From Daedaleopsis sinensis (taxonomy: Eukaryota > Basidiomycota > Agaricomycetes > Polyporales > Polyporaceae), in NCBI GenBank assembly GCA_033807695.1, contig CM066303.1, positions 1,116,001 through 1,180,000 of the forward strand: a stretch of 64,000 nucleotides of DNA, given 5' to 3'. The position numbers and the translations under genes were made by a program. Positions 1 to 64,000 of this stretch are shown here, piece after piece. The notes below the pieces were generated by a model that was not told the DNA's origin, ran no database searches, and saw nothing but the letters and a program-made list of their open reading frames with translations. Positions within the stretch are counted from its first letter, which is position 1, and each line of letters starts with the position of its first letter.

Positions 1-1030
1 TCTCGCTGATGTACGCCGACTTGCTGCTGTCGATGCGCAGGTCGCGGATGTCCTTCATTAGCCCCGCGTGCTCGACCATGCGCTCGAGCAGCCGCTGCAG
101 TGCGCGCGCGCAACTCTCCGGCTGCGCGCACCCGTCCGCTACGGGCGCGCGAAACGTGCGGTGCGCGGCGACGAACGCGGCCTCGAGCAGGCGCGCGCGC
201 CCGACGAAGCACCGCGCGAGGTCCGCGCGCGAGAGCGCCTCGTGCGTGCCGTCCTCGCGTGTGAAGCCGTCGCCGAGCTCGGGCCCGAGCATGCAGCAGC
301 ACATGAGCGCGACGGGGAGGAGGTCGTCCGCGCGCGTGAGGCGTGCGAGGTTGACCACGCCGATGCGGTGGATCGCGCGGAAGGCGGGCGGGTCGAGCGA
401 GGCGACCGCGAACCAGCGGTCGAAGTCGGAGACATAGTACTGCCGGAGGTAGGCGAGTGCGCGGGCGACCATCTTCTCGCATTGGTACTTGTGCCCGAGG
501 CGGATGTAGGCGGAGACCTCGTCGAACGTCGGTTCGTACCTGGACGTGCGGGAGGACCGTGCGGGAGGGGCGGTCAGCGTGCTGTTCCGTCGGAGTTGAC
601 GATGCGACGGGACCTACTTGATGCCCGCCTCAATAAACGAGCGCAGGAAATGGCGGACGTCTTGGGGGGAGTCCGTCAGGTGCACGACCGCGCAGGACGG
701 AGTGCCAGACCCAGCAGGATGGGAGTCACCGTCGCTATCGCTGACAGGAGACGACGGCTGCGGGAGTGAGAGCATGTCCTTGAAGAAGGCGGACTGGGCC
801 ATGAACGGGCCCTTGTACACGCGGAACTCCACATCCCCAGCGTACAGAACGAGGTTACCGTCTTCGAACCATAGCTCCTCATCTCGCTGGGGCCCCTGCA
901 GCTCGATATCGGATGGGGCAACGGCCTCGGCTGTCGGCGAGCGTTGCGCGGCGGGCTCAAGCGGAGACGCAAAATCGGAGTCTTTTGCCATTGGGGTTAA
1001 TGGAAGTTCAATGTGGGTCGGAGTGGGCAT
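1..1030 (-). CDS. BTB/POZ domain protein, C-terminus beyond left edge
   Basis: Two exons are visible. Exon 1 runs 1030 to 618 and encodes a Ser/Pro-rich N-terminus followed by a BTB segment (LWFEDGNLVLYAGDVEFRVY, then KGPFMAQSAFFKDMLSLPQP). A GTAGGT donor and CAG acceptor remove 540-617. Exon 2 (539 to 1) continues in frame with YEPTFDEVSAYIRLGHKYQC, the post-BTB region usual in Agaricomycete BTB proteins, and is still open at base 1. The frame upstream of 1030 is open to about 1309 but has no ATG, so I chose ATG 1030; ATG 991-993 (MAKDSDF) is an alternative. BTB domains dimerise and often serve as Cullin-3 adaptors. This subfamily is very large in mushroom-forming fungi and mostly uncharacterised, so no specific role is inferred. 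Confidence 0.82.
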
Positions 1031-2280
1031 GGCATGATCAGAGTTCTCCTCTTCGTCGCCCACGGTACTGGTAGACGTGTCTTCCGCAGGTCCACCGTGT
1101 CTGTCGACGCCCTCAGCCGAATCGTCCTCGCCACGATCGTCATCGACGTCTGCCTCGGACTGCGTTGGGGCGACTGCAGACCTCGTCAGCGTCTCTATAG
1201 TCGAAGTAGTGAGCTGCGGATCCTTTGCTGGCAGTGTCTGTACGCCGACACTCGTCCGGTGGTCGAGCAGGGGCTCTCCCAGGAGAAGGTTATCTCCGCC
1301 CGATCCCAAGAAGGGGGAGTATGATTGCTACCAGAAGCCTGTCAGCGCGGTCCTCGGGCTCTGTCCAGTGTGAGAGCATATGTGTGAGCACTGACCAGGA
1401 ACGACGAGAGGATCCTCCGCATGGTGATGAATAAGCTTGCTCCTAGGCCTCAATCGTCGAGGCTGTTCAATGCACACGCAGATCCTGGTGTCCCTACGCA
1501 CGCTACCCAGGCTGCGGCGGGGGGTTAGTGCTCGCCAGCGATAGCTGCGCATGCGTATACTTTACCTTGCTTCACGGGATGGAGGAAGATGGGAAGAAGA
1601 TAGAGTTCGGGCCCACACCCCAGGCCCGTGCGCAGGTTGCGCGGCGCGGCCGGTGACCGGGTCCAGAGCCCTGAAACGCGCTCGGAGTCGAGTCGATGGC
1701 CTCACTTACACACGCGAAGCTGCTGGCGGCACCGCATCCAAGGACGCGAGGCTGCGCCGGAACCACATGTCTGCACGCGTGTCCGTGTGCACTCCGCCCT
1801 TCGAGCGGGTTCCGACCGCTTCTTGTCCACGGGAGCCAGCCAAAAATACGTCGTATGCATTGCCAAGGTTGTTCGTTGAGAATGGACTTAGCAACCATGA
1901 CGAACGAGCACAGGATGTGGTATAGTTTTTGGGGTCTTTGTTTCGGCCTCGGAGGCTCGGAGGCTCGGACAGGCTGTATAAAGGTGCCGTTAATTGAACT
2001 GAGCGTCGATCAGCGAAGCGAACGCACGAGTACGTACTGCAAGCCAGATCTAGAAAGCGACGGTAAAAAGATCAGAGCCGCCATGTTGTATCGCTCATCA
2101 CCGTGACTTGAGAGCCTTTCCTCCCGTGCACTGCGGAATGAGCTCGAGATGCGTTTTAAGACGTGAAAACAACACATCCTTGCATACGTGTCTACGACAA
2201 CGTCCGAGCAAGCACCACCCTACCAATACACTTTTTTCGTCCTCTACTCATCCGCACTCGCAGTCTATTCTTGCCTGCTC
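1031..2280. other. Intergenic region, no gene recognised
   Basis: About 1.25 kb lies between the start of the BTB gene and the stop of glycogen phosphorylase. The part near 1030-1310 is open in the BTB frame and may be 5' UTR or an unrecognised upstream exon. The rest has only short overlapping reading frames without codon-like structure, splice logic or repeats. Confidence 0.5.
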
Positions 2281-5200
2281 TTACGCAACCTTCGTGCTCT
2301 CGATGTTCCAGTACTCCTGCGCGTAGTCCTGGATCGCGCGGTCCGACGAGAACTTGCCCATCTTCGCGGTCGTCCGGATGCTCTTCTTGATCCACTCCGT
2401 CCGGTCCTGGTACGCCTCGTCGACGATCTTGAGCGCTTGTATGTCTGTCATACACGAACACGAACACGAATGGAAGATGTCAGCTTCGGCGCTCCGTCCC
2501 AGCACCATCGCACGGTCAAAATAAAATCACGCACAGGAGTCGAAGTCCTCCGTGAGGAGATAGTAGTCGTGCTGGCGGATCGTGTTGAGGAGGCTAGAAC
2601 ACGGGTCGGGATACGTCAGTGCTGCAAGGACAAAGGTGCAGAGAGGGATATCGACGTACGGCTCGTAGACACCGCCGTCGCCGAAGCGACCCGACGCGAC
2701 CTCGTCGATCACGCGCGCGAGGGGCGGGCACTTCTGCTCGATGGGGACGGGGTGGTACATGTGCTGGTAGCGCAGGTCCTCGACGGCGGGCGTCAAGTGG
2801 CCGAAGAAGACTGTCCCAGATATATCTCAGCAACTCTTCCGCAAGGGTGCAGATGACGGTACGCACAGACGTTGCTCTCGCCGACCTCCTCCGCGATCTC
2901 GATGTTCGCGCCATCGACGGTGCCGACGAGCAAGCCGCCGTTGAGACAGAACTTCATGTTCGACGTGCCGGAGGCCTCCGTGCCGGCCGTAGAGATGTGC
3001 TGACTGATGTCGGACGCGGGGATAAGGATCTCGGCGAGCGATACCGAGTAGTCGGGCAGGAAGTAGAGGGAGAGGAGGTCCTTGGTATCGGGGTCGTTGT
3101 TGATGATGCGCGCCGCATTGACGATAAGGCGGATCGTCTGGGGAGGAAAGGTTGGCATATACCCATACGATGTCAGACTATCACACTTACCAGCTTCGCG
3201 ATGTAGTCTACATAATTTAAGTCAGTCAAGCTGCCTCTTCTATGAAAGAGAGATGCACTCACATCCCGGCGCAGCTTTTCCGGCGAAGATGACAACCTTC
3301 GGGTTGACCTTCTTACGCTCCTCGGGCGACATGTCCTTGATTGTCAAGTACCTCTGTAGATCGGCTGGTCAGTAAAAAGCCGGTGGCAATCGAGTGTGCA
3401 TCACGTACGTGGATGACACCCATGATGTTCAAGGTTTGACGCTGTGTGTCACCGTAATCGTCGTCAGCTCATTTTTCAGTACCTTCCGTGTCTATTCGTA
3501 CCTTGTACTCGTGCAGACGCTACAGACTCAGAGGTGAGTGACATACACCACAACAGCAATGAACATACACACCTTGATCTGGACGTCGAACATGGCCTTC
3601 GTGTTGACCTTGAACCCAAGCCTCGTCTCGACATAGTGCGCAAGGCGCTCCTTGTTGCTCTGCTTGACGGCCGCCCACTTCTTCTGGAAGGTCGGGTTGT
3701 CGACGTGCTCGAGCAGGCCCTCGAGCTTCGACAGGTCTTTGAGGAAGGCTGCCTTCGGAAGGCTGAGCGTCTCGCTGATGAGGTTGCTGAGGCCAGGGTT
3801 GCACTGGTCGAGCCAGCGACGAGGAGTGACTGTGCGATGGCTGTCAACATCATTCGATTGCACAGGGGATGCTTGGTATACGTACTGCCGTTGGTGACGT
3901 TCGAGAACCTAGCGATTGGGAAGATGATGAGCCGACATACAGAACATGTGGTGATTTATGAGCTTACTTGCTGACACCGTAGAAGTCAACGAAGTCCTTG
4001 CAGATCGTCGCGCGGACAAGTTCACTGTGAAGCTGAAGCATCGCATTAGATCAACCCATATCTTCGCAATCATTCGTTGAGCCACACACCTCAGCGACAC
4101 CGTTGACCTTCCTGCTTCCGATGCATGCAAGGTTGGCCATGCGAATCTGCTTCGGGAAGCCCTCTGAATCCATTGATTAGTGCCTCTGCGAAGTGTATAT
4201 CTTCCCACCACTCACCCTCGACGAGAGACATGCGAGCTAGCCTCTCCTTGTCGCCCGGGAACTTCTTCTCAACGGCTTGCAAGAAACCCCTGCGATGCAA
4301 GCCTTCAGTCCAAAAGCCCCGAGAGCGTTTCAACACTCGCATGTACTCACATGTTCTAGATGCGAAAGATGTGTCAACATTAACACTGCTACGGAACCGA
4401 CAAATCATAATGCTAGTACTCACAATATCGTAGATGATCTGCAAGTGACTACAAAAGAGGTCAGAAACGATTCGCATGAAATGTGGACTATCGACCTACC
4501 GAGGGAGAAGGTTCTCCATGAGAGGTACGGGCCACTTCTCGAGAGCTTCGGGGAGGACAGTGTGGTTGGTGAAGAAGAAGGTGTTCGTGATGATCTCCCA
4601 GGCCTTGTCCCATGGAATGTCCTCCTCGTCAACAAGGATGCGCATGAGTTCAGGGATCGCGAGCGTTGGGTGAGTCTGTGATTTGTGGCCAAAATATTAG
4701 CTACACGTCCCACACTTTACGGATAGATGACTTTACATCGTTGAGTTGGATCGCGACGTCTGTTCACAAACAAACTATGAGCAATCACCGGATCCTGGAT
4801 ACTACTTTACACTTACGGTCAGAGAACTCAGTAAGGGGCTTGCCGGTGTTTTTGAAACGGCGCACGATGTCCGCAAGACTGGCAGCAGTCCAGAAGTACT
4901 GCTGCTTCAACCGCAGCTCCTTGCCGACTAGAAACCAACGTCAGGATTATGCTGTTCCGGCGTGCGGAGTGACTCACACGTAGTGTGATCGTTCGGGTAA
5001 AGGACCGAGGTGATTGCCTCAGCACTGTTTGAAGCCTCCACCGCACGCTCGTAGTCACCAGCTGTATGGCATAGCCGCGACGTCAGCTATTGACCCAACA
5101 GACCTCGGGAGCAGCACGCACCGTTGAAGCTCTGCAGGTCGAAGCCACGCTTCGGCTTGCTCTCCCACAGGCGGAGGTTGTTCGTGTTCTTGGTGTCGTA

Positions 5201-6579
5201 GCCGGGAATCATGACATCGTACGCCATCGCGAGCACCTCCTGGCCGCCTTGCCAGATCGCCTTCATGCCTTCGACGCGCTCCGCGTGTCCGTAGAACCGA
5301 ATCTGGTACGTGACATCCGTGCGCGCGAGCTCCCATGGGTTGTCGTGCTCGAGCCACGGGTCGGGTGCCTCAAGTTGGCTCCCATCGGGCGCAATGAGTT
5401 GCTGGAAGATACCTGGAGAGCCGTGTTGGAAGCGGTCACAGAAAAACAAGTTTCGCGCTAACCGTATTTGTACCGAAGGCCATATCCCCAGACGGGAAGT
5501 TCCTGGGAAGCGGAAGAGTCGAGGTAGCAAGCGGCAAGACGGCCGAGACCACCGTTTCCGAGACCAGCATCACGCTCCTGCTCGATCAGGTCCTCGAGGT
5601 TGAAGCCGAGCTTGTCAATGCCGTCCTGGTACTTTTCCTTCAGCCCAAGGTTGAGCAGAGCGTTGTCAAGTGTGCGGCCCATCAAGAACTCCAGGGAGAG
5701 ATAGTACGCGCGCTTTGGCGTCTTACGAGTGTAATGGAGCTGGGTCTCGTTCCAGTTGACCTTTGTACCCCAGCGTAAAAGCAAGGAGAGTATGCGCGAG
5801 TCAGAACAGCAGAAAAAGGGTAGGACATCGCGTCACGTACAATGAGATTGTCGCGCACGGAGAGCGCAGACGCCTGGTAAGCTCCCAGATTGTCCAGGTT
5901 GTATGCCTGACGAGCAAGGGAGGTATGGACATGGTTGACGACGGATTTCGTGATAGAGGGGGTGTCTATAACGATATCAATGAGTCACTTTGTAGCTCGT
6001 GAAGAACGCGACTGTAACAGGGCGTTGCAACACTGTCTCAATCTGGCTCGTTGCAATAACCCCGAGTCCAGCATCGTACACAATAGATGCTTCAGGACCG
6101 CCATATCTGCTACGGAGAACGGAAGGCGTCGACGTAAATCCTTCCCGTACTGCCGCCAGACCAGTGCCAGACAAGCTCCTATTTGACAGCATCTGAACGC
6201 GCGCGAGGAGGAGCACATCGCACGCGAAGCGACGCGAGCGCGCTGGGTATGAACACGAGGCTCCTGAACGCCTTCGAAACCCGCAGCCCCCCTCGCCGTC
6301 CAGGCGCCACGACAACGAGCATAAAGTAGCAGAGAAAACTCACCGGTGGTCAGGGAGGGAATGCCGTCCTTCCACACCTTCTCATCCCCGATTGGCCATT
6401 TCTCCTTTCCACTCGCGTCGGTCTCGGGTATGTACCCTGTTTAGAGTCGCATATATCAGCGATGCCCCTATCGCGCATAGACCCATGCACTGACCGGTCA
6501 ACGTCCGCACATGCCTGCGCGAGGCTTTGGCGTCCTTGGTGGGCTTGCCGATCGTCGACGGGTCGATGGTCGACGTCAT
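2281..6579 (-). CDS. GPH1: Glycogen phosphorylase
   Basis: Cytosolic enzyme that releases glucose-1-phosphate from glycogen using phosphate and pyridoxal phosphate. The gene is split into many exons encoding about 880 residues, the normal family length. The start ATG at 6579 opens [18 protein letters not shown], which splices to [19 protein letters not shown]. In order the protein then has [20 protein letters not shown] and [19 protein letters not shown] (about 5.5-5.8 kb), [20 protein letters not shown] (about 4.6 kb), [16 protein letters not shown] (about 3.8 kb), [33 protein letters not shown], and [15 protein letters not shown] near 2.95 kb, which contains the lysine that carries pyridoxal phosphate. 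The C-terminus ends [14 protein letters not shown] at 2281. No frameshift was seen. The neighbours are unrelated, so it looks like a single-copy housekeeping gene. Confidence 0.96.
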
Positions 6580-8780
6580 GTCGCGTCGAGAGGTGGGGGT
6601 ATGCGCAGGAGAATGTGTGTGCGGAGGGAGGGATGTCCGACGACGACTGCACGCGCACTGGGGAGAGTGCGCAATAAGGCCGCGTGCGCGAAGGGGGAGA
6701 GGGTTTTGGAGGAGGGCGCGCTTTATATAGAGGACCAGGCAGGAGAGATGCAGAGATGTATGGCGTCACAGTTCGCACGAGCCCCGGCGCGCTGCCCCGA
6801 CGTCGACGTCGCTCTAGATCTCGCCCATGCACGTTGCCCAGCCTCCGCCACACTCTCTCCTCCTCCTGCCCTTCTCGCGCGCCGATAATTCGTAGAATCC
6901 GTCGCGCGCGCATCTCCAAGACGGGTCGGAGAGGCTCTGGAATGCAGGACGAGTTGTGGACAACGTAACACCGAGCTCGTCTTCGTTCTCATTCTCCCGC
7001 TCAGACTCGTTCCAGATCTTATCCGCATCCATCACAGACCATCACGCGGGGGCCCAGCGGGGCGCTGTGGTAGTCCTGTGCCTACCCCAGACGTCCTACC
7101 AGCCGTTCTACGTTCACAAGGGTGCATTCAACGCACCTCGTCGAGTGGAGCATCTCCAGGTCACAATGAGCAAAGCGACGCATCGCGTACGTTCGCGATG
7201 CCATCTAGATGCCAAGTGACGGCCATCCTTTGTTCACACATGCAGCATCACATCTCTTCCCGAAGCAAGGAGAGGACCGCATCGGACAGCGTTATTGCGA
7301 CCTCTGACCTTCTCGCCCACAATAATCGTGAGAGAGCGCAAGAATGGACGTCCAGCTTGTCCATCTGCACGACTTCTAGGTTCAAACCAATACCTCAATC
7401 TTACGTGGGGGGAGAACACGGGACCATGTGCTCGCTCGTTTTGTGCCTTGAGAACAGCGAGGGCCAGTGCTGCAATGCCGAGCGCGAAGGTAGCCACAAC
7501 CGTGCTACAGTCTAAGCCACTTCGGAGATTTGAGTAGATGTCTTGCTAGGATCGTCGACGCAGATGTCAAGTTGGATTCTTCTCCGGACCGTAGGGCTCG
7601 CCACGAGTCGCGGATAGATTTCAAGGGTCGAGTAGAGACGAAACACGTCGACCTGTTTACATCCATTCAGACGTGGTCTTGTAACTTGTTATGCAATTCT
7701 GCACTTGGAAGGCGAAGACGTACCCGACATCGTTATGATCCAACAAAAACCATATCCCGTATGGACCGCTTGTGTTTGGCCATAACGACCTATTCGGAAC
7801 ATCGGGCAGGTATTGAGATCGTCAGGCGTAAGAAAGCGCGATCGGTCCGCACAGCTCAACACGGATCCGCAGATCGCTCGGGGGCAATCGTCTCTGTCGT
7901 CTAGCTGACTGGAAGTCTAAATGAACACGGCTCAAGTGGCGGCTACAAGAAACGGTTCAGCTCGCCAGCGAGTCTGATAAAGCATAGACGTACATACCCT
8001 AACAATCCCCATTCTTTCAGTTGAACTCATCTCCAAATGCCTAGCAAACGCGTCAGGGTAGTATCTCGTACCTCGATGCTGTTGTATTTCCACAGCGCTA
8101 CACGTGGACACGAACCAAGGGGCCCCGCAGTAATATCGGCGACGGAAGCGAGTCGCAGACTTCCGAGCTTCGTGCAGATCACTTATTATCCAGTATCCTC
8201 CCTACAACCGCAGATAGCACATCAGCATCGCCGATATCTCAAGACAAATCAGGGTACGCACCAAGAGTCAAAGACAGACTCTAATCACAGCACGCCATAC
8301 TGTTACTTATTCAGTGAGTAGTGGTCCCGCGAAGCCCCAGATAGCCTCTCGACAGTCGACTAGGCCGATCGTCCCCGTCCCCGCAGGGCAACGCAGGACG
8401 ACGGACGTTCTCCGTCGAACGCGACCCCGGCTTCTCCGGAAGGCTGAAGCCTGAACGGGTGGCGATGCTCCGGGCCCCGCACCGCAGGACGCACCTAGGC
8501 AAGGCGAAGAACGCGCTCCCCCTCCCGGCCGCCCGAGGAAGTGCGCGCGCGAAAGGCAGGTGCTCGCCGTGCCGACGGGCGCACGCTCAAACTCCAGGCG
8601 GGACCTTTGTTGAACTAATCATGAATCGTCGCATGGCAGAATAACATACGCAGGTATAGGGAGCAATACGGTACGGCGCGACACCGGCCGGGTGCCAGAC
8701 TCAGAACATCGACGGATAAGTTAAGGGCGGTCCCGCCGCGCGGCCTCCTCGGAATCAAATACGGGCTCGGGGCGAGTTCA
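6580..8780. other. Intergenic region, one weak coding trace
   Basis: About 2.2 kb between two minus-strand genes. The 5' side of glycogen phosphorylase (6580-6960) is GC-rich. A minus-strand stretch at roughly 7234-7510 encodes an Ala/Leu-rich hydrophobic segment (VATFALGIAALALAVLKAQ) without an ATG. It could be an exon of a small membrane or secreted protein, but no splice partner was found. Confidence 0.4.
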
Positions 8781-10071
8781 TCAATCGGACGCCGCGGCGA
8801 GGTAGCTCTGCAGGCACCGGGAGCGCGGGCGGGTACGGCATGCGGGGGGGACGCAACACGATCAGTCAAAATCACGTACGGGCGCAGCAGGCGATGCATG
8901 CGCGCAGACTCACCTCGCGGTCCTCCAAGAACTCGAGGTAGGTCAGCGCCGCGGCGACGTAGAACGCAGGCTCGACGCCCAGCACCCGGCACTGCGCCTC
9001 GTCCATCTCGATCAGCCCCGAGGTGCACTGCGCCGTCCAAACCGGCGTCTGGTCATGGAACGTCAGCAGCGGCGTCGGGCTGAGCGGGTTGCCTGCCTGG
9101 CCGCCGGACGTCGGCGCCGGCGGCGCAGACTTCAGGGGGGCCGGGACGGGCGAGAGGGTGAACGAGTAGCTGTGCGAGCCCGGCGCGTTGTTCTTGATCA
9201 CCGCGAGCAGCTTGGAGAACAGGGAGAGCGGCTGGGTCGCCTCGGGGATGTGCGGTGTCGAGTGCGGCGTCATGACGAAGTGCGTGATCGCCGCCTGCTG
9301 GAGGAGCGGCTGCGAGTGCCGCCGGAGCGCGCGCGGCGGGGACGTCGATACGGAGTTGAGCTTCGCGTGCACGGACCGCGGCGAGGGCGGCTGCACGACG
9401 ACGACGGGGCCGGCGGGCGGGGTGGGCGGGTAGGAGTGTTGATCGCGCGTCAAGCTTTCGGTGAGCGTCACGTCCGAGTCGGTCGAGTGCTTCGTGAGCG
9501 TTGGGCGGCCGGTGGGCGGGGTGGCGCTGGAACCTCCGGGCAGGTTTGTTCGGCAGGCAAACGAGAGTGCGGCTTCAGTGTAGTAGGGGGAAGTTTGCGG
9601 GAGCGGGAGGAGGGGGATGAAGACTCCTGGAGGGAAGGAGGGGGTCCGCAGACGGATGTACCAGCCACGTTTCGGGCGGTGGACTGTCCAGAGCAACGTC
9701 GATGTCGCGTTGTCCTGGTAGGAGCTCGATTTGGATACCAGAACAAAGCAAAGGAATTGGGTAAGTACTCACAACGATGTGTTCAAGGATTTCGTCGTCC
9801 GTTAGGAACCTTTCCTTCACAATGTGAGTTTAGCTGCGCGGATCGACGCAATTCCGAGGAGACTATGCAGCGCACTCGCCTTATACCACACAACTTTGCC
9901 CGAGCTTTCTTCATGTACGTTTATTCGCATATCCTCCAGTACGTCTGAGCTGCAACGCGACGAAACATGTGTGTGCGGTACCAAGCCGTTCGCGAAATGT
10001 ACGCACCTCCGCACGACATAGCGTGTGCATCCAGGTCCACAGCTTATGCTTCCTCCAGCAATTCCATCCAT
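8781..10071 (-). CDS. Uncharacterised conserved-looking protein
   Basis: Five exons join in one frame. ATG 10071 (MDGIAGGSISCGPGC) splices with a GTGCGT donor to SSDVLEDMRINVHEESSGK. A putative GC-AG intron (GCGAGT donor, CTAAAC branch) joins WYK to ERFLTDDEILEHIV. A GTGAGT intron leads to the main exon (DNATSTLLWTVHRPKRGWYI and a Ser/Pro-rich middle, ending LTYLEFLEDRE). A last intron with a GTGAGT donor near 8910 gives a tiny exon SYLAAASD and a stop at 8781. The protein has no family motif I recognise: the N-terminal 60 residues look folded and the middle disordered. The nominal reading frame at 9820 begins with GTG, which is why upstream exons were sought. The end is firm; the first two exons are less certain. 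Confidence 0.6.
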
Positions 10072-11194
10072 ATTCAAGTTTAAAGTCAGAGCAAGAGCAG
10101 GGACGGGTAAGTCAGGAGAAACAGAATAACGTCAGAAGCAGATGAAGAGGGCCAGAGAGAGGTGTAGTTTAGTAATAGGTGTAGTTGCGTTGTAGGGATC
10201 AGACGCCCATATACGGTTACCTGGGGCACTTATTTAGGGTTAGGGCTTACTACCAGGTCGCTCGACGCTCCCTCGGAGTCCGAGGAGTCTACATACCACT
10301 TCGACGGTACTTACGATACCCTCCAAGTTGAACTTCTCCCTAATAGTCGACGATTGGCACCTCAAGGCTTCAACACACACCCCTCATAAACCCAATGTAT
10401 GAGTAAGTAAAGCACCGATACTTTACACCTTCCTCCCTTCAAGTCGAGGGCCACGGCCGCTCCGCGAAACCCGTTCACTGCTCCGAGTCACGTAGTATGG
10501 AGCTACGTAGCTGACGTAGGGTTTCCTGAGCAGTACATGCACCATCTCAAACAAATATATCACCGGGGCCATAAATACATATTTCCTGCAGATACATCTT
10601 GATCATATCTTGGTTATTGTCCAAATAAACCCAGCCTAGAACTGCTCATTACAGCTTGGTTTTATTTTAACTAAGTTCTCCATAGAAACAGCATAGAGAA
10701 GCATATATATCCCAGCATTATATAGTGATCACTACTTCAACTATGCTCCATCATAGAGCCCCGAGTTATAGTCAGATTACTATTAGTAATAAGCTCCTCG
10801 GAATTTACAACTTATATCCACAGGTGACATTTAGAGGAATATGTCGGCAGTATATAAATTTGTAACAGATTATTTACATGCTAGACTCCATACTATATCA
10901 TGTAGTCCCAGCCTGTTGATATCTCAAATAAAGTCTGCATGTAGCTGGAATAGAGCACCGGGAAATTGTCAAGCTAAATGAGATGATTATTTTGAATGCC
11001 ACTAAGAAGATAATCAGGATATTTCTTGAGTGGCTCATTCTGGTCATACTACTGGACATATTCTAAATGTGTTTGGGATATTTCCAGAATATAAACAGGC
11101 AAGAATACCACTACCACCACTACTTCACCACCTGACTTCTACTTACACTACTAACTACCGCACTACTTACTACTACTAGCAACCTAATTTGTTG

Positions 11195-11234
<40 letters not shown>
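11195..11234 (+). repeat. CTA/TAC trinucleotide microsatellite
   Basis: About 13 uninterrupted CTA units, flanked on both sides by imperfect CTA/CCA runs from roughly 11108 to 11300. Confidence 0.95.
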
Positions 11235-11687
11235 CACAACGACTACTACCACCTCTACTACTACCACCTCTTCTACTACTTAGTACTAATCTACCACTAG
11301 CTAAATAGCATTAACACAGCTGTTACCACCTTGCTAAGCTAATATTAGATGCTAAATGCTTCGCTAACAATGTTCACCTAATCCTGTGAGTGCTGTTGAG
11401 CGCAGTTCACTAATACCAATAATGTTGCTTTGCTATACTAATGCTGACAATGCTGTTATGCTTCACTAATATAAATCATGTTGTGTTGCTAAGCAAATGC
11501 TGGCAATGCTGCTAATGCTCTTCACTAATACCAATAATGTTGCTTTGCTATACTAATGCTGACAATGCTGTGAATGCTGATGCACTTCACTAATATCAAT
11601 AATGTTGTGTTGCTCAGCTAATGCTGACAATGCTGTTGTACTTCACATTAATCCTGTCCGAGTCAGTACTGTTAAGCTCACCTAATA

Positions 11688-11779
11688 CTTGCCGCCCGGC
11701 GAGCGCATCCGAGAGCCGGTTGGACGGTGTATTCACTGCGCGCTGGCGGCTGTCTGCAGACCTATGTGTGGAGTATACA
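11688..11779 (-). repeat. Internally deleted, inverted copy of the ~285 bp repeat
   Basis: Reads as the reverse complement of both ends of the elements at 13553-13836 and 14117-14397 (GCCGCCCGGCGAGCGCATCC at one end, GTCTGCAGACCTATGTGTGG at the other), but about 190 bp of the middle is missing. The surrounding AAT-rich repeat is inverted with it. Confidence 0.75.
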
Positions 11780-11999
11780 CTAATACCAATAATGTTGCTT
11801 TGCTATACTAATGCTGACAATGCTGTTATGCTTCACTAATATAAATCATGTTGTGTTGCTAAGCAAATGCTGGCAATGCTGCTAATGCTCTTCACTAATA
11901 CCAATAATGATAATGTTGTGTTGCTAAGCTAATGCTGACAATGCTGTTGTGCCTGTTGCACTTTATACTAATGCTGACAATGCTGTGAATGCTGATGCA

Positions 12000-12390
12000 T
12001 GTAACGGCTCGGTCGGTGCTTGAGGTCGAGTCGGAGGGCGAGCACGTTACGATGCGAGAGCGAGGCGGGCAAGTGAGCAAGAACGATAGAGAGCGAGGCG
12101 GGCAAGCGAGCAAGAACGATAGAGAGAGGACGAGGTCCTAGACGACGAAACAGCGTTGGCAAGACGGGGCTACAGGAAGGGCAGCGGTCGAGTATAAGAC
12201 TCGACCGCGGTACTGTGGCGCACGGGCGCTGATGCGAACCGGGAAGGCGGGGATACAAATAAGGTAAGTACATCACAATGCGGGAGGGAGAACTAACTAC
12301 AGCGCTGGAGCGCACAGGAATTGTATCATACAAGAGACCATGGGCCGAGACAATGTCCATGAGGCTCGTGTAATGGCTCGTGCCATTACA
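12000..12390. mobile_element. Solo LTR of an LTR retrotransposon
   Basis: A 391 bp GC-rich insert in the AT-rich array. It begins TGTAACGG and ends CCATTACA, the short inverted TG...CA termini of an LTR, and is flanked on each side by ATGCA (11995-11999 and 12391-12395), a 5 bp target-site duplication. The uninterrupted version of the insertion site (GCTGATGCACTTCACTAATA) is present nearby at about 11576. A TATAAG motif sits near 12193. The last 22 bases form a 9 bp stem with a 4 base loop. No internal retroelement domain or second LTR is next to it, so it is most simply a solo LTR left by recombination. Superfamily (Gypsy or Copia) cannot be decided from this alone. Confidence 0.8.
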
Positions 12391-12490
12391 ATGCACTTAA
12401 CTAATATCAATAATGTTGTGTTGCTCAGCTAATGCTGACAATGCTGTTGTGCTTCATGTTGCAGCCCTGTATGCTTTGCTAACAATGTAT

Positions 12491-12816
12491 ACCAATAATG
12501 TTGCTTTTGTACTCTGTTAATACTATATGATTTCAATCAGCTTGCTAAGCTAATGCATATAATGCTTTTGTACTACGCGAATATCATTAATGCTATTGAA
12601 GTAAGCTGATACTAGTAACCCTAGTATGCTCTGCCGACAATGTGATGCTATTGTGCTCAGCTAATACTAGCAATGCCATCTTCCTAAGCTAATATTGTAC
12701 CAATCAGACCCAAGCACCTATGATATTCGCCTAGTACGAAAGCATTATATGCATTAGCTTAGCAAGCTGATTGAAATCATATAGTATTAACAGAGTACAA
12801 AAGCAACATTATTGGT
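12491..12816. repeat. 75 bp perfect inverted repeat with 176 bp spacer
   Basis: Bases 12491-12565 are the exact reverse complement of 12742-12816; similarity continues inward for about 20 bp with a few mismatches. The arms contain TGCTTTTGTACTCTGTTAAT. Confidence 0.9.
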
Positions 12817-12832
12817 ATTAGTGTATACTCCA

Positions 12833-13034
12833 CACATCTGTCTGCAGACGGCCACCCTATTTGGGCAGCCCGTGTGTAGACTACCCGCCCTACGTCGTCT
12901 GGCCCTTCAAGTTCCGTCTCTTTATTCAAAACTCCTCAGTATATTACTGTAAGCTCATACACATAGTACTGCTAATATGATGCCAAATTCCAGGCCCAAG
13001 TAGACCGGGCCGCACTATACGAACAGCTGTAATA
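12833..13034 (+). repeat. Copy A of ~285 bp dispersed repeat, truncated
   Basis: Starts TATACTCCACACATCTGTC and follows the other copies through AGTAGACCGGGC to ACAGCTGTAATA, but lacks the last ~80 bp. The internal hairpin seen in copies B and C is mismatched here. Confidence 0.8.
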
Positions 13035-13552
13035 GTATACACTCGTTCAAACATATCAAAATGGTACAGTAATAGGCTATTGCAACAGCATTAACAAAGT
13101 TTGCTAAGCGCAACTTGAACAGCAGCACAACAATATTTGTCTCAGTGAAGCGTAATAGTGTTAACAGTATTAGATTAGTCAGTATCAGCATTGGCTCAGC
13201 AGACAACATTATCAGTAGTGAAGTGCAACAGTATTTGCAACATTAGCTGTGTCCACATGTCTTCGGGATGGTCAGATACAGTCTTCGGGATGGTCAGATA
13301 CACATAGCAGTGTTACATAGAATTCTAGTGTTTACTTAGTGCAGCAATATTAACAGTATTAGGTGAGCTTAACAGTACTGACTCGGACAGGATTAGGTGA
13401 ACATTGTTAGCAAAGCACAGGGCTGCAATGTGAAGCACAACAGCATTGTCAGCATTAGCTGAGCAACACAACATTATTGATATTAGTGAAGTGCATCAGC
13501 ATTCACAGCATTGTCAGCATTAGTATAGCAAAGCAACATTATTGGTATTAGT

Positions 13553-13836
13553 GTATACTCCACACATAGGTCTGCAGACGGCCGCCCTATTTGGGCGGCC
13601 CGTGTGTAGACTATCCGCCCTATGTTGTCTGGCCCTTCAAGTTCTGTCTCTCTATTCAAAATTCCTCAGTATATTACTGTAAGCTCGTACACATAGTACT
13701 GCTAATATGATGCCAAATTCCAGGCCCAAGTAGACCGGGCTGCGCTATACAAACAGCTGTAATATATGCTCTACGCCATAAGCGCGCAGTGAATACACCG
13801 TCCAACCGGCTCTCGGATGCGCTCACCGGGCGGCAA
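13553..13836 (+). repeat. Copy B of ~285 bp dispersed repeat
   Basis: Full-length copy. Its left end contains GGCCGCCC-TATTT-GGGCGGCC (13580-13600), an 8 bp perfect stem. The right end is GCGCTCACCGGGCGGCAAG. It lies between GGTATTAGTG and TATTAGGTG of the surrounding array, so it looks inserted, but no clean target duplication or terminal inverted repeat is visible. Confidence 0.85.
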
Positions 13837-14116
13837 GTATTAGGTGAGCTTAACAGTACTTACTCGGACAGGATTAATGTGAAGCACAACAGCATTGTCA
13901 GCATTAACTGAGCAACACAACATTATTGATATTAGTGAAGTGCATCAGCATTCACAGCATTGTCAGCATTAGTATAGCAAAGCAACATTATTGGTATTAG
14001 TGAAGAGCATTAGCAGCATTGCCAGCATTTGCTTAGCAACACAACATGATTTATATTAGTGAAGCATAACAGCATTGTCAGCATTAGTATAGCAAAGCAA
14101 CATTATTGGTATTAGT

Positions 14117-14397
14117 GTATACTCCACACATAGGTCTGCAGACGGCCGCCCTATTTGGGCGGCCCGTGTGTAGACTATCCGCCCTATGTTGTCTGGCCCT
14201 TCAAGTTCTGTCTCTCTATTCAAAATTCCTCAGTATATTACTGTAAGCTCGTACACATAGTACTGCTAATATGATGCCAAATTCCAGGCCCAAGTAGACC
14301 GGGCTGCGCTATACGAACAGCTGTAATATATGCTCTACGCCATAAGCGCGCAGTGAATACACCGTCCAACTGGCTCTCGGATGCCCTCGCCGGGTGG
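14117..14397 (+). repeat. Copy C of ~285 bp dispersed repeat
   Basis: Nearly identical to copy B over the whole length, including the 8 bp stem, with a few substitutions at the right end (GCCCTCGCCGGGTGGG). The preceding 250 bp of array also matches the sequence before copy B, so the duplicated unit is larger than the element. Confidence 0.85.
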
Positions 14398-14819
14398 GTT
14401 TAGCAACACAACATCAGCTAATACTAGCAATGCCATCTTCCTAAGCTAATATTGTACCAATCAGACCAAAGGACCTGGTGTGATTGGTGAAAAACAGCTA
14501 AATCGGTCACCATGATGTGAAGTGCCAAAGGTATTTTAAAAGTTGGTTGTGATACACTACTTTGGTCTTATCTCAGATCAGATTAGCTTAGCACACAACA
14601 TCATTAGTTGTAGTGAAGTGCAACAGCATTCACAGCATTAGCTTTGTCCAACAGCTTAGGTAAGTTTAAAACATTAGAGGGCGCAAGCTTAACCACCATG
14701 ACCGCGAACTGATGGCATGTCTAATGCACGTCGCGGGCAGGGACATGTCGCTGCACCGCGCACCGTGCGAGATTGACAACCTCCAAGTGGCGAAGGGCAG
14801 GCCCGGGACTCGTATCATG

Positions 14820-14850
14820 CAGAGGAGGAGGAGGAGGAGGAGGAGGAGGA
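14820..14850 (+). repeat. AGG microsatellite
   Basis: About ten AGG units just downstream of the AT-rich block. Confidence 0.9.
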
Positions 14851-15155
14851 TTGGCGAGCCTTGTGAGTCAGAACTATATGCACTGTCGGTCCGTAGTACT
14901 AGCACATTCTGACTCTGGCGCTTGCCGCGAGTCCTGCTTTGGAAGTGTGGGCACCGGGCACGATTCCCTTGTGCTCAGTGCATCAACGTGTAGAACCACC
15001 CGACACGACCGCACATCACGACACAAGTCGCAACGAGGGCCACTACTGCCAAGATCCATGACCGGGCACACCACCACGCAGGCACCTGCTGTCAGATTGC
15101 GAGCCACCTTCGCCAGCCCCTGCGAGGAGACACAGGCTCGGACAGTGACGTATGT

Positions 15156-15632
15156 CTATTCAGCTAGTAGGGCCAGGAAGGCCGTATCGTCAATCAACAT
15201 GAGAGGGGAGACCGTGTCAACAAGTTCAAAGATATCATATACGTAGTGCGCTATCGCTGGCAAGCATGCCAGTGTGTCCTTTTGCAGCAGTGCATCGAAG
15301 AACGCTGGCAGGGACAGCTGCTCCCGCATCCTGCCCAGGTCCCCCCGGAAGGTGAGAGCAACTTTCGAGTAGAGGCTGTCACGGAGGAGGATGATGTGGG
15401 CATGGTCACACTCCAGCAGGACGTGGAGCTCGGTCTCGACTGCCCAGCGCTTCTGACAGAAGCGGCAATCCGTCTCGCGCGCGGAGTGATGCAGTGAGCG
15501 GCTGATGTGGTTTCGGCTGGTTTCGGCCAGGATGAAGAGCGCGCAAGCGCTGGGTTCCTCGAGCAGGCGCTGGGTTCCTCGACAATCCCATCCCTTGCCA
15601 CGAGCCCCACTTAGAGGGTAGTGCCCCGACAA
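15156..15632 (-). pseudogene. LINE-type reverse transcriptase C-terminal remnant
   Basis: One open stretch contains [20 protein letters not shown], the Cys/His zinc-binding motif found after the reverse transcriptase domain of many non-LTR retroelements. It continues LRDSLYSKVALTFRGDLGRM and a hydrophobic tail FFDALLQKDTLACLPAIAHY. There is no upstream catalytic domain, so it is a truncated remnant. The family assignment rests on the zinc-knuckle motif and context. Confidence 0.6.
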
Positions 15633-15713
15633 AACTCCTTGTGTCTCATTTCTACCACTGGTCTGTTGCTCTCCGAATTGCTCTCATGCATCACGTCACG
15701 AGGAACTACCCAG

Positions 15714-15923
15714 TTAACCACAGCCACTCCGTCCTGTAGGCACTCGCCAAGGCAACAACAAGGGCGGAACTGTGAGTACCAGTTGAAACATATCGAAGAC
15801 GTAGTGTGCGAACGATGGTAAGCAGTCGTCCTTCCTCAGTATGCAGTCTACAAATTGCGGGGTGGTGGTGGGATCTACACCTTTGCTGGCTTTAGAGCCA
15901 TTAGATGTCAAGCCCATGGCCAT
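15714..15923 (-). pseudogene. Second LINE C-terminal tail fragment
   Basis: Encodes FVDCILRKDDCLPSFAHYVF, clearly related to the tail of the remnant at 15156-15632 (FFDALLQKDTLACLPAIAHY). Only this tail is preserved. The two fragments share orientation and are 80 bp apart. Confidence 0.5.
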
Positions 15924-15969
15924 GGTGTATACTCGCCATTTCTTGATCCCTCAACCGACTAAGGATCTC

Positions 15970-17375
15970 TCCCTGCACAGATTTGTGATCGCGCCCAAGA
16001 CGATGAATCGTACCACAACTCCATTGCCACCATATTCGATCTCGCCAAAAAAGGGTCCCACCGCTCGCTCGACTCTGCAGGCAACATCAACCAGGACACC
16101 TGCCCGAGAAGCATCTCATCACAGCCCTCCGCGGTCTTCGCCGATTCCTCGAACGTCTCGCGGGCGACAAGTCTCTCGACGGCTTCTTCTCCGCCCTCCG
16201 CGTCTGCGGCGTCGACATCCAACGAGACCCCGCCATCCGCTCGTGGTGCGACCAGCTCATCGCCCACCTCCGCAAGAACCCTCGACGAGCGCGGGTACGC
16301 ACGCAGCGACAAGGCGAAGCGCAACTTGAAGACCAAGAGGCTTCGAAAGGAGTGAGTCTCGGACAAGGGCCGCGCGTGGATGTACGTTTGCTGACATTTA
16401 CGCGTAGAACCGAGTACAAAGACAACGACATCGAGTTCGTGCTCGAGAACCTCGACCGTGATGTCGCGAAGTTCTCCCTCCTCCTGGGGCACGTCTACAC
16501 CTGCAACATCACCGACATCGACATTAAGGCGCCAGTCGTTGGCAAGACTGACACCTACGTCGGCACGCTCACCCGGGTGTATATGCAGGGCCTCCATATT
16601 CAGATCAAGGAGGTCTCGTTCTAGTACTTATGACAAGACGGCGACCGTCGGGCCCGCCGGATACAAAGGCCTGCTCAAGTCTACGCTCCCACCCCAAGGC
16701 GCCGACGTCGACATCGTAGTGCGCTCCCTCCCGAACTCGCCTCTCCAGGAACACTCTCACCACGAGGGCTTCCTCGACGTGCTGCGAAGGTCTCGGACGA
16801 GCTCGATTTCTCCGTGCGCAAGTCCCAACCACCAGATCCCTCGTGTCCGTCTTCAAGACCGTCATGCTCTCCCGCTTCCGGGAGGCGCTGCAGACGGTGC
16901 TCGAGCAGCAGATCCGGGGCGCGCTGTAGTACGCGGATGCGTTTTCGTGGGACGTCGGCCGGCGCGCGGACGTGTTCGCGGACACGGGGCTCCCGCGCGG
17001 CGTGAGAGTCGTCGCGGGCTTCTGGTCGGAGCTCGGGCACGTTGTTCTCGGGCTGGAAGGCAACGGGCACGGGGATCATCATGGACGACAAGGCGTCGGA
17101 CGCGACCTTCGCGATGGGCGCGGAGCCGCAGGTCCTGTCGGGCGAGAAGCATGGGCGAAGGGGACGTTCCCAGAGAGCGTGAAGGAGCACGCGAGAAGAA
17201 TACGGACATGGACGTGGACGCGCTTGTCGCGAATGCGAAGGGCGTCACGCAGCAGGCGGGGGAGACGGTGAAGGAGACGGTACAGGCGGTGAAGGGCTGG
17301 AAGGACACGGTGGAGAGTAAGGTCGAGGCGGAGAAGGCCAAGGACGGTTCGGAGAGCTCTGCGTTCGACTGGTGA
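15970..17375 (+). pseudogene. HAM1-like protein pseudogene (DUF5923/DUF4449-type)
   Basis: Pieces of one protein in shifting frames: DESYHNSIATIFDLAKK, then KHLITALRGLRRFLERLAG and SLDGFFSALRVCGVDIQRDP (frame changes near 16102 and 16280). An intron with GTGAGT donor and TAG acceptor (about 16351-16407) follows, then DIEFVLENLDRDVAKFSLLL and NITDIDIKAPVVGKTDTYVG. Stop codons interrupt at 16622-16624 and 16927-16929, and the frame shifts again near 16.77 kb. The C-terminus VKGWKDTVESKVEAEKAKDG...SAFDW ends at 17375. The family name is from memory of basidiomycete HAM1-like proteins. The retained intron argues for DNA-level duplication rather than retroposition. Several lesions make expression of a normal protein unlikely. 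Confidence 0.65.
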
Positions 17376-17689
17376 GCGTGTGCTACTAGTAGTGTTTTCT
17401 CTGGCGGGTTTCAAGGGCAAATGTACATGTATTAGTGTAATCGTGTTACTGCAACACACGATGGTTTATGCTCTCGCCCTTGTATCGCACTTGTGCCCGT
17501 TGGAAGGAGTGCGAACGCGCCGCGGCCCGCGGGTGCGTTTTGACAGCGCTCAATTTGAATCGCGTTCCCAGCGTCAATATCGGACCCTCTTCCTCCTCCG
17601 CGATGTCCACTTTGGCTCATGCTTCCGCTACACACACCCGCCATCGCCAACTCCTCAGGGAAAGTTAGTAGGTCACGCTATAAGCTGCG

Positions 17690-18420
17690 CCCGACCAAGT
17701 CCCCAGATGAGGTGCGCAAGTTCGTCCCGCCGCAAGCGGCTCATCACCGCGCAGCACATGGCCTACCGGACGTACTGCAAGTTCCCCGACCTGCCGCACC
17801 TGGGTCCCCGCCGACGCACCCACGCCTGCCACGACCAGTGACACCGAGGGCGGGCTCAAGATGCCTGCCGTCATGCGCTTCACGACCGTCCCTAGTCACC
17901 GTGCGTCCCCAGTCACCGTGCGTTCCCGCCCCCGCCCCCGTCTCCGTATGTGTGTGTCGGCGGTAGCTGACAAGGTACCCCGGACGCTGGGTGTGCAGTG
18001 CTGACGGCGGTACTCTCGAAGTGCGGGATGAGCGTGTGGATGTTCTGCGCGTTCGCAATCCTCTCGCTCCGGAAGCAGCTCGCGATCGTGTACATCGGGT
18101 CGCGAAGGAGGCCAGCTGAGGTGCGTCGCACCGTCTCTTTCTTCCCTTGCACAGATACATGGCTTCCGGTACGGTACTGACTCCTACTGAGGATCAGACT
18201 GCTGCTGCAGACGCCGCCCAGGCGCAGACCACCGGGCTCAAGGTCGTCGTCATCCTGATCTTGCTCGCGGTCACGGCCGTCAGGATGTGGTTCATCAACA
18301 AGAAGATGGACGAGGTCAAGCACCGCGTCGTGTGCGCGCGGCGCAAGGCCAGGTGCGTCACTTCACTTTTCCCCCTCTGTGCTCGCCCGAGATGCAGTGG
18401 CTCATGCATGATGGCCCGTG
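17690..18420 (+). pseudogene. Integral membrane protein fragment (TVP38-like?)
   Basis: Frame-broken segments: KRLITAQHMAYRTYCKFPDL (about 17.74 kb), EGGLKMPAVMRFTTVP (about 17.86 kb), then after an intron LTAVLSKCGMSVWMFCAFAI with LSLRKQLAIVYIGS (18.0-18.1 kb), and after a second intron a membrane segment GLKVVVILILLAVTAVRMWF followed by INKKMDEVKHRVV and an Arg/Lys-rich end. The order of hydrophobic segments and the basic tail resemble the C-terminal part of fungal Golgi TVP38 proteins, but this is a tentative resemblance. Frames change between exons, and no start or upstream half is present. Confidence 0.4.
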
Positions 18421-18479
18421 CAGGCAGGCCAGGGCACTCCCAGACTCGGACCTGTACCCGTCGCCTCCGGCCCCGATGC

Positions 18480-19353
18480 GGACGGCTCGGACAGTATCCT
18501 CCACTTGCTCGTCCTCCTTCAGGTCCTCCCGGTCTGCCGCCTCAGTACATGGCTCCTCCGCAGCGCATGCCCTCCGGTCAACCGCAGGGCCGCCCGGACA
18601 GGGACCCTATGGGGCTCCCTCAATGCAGTCTCCGCCCCTTCCTCACGGTCACCAGCCATTCTCACCACCCGGTCCCGGGGCGCAGTACGGACAAGGACCA
18701 CCTCAGTTTGCCCGTGCTACCCCGCTGCCGGGTGCAGCGACCTCGGGTCCTTACGCTCCTCCGCCTCAGCAACAGACGTCTGGTCCATACGCAGCCCCAC
18801 CGCAGCAACAGCAGCACTTCTCGCCCCAACAGCCTGGCCCGGGCATGCCGCCGCCGCCGCCGATGGGTGGGGCCGCGCCTCCGCCATCGGCGGCGCGGTG
18901 CGACTCCTGGGGGTGTGCCCCCTCCGCCGCGGGCGAAGCCCGGCCCTCCGCCCCCCAATACCGTGAGTGTAGAAGTAAGAGTTTGCAACATGCGCGTGCT
19001 GATGAGCCCTATCCAGCACCTGGCGATCGCAGTCACATCCCGGAGGACCTCCGCCCCATCTTCCAGGTTGTGTCTGGACAGCTTGAGCAGCTGAAGCAGG
19101 TTACTCCGGTAGGTCATACGTATATGCATGTCAGGGTGTTTCGTTCTGACGCGGGGTATATGCTAGCCACAACAGTTCTTGTTACGTCTTTCTTTCGTAG
19201 CATGCTGACGATTTCTGTCTGTCTGTAGCGATGGATGCGCACGACCGCGACCAGGCACTGGCGATCCACATGGACATCCTCACCCGTGCGTTCGCGACGG
19301 AGGACATCGGGTTGTGGATGTCGGACGTCAAGCAGCTCATCGTGCGGCTGTAA
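18480..19353 (+). pseudogene. SEC31: SEC31 C-terminal fragment (COPII outer coat)
   Basis: A Pro/Gln-rich segment (PPSGPPGLPPQYMAPPQRMP, later SGPYAAPPQQQQHFSPQQPG) shifts frame at least twice near 18.59 and 18.89 kb. It then reads GDRSHIPEDLRPIFQVVSGQ, a motif typical of the Sec31 C-terminal helical domain. After an intron it resumes AMDAHDRDQALAIHMDILTR and ends QLIVRL at 19353. The helices expected between these two parts are missing. It begins almost where the SEC31 pseudogene at 38444-40812 stops, so the two are complementary. Sec31 forms the outer cage of COPII vesicles; this piece cannot do so. Confidence 0.65.
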
Positions 19354-19681
19354 CTTGAACGTAGGAAGAGTGGCTATTTAACGATGTTCACGAACGACAA
19401 AAGAGACGCGTAAGATCGAGGATGGTTCTTATAGTGGATTAACTTGCAGATTCCTGTTTCAAGCTCAAGATGGATTGATTTCGACCGAAAGCGACGCTGT
19501 TGTCGCTGACCGCAATCAGCAGAAGTATTCGTCCATGATTGACATGGAATTTACAGCCTCGGCCTGTAATTTACAGGCCGTGGTTGTACGTGCATATGGG
19601 GTCAGTTATGTTTAGCGCCAGGGTACGATCTCGTTCCGCATGCTCGTTCAATCGTACTAAGTAGGAGAGGCTGATGGTCGT
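19354..19681. other. Intergenic, nothing recognised
   Basis: About 330 bp between the SEC31 fragment and the convergent FAD oxidase stop. It contains a short near-palindrome around TTTACAGCCTCGGCCTGTAA (19551-19570). Confidence 0.5.
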
Positions 19682-21475
19682 CTAAGACATGATTACCTCA
19701 TGCATGTCGCGAACGCCATGTACGAGTTTACATACTGTACATATGTATTCTTTCGCTTCAAGCCCGATCTCTAGCAAAGGTTCTATAGCGATGCCTTTAC
19801 TGAATATCTTGTTCGGATCGTATTTGGCCTTGATCTTCCGGAGTTGAGGCAGGTTATCCCCAAACACATCCTCGGGTTTTTCGTCTCCCTGACACATGTT
19901 GAGGAACCAGCCCAAGTCGCTCCCAGACAGCTCTGCGTTTTTGTTGCGCACAAGCTGCACCACTTCGGCCGCGAACGTTTTGCATGCCTCAACAGACTCT
20001 TGTGTCGTCGACCTAGCAAGTACGCACTGCCGTCAGGGCACACGCGCCCGAGAAATAATCAATCCCCAGGCAAGACGCACGCACCTTCCTTGTACGGCTA
20101 TCCAATAGTGCGGCTCGCGAGTCTGGAGCGCAGTCTCGTCCCCTTTGACGTCCGCGATCCTATCTGGCACAGTGAGGTCCCACAGCACGGCGGACGCACG
20201 TACGTCCGCACTTCTCTCCGTGAACGCAATCCACTTCTCCCAGACTACGCGCAGGAGCTCGGGGAAGAAGTCGGCGAACATCGTCCAGCGTATGACCAGC
20301 CGGAGCGGCGCGAGCGCGAGCGCTCTGTCTGCCCCATGTGAGAGTGCGAGGAAGTCAGGGACGAGGGCGACTTGATCTACGAGCGGCTTCGGGCGAAGTG
20401 TAGAACCCGGGTCGTGCTCGAGGTGGCGGAAAGGCGCGAATACGGTGGTAGCCCGTGTGCCGTCCGTGTCGTGGAGCGTTGATGGGAGTATCACAATAGA
20501 CGGCTGCAACCGCGCAGGGTGATCATTAAGTGAGTCGAAGCATGGAGAAGGTAGATAGGGAGATGATAGAGGCTCACCTGGTAGTTGGGCGCTGGACGCG
20601 AGAAGCTCATCGTGAAACGTTCTGCAGGGGTTTGCGTCCTCTTCCATTCCTGTGATGCGAGAGCTCGAGAGTTTGTCACGAACCAGGCAAGGAGCTGTTG
20701 TAATACACTTACGTTGATTGCCTTGATGATCACCTCGAGCTCGCTCTCGGAATACACGAGGAGTCCAGAAGAGTACGGACCAGAGAATGGATGAATCTTG
20801 AAGACAAACTCTACCACAATCCGAACTGCCTGCCCCCGCCTGTCAAGCCGTGTAAGCTCCGTGTTTTTGAATGACATAACGGTTTATACCTCTGATAGCC
20901 CAGAATAGGTCCGGCTTCTCGACCCTGCTCGTCTTCACAATGCTCCCGTCGGCGAGGGCAACCGTGGCGGACAACAGGTTGTCGATCGCTAGTCCGTATT
21001 TGCCGCTGAGTGGACCATACCCTCCTCCGAGGGTATATCCGCCGACACCGACGAACCAGAGCGGCGAGCCGACGACGTCAACTTGAGTCTTGGAAGTGAC
21101 CTCGTATACGTCCCCCCACAGCGCGCCGCCCTGAACCGTAATGGACTTTTTATCTGGAGCGTGGACAACCTCGTTGAGCGTCGACAGGTCGATGACGATG
21201 CCACCGTCCGAGCTGGCCCAGGTAGACGAGTGTGCACCTCCGCCCTTGACGACTATCTCGACGGGAGGGCTATGAGCGGCTGCAAGTGCCAGAACGGGAG
21301 GGATGTCTGCGAACGTCGCGGGCTGCACGATGTAGGCCGCGGGGAGGGTGGAGAGGTCCGAGTTGCGTCTGAGCGCTGCCGTGTAAAATTCGCCACTGGA
21401 TGGTGTGAGGATGGTGTCTTGTAGTTGAAGGGTCTCCATGACAGTGTGTGCCCTCCCTGGAATAGTTCGGTACAT
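19682..21475 (-). CDS. FAD-linked oxidase (BBE-like), with apparent frameshift
   Basis: FAD-binding type-4 domain: PPVEIVVKGGGAHSSTWASS, GGIVIDLSTLNEV and VGVGGYTLGGGYGPLSGKYG. Introns follow at about 20.9, 20.7, 20.55 and 20.06 kb. The C-terminal part has FADFFPELLRVVWEKW and ends in a BBE-like segment NLPQLRKIKAKYDPNKIFSK. Starts at ATG 21475 or 21439 are possible. After the intron joining WAIRG, translation gives the expected GGRQFG, but the next residues IVVEFVFKIHPF are in another frame; one base appears missing between 20820 and 20821. All later splices keep frame. Enzymes of this family oxidise diverse alcohols or sugars, often in secondary metabolism, usually as secreted flavoproteins; no signal peptide is obvious here. 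It may be a young pseudogene or carry a sequence error. Confidence 0.75.
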
Positions 21476-21566
21476 GGAGGTAAGGCTAGGTTCGACTACT
21501 TATTTGTACCCAGCCGCTCTAGTCCGCAAGCGTTAGCCGTTTCACTCGGAACAGCGTCCGTTAGCA

Positions 21567-22223
21567 CGGCAGCGCACGCACGTCCCCGTGTCTCTGTGCG
21601 GGTACGAGCCTATGCTGTGGAGCCATATCATAACAGGAAGAAAGAGAGAGGATAGCAGAGACAGAAAGGAACGGACAAGAATAATCACTCACCCAACGAA
21701 AAGGAAGGGTTCATGCGCCAAATATCTACTCCGCGGCTTGGAAAGTCGCGACGTCGGCGTGCGCGTCCTCCTCTGCTTTGATTTCCTCTAGGTTTATGGC
21801 TGATATGGTGAGGTGAAAGTCGTCCGGCAGCAAATGGGGAGAGCCAGACAATGGGCATGCTAGTGGGCAACTGAGAAGATTGTGGCCGGCGGCTGCGTCT
21901 GAAGAACGATGGTACAGGGACCACCATATGCGCTCGCGTAGATTATAGTCTAAAATGAGGAGTACAGAACGGTGACCCCATGATATTGGCAGCGTAGTAG
22001 CTCGAACGAAGCGGAGAGAGGGGGGGGAGGAGGAGGAGGAGGAGACCTAGTGTATTTCGGCGAGATCTAGCAGGGCGAGGGCAAGATGATGGTTCCGACT
22101 CCCGAGTCAGTTGCTGTGGGCGCCTGTCCTTAGTCTCTTGGCGCTTATATCTCGCGCTCCTCATAGGCTCAGGCCCTACGTGAATTGCGCCATCAAAACC
22201 TCTTCTTCCTTCTTTGTTCTCCT
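21567..22223 (-). repeat. Inverted repeat arm A (~657 bp)
   Basis: Reverse complement of 42576-43225 with only scattered differences. The two translated 80-residue frames inside differ at two residues. A 7 bp net length difference lies between base 21927 and base 22191, a stretch that includes a GGA-type microsatellite (about 22020-22045). The arm lies just upstream of the FAD oxidase start. Confidence 0.92.
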
Positions 22224-22292
22224 CGAGTATCTACCGGTAGCTACCAGTGAAGATTCTTTTAAGCCCGTAACGTTAACCTTTACAAACCTGAC
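22221..22292 (+). repeat. Short copy of sequence at the SEC31 pseudogene 5' edge
   Basis: CCTCGAGTATCTACC...CTACCAGTGAAGATTCTTTT followed by AAGCCCGTAAC...TTACAAA matches 38351-38410, which includes an intron donor. It carries a small internal duplication (CTACCGGTAG) and lacks the TTTCAGT before AAGCCC. It directly abuts the end of inverted-repeat arm A. Confidence 0.75.
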
Positions 22293-25200
22293 TTATATTC
22301 TCTCCAATGGATCAAGTCAACAACATAATTACCGACGGGGCTGCTGTAGCACGGAGCACGCGAGTCGTGAGCTCGCGAGCCGTGTTGACTCTACATAAGT
22401 TACCGCCACGTCGCCGGTGCCCAAAGACTCACTCGCCTCGATTATTCACCGCTCGATGTCTTGGGAAGCCCGAACTTTAGGCAATGTCTCGACTGTTAAG
22501 GTGAGCAGTTTTGCTCGTGCGTGGGCCTCCTTGTAGAGCACAGACGCAAGTGTTTACTCTCCTTTTCTATGCTATAGACGTCCTCGCTGCTCTCTATGGA
22601 CATGGACGCCCGACATCTGTCGCCGTCTCTCGTGAGCCACCTCTCTTGAATTCCGGCTATCCGACCTTCCTTCACCTCAGTTCCAGTGCGGAAGAAGCTG
22701 AAGCGCACAAACTTCGGGATCCTTTCCCTGTCTCGCGCTGGAAACGCGCCAGACATGGCCATCACCGACTTATACCTCGCTTCAGACGTCGCTCTTCAAC
22801 TCCTCCGGCCCGAACATAGCTCTAGAGCTATGCTTACCGCCAGCAGTAACATGCATCATCCGCACCGCGTCCTTGATCCCGCATTCAACCTTGAATTCAA
22901 TATCTTTCTCTTCAGAGGAGAACTACGAGCTGCGTCGAGATCAAGCACGATCGCGGCGCTTTCACCCTCCTGTGTGTCACTGAACGTTAAGACTTAGCAC
23001 AAATATGCATGTTTGCGCGCAGTCGTTACTATGAGATGTCTATTCTACATCTCTATCAACGCACTCGTGAACATGTTCGCGTTCAAACCGCAGCCGATTT
23101 GTCGCCGCACCGACTCGAAGACTCGGACAAGGTACCCGCCCCGCAGTAGCCCGGAGTCTGAGCACGACACTGACTAGACTCAAACAGCTGTCAGTTCTCG
23201 TGTGCCCGCAATGAGATCTCCAGCTTCCCGACCATGCTGAGCGTTGCTCGCGCGCGAGCGCAAACGCGCCATCATTCACATGTACCGTCCATCTCGGGCG
23301 GCCGGCTCTTCGTATCGCGCGGGTTCTGCGGGACGTCGTTCTCGAGTACGCACATGTCGCGTGCAAGCCCACGGCCGGTTTGGTGAGTCCTCGTACCTCC
23401 CCCATATCGGTTCGTATCTCAGCTGTTCGTTTCTTGCTCGTCTAGCTTATTGCGCGCGGATCCGTTCAACAACGGTTCGAGAGGGTCTCACACCGCCAGC
23501 GGACTCCAGCGGCGTGCGCTGCACGCACGAACTCAGCCCGTCCGCCCGGCCTCCTCGCCAGCCGAGTCCTGCGAACCTTGTCTCAGGCGGCGATGGCGAT
23601 CAGCGTGTGTTGCGGGCTCCGAGTAGTGGCAGAGAGAGCGTAGTGGTAGAGAAAGCATATATTTGTCGCTTACTGTACATAGTTAGAACTTCCCCCGCCG
23701 CCGCGCCCACTGACATGCTACCCGGCGCCCCCGTCGCCCCCGGCATGGAGTCGCGTGCGTCCGTGCCGGCCCAAAGGCCGGAGACGAGCCCCTGGACTCG
23801 GGTGTGCGCTGGCGGTCACCACGGCGTGGCGACGCTCGGCACGACCACCTGAGTCTTCGCAGCCCTCTACACTGGCGGCAGGGAACTATTCAAGCCCTCA
23901 CGGGCACGCTGCCGCAGCGCAGCGCCCGCCGCCGTCTCGCAGCGCCGACTCCCGACGTCCGGCGGCGTTCCTGCGTACGGTGACGGCGTGCCCCGACACG
24001 CGAACGATGTCGGCAGGCCGAGGGCAGCGCCGCCCGCGCGTGTGCGCCGCTCGTACGCTGTCGCGTGATTCACGGGCCGTACACTGGGATTGTGCACAGA
24101 TTCGCGCACCGTTTCGTCTCCGGCCCAGCCGTCACGGTCCCGCGTTCTAGTGTCGAGGGGCGGCCGTGGCATGCACGATGAGCGTGCCCCAGGTGGACCG
24201 AGGGGTGCCCAGCGCGGTTCGCGAGTCCGTCCTGCCCCGCCCGGCGCCCGCGCGAACGTCGTCCCGTATCCCGGAGCGCCTCCGATACGCGTTTGCAGCG
24301 TTCGTGCGGACTGTATCACTCCCGGTGGCTGAGACGGGCTGGGTGGAGAGTTCGGCTCACTTGGTCTGGAAGGTGCCCATGAGGCGATTTTCCAACTTCG
24401 TTTTCAGGGCCTGGAAATACGTCGCATGTGGGCGGCGAAGTGAACGCACACATATTGTGCGAATTTCGGGACTCGACGGGGCATGGTTCGGTCGGAAGAG
24501 CGCACTCACCGGCGGTGTCCAGGAATCGCGCCGAATGCCATTTTTTGAACCTCGTCGGATCGGGATGCGACCGGGCGTGTTGATGCGAAATGTGCAGCGC
24601 ATTCCATGGATATGTGTTGGTGCGCGAAGGGTCAGAATTAGATGTGCGAGTATATATTTTGTGACGCACCACGCAGCGATCAGGGTGCCGTCGTCATAGG
24701 CAGCGGCGGGCAGCGGCGGCGCACGTCGTCGGAGGGCGGTTGAGACTCGTGCTGAGTGTCTGCAGCAAGCTCCGGGCGGATAGGGGAGAGACGGGGGTTA
24801 AAAAGTTGGAATGGTAGGGAAAAGCAACGAAATGGCGGTTTTGAGCGAATTTCGAAAGTCGTCCGATCGCAGAGAAAACGAGACGCCTGGTGCAGACCGT
24901 TAAGGGATGCTTGTACTTAGTCTTGTATTCGGAGTGTGCTGTCCGGAGGATGTCGGAAGCGACGGGGCAGTGTTCGAGCCGTATGTGTACGGCTAGTCTA
25001 TGTGCGGCGACGCGACGGGTATGCCAGGGTATGCCCCAGTTCGGGTGACCCAGGGCTGTCGGACGCAGGTCATTTCGCGATGATCGGTCGAGAGACGGGC
25101 TGGCGAACTAGGTGAGCATCTCTGTCCCGGTGGACACGAGTTTTGACTTACACAGGGAAGTGGGTGTAGAGAGCAGGCTGAGGGGAGATACTTCATGTCA

Positions 25201-25560
25201 GCGTGCGGCGGACGGAGTGTGATGGATACTTGGGTCGAAGAGTAGAGGAGAGAGCGAGGAAGGAACGGTCGATCTGAGAGGATAGGGGGGGGGAGGGAGC
25301 AGCAGTGTTTGAGTCGTAGGTGGGCTGAGAGAGAACGTACGGCGACGAGGAACATATAGCCCGGTTCGGACGGTGGAGGACTACCGGACATTGAACTTGA
25401 TTTAGGCCGATTGGATGGGAAACGTACGAGGGTAGGTGGCTGATGTCGATGAGGAGAGGTAGGTGGCTAATAAGGAGCGGGCAGAGCTGAGAGGGACAGA
25501 CTGATTGCGGGCATGGACGAGGGACACACCTGAGAGGGCAAGGCAGCGCAGCACGTCGAA
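22293..25560. other. Region without recognised gene
   Basis: About 3.3 kb. 22.5-23.0 kb has weak coding traces on the plus strand (VRKKLKRTNFGILSLSRAGN, DMAITDLYLASDVALQLL) but no consistent gene. 23.2-24.4 kb is GC-rich with only overlapping frames on both strands. 24.9-25.56 kb shows strong purine/pyrimidine strand asymmetry and short runs (a G7 run near 25285). Confidence 0.45.
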
Positions 25561-25626
25561 CTGTCACTCAATCGTCACTCAACTGTCACTCAACCGTCAC
25601 TCAACTGTCACTCAACTGTCACGCAA
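25561..25626 (+). repeat. 11 bp minisatellite upstream of JmjC gene
   Basis: Six units of TCACTCAACTG with small variations (TCACTCAATCG, TCACTCAACCG). It ends 60 bp before the JmjC gene ATG, so it lies in its proximal promoter or 5' UTR. The same unit recurs at 36441-36531. Confidence 0.9.
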
Positions 25627-25685
25627 TCGCGACTCGGACCCTTGCGCGTATCACTGACTTGAACTTCTCCGATCAGGAAGAAGGG

Positions 25686-28625
25686 ATGTTGCCGGTGCCT
25701 GGTCCACCACCAGTTCTCAGTGAGTGTCCTTGATAGCGTTCAAAGTGCTCGCTGACACTCCGGTATACAGGCTGCGATGAAGTCAAGTTGCTGGAACAAC
25801 TGGAGGCTGAGACTTCTACCATCTTCATAGTACAAGGGGTCGACGTTACCCTTGATACCACTATGATCTCGCAGGATAGTCATGAAGCGCACAGGGTCAT
25901 TCGAGGCCGTGTAAACGACAACTACGTCAACGTCGTCGTATTCAGCGAATCAGTCCTCGATCCTCCCATATCCTTCGGATGCGCTGGCGACCTGTGGGCT
26001 TGCACCGCCAAGAACAAGCTCTCACTCCACTTCCGGACGAAGGAGACATGGGAAAATGTCCAGCAGACACAATTCTCTTCTCTGTCTACTTCGCATCCTC
26101 TTCATTCGACTAAAGTGGAGCTCGTTTATAACAATGACCGGCTTCGGTGGTACGCCCATATAACTGCGGTCAACATGCGCAGTAGGTACAACAGAAATCC
26201 GAACATTATCCACCATGATCAGCCTTCTCGTTCACGTCTTCATACCGCGGGTGGCTCCATATCGCGGTACACCGAGCTCTCCGTCGCGGACGTCGTCGCT
26301 CACTGTGGCCGACACGTTGCTCGCCTTGTTGAACTGGCCCCTCACGGCCCACCGATTTGCTCAACCGCGACTGATCGATCACGGGTCCCTCGAACACCCT
26401 ATACTCAGTGGCCTTCAGAGGCACAACTCGTAGATTGGGAGAATCAAGATCGCCTAGCCTCCCTACCCTCAACGGTCCCCTCGTCCCACGACGCGGATGC
26501 AGGGTCTTTAGAGACGCTCCCACAGACCACCCAAACGGATGCTCTGTTGGCCATTCTTCCAGCTCCTCGCTCCTCTCCTCATCCGGCTTTTGTGGATCTA
26601 CGACCGCCGATACATACTGCCGATGAGGCTCCCTTGAACGGTTCAAGCGCTTCACACACTTCGCCTGGCCTTTCTCCTCTGGATCTCGCCCAGGTTCTAT
26701 CAACGTTCGAGCACTGTGACTCTTCTTCAGCGCGCACGCCAAAATGTAAGGTGTCAAACCCATTTCGTAGCACTCTTTACACTCACAATCTTTACGCTTC
26801 CGAGGAATTAGTACCGACTGATCGATTGAGACCAGGTCGCATACCCTTCCTCGACGAGTCTGTTAGTGTTGATGTTCTCATGCCCTGCGCCACCTCGACC
26901 GAGTTTCCGAAGGACCACAATGCATCATGTACCTGGTGGAATGGGATGCGTACCTTGCTGCCATTCCTTACAGAGTCGAATCCGATCAAGGTGAAGAGGA
27001 ATGGACTGGAAGTGGGGGTGCGTAGCCCACTATTAGTTCCAGTCTTATCAGCGATACTGATAATTCTGTTGCAGGATCCCGATGTCCGAATAGTAGAATG
27101 GGCTGCAAAAGCGTCACTGGATCCTACCCTGCCTGTCGGTCCCGAAGGAGACCCCATGGTCGAGGTCTTAGACAACAATGATGCTCCTTCCTCTATTACT
27201 TACGATGAGTTCGCATCAAGAATACGATCATGCCTGGCTTCTGGTCGAGCTGTGCTCGTCAAGAATTACTCAATCACGGGAACACAGTCACCACCCCTAG
27301 AGTGGACCGAGGAATCGGCGAAGCGGCTGAGACGGCTAAATCTTCCAGTCCAGTGGCACAGTAAGCACCTCGTATCTGCAAGCTCTCGTGTACTTACGAA
27401 GCCCCATAGGCGCGAAGAACAGAGCGATCGTCAGACAGAATAGACGTCGCAAAGTAAAATCCTCGCCTCCAGAGCACGTCACCACATCCATGGCGGAATT
27501 CTTAAAAACTGCCGACGATCCGACGATCTGCGCAAATCTGCTCGATATCCCGCAAGCGCACTCACAACTACCATGGTTCATTAAGTAAGCCATGTTGTAT
27601 GCAAATGCGGATATTTGATCTCAGATTTACCCAACAGACAAGTGTCCGACGATCTGGATGCAATCGAGGCTACGCAAAACGATATAAACAATCTGCCCTA
27701 TGACATTCAGCGCATGCGACATTGGGCCCTCATGGCCAACGGCGGGTTCGTAACTCATCCTCACCACGACGCGCACGGGCTTGCCACCTGGGTCGCGGTC
27801 ACCAGCGGGGGGAAAATGTGGACTCTCTTTAGGCCAAGATCGGGGGATATTGCCGATGTCGAAAAGGTTCTAATCGGAATGGCCGAGGCACGCGATGAGG
27901 AGTATCCGGGAGCTATTCCTCTGGAAGCCGTCGATGTTGCTACAGTACCTCTGTTGCCAGGCGCGGTTCTGTGAGTACATGATCACTACATCGAGCCACC
28001 ACTACGACTGATATGGCGGCCCAGAATACAGCCGCCTGGAATGTTTCACATGGTGTACACACCCGTGAAAACGATCGCATTAGGAGGTCATTTCCTAACA
28101 ATGGAGACGCTGCCCCAGACGCTGCTCACCAGGATCGTGCAAGCCAAGACTTTCTTCTGCGCTACAAATGCCTCGCACGCCGGAATCCTCAGAGCTCTAT
28201 CTCGAATGGCGATATCACTTGGTGGAATACCAAATAGTAAGTACTCATGGCCCTCAGAGCCGTGACAGTCTGATAGCTAACCACCTGGCATAGTCAATAC
28301 AGGCGCATTTCGTGCTCTGGAACACCTGCTGCTACACGAAGAGCACTATCCGCTTGATTCAGAGAGGACAAGACCTAGCGATCCTGAATTCCTCGCTGAT
28401 TATGAGCGAGCTCTCACAGTCTTACACCGTATCCGTGAACACAACGCCCTCCCTGGAATACAAAGCCCCACCTCCTTCCATTGGCTGGATCCCTACTATG
28501 AAATCGGAACAGAATGTCTTGAGATTCCGGTAGCTGACGTTGTCGTTGATGGTGGTCGTCCGCGACCAGACTCGGACGTTGCTGGCGTCGAAGGTCGCGC
28601 CTTCAAGAAAGCCCGCAAGCATTGA
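25686..28625 (+). CDS. JmjC domain protein with long N-terminal extension
   Basis: ATG 25686 (MLPVPGPPPVLS) splices through a GTGAGT intron to CDEVKLLEQLEAETSTIFIV. The large second exon (to about 27360) encodes an unrecognised N-terminal region of about 530 residues. Introns at about 27.36, 27.59, 27.97 and 28.24 kb all keep frame. The C-terminal third is a JmjC-like dioxygenase fold: HWALMANGGFVTHPHHDAHG, with an HxD iron-binding motif, KMWTLFRP, VPLLPGAVLIQPPGMFHMVY with the third histidine, and ALGGHFLTMETL. The end is GRAFKKARKH, stop at 28625. JmjC proteins are Fe(II)/2-oxoglutarate oxygenases acting on histones or other proteins. Related JmjC-like genes are expanded in Agaricomycetes with unknown substrates. 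The gene appears intact. Confidence 0.82.
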
Positions 28626-31132
28626 CAGTGACTCGCGCGCGAAAGACCAGCCGGACGCTAGTGTATATGTACACAGCGACTCTGTTAGTGAATTCAATGT
28701 ACATTATCTAGTCTGCGTATACGGAGTTCCTTAGGTCGAGTGTACTATGTGCACCGTGAGCGAGACCGCCATCCCATTCCGCAAGTGGAGTAGATACTAA
28801 GATAGGGAACTCACCATGGGCCCCATGGCGACTGTTCTCGTGTAACTTGTAAGTTAGTACTCCTTATCTTAGCTCGCACACGGAATTCCGGAGCACATGG
28901 CGCGCGCGCGGTAAGTAGTCGCGCGACAGGCGACAATCCGTGCAACCATTCTGGCATCGATCTCTTCTCCACCGTAGGTTCACGACGCACGCTCCTGAGG
29001 CACGATGATGTGTAAGGGGCGCGCAACGGCACCTCGCGCGCGCGCATTGAATATGTATTGAAATTAGTGATCCTCAGGCTCCTCGTCGTTTCACGAGGCG
29101 CGCGCCACCTCGGTTGACACGGTACGCCACACCCCATCACACTGTGCGACATATCCTTCGAACTTCAAGTACTCCTTGCTCGACGCTGACACGATATCGT
29201 TCTCTATGGCCTTCTCGCCTAGCTCATATCGTCTGCAATGGTCGCCATAGTCGTCGCCCCTAACAAGCGACACTCTGAGGACACCGCAGACGGGGTTCTG
29301 GTGACGGTCGCTCCGTTGTGAGCAAGCGATTGCTGTTCACTCTCCTCCTCCTCCTCCTCCTCCTTCACTCTCACCTCCGCTCCTTCTGCTCCTCAGACGG
29401 GGTGAACGTGCTCAGCTCAACCACCGGACAGAGCGAACCACGTATGATGTCTGCTCGCTTCCCTGCCGTGAGGCGACAGCACACGGGTTCGCTTCCTATC
29501 CACATCCTGTTCGATGTCAAAACTTTCACCTCACTCGCTTTTGTACTCATACGGTCTCACTGTTCAACTCGAAGCTAAGGCGAGCACGATGCACGACATA
29601 CCGCTCTAGAGCGTGCTAGATGTGCACAGGCGACAGCGCCGGCGATGAGCTCCACGTACTAGGCCTCGTGAACGAGAAGGTGTAGTGCTCTATATCATAC
29701 ACCGAGCCATATCGCATATGTCAACGCTAGGCTAATGCATATCGATGTTCCTTTCAGACCGCCGCGAGAGCCCGCGCGCCCTACAACAGCAGGGCCGCAC
29801 TGCCTCGCGAAGTCTCCCTATCAACCCGCCAGCTTGCGTTTCATATTCCCCTGATACCGCATCCTCCAAGAGATATCTCCAACAAGCATACAAGGTCACG
29901 CACCTGGAAGACCTTCATGACCCGCAAGCCATTGAGGGTAGGATCCCCTGAGAACAGGATGGAACCAGACTGGACGCGGAGTCAACCGTGTCGCGGCACG
30001 ATGTGTATCGGATTCGAGGATGCTGAGGACCGGTATGCATATGTCTAGCCGACTTCGCAGCACGCCAGTCAGTGTTCAAGTCGCGAATAGGTGTGTACGA
30101 CGGACCAACGAAAGGGCAAGTACTAGTTCTCCTTTGAGCGCAGCGTCCCTCTTCACTATGGCAGGAAGTTTATCGTTGCGATCACATGGATCAGTCCAGA
30201 AGTGAGGGCCTCTACGTCTCGGGGGTAGTTGTGAAATAGCTCCGGGTCTTCGCGATGTACTGCAGTTGAGCATTCGCTCAGCAGCCGGCGCACTAAACTG
30301 ATACGTACTGATTGATATCCTCACAGTATCGCCTCATCCAGCCAGACACCCTGCCACGACAAGGTTGCCAGCTCACCGAGATCACAGTCTACGGTGGCGA
30401 ATCGTTGTTGAAGCCTGCGAGGAAGAGGGAGTGGATCGGCATAGACTCGACGATTGGGGTGGACCACAGCTTCATGGTGTTGAAGGGTGCGCAAGTGAAG
30501 GGCCCGGCGATGAGTAAGAGGCTTTAGCGACGACGAGGAGGAAACGAGACCCAATGTCAGTTTACGGGAACGTAAGCGGTGCCCGACTTTGATAAGGTTA
30601 TATCAAAAGCTGACTCACCAAAGTCCGCATAGTGCGATTGCTCACTGCAAGCGTAGGCTGGAAAGCTAGCAAGAAATGGACATGTATACGGAGGACAAGG
30701 GAAAGGTTTGCTGGGCTTCTAGCTACTAAGCGCCGAAATCGAACATAGTCAACCCTAATCCCTGCACCATCACTGCCTACTTTCCCCAGTCCCCGTCAGG
30801 CGCGCACCCTCATGCAGCAGACGCCGCCGCCTTTCAGAAAGCGCGCACCAGCTTCAGCAGCGGCGTCCTCCCGCCCCGGGCGTCTCATCCGACTCTAAAT
30901 TCCCTAGGACGTGCGGGACCCAGTACGGACGCCGACGCGGCGACCTGTAGCGCGCCTCTGCGCACGTCAAACTCTCTCTATGCAGGTCTCCGATCGAAAC
31001 ACGAGGCGTGGACGCCTCTGGCCACCTACTTAAACCCCAGCCTCCGTCTCCCTCCGTCTCCGCTCTCTCTCTCTCTCCCTATTTCTTTTGCCCATACCCT
31101 CATCCAACGTCTTTTGCACTCAAAAAACATCG
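28626..31132. other. Region with weak coding traces only
   Basis: About 2.5 kb. A minus-strand stretch at about 29091-29340 encodes RGDDYGDHCRRYELGEKAIE and DIVSASSKEYLKFEGYVAQC, ending with a stop at 29091; it looks like a last exon, but no upstream exon was found. A plus-strand stretch 30327-30527 encodes CQLTEITVYGGESLLKPARK, with a stop at 30527, also without partners. Both may be remnants. CT-rich sequence at about 31040-31090 probably belongs to the promoter of the next gene. Confidence 0.35.
29340..29368 (+). repeat. CTC microsatellite
   Basis: About nine CTC units. Confidence 0.9.
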
Positions 31133-31708
31133 ATGTCAGTCCTCAACCCCCCGGACGCTACCACTCCTCCCGCCGAGGTTAGCAGAGTCTTCGCTACGAT
31201 CATCTAGAGTCCTACAACTCACGCTTATCGTCGTTAGAGCCTCATCCCCCAGCCAAACCCTGCTGCCCCGACCATCCCACACAACAACACTCCCTCACCC
31301 CAGAGCGTCGCCGCCTTCCCGGGCGGTGTTCTTCCCCAGACGGGTACCCTCCTTCAGAACCCCTCCATCACCCAGAGCCCCCCCAACGTCAACCCCCCTA
31401 TCGTCGTTGCCCGATCCCCCACCACGGGCCGGCTCGATGCCCTCGACAAAGACCACATTACTCCCCCGACCGCCGTAGTTGAACCGGCTCCTGTCGATCG
31501 TCGTTCTTCCATCGGGGATCTGGGTCTCGTTGTCGAACCCGGTCCCATCGTCGACTCTACTCGTCCCCCCGTCGTTGTTGACCAGCGCACCACGGTCCAC
31601 TCTCAACACCACCCCTCCGCTGAACGCACTGCCGGGTTCATACATTGGAGAATTCCTGCAAAGCAGGTCGGTATGCCGGTGAAGAAGGCCCGTCGTTCTC
31701 TTGCCTAA
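31133..31708 (+). CDS. Small Pro-rich hypothetical protein
   Basis: ATG 31133 follows a CT-rich tract (CTCTCTCTCTCTCTCCC near 31064) typical of fungal core promoters. Exon 1 (MSVLNPPDATTPPAE) is joined through a 60 nt intron (GTTAGC donor, TAG acceptor) to SLIPQPNPAAPTIPHNNTPS. The frame stays open to KKARRSLA and TAA at 31708, about 170 residues. The composition is rich in Pro, Thr, Val and Ser, with a basic C-terminus (PVKKARRSLA) that could be a nuclear localisation signal. No domain is recognised and the protein looks disordered. The GTTAGC donor is weaker than usual, but retaining the intron would shift the frame. Confidence 0.55.
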
Positions 31709-32745
31709 ATGGCATAGCGCTTGGCTCTTAGCATATCTTGCGCTCCTGATGTTCTTGATACTCTTTCGCTCACCATTCTCGTGCTGCTCTCCCTTCTCTT
31801 TCTCTGCTCCTGTAGAATCGTTTCATACTCTCTCCAACCCCGTCTGTCGTATTGCTCTGTTGCCGCTGTCTCGTAGAACGTGTCCCCTCGCCATACCTCT
31901 TAGCTTCCCTCATGATGCACTTTCGCATTTTCCTGATTGACTTGCTTTGGTAACTCGCATGCTTATCTTGATGCTTGCTATCGTCGAGCATTGTATTGTA
32001 TGTATCATACGTTACTTGTGCACATACGTTACTTGTAGATACTAAATGATCTTAGTGTATATATACTAACTAACCCCTCTCCGACGAATCGCTGTAACGT
32101 CAATGCATATGCTGAGCACTTAAGCAGCATCCCGTCACAGCTGATCCGGACCTGGCACGACGCTGACGTCTTGGTCCTGAAGCTTGAGTGAGGATACACA
32201 CATGACCACTTTGTCTTGTAGCGTGGCGTTCTCTTGCGTAACTCCTGCGTGCGCGTGCTCCGAGTCAGTTGCATCTCCGGTATCTTCGCGAGGTCATACG
32301 CGCCCCCGTCGCGATCTTGATTTTCATCACCAGACATGGTGAGCTGGAAGTGGAGCAGGAGAAGAGAGAGTAGGTATAACATGATAACAAAATATCAACA
32401 TGTCAGTCCGCATGCGGCGGAGGTGGGCGGTAGCCATAGGTGATAGGAGACTAGACGGGGGATGAACGTATATCTACAAAAGTACAGTCCTCAGAAGGCG
32501 TACGCGATCAGCAATGACGGCTTGAAGAATAGTGGACTGGTTGTACTTACGCTTGCGCGCGACTAAGCTACCGCTCCGCCGACCAACGATTGCATCTGCG
32601 TTGTGAAGTCCGGTGTCGCATCCTCAGGAGACGTGCCTGTGGTCCACAACATAGCTTCAGTCTTGTGGATGTCAAACTGGTGGTGAAATCGGAGTGTGCA
32701 GCGCGCCGGAGTCACCCATCAAGCTTATAAACACGCGTTACACCG
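31709..32745. other. Intergenic, possible unannotated gene start
   Basis: On the minus strand an ATG at 32337 in good context (CACCATGTC) follows a CT-rich leader and opens MSGDENQDRDGGAYDLAKIP. CTGAC and CAG signals suggest a nearby intron, but no convincing continuation was found. The rest is unremarkable. Confidence 0.35.
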
Positions 32746-33672
32746 TCAACCGCAGCCTGAGTATGAACCGGGGCCTGAATGCACTAGAATCAGCCCGCCT
32801 TGGTGAGGCTTAGGAGTCTGCAGGTTCTTGAGCCCATCCTCCTCGTCGCTCTGGATCTTCGCAGTCGCAGTGATCCCCGGGAAGCAGTAGTGCGTCCCGT
32901 GCGCGCACCCAAGATCCCTGCACCACCGCGGGCTAGCGTAAGCGAGCGAGATCGCAAACAACGGCGGACTGCTCCATAGTAGTACGCACCTCACAAGCCT
33001 TGTCGCGCACCCGCCCTTGTGCAAAAGGCCCGCGCGCGTCCCCGGGAGGTCGGGCGATACGCGCACGTCCGTCGGCGGCCTGTTATACTCCGCTACGAGC
33101 AGAGGTAGAGATAGAGTCAGTCGCAATCACAGCGATCAGTGGTAATCGTGAGCGATTGTGTCCTGCGATGTCGAGCGAGACTCACCGAAGTACTGGTACA
33201 TCGCCTTGCTGTCGAGCAGCGGCACGTCCGCGTTCTCCTCGTACGACCGCAGCTCTGCTTTATACGCCGCAGGAACGGCTTCAGGGTGGAGCAGGACGGG
33301 CTCGCGCAGGTACTGCCCGGTGAGCGCGTGTTTGTCTTCGGCCGCAGAGAATGGGTCGTCCCGCGCGCGGTGAGCGGTGAAGGCTGCGAGGTTGCTGCAA
33401 ACTGCCGCCTGACGCTCCTACTTTGACGACGTTTGTGGGCGACCTGAATTCACCCTAAGTGAGGTGGAGGCGTCCAGATATTGCAGGAGGAGGCGACGTG
33501 GAGACATCCGGGTACCTACCTGCGCATTTCCCGATAAGCAGCAGGCCATGGGCATGGACCAGCGAAGTTCACTTACAAGAACTGGGTGATGTGAGGGCGG
33601 ACCGCGGTGCAACTGGAATGTCCCGACGATATCTGTGCTGTCAGACGAAATATCTATCATTCGGAGTTCCAC
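32746..33672 (-). CDS. Uncharacterised protein
   Basis: The 3' exons are well supported. HALTGQYLREPVLLHPEAVP and ELRSYEENADVPLLDSKAMY are joined by a GTGAGT/TAG intron to AEYNRPPTDVRVSPDLPGTR and LLHKGGCATRLVR. A GTGCGT/TAG intron then leads to SPRWCRDLGCAHGTHYCFPG and a tail ending GPGSYSGCG at 32746. All three exons share one frame. The 5' end is unclear: an ATG near 33657 (MIDISSDSTDIVGTFQLHRG) with a GTAAGT donor is plausible, but its link across 33.4-33.58 kb was not resolved. The Cys/His cluster (CRDLGCAHGTHYC) could bind metal. I do not recognise the family. Confidence 0.45.
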
Positions 33673-34390
33673 AGGCTCTTTCGATAGGCCAGGGATGAGC
33701 GCTGAGCTCTAGTGTCTTGAAGACTTCGCGGACGTAGGATGATTCCGGACCGTACCCATGCAATTGGATAGTACCCTTGATGAGTATGATACAACGCGCG
33801 CGCGATGGGTGAGATCGCGAGCGTCACTGCAAGGTAGCTCGTTGTAATACAGCTCCCTGTGTCATAGAATACTAGGACCAGGCCTGAACAGTGAACACAT
33901 CTGATTCTGCTTTATATATGTCAGCGAAGGGCCACGCTACTAAAGTCAGGCGGCACATACTCGATGCAATTTGTCTACGAGTGCTTGGGATGTGCCAGCT
34001 GAGGCTGGCACGTTGACACGCGAGGGGTGTCGGCAATGTTTATGGTGCAGCTCGCCTTCGAGAGGAGGAGGAGAAGGAGGAGAAGGAAGAGGAGGAGGTG
34101 GATCTTGTATCTTCGAGCTAGTACAGTAAGTAAGTAGTAGTAATACTTCAAGAGACGTACGCGCCGGCAACGACTTGCGAGTTCTGACGCTCGCGCGCCG
34201 GAGTGCTCAGCGCTTACGTGTATCTGTTCTCTGTTCACTATCAGATCTATATGTTCTGAGTTCAATTTCTCTTCTCTAACAACCTCTTGCTCTGAGTTCT
34301 CTGTTCTAACAACTTTTTCTTCGAATTTTCCTGTCATCGCCAGTCTTTGCTTATGGCTCGTTCTCTTCCCTAAAGTAACTCGCGACGGAC
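33673..34390. other. Intergenic region with purine-rich tract
   Basis: No gene recognised. A GGAGGAGGAGAAGGAGGAG tract lies at about 34058-34102. Confidence 0.5.
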
Positions 34391-35257
34391 ATGCAGAGTC
34401 GCGGCGCTGATCCTGGCGACGTCGTCCTCGGTAAGTTTCTTGATACTCTCTCGACATCTCTTATCCTGCTTCCCAATCACACCACTCTTCCCTCGCACAC
34501 ATGAAAGGCATGATTCAGCCGCCGCCGCCGCAAACCCCACTCGCGAAGTCGTACCCACCGAGGTTTCCTCGACTGGACTCATCTGCAGCCAGCTTCGTCG
34601 GACCTTCGAGGAGACTATCGGGAGATTCGAGTATACGGTATACGCATATGCTACTGGATTTTATAGCTGTGGAGGCGAAAGTATGTCGCGTTCAACCTTT
34701 TTCCTCTCCGCTGCGGCTGCGCACCCGGACTTCACGAACTCTTCCTGAATATTACAATTCATAGGCGACAGTACCAAAGCACCGGCACCAAGACTCCATC
34801 CAACCCCTAACCGCCGAAGATCGCATTGCAATTGCGCAGCAGGTATTACCGCCCGAGGTGAAGGAACGGCTCGTCGATCAGAGTCGACAGACAGTGATAC
34901 AAGAGTTGGAGGGAGGTACGCGCTTCCGATGCTTCGTGTTTCAAGGATGCTTGCGGCTCATTACGATCGGCCAGGATCTCGTTCGGGGAGTGCTTGTTTA
35001 TAAGGACGGCGAAGTTGAGGTGCGAAGCGCTGCTGAGTATGTACTCCCTTTATGTGAATATGTCTCGTCACTCATTATGCGCGCCATTTAGGCCTCGCGA
35101 AGCTCCTCGAAAAGGAGGTCGTTTCTTCGCAACAAGGAATGCCCCGCTCTGTCTCCTCTGCCGCCGCCATTCATGGGGGTACCCAAGATTAGAAATGACA
35201 GTGAAGGGCATCAGTAAAGACTTGGCATACCACTGCTGCCCACATCTTCAATTTTGA
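34391..35257 (+). CDS. Uncharacterised protein of about 200 residues
   Basis: ATG 34391 (MQSRGADPGDVVL) splices with a GTAAGT donor to AAAAANPTREVVPTEVSSTG and LRRTFEETIGRFEYT. A second intron (about 34636-34763) joins ATVPKHRHQDSIQPLTAEDR and LPPEVKERLVDQSRQTVIQE, then FRCFVFQGCLRLITIGQDLV. A GTATGT/TAG intron joins the last exon PREAPRKGGRFFATRNAPLC to HCCPHLQF and TGA at 35257. Every join keeps frame, which is the main evidence. The C-terminal exon has several Cys and His (CLLCRRH, HCCPH) that could bind zinc. The family is unknown. The second intron is long (128 nt) for this genome and may hide a small exon. Confidence 0.5.
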
Positions 35258-36440
35258 ACGTCTGCAGAAGACGAGGTGACGCTTCTTAACCTGTTTCCAG
35301 ATTCTCGCTCTAATGTGCCACAGTGGCCGCGTGCTGTTTCTTTATCGTACCACGCTATTTTCCTAGGGATAAGGACCCATATACTCCGGACCCGCAGGTT
35401 CGCGCGCGAGGAATCGCGATATAGAGGCAGTACGTCGATGCGACTCGCCTGCTCATGTTTCATCCCCGTCTGACTAACGTCTGTTGTCGCGCGCGCTCTC
35501 AAGCTCCGAACACGCCCACCTTCAACGCACATGCCGGCGTGACTGCGTCGACTGTGTCGACGTCTGCAAGCCGCAGCCCTACCAGGCGCGCAGACTCATT
35601 GCGAGCCCCGGCTGTGACGGATTCCAGACACGCACCACCCATCACTTGCTGTTGATCCGCAGGCTCAGCTCGTGGCTCCGTACACTCCGCGGCGTTGTGG
35701 AACGCAAGGGTACGTCGTGCCCTTTGCGCGTCTGAGTATGAATACCCCTCGGGTGCCGATTTTCTCTTCAGGTTCCCATGTACGCTCGCGAACGTGGGTT
35801 GAGTTTGCGCACGAGCATTGTCTACACGCCGCCAGGTGTGTCTTCGTCCGTGGCTGCAGACATGGAGAAACCCTTGTGCTCATTTTATGCGCCGGTTAGT
35901 GAATATCAAGATCACTAAACCGGCTCCTCGTTTCGTGTTTTAACGTCCGTACTTCAATGCTCGCGTTCATGCCTCTTGTCATGTCAGTTTGCATATTCAG
36001 CTGACATCCGCTTACTCGTCTAGGGGTCTGCGTACAAGCCCCCATTCGAGGGAGACTTTCGCTCGCAGTCTAGAGTCACTATATCGCAAAAAACTGTACG
36101 CGTCGAGAATTCTATATCGCTTACCCCATTGTAGAAACAGACTTGGACAAGGCACGGAGTGAGGGCTATGGAGCGGACCTGCAAGAGATATGATGTACAT
36201 GCGCTCCCTCCAAGCTGGATCTTTTCTCGCAACATACTTTATGTTAAGATAGGGGGCCCCGGCGGGTGGACCCAGACCTGTGTGTCCGTACTAGATATAT
36301 CGGATTAGTGAAGCTGCCAGCTGTTGAGCGTCCATCCGAGACGGATAGACCTCGGTGGAGACAGTGGACTCGAGTAGGTTAGGCCCCAGCTCGACAAAAG
36401 GTAAGGAGAGTTAGAGTACGGCCGATGTCAGTACTCCGAG
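35258..36440. other. Region without recognised gene
   Basis: Short frames only. Weak plus-strand traces at 35.7-35.9 kb (ALCASEYEYPSGADFLF, GVSSSVAADMEKPLCSFYAP) may be a remnant, but no gene model holds together. Confidence 0.4.
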
Positions 36441-36531
36441 TCAACTGTCACTGAGTCGTCACTCAACTGTCACTGAGTCGTCACTCAACTGTCACTGAGC
36501 CGTCACTCAACTGTCACTCACCTGTCGCACC
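36441..36531 (+). repeat. 11 bp minisatellite with alternating units
   Basis: About eight units alternating TCACTCAACTG with TCACTGAGTCG, giving a 22 bp higher-order period. The unit is the same as at 25561-25626. It ends about 58 bp before the left end of the CACTA-like element. Confidence 0.88.
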
Positions 36532-36588
36532 TGTCAATTGTCACACAGGTTGCTATTGAGGCGCACGCACTGGCAGGGTATGACACAG

Positions 36589-37671
36589 CACAGGGTGTAG
36601 CGCTAAATTCCGTCGTGACGGAATGAGCGTTAGATTCAAAGGTTCCTCGGACATTCCTCCATGATATACCTCAGATTCCACCGGCTTGTAAACTTACGGA
36701 GACTTATCACATATTCGCCTTCATTCCTCCCTCATTGAACCCACCTTCCACTCTCATTCTACTGCCGGAGGTACTTGAGAAACTGATATGTTAAATCCAG
36801 AATAAACCCTGGCAGGCTCAGATTACGTGAGCACACTGGGCGCACTCGCAGGTTCACCTACCGTGAGTAGTATCCAGCTCAAGCGAATGGATTTTTGATT
36901 TCGATGTATGCGTGCCTCACCAGTACTAGCATACTACAGCTCATCTATGTATAGCATACAGCTAAGTATTCTACCACAAGTACACAGATGACCGTACAGA
37001 AGAATGTGACCGACTCGACTCAACACATAGCATGACCGAGTGCAAAGCATATACTCACCTTTGTTGCCTCCCCGTCGCTCAGCCCGCAATCGGCACTAGC
37101 ATCCTCCTAGCTGAGTCCACGTCCTGGGTCGGCACAAGGGTCCTGGGTCGGCACAAGGGTCCTGGGTCGGCACAATGGTCCTGGGTCGGCACAATCCTGG
37201 TCGGCACAGTCCTAGTCCTCGGTCGGCTCAGCCATTGGTCACGGGCACTAAGTTTGTGGTCAGGTCAGTGCAGTGTCAAGTCAGTGTGATCAGTTAGTAT
37301 GGGAGCGTCAGGTTAGTGGGATCAGTGCAGGAGCGTCAGGTTAGTGGGATCAGTTAGTATGGGAGAGCGTCAGTAGATGGTGGTACGGATGAGAGAGATG
37401 CATGGTGACGCAAGCGTCGAACTTGCAGCTTGAAGACATACATACCCACGCGATAAGTCCAAGAAGGGACGTTATCCCATACTTACCTACTAATTACCTC
37501 AGAAACGGTCGGACAGTAAGAGACAATCAAGATGGAATGTAGAAGGTATTCTTGGGTTATCATCACGTTCCATCGGAGAATACATCTGGTAACAATGTGG
37601 AGGGAATGCGCAAGGAATTCAATAGTTCCACCCAGATTACGTTGCGACGGAATTTAGGGCTACGCCCTGTG
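36589..37671. mobile_element. Non-autonomous CACTA-like DNA transposon (1,083 bp)
   Basis: The left end reads CACAGGGTGTAGCGCTAAAT then TCCGTCG. The reverse complement of the right end reads CACAGGGCGTAGCCCTAAAT then TCCGTCG, so 25 of 27 bases match. Both sides are flanked by CAG (36586-36588 and 37672-37674), a 3 bp duplication. CACnn-type termini and 3 bp target duplications are hallmarks of CACTA/EnSpm elements. The left subterminal region holds the palindrome ATTCCGTC-GT-GACGGAAT, similar to subterminal repeats of that group. There is no transposase reading frame, so movement would need a helper in trans. Internal tandem repeats are listed separately. Confidence 0.7.
37120..37215 (+). repeat. 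Tandem repeat inside the CACTA-like element
   Basis: Four to five units of GTCCTGGGTCGGCACAAG, degenerating at the 3' side. A second short repeat (GGTTAGTGGGATCAGT with GGAGCGTCA) follows at about 37285-37375. Confidence 0.85.
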
Positions 37672-38443
37672 CAGGCCGCACCTGGCACATTCCTTCCCCG
37701 TTCCCCCACTGCCTACTGAGCGTGCATTCACTAGTCGTCAGATGCAGTCCTAGTCTTCGATCCCATCGTCTTCTCTTTGTTGCTAATCAACCCAGGCCTC
37801 GTATTATCGTCGACAACAACTCCAACGGTGTCCGCTCTTGTCCGCTCCCTTCTCCCAGACCTGACTACAATTTTGTGTCCCGTCAGGCTCTGACCGGGAC
37901 CTGTCATCCTATCGTGTGGCTGGTTATCAAATCCAAGCACGTTCCGTATCAAGACCTCAAGGCGTTTCGCGTTGGACAAGCTGTAGCATGTCAAGAAGCA
38001 GGGAATAGAACACGGAGAAAATGCCCCATCCACATCGTAAGTTTCCGGATCTCTACGTGCAGAACGTCTCGCCGACGTCCGTACGACTCGCGCGGCAGGC
38101 ACGCCTGAATTCCTTATACGAGGGAAGATGCTCCTTCTAAACAACTCTTGTCTATGACGACAAGGTATGTCTCCTGTATCTGTACATTCTCAATTGGCTC
38201 CCTCTGACATTGATCTTCTTCACAGGTCTGGCGGACGCTCGAGTTGGACTGGACGCCTCAAATCGTCCAGTATGCCGCTCATGCCGACCTCTTGTTCCAG
38301 GCCTTTGGTGGGTTGGTGCACATTCTCTACGCGACACAACGAACGCGATTCCTCGAGTATCTACCAGTGAAGATTCTTTTTTTCAGTAAGCCCGTAACCT
38401 TTACAAAACTGACTGCTGCTGTCCGCGTGCTCACTGTTTCGTA
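37672..38443. other. Region upstream of SEC31 pseudogene, weak coding traces
   Basis: Between the transposon and SEC31 homology. A plus-strand stretch at about 38226-38390 encodes VWRTLELDWTPQIVQYAAHA and LLFQAFGGLVHILYATQRTR. It is followed by a clean intron (GTAAGC, CTGAC, TAG; 38385-38443). This does not resemble the Sec31 WD40 region expected here, so a breakpoint probably lies in or before the intron. Confidence 0.45.
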
Positions 38444-40812
38444 GCCTCCATCCGCAGACAACTGGGCGTTCCAGGTGCAGTGGTGTCCCCGTAACCCCGA
38501 CTTGTTCGCTGCTGCTTTCTTCGACGGGACTGTCGGCATCCGCTCTATCCAGTCGACAAACGAGTCTAGCGAACTGCCTTCGGCGAACCATGAACCCGAT
38601 GCCTCTGATATTCTCGGTGCACCTGGCTTCTCTCGCGTAAATCAGGCAACACTCTCCCTGAAACATCCTCCGAAGTGGTTGCGCCGTCCTACCTCTAGTT
38701 CTTTCGGATATGGCGGAAAGCTAGTCTCTGTCTCCAACCTCCCGTCGGGGCAAGGCAAGAACCAGAGCAGTGGTGTGCATGTACGCACGGTTGTCACCGA
38801 AGGGGGGATTGTTGAACGGGCTCAAAAGCTTCAGGCTTCGATTGAAGGAGACAACCTGCAGGATCTCGCTCAGGAGAAGACTTCCGCTGACGAGAGCCCG
38901 GCGACATGGAAATAACTGCTCAGCTTGTTCAAAGCTGACTGGAGAGATGAGCTCATTTCCCTCCTTGGGTTCTCGAAGGAGGAAGTCGCCGCCCGTGTCG
39001 CCGAGGCTACCGCGAATTTGAAGAAGGCCGCAGCGGACAGGGCGAACATCACCATCGAACAGGACGTGACTGAAGGCGACCTTAGGACTCACGAGCCCTT
39101 TGTATTTTTCGCTGAGCCCGAGCGCGAGACGACATCGGACGATGAAGAAGGTGAAGGCGAGGGTGACGAGACGCTGGATAGAGCGGCATTAGCTACTGAG
39201 GCAACACCGTCCGACGCCGCCTCCGACACCACGAGTACGACGCGCCACGCAGATGGAGAGTCTACCACGACTGCTCCTAGCCTCTTTGGGGACGATATTA
39301 TTGGCACTCCCCAGGGCGATGCTGCTGCTGATTTCTTTGGTAGCATTGGCACTGCGCGTACCGATGAGGATGACAGCATCCGTGTGCCCCATCACAACTA
39401 CCCTCTCGACTTTTCAGTTGCCGCGACCATTAGCTCCCGCCCCTCGTCTGTCGCCTCCGAGGCTCTGAAAGACAACACCTTCCGCATATACCCTTCCGAC
39501 GAGTCCGAGACTGACCGGCTCGTGACGAAGGCGCTCGTCCTCGGCGACTTCGAGTCTGCTGTCTCGCTATGCTTGTCATCTGATCGCTTCGCTGATGCTA
39601 TCCTGCTCGCTGTCAAGGGTGGTCCGGAGCTTCTTGCTCGGACCCAGAAGGCTTACTTCGAGCGTCGCACCACTGCGTTCCCCTACCTCCGACTATTCCA
39701 GTCTATTGTCACCAACGACCTCGACGACATCGTGCAAAACGCAGATCTTCAAGAGTGGCAGGAGATTTTCGTCGTGCTCTGCACGTCAGCGAGTCAGGAG
39801 GAGTTCTCTGGATTGGCAGAGCAGCTTGGACAGCGCCTCGAGTTTCAGTCAAACGTCGTTAAGGCGTCTTCCGCTCCCGATGCTGAGGCGAGAGCTTCTG
39901 AGCTTCGCCATCATGCAACGTTGACTTACCTCGCTGCTGGACGCTTGGAGCGTCTGGTCAACATCTGGATCGAGGAGCTGGCGGAAGAAGAGAAGCACCT
40001 CGTAGCAGATCCTGAGCACGTTGACGGTTCGCTCTACACTGCGCATGCCTCCGCGCTTCAGACGTTCATCGAGAAGGTGACCGTGTTCCGGAAAGCGATC
40101 AATTACGTGGACGACGACCTCAAGATGCAAGTGGATGACCCTTTGGTCCGGCCGTACAAGTTGTCTGGTCTGTATGACCGTTACTTCGAGTACGCGGACC
40201 TGCTTGCCGCACAATGCTCTTGTTATGGAGGCGGTCGCATTCCTCAAGCTCGTGCCTACGAAATACCACGGCGCAGCAGGATCACTATACGACTTCACCG
40301 TCGGTAGGGAGCGTCTGCTGAAGGCGGCGAACGAGGTTCCAGCTCGCACTTCCTCCCTCCCGACTAGTGGGCCTTCGGTTCCAGTGAAGGTTGCGCCCGT
40401 CGCACCGGTCAGTAACCCATATGGGTATGGTCAATACAACGTCCCCGCTCAGCAGGCACCCGCGAGCCAATCTATCTATGAGCCGTATGGAGCGCCTGTT
40501 CAGCCCGCGGCTCCGGCTCCGCCGAGCATGTATGCTCCTCCTGCGCCCACTGTTCAGTCATACCAACCACCCCAGCCAGCGTACCAGCCTTCCGCGCCTG
40601 CCGCCTACAACAGCCCGTACTACCGGCCGCCTGCACAACAGCAGCCTCAGCCTCAGCAGCCGCCTGCTCGCGGTGCTACTGCTACGCCATCCGGACCACC
40701 CCTCGGGCCTCCACCGCAGGGTTCTGCTCTCAAGCGTGGTGATGGCGGATGGAACGATGCTCCCGCAGATCTGCCGCCGCGTCGCACTCCTGCCAATGGG
40801 TCTGCCGTTTGA
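38444..40812 (+). pseudogene. SEC31: SEC31 central fragment (COPII outer coat), broken
   Basis: Begins in the WD40 part (SADNWAFQVQWCPRNPDLFA, FFDGTVGIRSIQSTNESSEL), runs through the linker and the helical ACE region (LFKADWRDELISLLGFSKEE, VTKALVLGDFESAVSLCLSS, KAYFERRTTAFPYLRLFQSI), and into the Pro-rich linker (PPSMYAPPAPTVQSYQPPQP). A TAA stop (38913-38915) replaces one codon within ATWK-x-LLSLFKA. A frameshift near 40214 separates YADLLAAQ from LVMEAVAFLKLVPTKYHGAA. Homology stops at about 40812 (RRTPANGSAV), before the C-terminal domain, and most of the N-terminal propeller is absent. Sequence quality between the lesions is good, so the damage is probably recent. The functional SEC31 must be elsewhere. 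Confidence 0.85.
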
Positions 40813-42575
40813 AGCGAGGCTCGAACGCCGATGCGCCCGTCATCGTTACGACACGGCTCCGTGCTCCCCGACGCGCGGCGGCGGGCTCGACCCGCCCGTG
40901 ATGCGCGCGCATGGGCACGGGCATGCATATGCGGACAGCGGGGCCAGTACGAGCTGGAGGACCAGTCCCCATCCGCGTCGAAGGGCCGCTCTTCAGGTGC
41001 AAGTAGAAGCCGATCCGGGTCTGCCACGATCTCCGCTGTGCCGCAGGCGGCGCTGGGGAACGGGTAAGGGCGGTCGGGGCGGAGGTGAGGCTACTGGCGT
41101 TGTAGTGGTTGCGCACTAGGGAAGTAAAACTTGAGCCCGCTCTCTTCATTTCGTTCTCCTTCTCCTTCTCTGAGCTGATGATCTGTTGGGCCCCCTTTGT
41201 CAGGATGATTATAAGTGAACCAGCCGCAGCCGGACTCGGTGGGACTTCGATCACGCGGATACGAAGTACATCTTGTATCGCGGCCTCTGCCGGTGACCCT
41301 GGCACACGTCGGCGGCAGGTATCATCGCTCTGGCGGGCCAGCAAGCAAATGAGGACGGATGTTCTGCGAGCCATGATATGCTCTCACGTCGCCTCCGGCT
41401 GCGCAACTGACTCGGGCTCGAAAGATCTGCCATAAACCAAGAAGCTAGCTCGACACTTGTCGTCGGCATCAGCTCATTAACCTGCATCTGGATATGAGGA
41501 ACGATTACGTGGGGCTTCCGTTGCTCACACAAGTGCCTCGAGTGCTGACTACTATCATACTTAGTAGGTATGTCGTATGTCCGATATCAGTATCCCCAGC
41601 TCGGCACACGCAAGGTCAGAAGCTCCGCCTCGTCTCCTGCCTGTTCCGACTCCGGCTGACCTATCCCTCTCAGACGACGTTGTAGGTCTCTTCAGCCGCG
41701 CCCGACTTGTGTTTGAACGCCCGCGAAACCGACTGTGCATGTACGGCACTGCGCCATGCATCCGTGTCGTGCCGGATCCCGCCCCGCCCACGCTGACTTA
41801 AATACTCCCCGACAGACTTCCCGAACTAGACTCGGACCCGCCTCCCCCGCGAGCCCGGCCGTCCGTCCCCGCTCGAGTAGGCGATCCACCGTCTTACGCG
41901 TCCAGGGAGCCCGGCGCGTTGCTACAGGAGCAGATCTAGAGACCGCTGTACCCCGGTATCTGGGAGCCGCGCAAGTGCGCAAATCGACCCCGTCTCCGTC
42001 GCGCACAGTTCGCGACGGGCTCTCCTCACGACTGTTCTTTGCAGGCGGCAGGCGGCCAGCGGCGCTCGACACCCGACCGCGCGTGGCCCACTGTACCGCT
42101 CTGGATTTCCCGAGACGGCACCATCCCAGTGCGCTCCTGGTTTCTGTGACACCTGCGCATCTTCTTCCTGCCCTCCTCCTGCATCAGCGGGCACTTCCTC
42201 CGCTCCAGAGGCACTACAGCACTTGCGATCACAGGAATCCCGGCATCTTCAATTCAGGCCATCAAGCTAAGGAGGAGCGTGCACATTAATATTGTAGCGT
42301 CCGTTCCAGTTGCTCGAAGAATACCGAACCGAATACCGATTCAGATACAGAATTATGTTGTTTATATCAGTCGCCGACATATAAAGGCCAGAGCGCGCGC
42401 CGTTAACGGTGTGCTCGCTGGCACATAGCAATTGACGCGTAAACCGACCCCTATACAGCTTGCTTGTGTCATATCTGCGCCGTGTCTCGGCCTGTATTCG
42501 AGTGCGAGACGTGAACGACACTACGACGAGTCACACATTCGCCCTCTCGGACGGCCGAGGGCTATCGAATGCGGC
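40813..42575. other. Region without recognised gene
   Basis: Follows the SEC31 break directly. 40.85-41.1 kb is GC-rich, with a Ser-rich frame ELEDQSPSASKGRSSGASRS of unknown origin. The remaining 1.4 kb shows only overlapping short frames. Confidence 0.45.
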
Positions 42576-43225
42576 CGGGGAACAAGGAAGGAAGAAGAGG
42601 GTTTGATGGCGCAATTCACGTAGGGCCTGAGCCTATGAGGAGCGCGAGATATAAGCGCCAAGAGACTAAGGACAGGCGCCCACAGCAACTGACTCGGAAC
42701 CATCATCTCGCCCTCGCCCTGCTAGATCTCGCCGAAATACACTAGGTCTCCTCCTCCTCCTCCTCCCCCCTCTCTCTCCGCTTCGTTCGAGCTACTACGC
42801 TGCCAATATCATGGGGTCACCGTTCTGTACTCCTCATTTTAGACTATAATCTACGCGAGCGCATATGGTGGTCCCTGTACCATCGTTCTTCAGACGCAGC
42901 TGCCGGCCACAACCTTCTCAGTTGCCCACTAGCATGCCCATTGTCTGGCTCTCCCCATTTGCTGCCGGACGACTTTCACCTCACCATATCAGCCATAAAC
43001 CTAGAGGAAATCAAAGCAGAGGAGGACGCGCACGCCGACGTCGCGACTTTCCAAGCCGCGGAGTAGATATTTGGCGCATGAACCCTTCCTTTTCGTTGGG
43101 TGAGTGATTATTCTTGTCCGTTCCTTTCTGTCTCTGCTATCCTCTCTCTTTCTTCCTGTTATGATATGGCTCCACAGCATAGGCTCGTACCCGCACAGAG
43201 ACACGGGGACGTGCGTGCGCTGCCG
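42576..43225 (+). repeat. Inverted repeat arm B (~650 bp)
   Basis: Reverse complement of arm A (21567-22223). The right edge is sharp: identity ends at CGTGCGCTGCCG (43225). The left edge is at about 42576. The interval between arms is about 20.4 kb. No terminal inverted repeat or target duplication of its own was found. Confidence 0.92.
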
Positions 43226-43619
43226 ACCGGTATCACACTACGCGAAGGTCCGCATGTCTCGCTCTGACCGACCACCCAGTGCAGGCTCAAGGCATGTCCA
43301 CTCGTGCGCAGGAAGTGTAGTTGGAGGTCACTGCATCAGACCCTGGCACTTCGCCCTCACGAAGAGGCCACGCAGCGACCGCGACTAGTATATCCGCAGT
43401 TGCGGGTGTCGGTATATTTCGGTGAATCTATTCCCAGCCATTTGCTGTCACACGACGTGCTCACACGCCCGCCAGCTTTCGGATTCTCATCATCTTGCAT
43501 ACCTCTCCAACGGCCAAATCCAAAGCATGGGCTGAGAAGAGCGAGGATGTCCTCACTCCAGAAATCATCAGCGGATGTATAGCAGAATGGCAAGAAGAAA
43601 GAGGTGAGTATTCCGTCCC

Positions 43620-44155
43620 GTTCTAAGTGCCCTACTGTCGAGATGGTCGTGTATGCTCTATCATGTCCGACATCACGTCGGTCTCAGTCTTGACTGCGGT
43701 TTCAATGACTCTGGTGCCACGCTGAATTTCCGTCGTCATATGCGCGACAACGTTCATTCACTCCTGAGTCATCCAGACCAGCGAATGCACGCGGTGCTGA
43801 TCACTGTCGCGACAGAATAAATACTCCACGACAACGCTGCAGGAACTTGTTGTCCCCTCCAGAAAACGACTCGTTCGAAGCACGCCGATTTCGAAAACCG
43901 TCATGCGCTCAAGTTCTAGTATGACTGTGACGCACCGAAGTGTGCTAATCGCGTCTACATCTCACTCAAGCACCCCATAGCCAATAAGGTCAGCTTCCGG
44001 CTGTTGGTATTCGACACTGCAATGGATGGGGGTTTGGTAAGACGCTCCAATTCGAGGACGTTGCCATGTTAGAGCTGGGGCAATTGGACCATCAGTGGGC
44101 TGCGACGGCTACAGGATACGCCCCCGATCGTCATCCTCCGCCCACCCCGAGAAGA
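43620..44155 (+). pseudogene. Unidentified protein remnant
   Basis: Coding-like segments in shifting frames with stops: LNFRRHMRDNVHSLLSHPDQ, RMHAVLITVATE, then SKHADFENRHALKF, YDCDAPKCANRVYISLKHPI and NKVSFRLLVFDTAMDGG. After a frame change near 44040 it reads LQFEDVAMLELGQLDHQWAA. The continuity of composition across frames suggests one decayed gene. I cannot name the family. Confidence 0.4.
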
Positions 44156-45368
44156 TGAGTGTGGCCGAGACACTGTTTGCTTTCTGGAGAGCCCATGCAG
44201 CGACTCGAGAAGCGGTTCACGAATTTTCTGGAAACGGAATCAGGATAGTAACGTTGCTTATCCAGCTCTTGCGGTTGGGGACGCCGGTGGGCCGCCCTTA
44301 CTCCCCTGACTGAATACTGGGGACGACGAGCCGTCGTCTGGATGCCTTCTTTGTCTCTCGTCTTCGCGCGAAGTTGACCTCCCCTGTCGCCACCTCTTCG
44401 CGGGCGGCGAGTGCACGGTGACCATCCCGTGCACCCTGCGGCCACTCAACCCTATGTGCATTGCCATATCCATCCACCTTCAGGCGACTAGTAGTACTAC
44501 CCGAGACTCGAGTTACAGATACGGGGAACATGCCCGCTCCCGCCATCACGACCGCCTCGCGCAAGCTCGACCAGCCTCGACGAGATGACATGCGTACTCG
44601 CGCGCCATCCACCCGGCGGCATCTTCTCCGGCTCCGCTCGTCCTCGTCCGGGCTAGGCGCAGATGGACTAGATGTATACATCCTCGCGCTCCCAGTCAAT
44701 ATCAGTTCACAATGAACTTTACCCCCTCGCTGGGGGCCTACGGGAGCGCGATGACTCTGGTAAGCACATAGTCCATCTGCCGCGCTCTGTCAGTCTCATG
44801 TCCTCTTCGAGCAGGGCCCAGTTCTAACTAGGCTCAGGCTAGCCGACCGTAGCTTCCTATCGATGAGAGCGCAGTTTATCTGTCAACAGTTCGGCTACAA
44901 AAGCGGGTAGATACTCCGGGTACTTAAGGGCAGTACCACCAACTATCAATATCAGCCCGCGCAACGCTCGAAAGCGTGCTCGTTTCTCTCGCTTTTGACC
45001 ACACCATCCAATATCGTGTGCCCAACCTGTACGTGGTACCGTTGAGTATTGAGACTCTGCCCACGCTGCAAATCCCTGAATGTGGGCACCAACCGTATCA
45101 CAAGGCTTTACCGTTACCGTTCAAGTCTGTCATCATTGTGTGCCCTTTCAATCTTATAACTAGCCTACTCACTAACTCACATGGGCGGCAGGTTTCTCCC
45201 TCATCTCTTTCGCAAACACAGCCACAAGCTGTATTGTAAGGGAAGATCAACCTCGTGGCTAGCCTCAGGTATCGAGATTCCGGGTACTGGATCCCGAGGC
45301 ATCAGGCGCGCTCACACGTTGCAGTGTGCACGATATCCACGATGCCGACCAAGATTTCGCGATGCGAT
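44156..45368. other. Region without recognised gene
   Basis: Short frames only. 44.3-44.7 kb is GC-rich with overlapping open frames on both strands and no splice support. Confidence 0.4.
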
Positions 45369-45770
45369 TCATCTATCTGTTTGGCTTCGGGCGGTGGAAT
45401 ACTTGTGCAGGATGTGCAGGACGACGTATACTTTGTACTCGCAGACTGGAGAGTCTTGACTAACGAAGCTCTCCGGATCCCTCTTGTCCGCACAGTATCG
45501 ACTCAGCAAACGTTGTACGACCTTCGCTAGCTCCACTCCATCCACGTTTTGACCTTCCTTCGTTGCTTTGTCTGTCTCCTGCACCAACGACGTGATGTCT
45601 TCAGCGCGAATTGCATCACTATCCTTGCCTCGAGTGTGACTCGCAGTAGCATGACCCTCCTCTTCACCACAAAGGGAGCGGCGTCTCTGTCGCGAGGAGT
45701 CAGGGATTGCGCGTCGGCCTTTGTCCAAAGACAATACTATATTATGGTTCGCTTCGTCTTGCGCTTCCAC
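45369..45770 (-). CDS. Possible coding exon of an uncharacterised protein
   Basis: A 130-codon open frame with protein-like composition: EDITSLVQETDKATKEGQNV, DGVELAKVVQRLLSRYCADK and VCEYKVYVVLHILHKYST, containing amphipathic stretches. It has no ATG in frame and its upstream edge runs into the 8 bp repeat array, so it may be an internal exon or a gene truncated by the array. No neighbouring exon was resolved. Confidence 0.3.
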   Translation of the reverse strand: MEAQDEANHNIVLSLDKGRRAIPDSSRQRRRSLCGEEEGHATASHTRGKDSDAIRAEDITSLVQETDKATKEGQNVDGVELAKVVQRLLSRYCADKRDPESFVSQDSPVCEYKVYVVLHILHKYSTARSQTDR

Positions 45771-45780
45771 TCAGGACCAC

Positions 45781-45965
45781 TCACCCGCCCGTTCACCCAT
45801 TCACCCGTTCACCCGTTCACCCGTTCACCCGTTCACCCGTTCACCCGTTCACCCGTTCACCCGTTCACCCGCTCACCCGTTCACCCGCTCACCCGTTCAC
45901 CCGTTCGCCCGCTCACCCGTTCACCCGCTCACCCGTTCACCCGCTCACCCGTTCACCCGCTCACG
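45781..45965 (+). repeat. 8 bp tandem repeat, ~23 copies
   Basis: Units TTCACCCG and CTCACCCG with few other variants. Because 8 and 3 share no factor, all three forward frames stay open and encode the same repeating octapeptide (PVHPFTRS). The array ends 15 bp before the F-box gene ATG. Confidence 0.97.
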
Positions 45966-45979
45966 CTCCCCAACTCCCG

Positions 45980-48502
45980 ATGGCTCCTGGAACTCCATCC
46001 TCTGGGAGTGGGAAGAAGTCTCGTAGGCCTAAAAAGAAGGCTCGTACAAGTCTAGTCGGTGGTGACGAGGTCTCTTGCATCGAATACCGCATTTGTCATT
46101 GGGATAGGCTGCCGCCTGAGCTGCGGGACGAGGTGTGTTGATGACCCCGATTTGGTATCCGCTATCCATCTCACGTTATCCTTGCCCTCTAGATATACGC
46201 TTATCTCACCCCAAAAGACCTCCTCAACCTTGCTAGGGTGTCAAAGGCGTTCCATGATTTCTTCAGGAGCTCAGCGAGCTCCTTTCCCTGGACCCGTGCC
46301 CGCGATAATGTGGAAGGCCTTCCGCCACGTCCACCCTGGCTGAGCGAGGGTCAGTACGCGTCGCTATGCTTTGATAAGTATTGCCAGCGATGTCTTCAAG
46401 TGGATGAGTCTACCGCAAGGGCCCTGTGGAATATTTCTGCGCGCTACTGTTCACCATGCAAGGATGTTCGGTACGCTTTCAGATGCACCCTCCCACTGCA
46501 GCTGATCCTGAATCTGTCGCAGAACTATCGCTTTAGATCCCAGGGAGGGTCTGTTGGGTTTCGGTCGCGAGATTGAGAAGATCCTGCCATGCTTCTTCGA
46601 GAAGCGTCAGCTCGGTATGCAATGTATATTCCTGAGAACAACCATGATCTAATGGCGAGCTAGGCGACATGAACACTCATCAGGCCATCTTCCATCGCTC
46701 GGACGTGGACGACTTCAGTCTGCTGCTTCAGGGCGCAATCAACCGCAAGGACGTGGTGGCACACAGGCGTGACCTAACTCAACAACATCGCCTAGTCAGT
46801 TCCACAACATCGCTTGATTTCCTGCTTCATCTGACATCCACGTTCATAGATTGCAATGGCCTGCGCGCAGTGGGAGATAGATGCGGAGAAGGCAGAGCGC
46901 CAGCGCCTCCAGCAAATAAGGGACGCGCGCTTCGAAAAGTTAGTTGCTGCCAGGGTTCGCATGATATGTAGTTGCTAACAGGCTTCTCTAACAGCATCCA
47001 CGCGATTGTCCACGCCCACGGTTATGGTTCTGACCTGGACAATCTCGGTATCAACCTCGAAGGACTGCCTTCTAATCTCCGTGATTTCGTCCAGAAACCG
47101 GTGCCTTTGAACGACGAAGGTCATTAGACGTTTTCCTCAGTGCGAGACTTGCCATGTTCTTATCATTTGTTCGCAGAGGAAATCAATGTCATGCGCTTAC
47201 TCAAAGGGTCTCTGCGCGAGAGGCGAGAGTTCGAGAAACGCCGACTCTATGTGAATTGTATGCTCACTCGGCTGGACAACATCGACGAAGTCCTCTTCTA
47301 TCATCGGCCGGGCCTCCCGTCACTATACGCAGGTCCGGAAGTGTTTCCGAGCGCTCTAGATCTGGTTGATCTCCCTGCTATTTACCACATGGTGGGGCTC
47401 GAACGAGAAATCCACATCTTCTCCAGCGGTTACAACGCAGCTATCCCCAAGCGTATCCAAGAGTGGCGCAATGCCCGAGCGAAGGCCGTCCTTGATCTCT
47501 TGCCTCTACTCACGGGCACTGCGACTTCTTCCCTTTCTTCCGGCATGACAACGCGCTCGACGCCCCTCACCTCACCTCTCGAGCACGTTGGAGCGCTATT
47601 ATGGTGCAATTCTTGCGACCAACTCGTCACCGGTACCGCTGCACAAAGGCATGCGTGTTGCTATCAGTTCGACGCAAACTGGCGCACCCTCCATCCCCCT
47701 GATTGCTGCCCATGGCTTAACGGGCGTTACTCGCCACTAGTGACCGGTGGACCCCCGACGATTGAAGATGCTCTTGTCGTATACTCGAGGGGCTTCAGAC
47801 CCTGGTGCGGCGACAGTCTACGCTCTTGCACCGACCTGGTCGACACCCTATGGAAGGCTTGTGGGTTGGATATGGGCTCAGCAACGTCGAAGGCGGTTGT
47901 AGAGCGTGCGCGTTTTGCGTGCGGCTGGTGCAGCGTTACCGGGAAGGCTATGGTAGTCATGGACTGGCGCCGCGCGGTGCGTTTGAGCCTCTCCCTTGCT
48001 GTATCATTTTGACCGACGTCTTCATACTATAGGTTCACCACGTTTTCGCAGTGCACGGCGGCCGCCGCGTTCTCTGGCGTAAGGTATGCGCTCAGGTTGT
48101 GGACAAGGTCAAACGCCTCGAGTACAAAGCGCTGGTAGCGACTGCATCGCAGACGGACTGGAATGAACGTTGGACGTGCCGAGTGTGCCCGTGGCCAAGG
48201 GCAGATATGGCTTATCGCCTTGCAGACCTTCAGGAGCATTTTGAAATAGAGTGAGTCGTTGGTCACGTTGACCACAAGCTTGAACTCATCTGACCCAATA
48301 CAGGCATCCCTACGGAGGCATACACGACGAAGACATTCTACCATCAGCCGACTCTCCCGAGCCCATGCGCCCGTGCGTAGTACTGTACGAAGCCCGCCTC
48401 ACCAGCGAGGAGTGCGATGCCGTTGCAATCGGCCTCGAAGACTTGACGGGGGATCGGAAGGAAGGTACGATGCGGTTCCCGCGGAGCGCTTGGACGGTTT
48501 AA
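45980..48502 (+). CDS. F-box domain protein
   Basis: ATG 45980 opens MAPGTPSSGSGKKSRRPKKK, a basic N-terminus, then ICHWDRLPPELRDE. After an intron it continues IYAYLTPKDLLNLARVSKAF, a clear F-box, with FRSSASSFPWTRARDNVEGL next. Later exons include the Cys-containing CFDKYCQRCLQ and CSPCKDVRY, a helical CAQWEIDAEKAERQRLQQIR (46.86 kb), a large exon at 47.1-48.0 kb (EEINVMRLLKGSLRERREFE to RFACGWCSVTGKAMVVMDWR), RRVLWRKVCAQVVDKVKRLE and WTCRVCPWPRADMAYRLADL. The stop is at 48502. F-box proteins recruit substrates to SCF ubiquitin ligases. The long C-terminal region is typical of the expanded F-box families of mushrooms and has no known substrate. The 5' end is unusual because of the adjacent 8 bp array. 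Confidence 0.82.
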
Positions 48503-50184
48503 CATTGCGTCGATGGGGTTTCCTCCTTCTCGATGCCGACCTGGTTCTCTTCATCCACCGTCGAGGTCTCTGCACATCTTCTGGTAGCTTTTTCCTCCCG
48601 GAGAGGTTTTCACGCACCTAGGACCTGTACAGTGTACTACTAGTGTTCCATTTATGCATGTACCAGTCCCCTACATCGACTGGCCTCGCGTGACCCATCG
48701 CGACTTTCTCCAGAGTCCGGTCCCGCGGCTCATAGCCTCGCGCTCCGAGATCCAAACAAGATCCCGAGGCACGTAGCATTGTCTTACTAGTTCCATACGT
48801 CTCCTATAACTTCTAACTGGATTCTATCCTAGAACTCGCGGAAGGGAAGTCGCAAAGCCTTCTCCGCGGACGGCGGCGGCGTTCCCTGAACAAGACGTGG
48901 GTGCTGGTACATCGGAGACGACGCGGGGCAAAAGTCTGGCCGCATTCGGTACTCTGTCGGTAGGTAAGCCATTTCGCGCGACTGTACGCAGCATTTTGAC
49001 TCCTGCATGACGTCGTACTATGCACTCAGAGTGTGCCTGTGCCGGACGAACTGCTGTCCGGGGTGCGGCAGGGCATGCTTCGTAAGTTCGGCCCTGGTTC
49101 CACCTGCCACCCGCACCAACGGCGTGTATCCTATGTTCTACGGCCCGGACATGGTCGAGGTGCGTGCGGCACGTTTGTCGAGCATGGTTGCACGTGGTGC
49201 CCGGAACTGGCTATCGCCAGTTCGCCTCAGATGCATTTAGCTAGACAGGCTGCCTGCCCATTGAGCCGATTTTCGAAGTAGTCTTCCGAGCCTGAGAACG
49301 CGTCGAGCACGGTCTGACTCATGGTCACTGTACATGACGTATTTCTCAGCGGGTCATCGTTCGGACGACAGAGCGGACTCACCTCCAGTGCCCATAGAAT
49401 CGCTGCAAACGCGACTTGTGCGACCTCGTCGGATCGGCGCGATACTTAGCGCATTCGATGCGGAGTGTGCAACACACTCTGGGAGCGTCCGGATCTCGAG
49501 CTCGAGGGAGATGTCTAATGAGGACGAGAAGGGGTACCTACTAGTCCCCGCCGTGGTAGCCAGTAGCTTAGCCGCTCGTACTTGCAGTACTACTAGTTAC
49601 GTAGGGACAGCGTCTGAGATCTGAGATCTGAGCTTTGAAGCTAATCATGAAGGTTGAACGTTGACGTTGAACGTTGAACTTAAGCTTAGCTTGAAGGTTT
49701 GAATTGAAGGTTGAAGCTTTGAAGGCTGACACTGTTCTCGGCCAGTAACTAGTAGTGACAGCCTCGTGTTACTCCGCATTGCGAGGGCCGCGACGCTTCC
49801 GGCTGCGTTCGCGGCAAGAAAGAGTGTGCATATTGTCCGAACAGGGAGAGCTGGCTGGATCTAAGTAATGTAGTAGACCTACGACACGAGATCGTGGTCA
49901 AGGGCCGCGCGGCAACGTGCTTTTGAGGTGGCCCGGGGACGAGTGGGATCGAGGCTCATCCGGAGACCGAGATAGCTGACATCAAGAGACAGGGCTTGAT
50001 TTGCGGTGTGCGCCCAGGTACACAACTTGAACCAAGTTCGTGAGGATGATAAAAGAGGAAGGAACTAAAAGATTGGTTTTTGAGCATCAATACGACTACA
50101 GGTGTCAGACCTCCGGCCAAGTAGCTCGCCGGAAATAAGCCCCCCTCCCCCCCATTACAGTCCACTAGTAGAGAACACCCCATG
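48503..50184. other. Region with weak coding traces and low-complexity DNA
   Basis: 48.84-49.25 kb has plus-strand traces (PVPDELLSGVRQGMLRKFGP, GVYPMFYGPDMVEVRAARL) in different frames, perhaps a decayed gene. 49622-49735 is built from short related words (GAACGTTGA, GAAGGTTGA, AGCTTTGAAGG, TCTGAGA). Confidence 0.4.
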
Positions 50185-52989
50185 TCACTGTTTTACAGAT
50201 AGACGCGATTGGCCGATAACTAGCTTCCGCTGGGACCCAGACGACGAAGCTGGTCGCGTAGGATGCATAATAACTCCTCGCCGTCCTGAACACACAGAGA
50301 ATAGAGATGAGGTGGCGTATGGCAGATCAGAGAACCTGGTTACCTTATTCATTGACGCGAGTAGCACGCGAAACACGCGAAATTGGTGATACGCGTCCTC
50401 AAACTTGTCTATCGCGATGTCGGCCCCCTCCGGGCCAGGAGCAGATACTGGCGAAAGGGCCATGGTCTCCAACGCCTACACCAGACATTCAGCATCTCCA
50501 CGACCTATATGATGGAGGCCCGTGGGTGGGGCTCACCTTAAATGAATCGGTCAACCCGGACAGCATAGCCGCGTGGGCGTTGGCCTTCTTGATCAGCTCA
50601 TCGTATTTCTTCAGCTCGTACCTGAACCTCCACCCATGCAGAGGTCGATCACCTAGAGCAGACCAGTCGTTCTCGTGCTTGTAGCTCATATGAGCACTGC
50701 TCAGAACGATGAGGTCTCGTTCCATCAACAGCTCGAACAAGCGTTCGCAAGTAGGCGTAGCGTGCTGAACGAACTCCGACCTCTGGACCTTCATCGCAGC
50801 CACCGTTTTCACGAAAGCTTTACGATCTTTCTGTACGGTTGGTGTATGAGAATGCCTTCATACTCCGGCGAGAAAACACACCTTGGTGGCGAGAATGCGG
50901 AAGTAGGGCCACCACTCGGCTTTCATATCCTTGACCTTGTCTCGACGTACCAGGATCTCCCCCAAACGCTCACGCGTCCGGGGAAGCGCACGATGAAGCA
51001 AGGCGCGGTCCCTGGGAGACAGCGTCCCATTCTCCAGACGTGCGCTGCGGACTTGTTCGGCCTGGCCCGGTGATGTCTGAGATGCTATTTTAATCACGAC
51101 TTATTGGAAAAGACACACCTTTTCTTGGAGGCCCGTCACAAACGCACACAAGTTTAGTGCGCTACTTAGCGCGACCTTAAGCTCGGGCATGAGATCGGCA
51201 TCCACGGGTCTATCTGACGGGTGCGGCGAATTAGTACCCGCATCGTCTCCACGCGGATCTATGGCCTACGTGAGCATGCGCGCAAGGAATGGAACAGGGC
51301 AAGTAACTTACTATACAGCACCAAGGCACCCTCGTAGGAGAGCTCTTGTTCTTCTAGGAGCTCCTCGGCCTGCACACATTGTTCGGGGTTGTCGAAGTGG
51401 ATTCGGTATAATTTGACATGGTAACGACGGAGATCTTGCTGAAGCTCTGCGCGGCGCTCTTTGTTCTTCAGCTCAAGGACTGAAGCGACATTGGTGGGCC
51501 AATCCTTCGATTCCTGAAGAAGGTAGGCATTACGGATCCTAGTGAAGGTCATTGTCATCATCTAAAAGTAAAAGGATTCGCTGCACTCACTTCCTCAATT
51601 GAACATCGAAGGGCGCAAAGCAGTCCCGGATGGTGGTGACCTTCTCGTGGATTTGGTTTAAGCCGTCGGCTATGGAGATCATAGACATTGTCGGATAACG
51701 GTAGGTGGAAGTGGGATGAGGGTCAGTGGGATCTATAAAGTGGAGGTCGAAGGTGGGGCATAAGTACGAGCGAGGATGGAGATGCGACGCACTTTGAGGA
51801 TTGTGCCACTCGGGCTGCCTTGTCCTGCCACGCGGATGACGGACATGAGGCATGATAGAACCAATGCTCAAGGCTTCGAAGAGCGACTGTTGACTGCGTA
51901 CGTCGAACGACATCGAATTGTGATTCGAGTCAAGCACAGACACAAGAATACAGCATGCAGGCGGTAGATGTAGCTTAAGCGAATTCGAAACTTGGGCCGT
52001 TTTTCCAACAGCGGATACGTACTTTCAAAAGCCAAGCTGATTCAACGCACCCCTCAGCGCATTCAGACACATATCGCGCGCGACTTCTGCGGCTAGCCCA
52101 TATGTCTTCTCGACCACGAGATAGGACGTACGAGAGAGCGCGCATTTGTCAACGGGGACCAGAGCCGCTATGAGAGCGAGCGCGAGAATCAGGACCGCGA
52201 GCAGCGCGAACTTGTGCACGGGGGCGGGTTTGGCAACAGGAGCAGAAAACTCCAGGTCTCCTGGCGAAATATTCACCTCGACGAGTGAATCCGGCAGATT
52301 GCTCCGGTAGATAGTCTACGAACGGTCGTAAGGAAAGGAACAAGATGGTGAGAGGTTGTACGCACGTCATTCAAATCCTTGACTTCGACAACAAGTTGTG
52401 TGTTCGGAATTGCGACACCGTGCTTATTGAGGTACCCTGCTCAAATTGATACCGTAGAAGTCAGTGTCGGGGAGCACCCCGGATGAACGAAGATGCCTAC
52501 ATTCTATAGCATCGCGGTACAGAAAGCGCAATTTTCGATGTGTAATAGCGAACTCAGCCTCATGCACGCCGAGACCATTATCTGGGCTAACCTAGTCACC
52601 GACGTTCAACTGTGAGTAAGACAATTGAACGATAATAACGCGAGACGCACCACTAAAATTGCCACACTCTCGGGATCCTCTTGAAGTTCAACTAAACGCA
52701 ACGGGCGAAGGAATGTTTGACCATCTTGAGGATCTGCAAGGACTTCGGTCTCGCGCGCGACTGTGTTGTATGCGCCCGAGAGGTCGCTGTAAGTCACCTA
52801 CGATCGTGATCCAGTCAATGCAAAGCGGTATATAATATTATGACGGACCGTAGATGATAATTGGCAGCCAGGACGTATTTTGATGTGAACGTGCTGAGGG
52901 AAAAGTGTCTTCAGAGTCGCGACACCGTCGCATGAAGGAGAGAACAGCACGTTTGACGGCGTAGACTGATTGTGAGTGGATTCGTCCAT
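50185..52989 (-). CDS. Uncharacterised protein with one transmembrane segment
   Basis: Multi-exon gene. A candidate ATG at 52989 (MDESTHNQSTPSNVLFSPSC) follows a CT-rich leader. Exon pieces include TFTSKYVLAANYHL joined by a GTCCGT/CAG intron to DLSGAYNTVARETEVLADPQ, and then LRPLRLVELQEDPESVAILV. Next come GYLNKHGVAIPNTQLVVEVK and a hydrophobic membrane segment FALLAVLILALALIAALVPV near 52.18 kb. Helical exons follow: IADGLNQIHEKVTTIRDCFA, NKERRAELQQDLRRYHVKLY, DRALLHRALPRTRERLGEIL, MKVQRSEFVQHATPTCERLF and KFEDAYHQFRVFRVLLASMN. The 3' end near 50.2 kb and several joins are approximate. An extra first exon may lie inside the inverted-repeat arm at 53.13-53.2 kb, which ends with a GTAAGT donor. 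No family recognised. Confidence 0.5.
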
Positions 52990-53113
52990 GAGGATCGAGA
53001 CAGCAAAGGTAGGGACAGAGAGGAGGAGCAGAGAGGAATAGGTGTGGAGAAGTCGGAAACGGAGCTGGAGGAGGCCATGTTTCAGCGCCCGATTTACAAA
53101 ATAATTTACTGCA

Positions 53114-54311
53114 TGCACGTAGGACTTACCCGCCTCATGACTAGCACACTCCGTACGATTATCGCTCTTTCGGGCGAGCTCCAGATTAAGGAAACGAACC
53201 ATTCGAACGGCACCACCCACGAGAGTTTGATCGGCGGTGCAAGCACCGGAATACTGTAGATACGTCCGCCGTGGATCACCGTCCGTCGTGTCAGACTGTC
53301 AGTGTCGCCCGATAGAATGCGTGGCCTGCTAGTACATGTCCGATGGCGATTGCGCGCGCACACAGCGAGGCGAATGAGAGAGTGACTTGGCGATCGCAAG
53401 CACATCTTTCTTGGTCTAGTCTAGGGCATCGCGCGCTATCAACAAATCGGGGTGGTTCTGAGCAGCCGAAATGACTTACAGTACACGATTGTCCCGCGAT
53501 TGCGGCTGTCGCAGTCGTTAGCGGTGCTGCGCATGACCTGTGGTCGCATCAACAGGCCCCGCGGCTCACGGATGCTGACGAATGAAGCCTGAACGCGCGA
53601 TTGTGATAGTGGACACCAGGATAAAGCATGAGGATGCGATTGCGAGAAGCATGAGGCTTGAGGCCTTGAGGATCGGTGCGAATTAATGGACTCTAAAGTC
53701 AGCGAGGCACGCATTGCAGACACACGTTGAAACCTGCAGGATCAGCTGGTCGGTCGGTGCGTGGCGAGATAGAAACGGGGGAGCGGGGTTACCCAGATGC
53801 TGTAGGACACCGACGACTGAGGACTCATGAAATTGTAGGGATTGTGGGACATACCTCGCAATCCCCATCGCAGTTAAATTCTGCCACACAAGTGCGAAGG
53901 TTGTCTAGGATGATGGGAGGACGATCTGAATCATGGCCTCAGGATGTAACGGGCGTTCGAGTCACAGGTCTGAACTGTGTTACCGTCACGGGGCGGACCG
54001 CTCGTCACACGTCCCACTTAGGAAAGAGCCTCGGGTTCCTGACCTTAACCCCGGTTTTTTACAACATTGACTGCAAGGCTACACCATCGCTTGCGACACC
54101 CTCATCTGCTACACGAGCTCCTGTCTTATAATTATCCGTTGGCAGCACTCGAGCATGGCCACTAGACTCCGGTCGTACTCGTCCCCTCGTCCCCGCTCAC
54201 ACACCATACGCACTCGACCATGACACCGACCTATCTTCAACGTGAGTTGGAACGGTGCGAACACCATGCACATATTTACCTTCATTGAACAGGTGTCCAG
54301 CAAGTTCTCAG
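53114..54311 (+). repeat. Arm 1 of perfect 1,198 bp inverted repeat
   Basis: Exact reverse complement of 60405-61602 wherever compared: paired coordinates sum to 114716 at both ends and in the middle, so there are no length differences. Long translated frames in the two arms are identical. It spans the intergenic region between the minus gene ending its 5' side at 52989 and the plus gene starting at 54220, including that gene's first 92 bp. Confidence 0.95.
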
Positions 54312-55241
54312 GGAGGTTGCCATTAACAACGAGAGCAGTATCGAACATCAGATGCTGATCTATCGCGGTACGTTGTTCGAGTTGATATCCTCGTTCTCCG
54401 TTCAATTCTCCCGCAGTTCGATCGCGAAAGCTTAGAAGCTCTGACGAAGCTTACTCCCCATTCCGTCTTGATGTTAACGCTGCCCTTGCTTTCCTTGTGA
54501 GTACTTGATTCCCTCACTCATGTCTCTCATCCTGATCCTCCCCTCACGGGTAGTCGCAGGCGGGGTATGTGCGGATCGACCGAGTGCACAAACCACCGCT
54601 CGTGCGAATTACTCCTGCGGGCAAACATGTGTATGTACGCGTAGCGCACTTCCCGTGTACAATCACTCACCTTGCCCTAGGTTCGCATCCATGGCTCCTC
54701 TTCCTACTCCGATCACACCTTCACGCAAGTTAGTCCGTTTCAGACGTGCTTCTTTCAAGGAGAAGGTTCGCTCCCCCTTGTGCGTGCATAGGCATCATTC
54801 CCTGAGTCCTGACAATTACGGGGACCCCAGGCTCTGCAGGATTATATCAACTTAGCCGAGATCATCACATTGATTCAAGATGTCGTCGCAGAACGGTCGT
54901 CCAATCCTTCGAAAAGATGCCCGGTAGACCAGCTAGTACCTACTGTGCGTGCGTCCTTGAACGCATGAGTACTCCTTTCCTCACGCTGTCAGGTAGATCC
55001 GAGCCTACCTGGATGACAGCGAAGGACTGAAGGGACAGGTGCGTACTTCCCTTGAACGCACTAGCACGCTCTACATCTTCCATCCTTCATACTTGATTTG
55101 AAGACCCAAGATTGCAACAAAGAGCTTAACCTCATTTCGAGCGAGTTCGCGAGCCGTAGTGCGGATGTGGCGGAAGGAATTTACTATAATGTGGACGAAG
55201 AGGATGAGGACGACGAGAACGAAGTGGAGCGTGCCACGTGA
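54220..55241 (+). CDS. Uncharacterised protein, 5' end inside repeat arm
   Basis: ATG 54220 (MTPTYLQ) splices by a GTGAGT/CAG intron to RVQQVLREVAINNESSIEHQ and MLIYR. A GTACGT/CAG intron leads to VRSRKLRSSDEAYSPFRLDV with NAALAFL, then GYVRIDRVHKPPLVRITPAG. Later pieces are VRIHGSSSYSDHTFTQVSPF, LQDYINLAEIITLIQDVVAE, IRAYLDDSEGLKGQ and QDCNKELNLISSEFASRSAD, and the end is acidic (DEEDEDDENEVERAT, stop 55241). The early joins all keep frame; the later ones are less certain. No family recognised. The first exon and part of the second are identical to the start of the minus-strand frame at 60496, because both lie in the inverted repeat. Confidence 0.5.
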
Positions 55242-55558
55242 TTGTACAGTACCAGAACGCGTAGAAGAATATGAGCTTGGGCGTCGTAATCCACATGTAT
55301 ACTACTCCACTGTCAAGGTTGATGCGTTGATGTTCGGAAGTCGAGTCTAGCTTTCTCAACATTGTGGACGCAGAGGGCGTCTAGATGCAACGAAGGTTCC
55401 TCTGCCGCCTGCGCAGCGGAGGCGCGCCGGGAAAATCACGCGCCGGAGCTTCGTGGCCTGAGGCCTGAATTGAAAGTTGAACTCGAAGCTCTGACTCTGA
55501 CGCGACGTCTCCCTGCACCTGTACCACACGGCACTCCGTTCTATTGCTCCCAGTTATC

Positions 55559-57447
55559 ATGTTCAACTCTGCACACTACTCTGCCTATATCGAAGTCAAT
55601 CATCTCACAAATGGCCACAGTGACACGATCAATACCTTATGCTTCTCTCCGGACGGGACACATCTTGTGAGCGGTGGGGACGACCGTGCGATGTGTATTT
55701 GGAACATCCTGAAGGGTCAGCTACTGTACCGGCTGTTATTTGACGAGGCGGTGGACTGTGTGCTGTGGCATCCTACTCACCCAGAGACTGTGATTGTGGG
55801 TCTGTCTAATGGGTACCTTGGCCAGGTGTACGGGTTTTCTTTGGTACGTGCACCCCGACGGTCTATTAAGATTCCCGTTGACCTTGATAGTTAACCAATC
55901 ATCGGCACGATATTCGTTTGGGAGCCCGGAGCGCCGTTTACTGTCTCGACTACGATCCAAGTACCACCTGTTTAGCAATAGGCATGGGTGAGGAAGTACA
56001 CATCACCCGAGAAGTTTCCTCAAGTGAGGCGCATCATGTCTTCATTGACACCGATCTTACTGAATGTGTGGTAATAGATTGCTATGACGGTGACATCGTC
56101 TTTCCTAAACCACCAGAACCCGACTCGATGAATAGTCCAAGAGACACGCGACTCCGCGCAGTGTACCTCAAATTCCATCGGGATGGCTCCAACTTGATCG
56201 TCTGCTACATCGGTCATGGAATCATGTACTGCTAAATATCGGTGAATTGTGAGTGACCGCTGATAACCTCTCGTAGCTGCTGGGATACGACCAAACGCGA
56301 TATGCTCTGGCGTCTTCAGATGCCCGACCATTCTCCGAACATGTGCGTTTTATAGCCGATGTGTCTTCCGGTATGGCATGCTGATGCAATTATTGTGTAG
56401 AGGAGGAGCTGCATTGAGCCCGAGTCACCGACATCTTGCTGTATACAACGTCGTTGACGGGCTTGGTCTCTACGACGTTGGAAGGAACGGCAAGTCGAAT
56501 CCTGGGCGAACATATATGTTAAGGGAGCCCCCCAAGTACCGACACCACTTGCAAGTCCACTTCATACACGACGGCAGGGCCCTAATTTGCGGCACTACCA
56601 ACGGACAAATCACTTTGTGGAACTCGGCAACAGGAGAGGCGCTTCAAGAACTCTCTCACAATAGTATGTGTGCGAGTTACTTATCTTCGTGTCACTCAAT
56701 CTGACTACAGATCTTAATGTAGGTGATATCATCCAGGCTATAGGCGTACGTACCTATCTCCATGCTTCTTCATCGCAGACGCGCTTGTTGACGACACACA
56801 GACTATTCAGCGTGCACGTGAACGGAGCTCGCTTGTTGCGACTGGATCGGCCGATAAGGGTCAAGAGACGTACATCAAGATATGGAGGGCTAGAATAGAT
56901 GCGGGAGAGTCAGTCATGAGTGCGTACCACATGCCGCTGGTAACTTAACGCTATGTAGTCACTAATGCTAGCTCTGCAGATGCTCCCGACGTGGTAGCCA
57001 AGCTCATCCAAGATGTACTTGTGAGTGTTCTGATCATTTGCCCTCCGTAAGTCTAAGTTGACGCGCCATCTTCAGGGACAACAAACGCTTCGCGATGGCT
57101 TAACCGCCGTAGTCGGACTGGTGTTGTTTAGCTTGATTACGTGGGTTAGTGCGAAGGTGCCATGGCCGACTGTCTGGACGATACTACACCCCGCGGCAAG
57201 TAACAAATTTCTCTAATCCATACTCACACTCATTTTTGAACAATAGCTCAAAGGCTCGGACGAATTCTTCCAAGTTATATACATAGCGTTGACGAAGGCA
57301 TGGACGCAGTCTGTGAAGTACATGAAGGAGTGGGGATCCACCGCCGTGCTCGAGTTCACCATATTCTTGAGAAACGCTCTTCTCTCTTTTCTCTTCCCTG
57401 ATGGAGCCGATCACCCCCCGGGCCCGCTACTCGAACACGGACTATGA
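55559..57447 (+). CDS. WD40 repeat protein with C-terminal membrane segment
   Basis: ATG 55559 (MFNSAHYSAYIEVNHL) is followed by WD40 blades: HSDTINTLCFSPDGTHLVSG with DRAMCIWNIL, VDCVLWHPTHPETVIVGLSN, VYCLDYDPSTTCLAIGMGEE, and after introns GALICGTTNGQITLW-type sequence (ALICGTTNGQITLWNSATGE at 56.58 kb) and GSADKGQETYIKIWR in a later frame. A hydrophobic C-terminal helix LTAVVGLVLFSLITWVSA follows at 57.1 kb. A GC-AG intron (GCAAGT donor at about 57196, TAG acceptor at 57244) probably joins LHPA to LKGSDEFFQVIYIALTKAWT, ending LLEHGL at 57447; without it the protein stops at 57216. WD40 propellers are protein-binding scaffolds. The membrane helix suggests anchoring to an internal membrane. 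Similar predicted proteins are common in Agaricomycetes; function unknown. Confidence 0.7.
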
Positions 57448-57722
57448 CGCGACTATTGTAAGTCGATGTATGTATTATGCATATGACTGGGCGGGATATT
57501 GACGTGGAATCGTGCGCGAGAATACGAAGTTCCGACATATGATTAGGCTTTCCAGCTTGACTATTGTGCTTGTCCTGTATGCGATTTGTTACGAGTCGGT
57601 TATCTACGAGAGATATATACAAATGCGAAGTGCCCTCCGGGCAGACCTAAGTAGGACACTCTTGGTTTGGTGTCAAGCGAATACTGGCGACGGCGGTGTA
57701 TTCGAGTCCTAGCACTAGCGCA

Positions 57723-58653
57723 CTACAGATCCGGTGATATTGTACAGTAGTTGACAGTTGACATGCCCTGGCTCCCCTTCTTGCTCTCGCGAGCAAGCTT
57801 CTCGACGCGGCCCTTGTACGTGCGCACCGTGTCCTTCGTGACCCAAGAAGGCTCTCCATTCTTTTGAAAATTGAGCACGTAACCCTTCAGGTGAAGATGA
57901 GGATGAAGCACCCCGACTGAGAGCCACTCGGGAGTCGAAGTGCGTAACCACGCTTGCTTGACATTGTTGTCGCTGGTATGGATGTATAGATCACCGATCT
58001 GCGCGCTTGCTAAGGTGGGCGGGGCATCAAGAAGCTGACCGCTGCGAGACGCAAACCAGGCAGTCTTTTCGTTTCGGATCTTGTCTCCACGGGTGCGTAG
58101 ACTGCGTGAGAAGAAGGAAACCTCCAACAGGCCACTGTCGCGATTGTCAATGCAGCAATCAAAAAGCTCTAACACATCGTACGCACATAGAAGTTATGAG
58201 GAAGTGCGTGTCGAAGTGTGTGTCAACGTCGATCCGAGCCTGCGCTCCCTGCTGCGTCAAGATGCTTGCGTGACAAGGTTAGTACCTCATTCACCCTCAA
58301 CAAAAGACTCGATACCTTCTTGAAGCAGCGGCTTTTGCTTTCCGAGAGCGTGATGGCGATCGCTCGCTTGAGACAGAGAGTCCAGGAGAAGAACAAGGCG
58401 GCCCTCGACTAGTTGTAGGAGGCAGAGCATTTGATGCCTGAGGCATGACAAGCCTCGCGGGTGAGGGAGCGACTGCAGCATTGTTGAGCGGCTCGGTAGT
58501 CGCAGGCTGAGCAGGCGGGTGAACCGTTGAGGGAAGGACGCTCGATAGTTCGACGGTAGCAGGAGGAACAGCGACGGGGATATGGCCGGATGTGACCGCT
58601 GTGGATTGCGGAAGAGGATTTGCAGGCTTCGAATCGTCGTCCGTATCATCCAT
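57723..58653 (-). CDS. Uncharacterised protein with disordered N-terminus
   Basis: ATG 58653 opens MDDTDDDSKPANPLPQSTAV, an acidic then Pro/Ser-rich stretch ending SERSPSRSRKAKAAAS. An intron with a GTATCG donor and an exact TACTAAC branch point ends at a CAG near 58.26 kb. A further exon carries DVDTHFDTHFLI. The last exon is well formed: ELFDCCIDNRDSGLLEVSFF, NEKTAWFASRSGQLLDAPPT, IGDLYIHTSDNNVKQAWLRT, HLHLKGYVLNFQKNGEPSWV, and stop at 57723. The join between the first and last exons was not fully resolved. The IGDLYIH...W...NGEPSWVT pattern recurs, as I remember it, in unnamed basidiomycete proteins. Confidence 0.5.
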
Positions 58654-60348
58654 GTGCAGCGCAGTTGGATCTCACTCACCGAAGGCCCGCCAATACCCCC
58701 ACGCGTGGCCGTAACCGTCGGTCCATCGCTAGGTATTACTCCACTACTGAGGCCTGATATTCAATATAACCGGCTCTTCCAATGCGAGCGTGTATGGACA
58801 GGGACGTACCTTTGGACGGTCCCTTGTTGACGGAGGTGTCGATGGCGCAGGATAATGGATGATGGTTTGAGAGGAGCGCCTTCGTCGCTGGGAAGCAGGA
58901 ACGCAGGGTGGAAAGGGTAATTGACTTTCAACGTAACTGGGAAGTCCGGTTCAACTACGCTGTTCTGAGGCGACGAGGTTTATCGATATACGGAGTGTGG
59001 CGAAGAATTGAGGTGGACTGACGGGGGCGAGAAGGGCAGTCGGGAGCAGTGCCGGACCGGCTGCCACTACTTTCATAGGTGCAGAAACATGACCTGCTTT
59101 AGCGAACGTTGCCATGATGAACCTCGCAGAAGTAAGAGAGTTGGTGGAAGGATGCTAAGCAAGGTGAAAGCGGGACCTGGGCGGGACCGTGGACGAATGC
59201 CAGTGACACTGATAATAATATTGGAAAGTGCGCACTGCGGAGCACCAGTAGCACGTGACGCTAAGCACGAGGCGGCTTGCCTCAGGCTCTTGGGCCGAAG
59301 GCTTGAAGCTTTAGGCCTTGAGGCCTGAAGCTTAGCCTTGAAGCTGGAAAGGTTTAAGATTATATGTACGAACAATGGTGATCAGTTAATGCAGGTCCTT
59401 GCCGTTCACTGTGCGTACACTACGATGTCGGGTTTCTGAGGCATGCGAGGAGGTCCTCAAGCGTATTACTGTAGCGCTGACTGGAGCTTTTAGCGGTCCA
59501 ACTTCCACCGCTATACATCATATGTCCTTCAAGTAGCCAGGAGATGGATTTCCTATTAGGCTATCCTACTGCCTGCATCCAAGTCACCTTTACCCTCGCA
59601 CCGCCGGTCCCTTTCGTACTCTAGCCTGCTCCTTCGGGAGCCTGTTCTTCGAGAATTGTCAGTGGATCTCGTGCACTACTCAGAATGTGGGGTACTGCAG
59701 CTCCGCGAGAGATGCAAGAATTTCCTGCACCTAGCAGTCACTGTGAGTCCCCGGAGGGGAGGACAAGCCGCAAGCATTGTAGAATCGTACCACATCTGGA
59801 AGGCTACCGATATCTTGAGCGTCCACGGTATATTCCGGGTAAGCGGCGATGCAGTCGAGCTGGATATCCGTGAGGACTCCGTGTAACTTTTTAGAATGCT
59901 GCTCAATCTGCGAGAAGGAAAGTCAACACTAGGCGCCTCCGGACATGCAAATCAAACGTACTTGTGCGATGGTCATACGGTGAAGGCGGTAATCTCCCTC
60001 TTTGTATAAGGGGAAAACCCCCCACTCTTTGTAGCTTCACACAGTAATGAGTACAGATGATTGTGAGGGCAAGTATCGCCTTACAACCGAATACCAGACG
60101 GTGTCAGCCGGACAAGTGGGATGTTGTTATGGTGCTCAACACCCAGGCGTCGAGCCCGAGACTACGAAAAGAATCAGCAGGATCAAGGGATAGAACGGGG
60201 TACCACCGACCTCACGCTTCACAACAGACTGGATGATGAGACGATATCGCGGTCCGCACCTAACGCCGCCTCTCTCCGTGTTGCGTCGGACTGTTATCAT
60301 TCAGCTGGTGTGTGAGACAAGGTAAGATCGACAAAACTACCGACATAC
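58654..60348. other. Region with weak coding traces and low-complexity DNA
   Basis: Probably contains exons of the minus-strand frame that starts at 60496, but none were joined with confidence. 59275-59350 is low-complexity (GGCCTTGAGGCCTGAAGC and relatives). A plus-strand stretch 59656-59886 encodes GVLQLRERCKNFLHLAVTVS and KATDILSVHGIFRVSGDAVE without an ATG in clear context. Confidence 0.4.
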
Positions 60349-60496
60349 CACGGCGAACGAGCTCTTCGAAAAGAATCGTGGACTTCTCGTCCTTGATGCG
60401 ATCGCTGAGAACTTGCTGGACACCTGTTCAATGAAGGTAAATATGTGCATGGTGTTCGCACCGTTCCAACTCACGTTGAAGATAGGTCGGTGTCAT
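60349..60496 (-). CDS. 5' end of a gene sharing its start with 54220
   Basis: ATG 60496 gives MTPTYLQ, the same GTGAGT/CAG intron and RVQQVL as the gene at 54220. Past the repeat edge (60405) the frame stays open with different residues: SDRIKDEKSTILFEELVRR, followed by a good GTATGT donor at 60348. So the arm 2 copy also makes an open, spliceable coding start, with a different continuation. Downstream exons between 58.7 and 60.3 kb were not resolved; the listed end is the last supported exon. Confidence 0.4.
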
Positions 60497-61602
60497 GGTC
60501 GAGTGCGTATGGTGTGTGAGCGGGGACGAGGGGACGAGTACGACCGGAGTCTAGTGGCCATGCTCGAGTGCTGCCAACGGATAATTATAAGACAGGAGCT
60601 CGTGTAGCAGATGAGGGTGTCGCAAGCGATGGTGTAGCCTTGCAGTCAATGTTGTAAAAAACCGGGGTTAAGGTCAGGAACCCGAGGCTCTTTCCTAAGT
60701 GGGACGTGTGACGAGCGGTCCGCCCCGTGACGGTAACACAGTTCAGACCTGTGACTCGAACGCCCGTTACATCCTGAGGCCATGATTCAGATCGTCCTCC
60801 CATCATCCTAGACAACCTTCGCACTTGTGTGGCAGAATTTAACTGCGATGGGGATTGCGAGGTATGTCCCACAATCCCTACAATTTCATGAGTCCTCAGT
60901 CGTCGGTGTCCTACAGCATCTGGGTAACCCCGCTCCCCCGTTTCTATCTCGCCACGCACCGACCGACCAGCTGATCCTGCAGGTTTCAACGTGTGTCTGC
61001 AATGCGTGCCTCGCTGACTTTAGAGTCCATTAATTCGCACCGATCCTCAAGGCCTCAAGCCTCATGCTTCTCGCAATCGCATCCTCATGCTTTATCCTGG
61101 TGTCCACTATCACAATCGCGCGTTCAGGCTTCATTCGTCAGCATCCGTGAGCCGCGGGGCCTGTTGATGCGACCACAGGTCATGCGCAGCACCGCTAACG
61201 ACTGCGACAGCCGCAATCGCGGGACAATCGTGTACTGTAAGTCATTTCGGCTGCTCAGAACCACCCCGATTTGTTGATAGCGCGCGATGCCCTAGACTAG
61301 ACCAAGAAAGATGTGCTTGCGATCGCCAAGTCACTCTCTCATTCGCCTCGCTGTGTGCGCGCGCAATCGCCATCGGACATGTACTAGCAGGCCACGCATT
61401 CTATCGGGCGACACTGACAGTCTGACACGACGGACGGTGATCCACGGCGGACGTATCTACAGTATTCCGGTGCTTGCACCGCCGATCAAACTCTCGTGGG
61501 TGGTGCCGTTCGAATGGTTCGTTTCCTTAATCTGGAGCTCGCCCGAAAGAGCGATAATCGTACGGAGTGTGCTAGTCATGAGGCGGGTAAGTCCTACGTG
61601 CA
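60405..61602 (-). repeat. Arm 2 of perfect 1,198 bp inverted repeat
   Basis: Reverse complement of 53114-54311. Its right edge lies about 72 bp upstream of the next plus-strand ATG candidate (61675), mirroring arm 1, whose left edge is 124 bp upstream of the minus-strand ATG at 52989. A GTAAGT donor sits 15 bp inside this edge in both arms. Confidence 0.95.
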
Positions 61603-61674
61603 CGGCGGAATTCCCACTACCGCTAAATCATCATCGCTGCCCTTGCGACTCTCTTCCTGGCACACATCGACGCG

Positions 61675-62036
61675 ATGCCCATGCTCTCCAACAGAATTTC
61701 ACCTTCGAAGGTCGTACCTCCCAACGAGTCTAGTAAATCGCCATCGCCCAAGAATAGTGATGTTCACCTCACTACAACCGCCTCGTACATCATGCAAGTC
61801 CTAGGTCTGAAGGTCTCGTTGTGGCAGGTATGTGTATGTTTCCTTTATCACCTCTCTTGTCAGTGAACTTGATAGGTTCCGCAGTTGCGTCGCTCCCGAC
61901 AACACGTCGTGATCACTCCCCGCGAGCTTCGTGCGCTTTACATGAAAGCTATTGTCTGTGCGTTCCCCTACTCTTGTTCGATCGGTCGCCATGGCTGAAG
62001 GAGCTATCCGACCTGCTTTTCACTAGGGTTCGTTGA
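61675..62036 (+). CDS. Possible start of an uncharacterised gene
   Basis: ATG 61675 (MPMLSNRISPSKVVPPNESS) continues KSPSPKNSDVHLTTTASYIM and LGLKVSLWQ. A 48 nt intron (GTATGT/TAG) joins in frame to VPQLRRSRQHVVITPRELRA and LYMKAIV. The next donor (GTGCGT near 61957) leads to sequence not resolved. The gene may use an upstream exon inside the repeat arm. The family is unknown and the 3' end is undefined; 62036 is an approximate limit. Confidence 0.35.
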
Positions 62037-62762
62037 TCGTGAGTGTGTTGATGTCGGCGACTGTCTCGTGGTTCTTGTAGGCGGCGTCAATCCACAGGTC
62101 AGTGTCCCACCTTTGTCGTTCCCCAAAGCTTCGTTAAATAACCGTTGCTTAGCATGCAATTTACACTTGTCCGGCCATCCCCCTTCAAGAGCTGCGTAGC
62201 ATTGCGGAACAGATACCTTCCAACGTCTGGAGTCGCGCTGATGCCGATGAGTTTGATGCGTTCATGTTCCATGCGGGGGTATACTACAGTCGCCGCCGCA
62301 AATGGCCGTACTTCATTCTTGCATCATTATTCTTTTCGCTTCTTTTGTTCTGTCTCATCTCTGCTCTCTAAAAGTCGTTGACTATACCTTACGTCTCCTC
62401 CTGGTGGTCTAGATCTATGTAAAGCACACAGCCTGTGGCCATGGCTCTCCTTTTCCAAAACACATGCTAGTACTATAGAACGTCACGACAGCTGGGAGGA
62501 GTCGTCCAATCGGCCTAAGTTCAAAACGTTCGTCAACGTTCAGCGCTCAGCGCTCATTCGGTGTGACCCTGGTGTGACCCCAGGAGATTGGCCGGATATG
62601 GACACTCAACCCGGCCCATCCGAGTCGCCAGCTAGCGGAATCGCCGCGACGCGTACTCACTTCCCTACTATATAATAGTCGCTTCCGCCCGTTCGACGCT
62701 TGCACTCAGGCTCATCAAACTCCAAATTTCCGTGCTCTCCCGTCAGCTTTAACCCCCTCAAG
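62037..62762. other. Intergenic or 3' part of the preceding gene
   Basis: No convincing exons. A TATATAAT motif at 62668-62675, about 90 bp upstream of ATG 62763, is a plausible TATA box for the next gene. Confidence 0.4.
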
Positions 62763-64000
62763 ATGTCTTACATGACTGCTGAAGAAGCTGTCGATCTTTT
62801 CATGGCTGAAGAGGACCTAGTCCGCCGTGCTAGTAGGCAGATGGACCTCGATGTTGTCTCGTACGTCCTCGTCTCTAGCGCGACCGACCTAATAGTAGTG
62901 AGGTTTGACGAATCATCCCACCAGTCTGCAAAACTCTTTCAACCTCCCAGATGACCGCTCTATCTGGCCGTCGGGGCTTGGCACTCGCCTTCACGCTTTG
63001 AATCAATCCCATCTCGAGGAGATACGCCATATCTTACGCCTCAACTCCCACAACTTGCGGTGGTTTCACGCTCCCCCCACCCGTAAGAACGCTCAAGCCG
63101 AGAAGGATCCTTCGCACGGTAGTCGACCTGGTGAGGAGAGTGCTGCACACACTCTCTACGGTACGTAAACACCGTGCTATTTCCTTGCCGTAGGCGGACT
63201 CTTGCGCAGCGCAAAGCTCACTGCTGGCGTAGACGGCATCGCAGCAAGCAAGGACTCGGAGCCAGCAAAGGAGATCCAGGCATCAAGAATGGATGATTGC
63301 TGCGTGACAAGCTTCGGTACGAGAAAAGACGGTGCGAGCACGTCCACGCACAACGTGACTACCGACACTAGCAACGTGAACATTCAGGATGGATCAGCAC
63401 GCACGGGCGATGGGATGCACCAGAACCGCGGCTCAGCGAGCCCGGCCAGCAACAAGAGCCCCGCAGCTGGTGTGGCAACCACGAACACTACACCCTGTGC
63501 CACAAAAGCCCTGATTGCGCTTATGGTTCGTGCTATACAACGTATCACTAAGGCTACGGCGCTTTACTCAGAGGTATGTGTTCTGCCTCGTCTGTACCAT
63601 TCCCGTGGACTTGACGAGTGTCCAGTTTCGAAGGTTCGAGGGCCTTGTCCGCACAAGATCCCTCTCCACACCAGATATGATTTTCATACGGAAGAACAGG
63701 CCCGAGATCGAGCATTCCATTCAGAAGCTGAAGAGCGATTCTAACAACGTTCGTACCTCCTTCAATAAGTGGAAAGATTGCTTCTTCTTGCTGTCGGACG
63801 AGGTAGATGAACGTGTCGCTGCCAGTTTTCTTCGTGTTTACGGTTGATTTTGCAGGAGCTAGTCGATAAGACGATCGACGCTATCCGGCAACAGGCCCTA
63901 ACACCGGCAGCGTTTGAAATGCGCGCGCGCCCAGTGATCGCTTCGCTTTGCATGCTCGACGCTGAACGTCGATCTTCGTTGGATGAGTGTGCACATCTCG
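62763..64000 (+). CDS. Uncharacterised protein, continues past right edge
   Basis: ATG 62763 (MSYMTAEEAVDLFMAEEDLV with RRASRQMDLDVVS) splices by a GTACGT/CAG intron to LQNSFNLPDDRSIWPSGLGT and HLEEIRHILRLNSHNLRWFH. A GTACGT/TAG intron joins GLLRSAKLTAGVDGIAASKD, a Ser/Thr/Asn-rich low-complexity part, and LIALMVRAIQRITKATALYS. A GTATGT/CAG intron leads to FRRFEGLVRTRSLSTPDMIF and KNRPEIEHSIQKLKSDSNN, and a GTTCGT/CAG intron to ELVDKTIDAIRQQALTPAAF, still open at base 64000. All joins keep frame, so the model is reasonably firm. No domain recognised; the protein is largely helical with a disordered middle. Confidence 0.6.

Follow-up and report, generated by a model that had tools for sequence, protein, structure and literature searches.

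Inverted repeat within a larger element

The window, a stretch of 64,000 nt of the Daedaleopsis sinensis contig CM066303.1 (C4), contains an inverted repeat whose right arm, 60405-61602, is the reverse complement of the left arm, 53114-54311. As proposed from the sequence alone, the repeat is perfect and free of indels: base-by-base alignment matched 1,198 of 1,198 bases with 0 mismatches, far beyond chance, and the identity ends exactly at these borders on both sides. A repeat search lengthened the match to 1,201 nt by crossing one inner mismatch. The arms enclose a spacer of 6,093 bp. The reported lack of a flanking target duplication also held, since the outer flanks, ending ATTTACTGCA at the left arm and starting CGGCGGAATT at the right arm, share no direct repeat at any length from 1 to 11 bases. 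An Rfam scan of the whole window gave 0 matches.

The inverted repeat is located within a 99,327-bp element, C4:1126561-1225887, which extends past the right edge of the window. A second copy of this element, C3:120933-239597, carries the inverted repeat at equal spacing (C3:169757-178245) and with the same borders. The sequence-only reading had overlooked both the C3 structure and the mobile element from window position 10561 onward. A DNA search placed the arms at only four genomic sites, with each copy of the element holding two, and a repeat family was rejected on these grounds. No repeat-free version of the element was found in this genome. The features of the window are as follows (strand in brackets where assigned).

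10558..10560: left 3-bp target site duplication TAT; right partner C4:1225888-1225890, outside the window
10561..64000: giant element, read as CACTA/EnSpm-type, of which the left and central portions fall in the window; remainder beyond it
10561..18489 (+): left terminal inverted repeat (TIR), 7,929 bp, starting CACCGGGGCCATAAATACAT; mate C4:1217982-1225887, 7,906 bp
11400..14650: dense subterminal arrays in which short repeats, direct as well as inverted, carry a motif like CACTAATAYCAATAATGTTG (repeat search)
20843..21499 (-): cargo ORF with FAD_binding_4 domain (Pfam, E 1.1e-23)
21567..22222: internal self-duplication, arm 1, 656 bp, 97.9%; inverted mate 42577-43225
42577..43225: internal self-duplication, arm 2; inverted mate 21567-22222
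44420..44427: 8-bp site GGATGGTC (minus-strand reading); only in C3 does it occur twice, on either side of a KDZ-type insertion of 18,888 bp
53114..54311 (+): left arm of the inverted repeat (base-by-base alignment, genome search)
54312..60404: spacer; outside the locus, DNA match found only in the C3 element copy
55559..56662 (+): exons of a WD40 gene, with splicing judged by eye; WD40 PF00400 is matched at E 2.8e-11 by the ORF that includes the N-terminal exon
57723..58193 (-): 156 aa ORF with motif PSWV; distant relatives in the giant element and in a relative on C9
60405..61602 (-): right arm of the inverted repeat (base-by-base alignment, genome search)

Ends, transposase and class of the giant element

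All four ends of the two copies begin CACCGGGGCC and are identical over the 71 bases compared; a genome search for the 25-base end, with 3 mismatches allowed, gave these four places and no others. Both copies (2/2) are bordered by 3-bp target duplications, TAT/TAT at one and AAC/AAC at the other, 3 being the longest matching flank length at both insertion sites. Comparison of the flanks of the two copies (403 to 10,560 bases per flank) detected no similarity in any of six pairings, the best E being 0.19. On C4 the aligned TIRs measure about 7.9 kb, and some of their inner blocks are inverted between the left and right ends. CACTA ends usually carry subterminal short repeats. Besides the 656-bp inverted pair, the element contains a 681-bp direct duplication (99.9%) and a broken inverted block adjoining the right TIR (98.6-100%).

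The element encodes a transposase of the tnp2/CACTA family, with an ORF of 535 aa matching Pfam Transposase_21 at E 2.4e-18. Residues D225, D322, C341 and C344 are invariant in 8/8 aligned proteins; the next exon, aligned to protein P0012 only because P0013 ends before these motifs, contains HNSLH and FFSER where P0012 has HNALH and FFSER. Assigned by motif, the D, D, C(2)C, H(3-4)H and E set would represent catalytic and zinc-type residues. Within C4:1165000-1217900, inverted pairs with the transposase between them reached 26 bp at best (E 0.005), and none of 161,014 start-end combinations around it gave a CAC..GTG pair with a matching 3-bp duplication and at least 14/20 matches. A smaller nested CACTA element explaining the transposase was therefore not found, and this candidate was rejected. 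In a Pfam scan of the 28 longer ORFs of the element, no tyrosine-recombinase captain gene was detected.

According to PMC12730594, fungal EnSpm/CACTA elements end in CAC..GTG, create 3-bp target duplications and encode a transposase marked by two D residues, C(2)C, H(3-4)H and E, all of which recur here. We observed CAC..GTG termini at 4/4 ends, the 3-bp duplication, the tnp2-type transposase and subterminal repeats, but the element differs by its 99.3 kb, its 7.9-kb TIRs and its linked WD40 genes. The enlarged CACTA families named in one review (PMC6431247) measure 16-20 kb, have 4-5 ORFs and come from the red alga Chondrus. Plavaka elements share Agaricomycotina hosts and a related transposase (Pfam Plavaka match at E 7.8e-4, below that family's cut-off). 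However, Plavaka termini are given in PMC12730594 as TGT..ACA or CATCA..TGATG, whereas those of the giant element, CACCGGGG..CCCCGGTG, are of the form CACC..GGTG. The giant element also departs from Zisupton/KDZ, having a target duplication of 3 bp rather than 8 bp. The 8-bp target duplication belongs to the insertion nested in the C3 copy. Altogether, the giant element is read as a CACTA/EnSpm DNA transposon, unusually large for its class, with transposition deduced from the structure of n=2 copies. The ends of the C9 relative were not found; repeat-rich C9:120-122 kb was tried and rejected as a subtelomere-like repeat.

WD40 and neighboring genes of the spacer

Homologues of the spacer WD40 protein, 46-61% identical, were found in Cerioporus, Polyporus, Lentinus, Lenzites, Cubamyces and Grifola. 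The gene may be damaged, as its reading frame is not cleanly joined near 56300-56400. The 156 aa ORF has one relative about 5 kb from the transposase in the giant element (C4:1188083-1188358, 26% identity) and another in the C9 relative (C9:134510-134878, 31%). WD40 relatives were located less than 20 kb from such a transposase at 27/34 loci outside the giant element, compared to about 2.5% expected, and WD40 thus seems to be a regular companion in this CACTA clade. Transposase places of the family number 33. Among the papers listed in a literature search, none was recognised that deals with WD40 in fungal CACTA elements.

Divergence of the two copies

The C4 and C3 copies are about 99.9% identical where compared, with 47 SNPs in 45,874 aligned bases (0.10%). 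The base-by-base comparison covered the C3 copy outside C3:129001-140000 and C3:206501-230000, for which the likeness is seen in one 3-kb match and in search-listed pieces. The SNP spectrum is CpG-biased and the differences lie mainly on one side, the C3 copy having an excess of T/A that heavier CpG methylation there could account for. The 18,888-bp insertion with its 8-bp duplication is present in the C3 copy only. While the arms are identical in C4, four sites differ in C3, each private to one C3 arm. Copy-wide rates, calculated with the arms' own SNPs included and transversions split evenly by assumption, predict 1.7 changes in the C3 arms (P(>=4)=0.10) and 0.7 in the C4 arms (P(0)=0.48), and are compatible with the observed four and none. 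As all four variants are private to single C3 arms, the perfect identity in C4 mainly reflects youth. The suggestion of a very recent duplication is supported, with 0/1,198 arm positions requiring a difference older than the split of the copies.

The sequence-only reading further considered that the repeat could invert the WD40-containing interval. In the one comparison available, a continuous C4-C3 alignment, the spacer has the same orientation relative to its flanks in both copies, and no inversion was seen.

Origin of the inverted repeat

We consider it probable that the 1,198-bp repeat belongs to the interior of a giant CACTA/EnSpm-type transposon of 99.3 kb; its arms would have been generated by inverted duplication within the element. 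The transposase would cut the element at CACC...GGTG, and insertion would involve a 3-bp stagger. Formation of the arms would date to shortly before the copies split, by template switching or by gap repair after excision, and the other three internal duplications, also near-identical, may stem from the same process. The spacer would constitute an extra module, a WD40 gene and a second gene on the opposite strand, of a kind regularly carried by this CACTA clade.

Less probably, the 8.49-kb arm-spacer-arm unit could instead be a nested non-autonomous CACTA-type element with 1.2-kb TIRs and a WD40 module, devoid of a transposase, whose target duplication was lost. CAC..GTG lies two bases inside its outer ends, TG-CACGTAGG...CCTACGTG-CA, and the spacer WD40 is of a different subtype from the two other WD40 genes of the element (24-36% identity). 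Moreover, outside the giant copies the Cerioporus homologue P0121 matches the genome best at C6:3611604, and a partial match to a CACTA transposase lies 4.4 kb away. The 9-mer CGCAATCGC, present 3 times in the arm, weakly resembles a subterminal motif, but some 9-mer occurred at least 3 times in 22/500 Markov-sampled controls, and we rejected this as a weak signal. However, neither reading of the ends reveals a 3-bp target duplication despite the youth of the region, neither arms nor spacer have another DNA match in the genome, and the repeat does not begin directly with CAC. Inverted duplication inside the element is therefore favoured, though not firmly, over a nested relative lacking a target duplication. 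The earlier remark that a simple transposon is not favoured is right for the 8.5-kb unit, which has no target duplication, but misses that this unit sits inside a clear and much larger transposon.

Ongoing gene conversion between the arms, proposed earlier, would hold them identical as in long chromosomal palindromes, but appears improbable. The C4 arms are indeed identical, and in the TIRs one of four variable sites (two stretches, 2,426 columns) is concerted, both ends of one copy differing together from both ends of the other. Nevertheless, 0/4 variable sites in the arms are common to both arms of one copy, and the low divergence of the copies accounts for the identity without conversion. 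A long gene-converted palindrome was thus rejected.

The two copies are similar enough to be haplotypes, yet an assembly artefact, either the previously suspected join of dikaryon haplotypes or a false C3/C4 duplication, is very unlikely: the flanks are unrelated, the 3-bp duplications differ, the 18.9-kb insertion is restricted to C3, the SNP spectrum is CpG-biased, both contigs start with telomere repeats, and 12/12 probes from elsewhere (two 3-kb stretches, ten 150-base tags) had no near-identical second copy. The haplotype join was rejected on the probes, flanks and target duplications. Equally implausible is a plain interchromosomal segmental duplication that carried the repeat along without transposition; other genome places score equally on two chromosomes, but the duplicated ends coincide with the TIR termini to the base and a 3-bp duplication is found at each site.

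Relation to giant fungal elements and significance

Eight elements of 42-606 kb in the basidiomycete Tremella fuciformis are called Starships in PMC13066641, where Starships are identified by a tyrosine-recombinase captain gene. The giant element is in the same size class, but has a tnp2 transposase of the DDE type and is set apart further by its long TIRs and its 3-bp duplications. With the balance about even, we suggest a polypore lineage of large CACTA elements that has a WD40 beta-propeller as standard second component, some members having grown to gene carriers of about 100 kb as a DDE-transposase counterpart of Starships; the inverted repeat would mark the gain of a module by internal inverted duplication.

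The two young copies with their CpG-biased, mainly one-sided differences would allow the silencing of a giant element to be followed, and the WD40 link provides a concrete, testable candidate partner protein for fungal CACTA transposases. If a CACTA transposase moves about 100 kb, giant cargo transposons of fungi would not be tied to tyrosine-recombinase captains, and blocks of mushroom genes could travel by a different engine.

The inverted repeat belongs to a block shared by C3 and C4

Base-by-base comparison confirmed that the two arms reported by the sequence-only reading (window 53114-54311 and 60405-61602) form a perfect reverse-complement match of 1,198 bases with abrupt ends and, as also reported, lack a flanking target duplication. 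The repeat search returned 1,201 nt by tolerating a single mismatch at the inner border. The observation is correct, and what lies behind it is bigger than the repeat. The arm sequence occurs at four places in the genome, two in the window and two on contig C3 with equal spacing, and the spacer between the arms (54312-60404) at two. The match to C3 reaches far beyond the arms: C4 1160420 to 1207511 aligned with C3 in inverted orientation, and window 30001-33000 matched C3:216175-219176.

The window (G000:C4:1116001-1180000) is part of a 51.6-Mb assembly of 24 contigs. Telomere repeats, (CCCTAA)n, were found at the start of C3 and of C4 and also at the end of C3, which therefore looks like a complete contig. 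Ten 150-base tags (C3 60, 240, 280, 350 kb and 3.0 Mb; C4 950, 1050, 1090 and 1400 kb; C10 500 kb) each found only themselves at near-identity (10/10), the four remaining matches being at most 79%. Similarly, neither of two 3-kb probes (C4:3.0 Mb, paralogues at most 72%; C1:2.0 Mb) had a near-identical second copy. These probes indicate a duplication limited to one block rather than a second haplotype set, and the earlier suggestion of an assembly join of two haplotypes is not supported. Spacer orientation does not differ between the C3 and C4 copies, and frequent inversion of this WD40-containing interval, which had also been envisaged, gets no support.

The block is a giant transposon

The duplicated block is a transposon, with its left end recurring inverted at the right end.

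Giant element and associated features
C4:1126561-1225887, C4 copy, 99,327 bp, 53.7% G+C, terminal inverted repeats (TIRs) of 7,929 and 7,906 bp
C3:120933-239597, C3 copy, 118,665 bp
C3:186924-205811, 18,888-bp insertion in the C3 copy only, absent from the C4 copy
C4:1193092-1194696, minus strand, 535 aa transposase ORF

All four ends are identical over the 71 bases compared, beginning with CACCGGGGCCATAAATACAT. At either site the longest match is a 3-bp target duplication, TAT on C4 and AAC on C3. No similarity between the flanks of the two copies was detected in any of six pairings (10,560 and 1,113 bases on C4; 1,932 and 403 on C3), and the 25-base element end had no further occurrence in the genome with up to 3 mismatches allowed. 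Some blocks are inverted between the two C4 ends; over the 8-10 kb compared per side, the C3 ends comprise the same blocks, with about 1.3 kb extra at the left. The excess length of the C3 copy comes mostly from the insertion, which is flanked by an 8-bp duplication (GGATGGTC; target at window 44420-44427), contains a CxC2 domain (KDZ-associated) and has imperfect terminal inverted repeats. An ORF with a common start at both element ends is interrupted by the inner TIR border (left, window 18120-19094, 324 aa; right, C4:1217605-1218351, 249 aa), as though one end had served as template for the other. A tandem array of roughly 20 copies of an 8-bp unit (CACCCGTT) lies at window 45778-45960, and two arrays of one 11-bp unit family (AACTGTCACTC) lie 10.8 kb apart inside the element (25559-25635 and 36443-36541).

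The 535 aa ORF matched Transposase_21/tnp2 (E 2.4e-18), with a Plavaka match below the cut-off. D225, D322, C341 and C344 are invariant in 8/8 sequences (the ORF and seven homologues). For HNSLH and FFSER in the next exon the alignment includes P0012 alone, the Lentinus tigrinus homologue, which has HNALH and FFSER there; a further homologue, P0013, stops upstream of this region. Since the P0012 alignment continues piecewise to C4:1191184, the gene looks largely complete. PMC12730594 describes the fungal EnSpm signature as two D, C(2)C, H(3-4)H and E, with CAC..GTG ends and 3-bp duplications; the giant element agrees in all three respects, its catalytic residues being predicted by motif. A search for a smaller CACTA element with its own ends around the transposase found none.

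Pfam searches on 28 element ORFs gave matches above the curated cut-off for three (a FAD-binding fragment at window 20843-21499, WD40 and the transposase), weak matches only for another three and none for 22 at the thresholds used. Parts of the element resemble other loci, as scored for 38 of 112 first-look candidates; they look like captured host DNA, although copying could have run in either direction.

Element parts resembling other loci
Window 18489-19439, C10:3487245-3488353, 91-96%
Window 16381-17473, C3:4665200-4666316, 85%
Window 26731-28529, C3:3121795-3123589, 79%

Elsewhere in the genome, equal or nearly equal match scores for C1:4879694-4907173 and C2:4023604-4051083 (equal spacing, 26,994 bp), for C9:1759643-1794076 and C8:1824685-1846421, and for a triple at C11:3.22 Mb, C9:3.06 Mb and C2:4.23 Mb suggest further large recent interchromosomal duplications. 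The repeat family at C9:120001-122000, with near-identical copies on C4, C6, C9, C11 and partly C1, several near contig ends, looks subtelomeric.

Age of the copies and origin of the arms

Alignment of the two copies over 45,874 bases (two clean blocks) shows 47 SNPs and 19 gap columns. The transitions number 39: in 29 of them C4 has C/G where C3 has T/A, and in the other 10 the roles are swapped (binomial p 0.003); 23 of the 29 lie at a CpG on C4 and 5 of the 10 at a CpG on C3. Methylation-driven decay, stronger on the C3 copy, would fit this bias. Base-by-base alignment of all four arms showed no difference between the C4 arms and four between the C3 arms; each of these is a C:G to T:A change carried by a single C3 arm. 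From copy-wide rates, which count the SNPs of the arms themselves and assume an even split of transversions, 1.7 changes would be expected in the C3 arms and 0.7 in the C4 arms, so the observed 4 (P 0.10) and 0 (P 0.48) are not unusual. Differences necessarily older than the split of the copies number 0/1,198 (95% upper bound 0.25%), which supports the proposed very recent duplication: at the time the copies separated, the inverted repeat would have been of recent origin or only just homogenised. Inverted repeats may exchange sequence to some extent, because one of four variable sites in two TIR stretches (2,426 columns) looks concerted.

For the small inverted repeat we favour an origin by inverted duplication within the element, which would have occurred during repair, because three further self-duplications of high identity lie in the element: a 681-bp direct pair (99.9%), a 656-bp inverted pair (97.9%) and a broken inverted block adjoining the right TIR (496, 418 and 127 bp; 98.6-100%). 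The main rival is that arms and spacer constitute a nested relative with 1.2-kb TIRs, as CAC..GTG two bases inside the arm ends and spacer genes of CACTA-accessory type would indicate; however, it lacks a target duplication.

WD40 genes often accompany related transposases in this genome

The spacer WD40 model has homologues (46-61% identity, at least 97% query coverage) in Cerioporus, Polyporus, Lentinus, Lenzites, Cubamyces and Grifola, and a shorter match in Ganoderma. A genome search with the Cerioporus homologue P0121 gave 64 rows at E <= 0.001, representing 40 loci, six inside the two giant copies and 34 elsewhere. The giant-element transposase strongly matched 33 places (E <= 1e-60, set after seeing the match list), the closest outside the giant copies at 63% identity. 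Within 20 kb of such a place lay 27 of the 34 outside loci, where about 2.5% were expected, an excess of about thirtyfold (binomial p about 2e-37, which overstates the case, since the limit was set in view of the results and several loci neighbour the same transposase). Conversely, 26 of the 33 places, including the two giant ones, had a WD40 gene within 20 kb. The other seven of the 34 outside loci, 21 kb to 829 kb from the nearest transposase place, may be ordinary host WD40 proteins.

Two further WD40 genes of the giant element lie 6.8 and 12.8 kb from the transposase. The spacer gene, of a different subtype (24-36% identity to these two), lies on the opposite side at 20.2 kb, just beyond the limit. 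A relative on C9 has the transposase in common with the giant element, together with a WD40 gene and a gene related to the minus-strand one of the spacer. The transposase homologue P0065 and the WD40 homologue P0128 are both listed with a longest contig of 26,079, which suggests that they may share one contig.

Among the open-access matches listed (titles and abstract starts, preprints outside the scope), we recognised no description of a ~100-kb CACTA element or, among titles and abstract starts, of a WD40-encoding fungal CACTA/EnSpm element, which is not proof of absence. A review of giant transposons gives 16-20 kb for enlarged CACTA families in Chondrus (PMC6431247). Basidiomycetes were already reported to carry giant elements, since a Tremella study describes eight of 42-606 kb under the name Starships (PMC13066641). 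The strong claim is a giant CACTA-type element with two young copies, and the association with WD40 genes is strong in this one genome.
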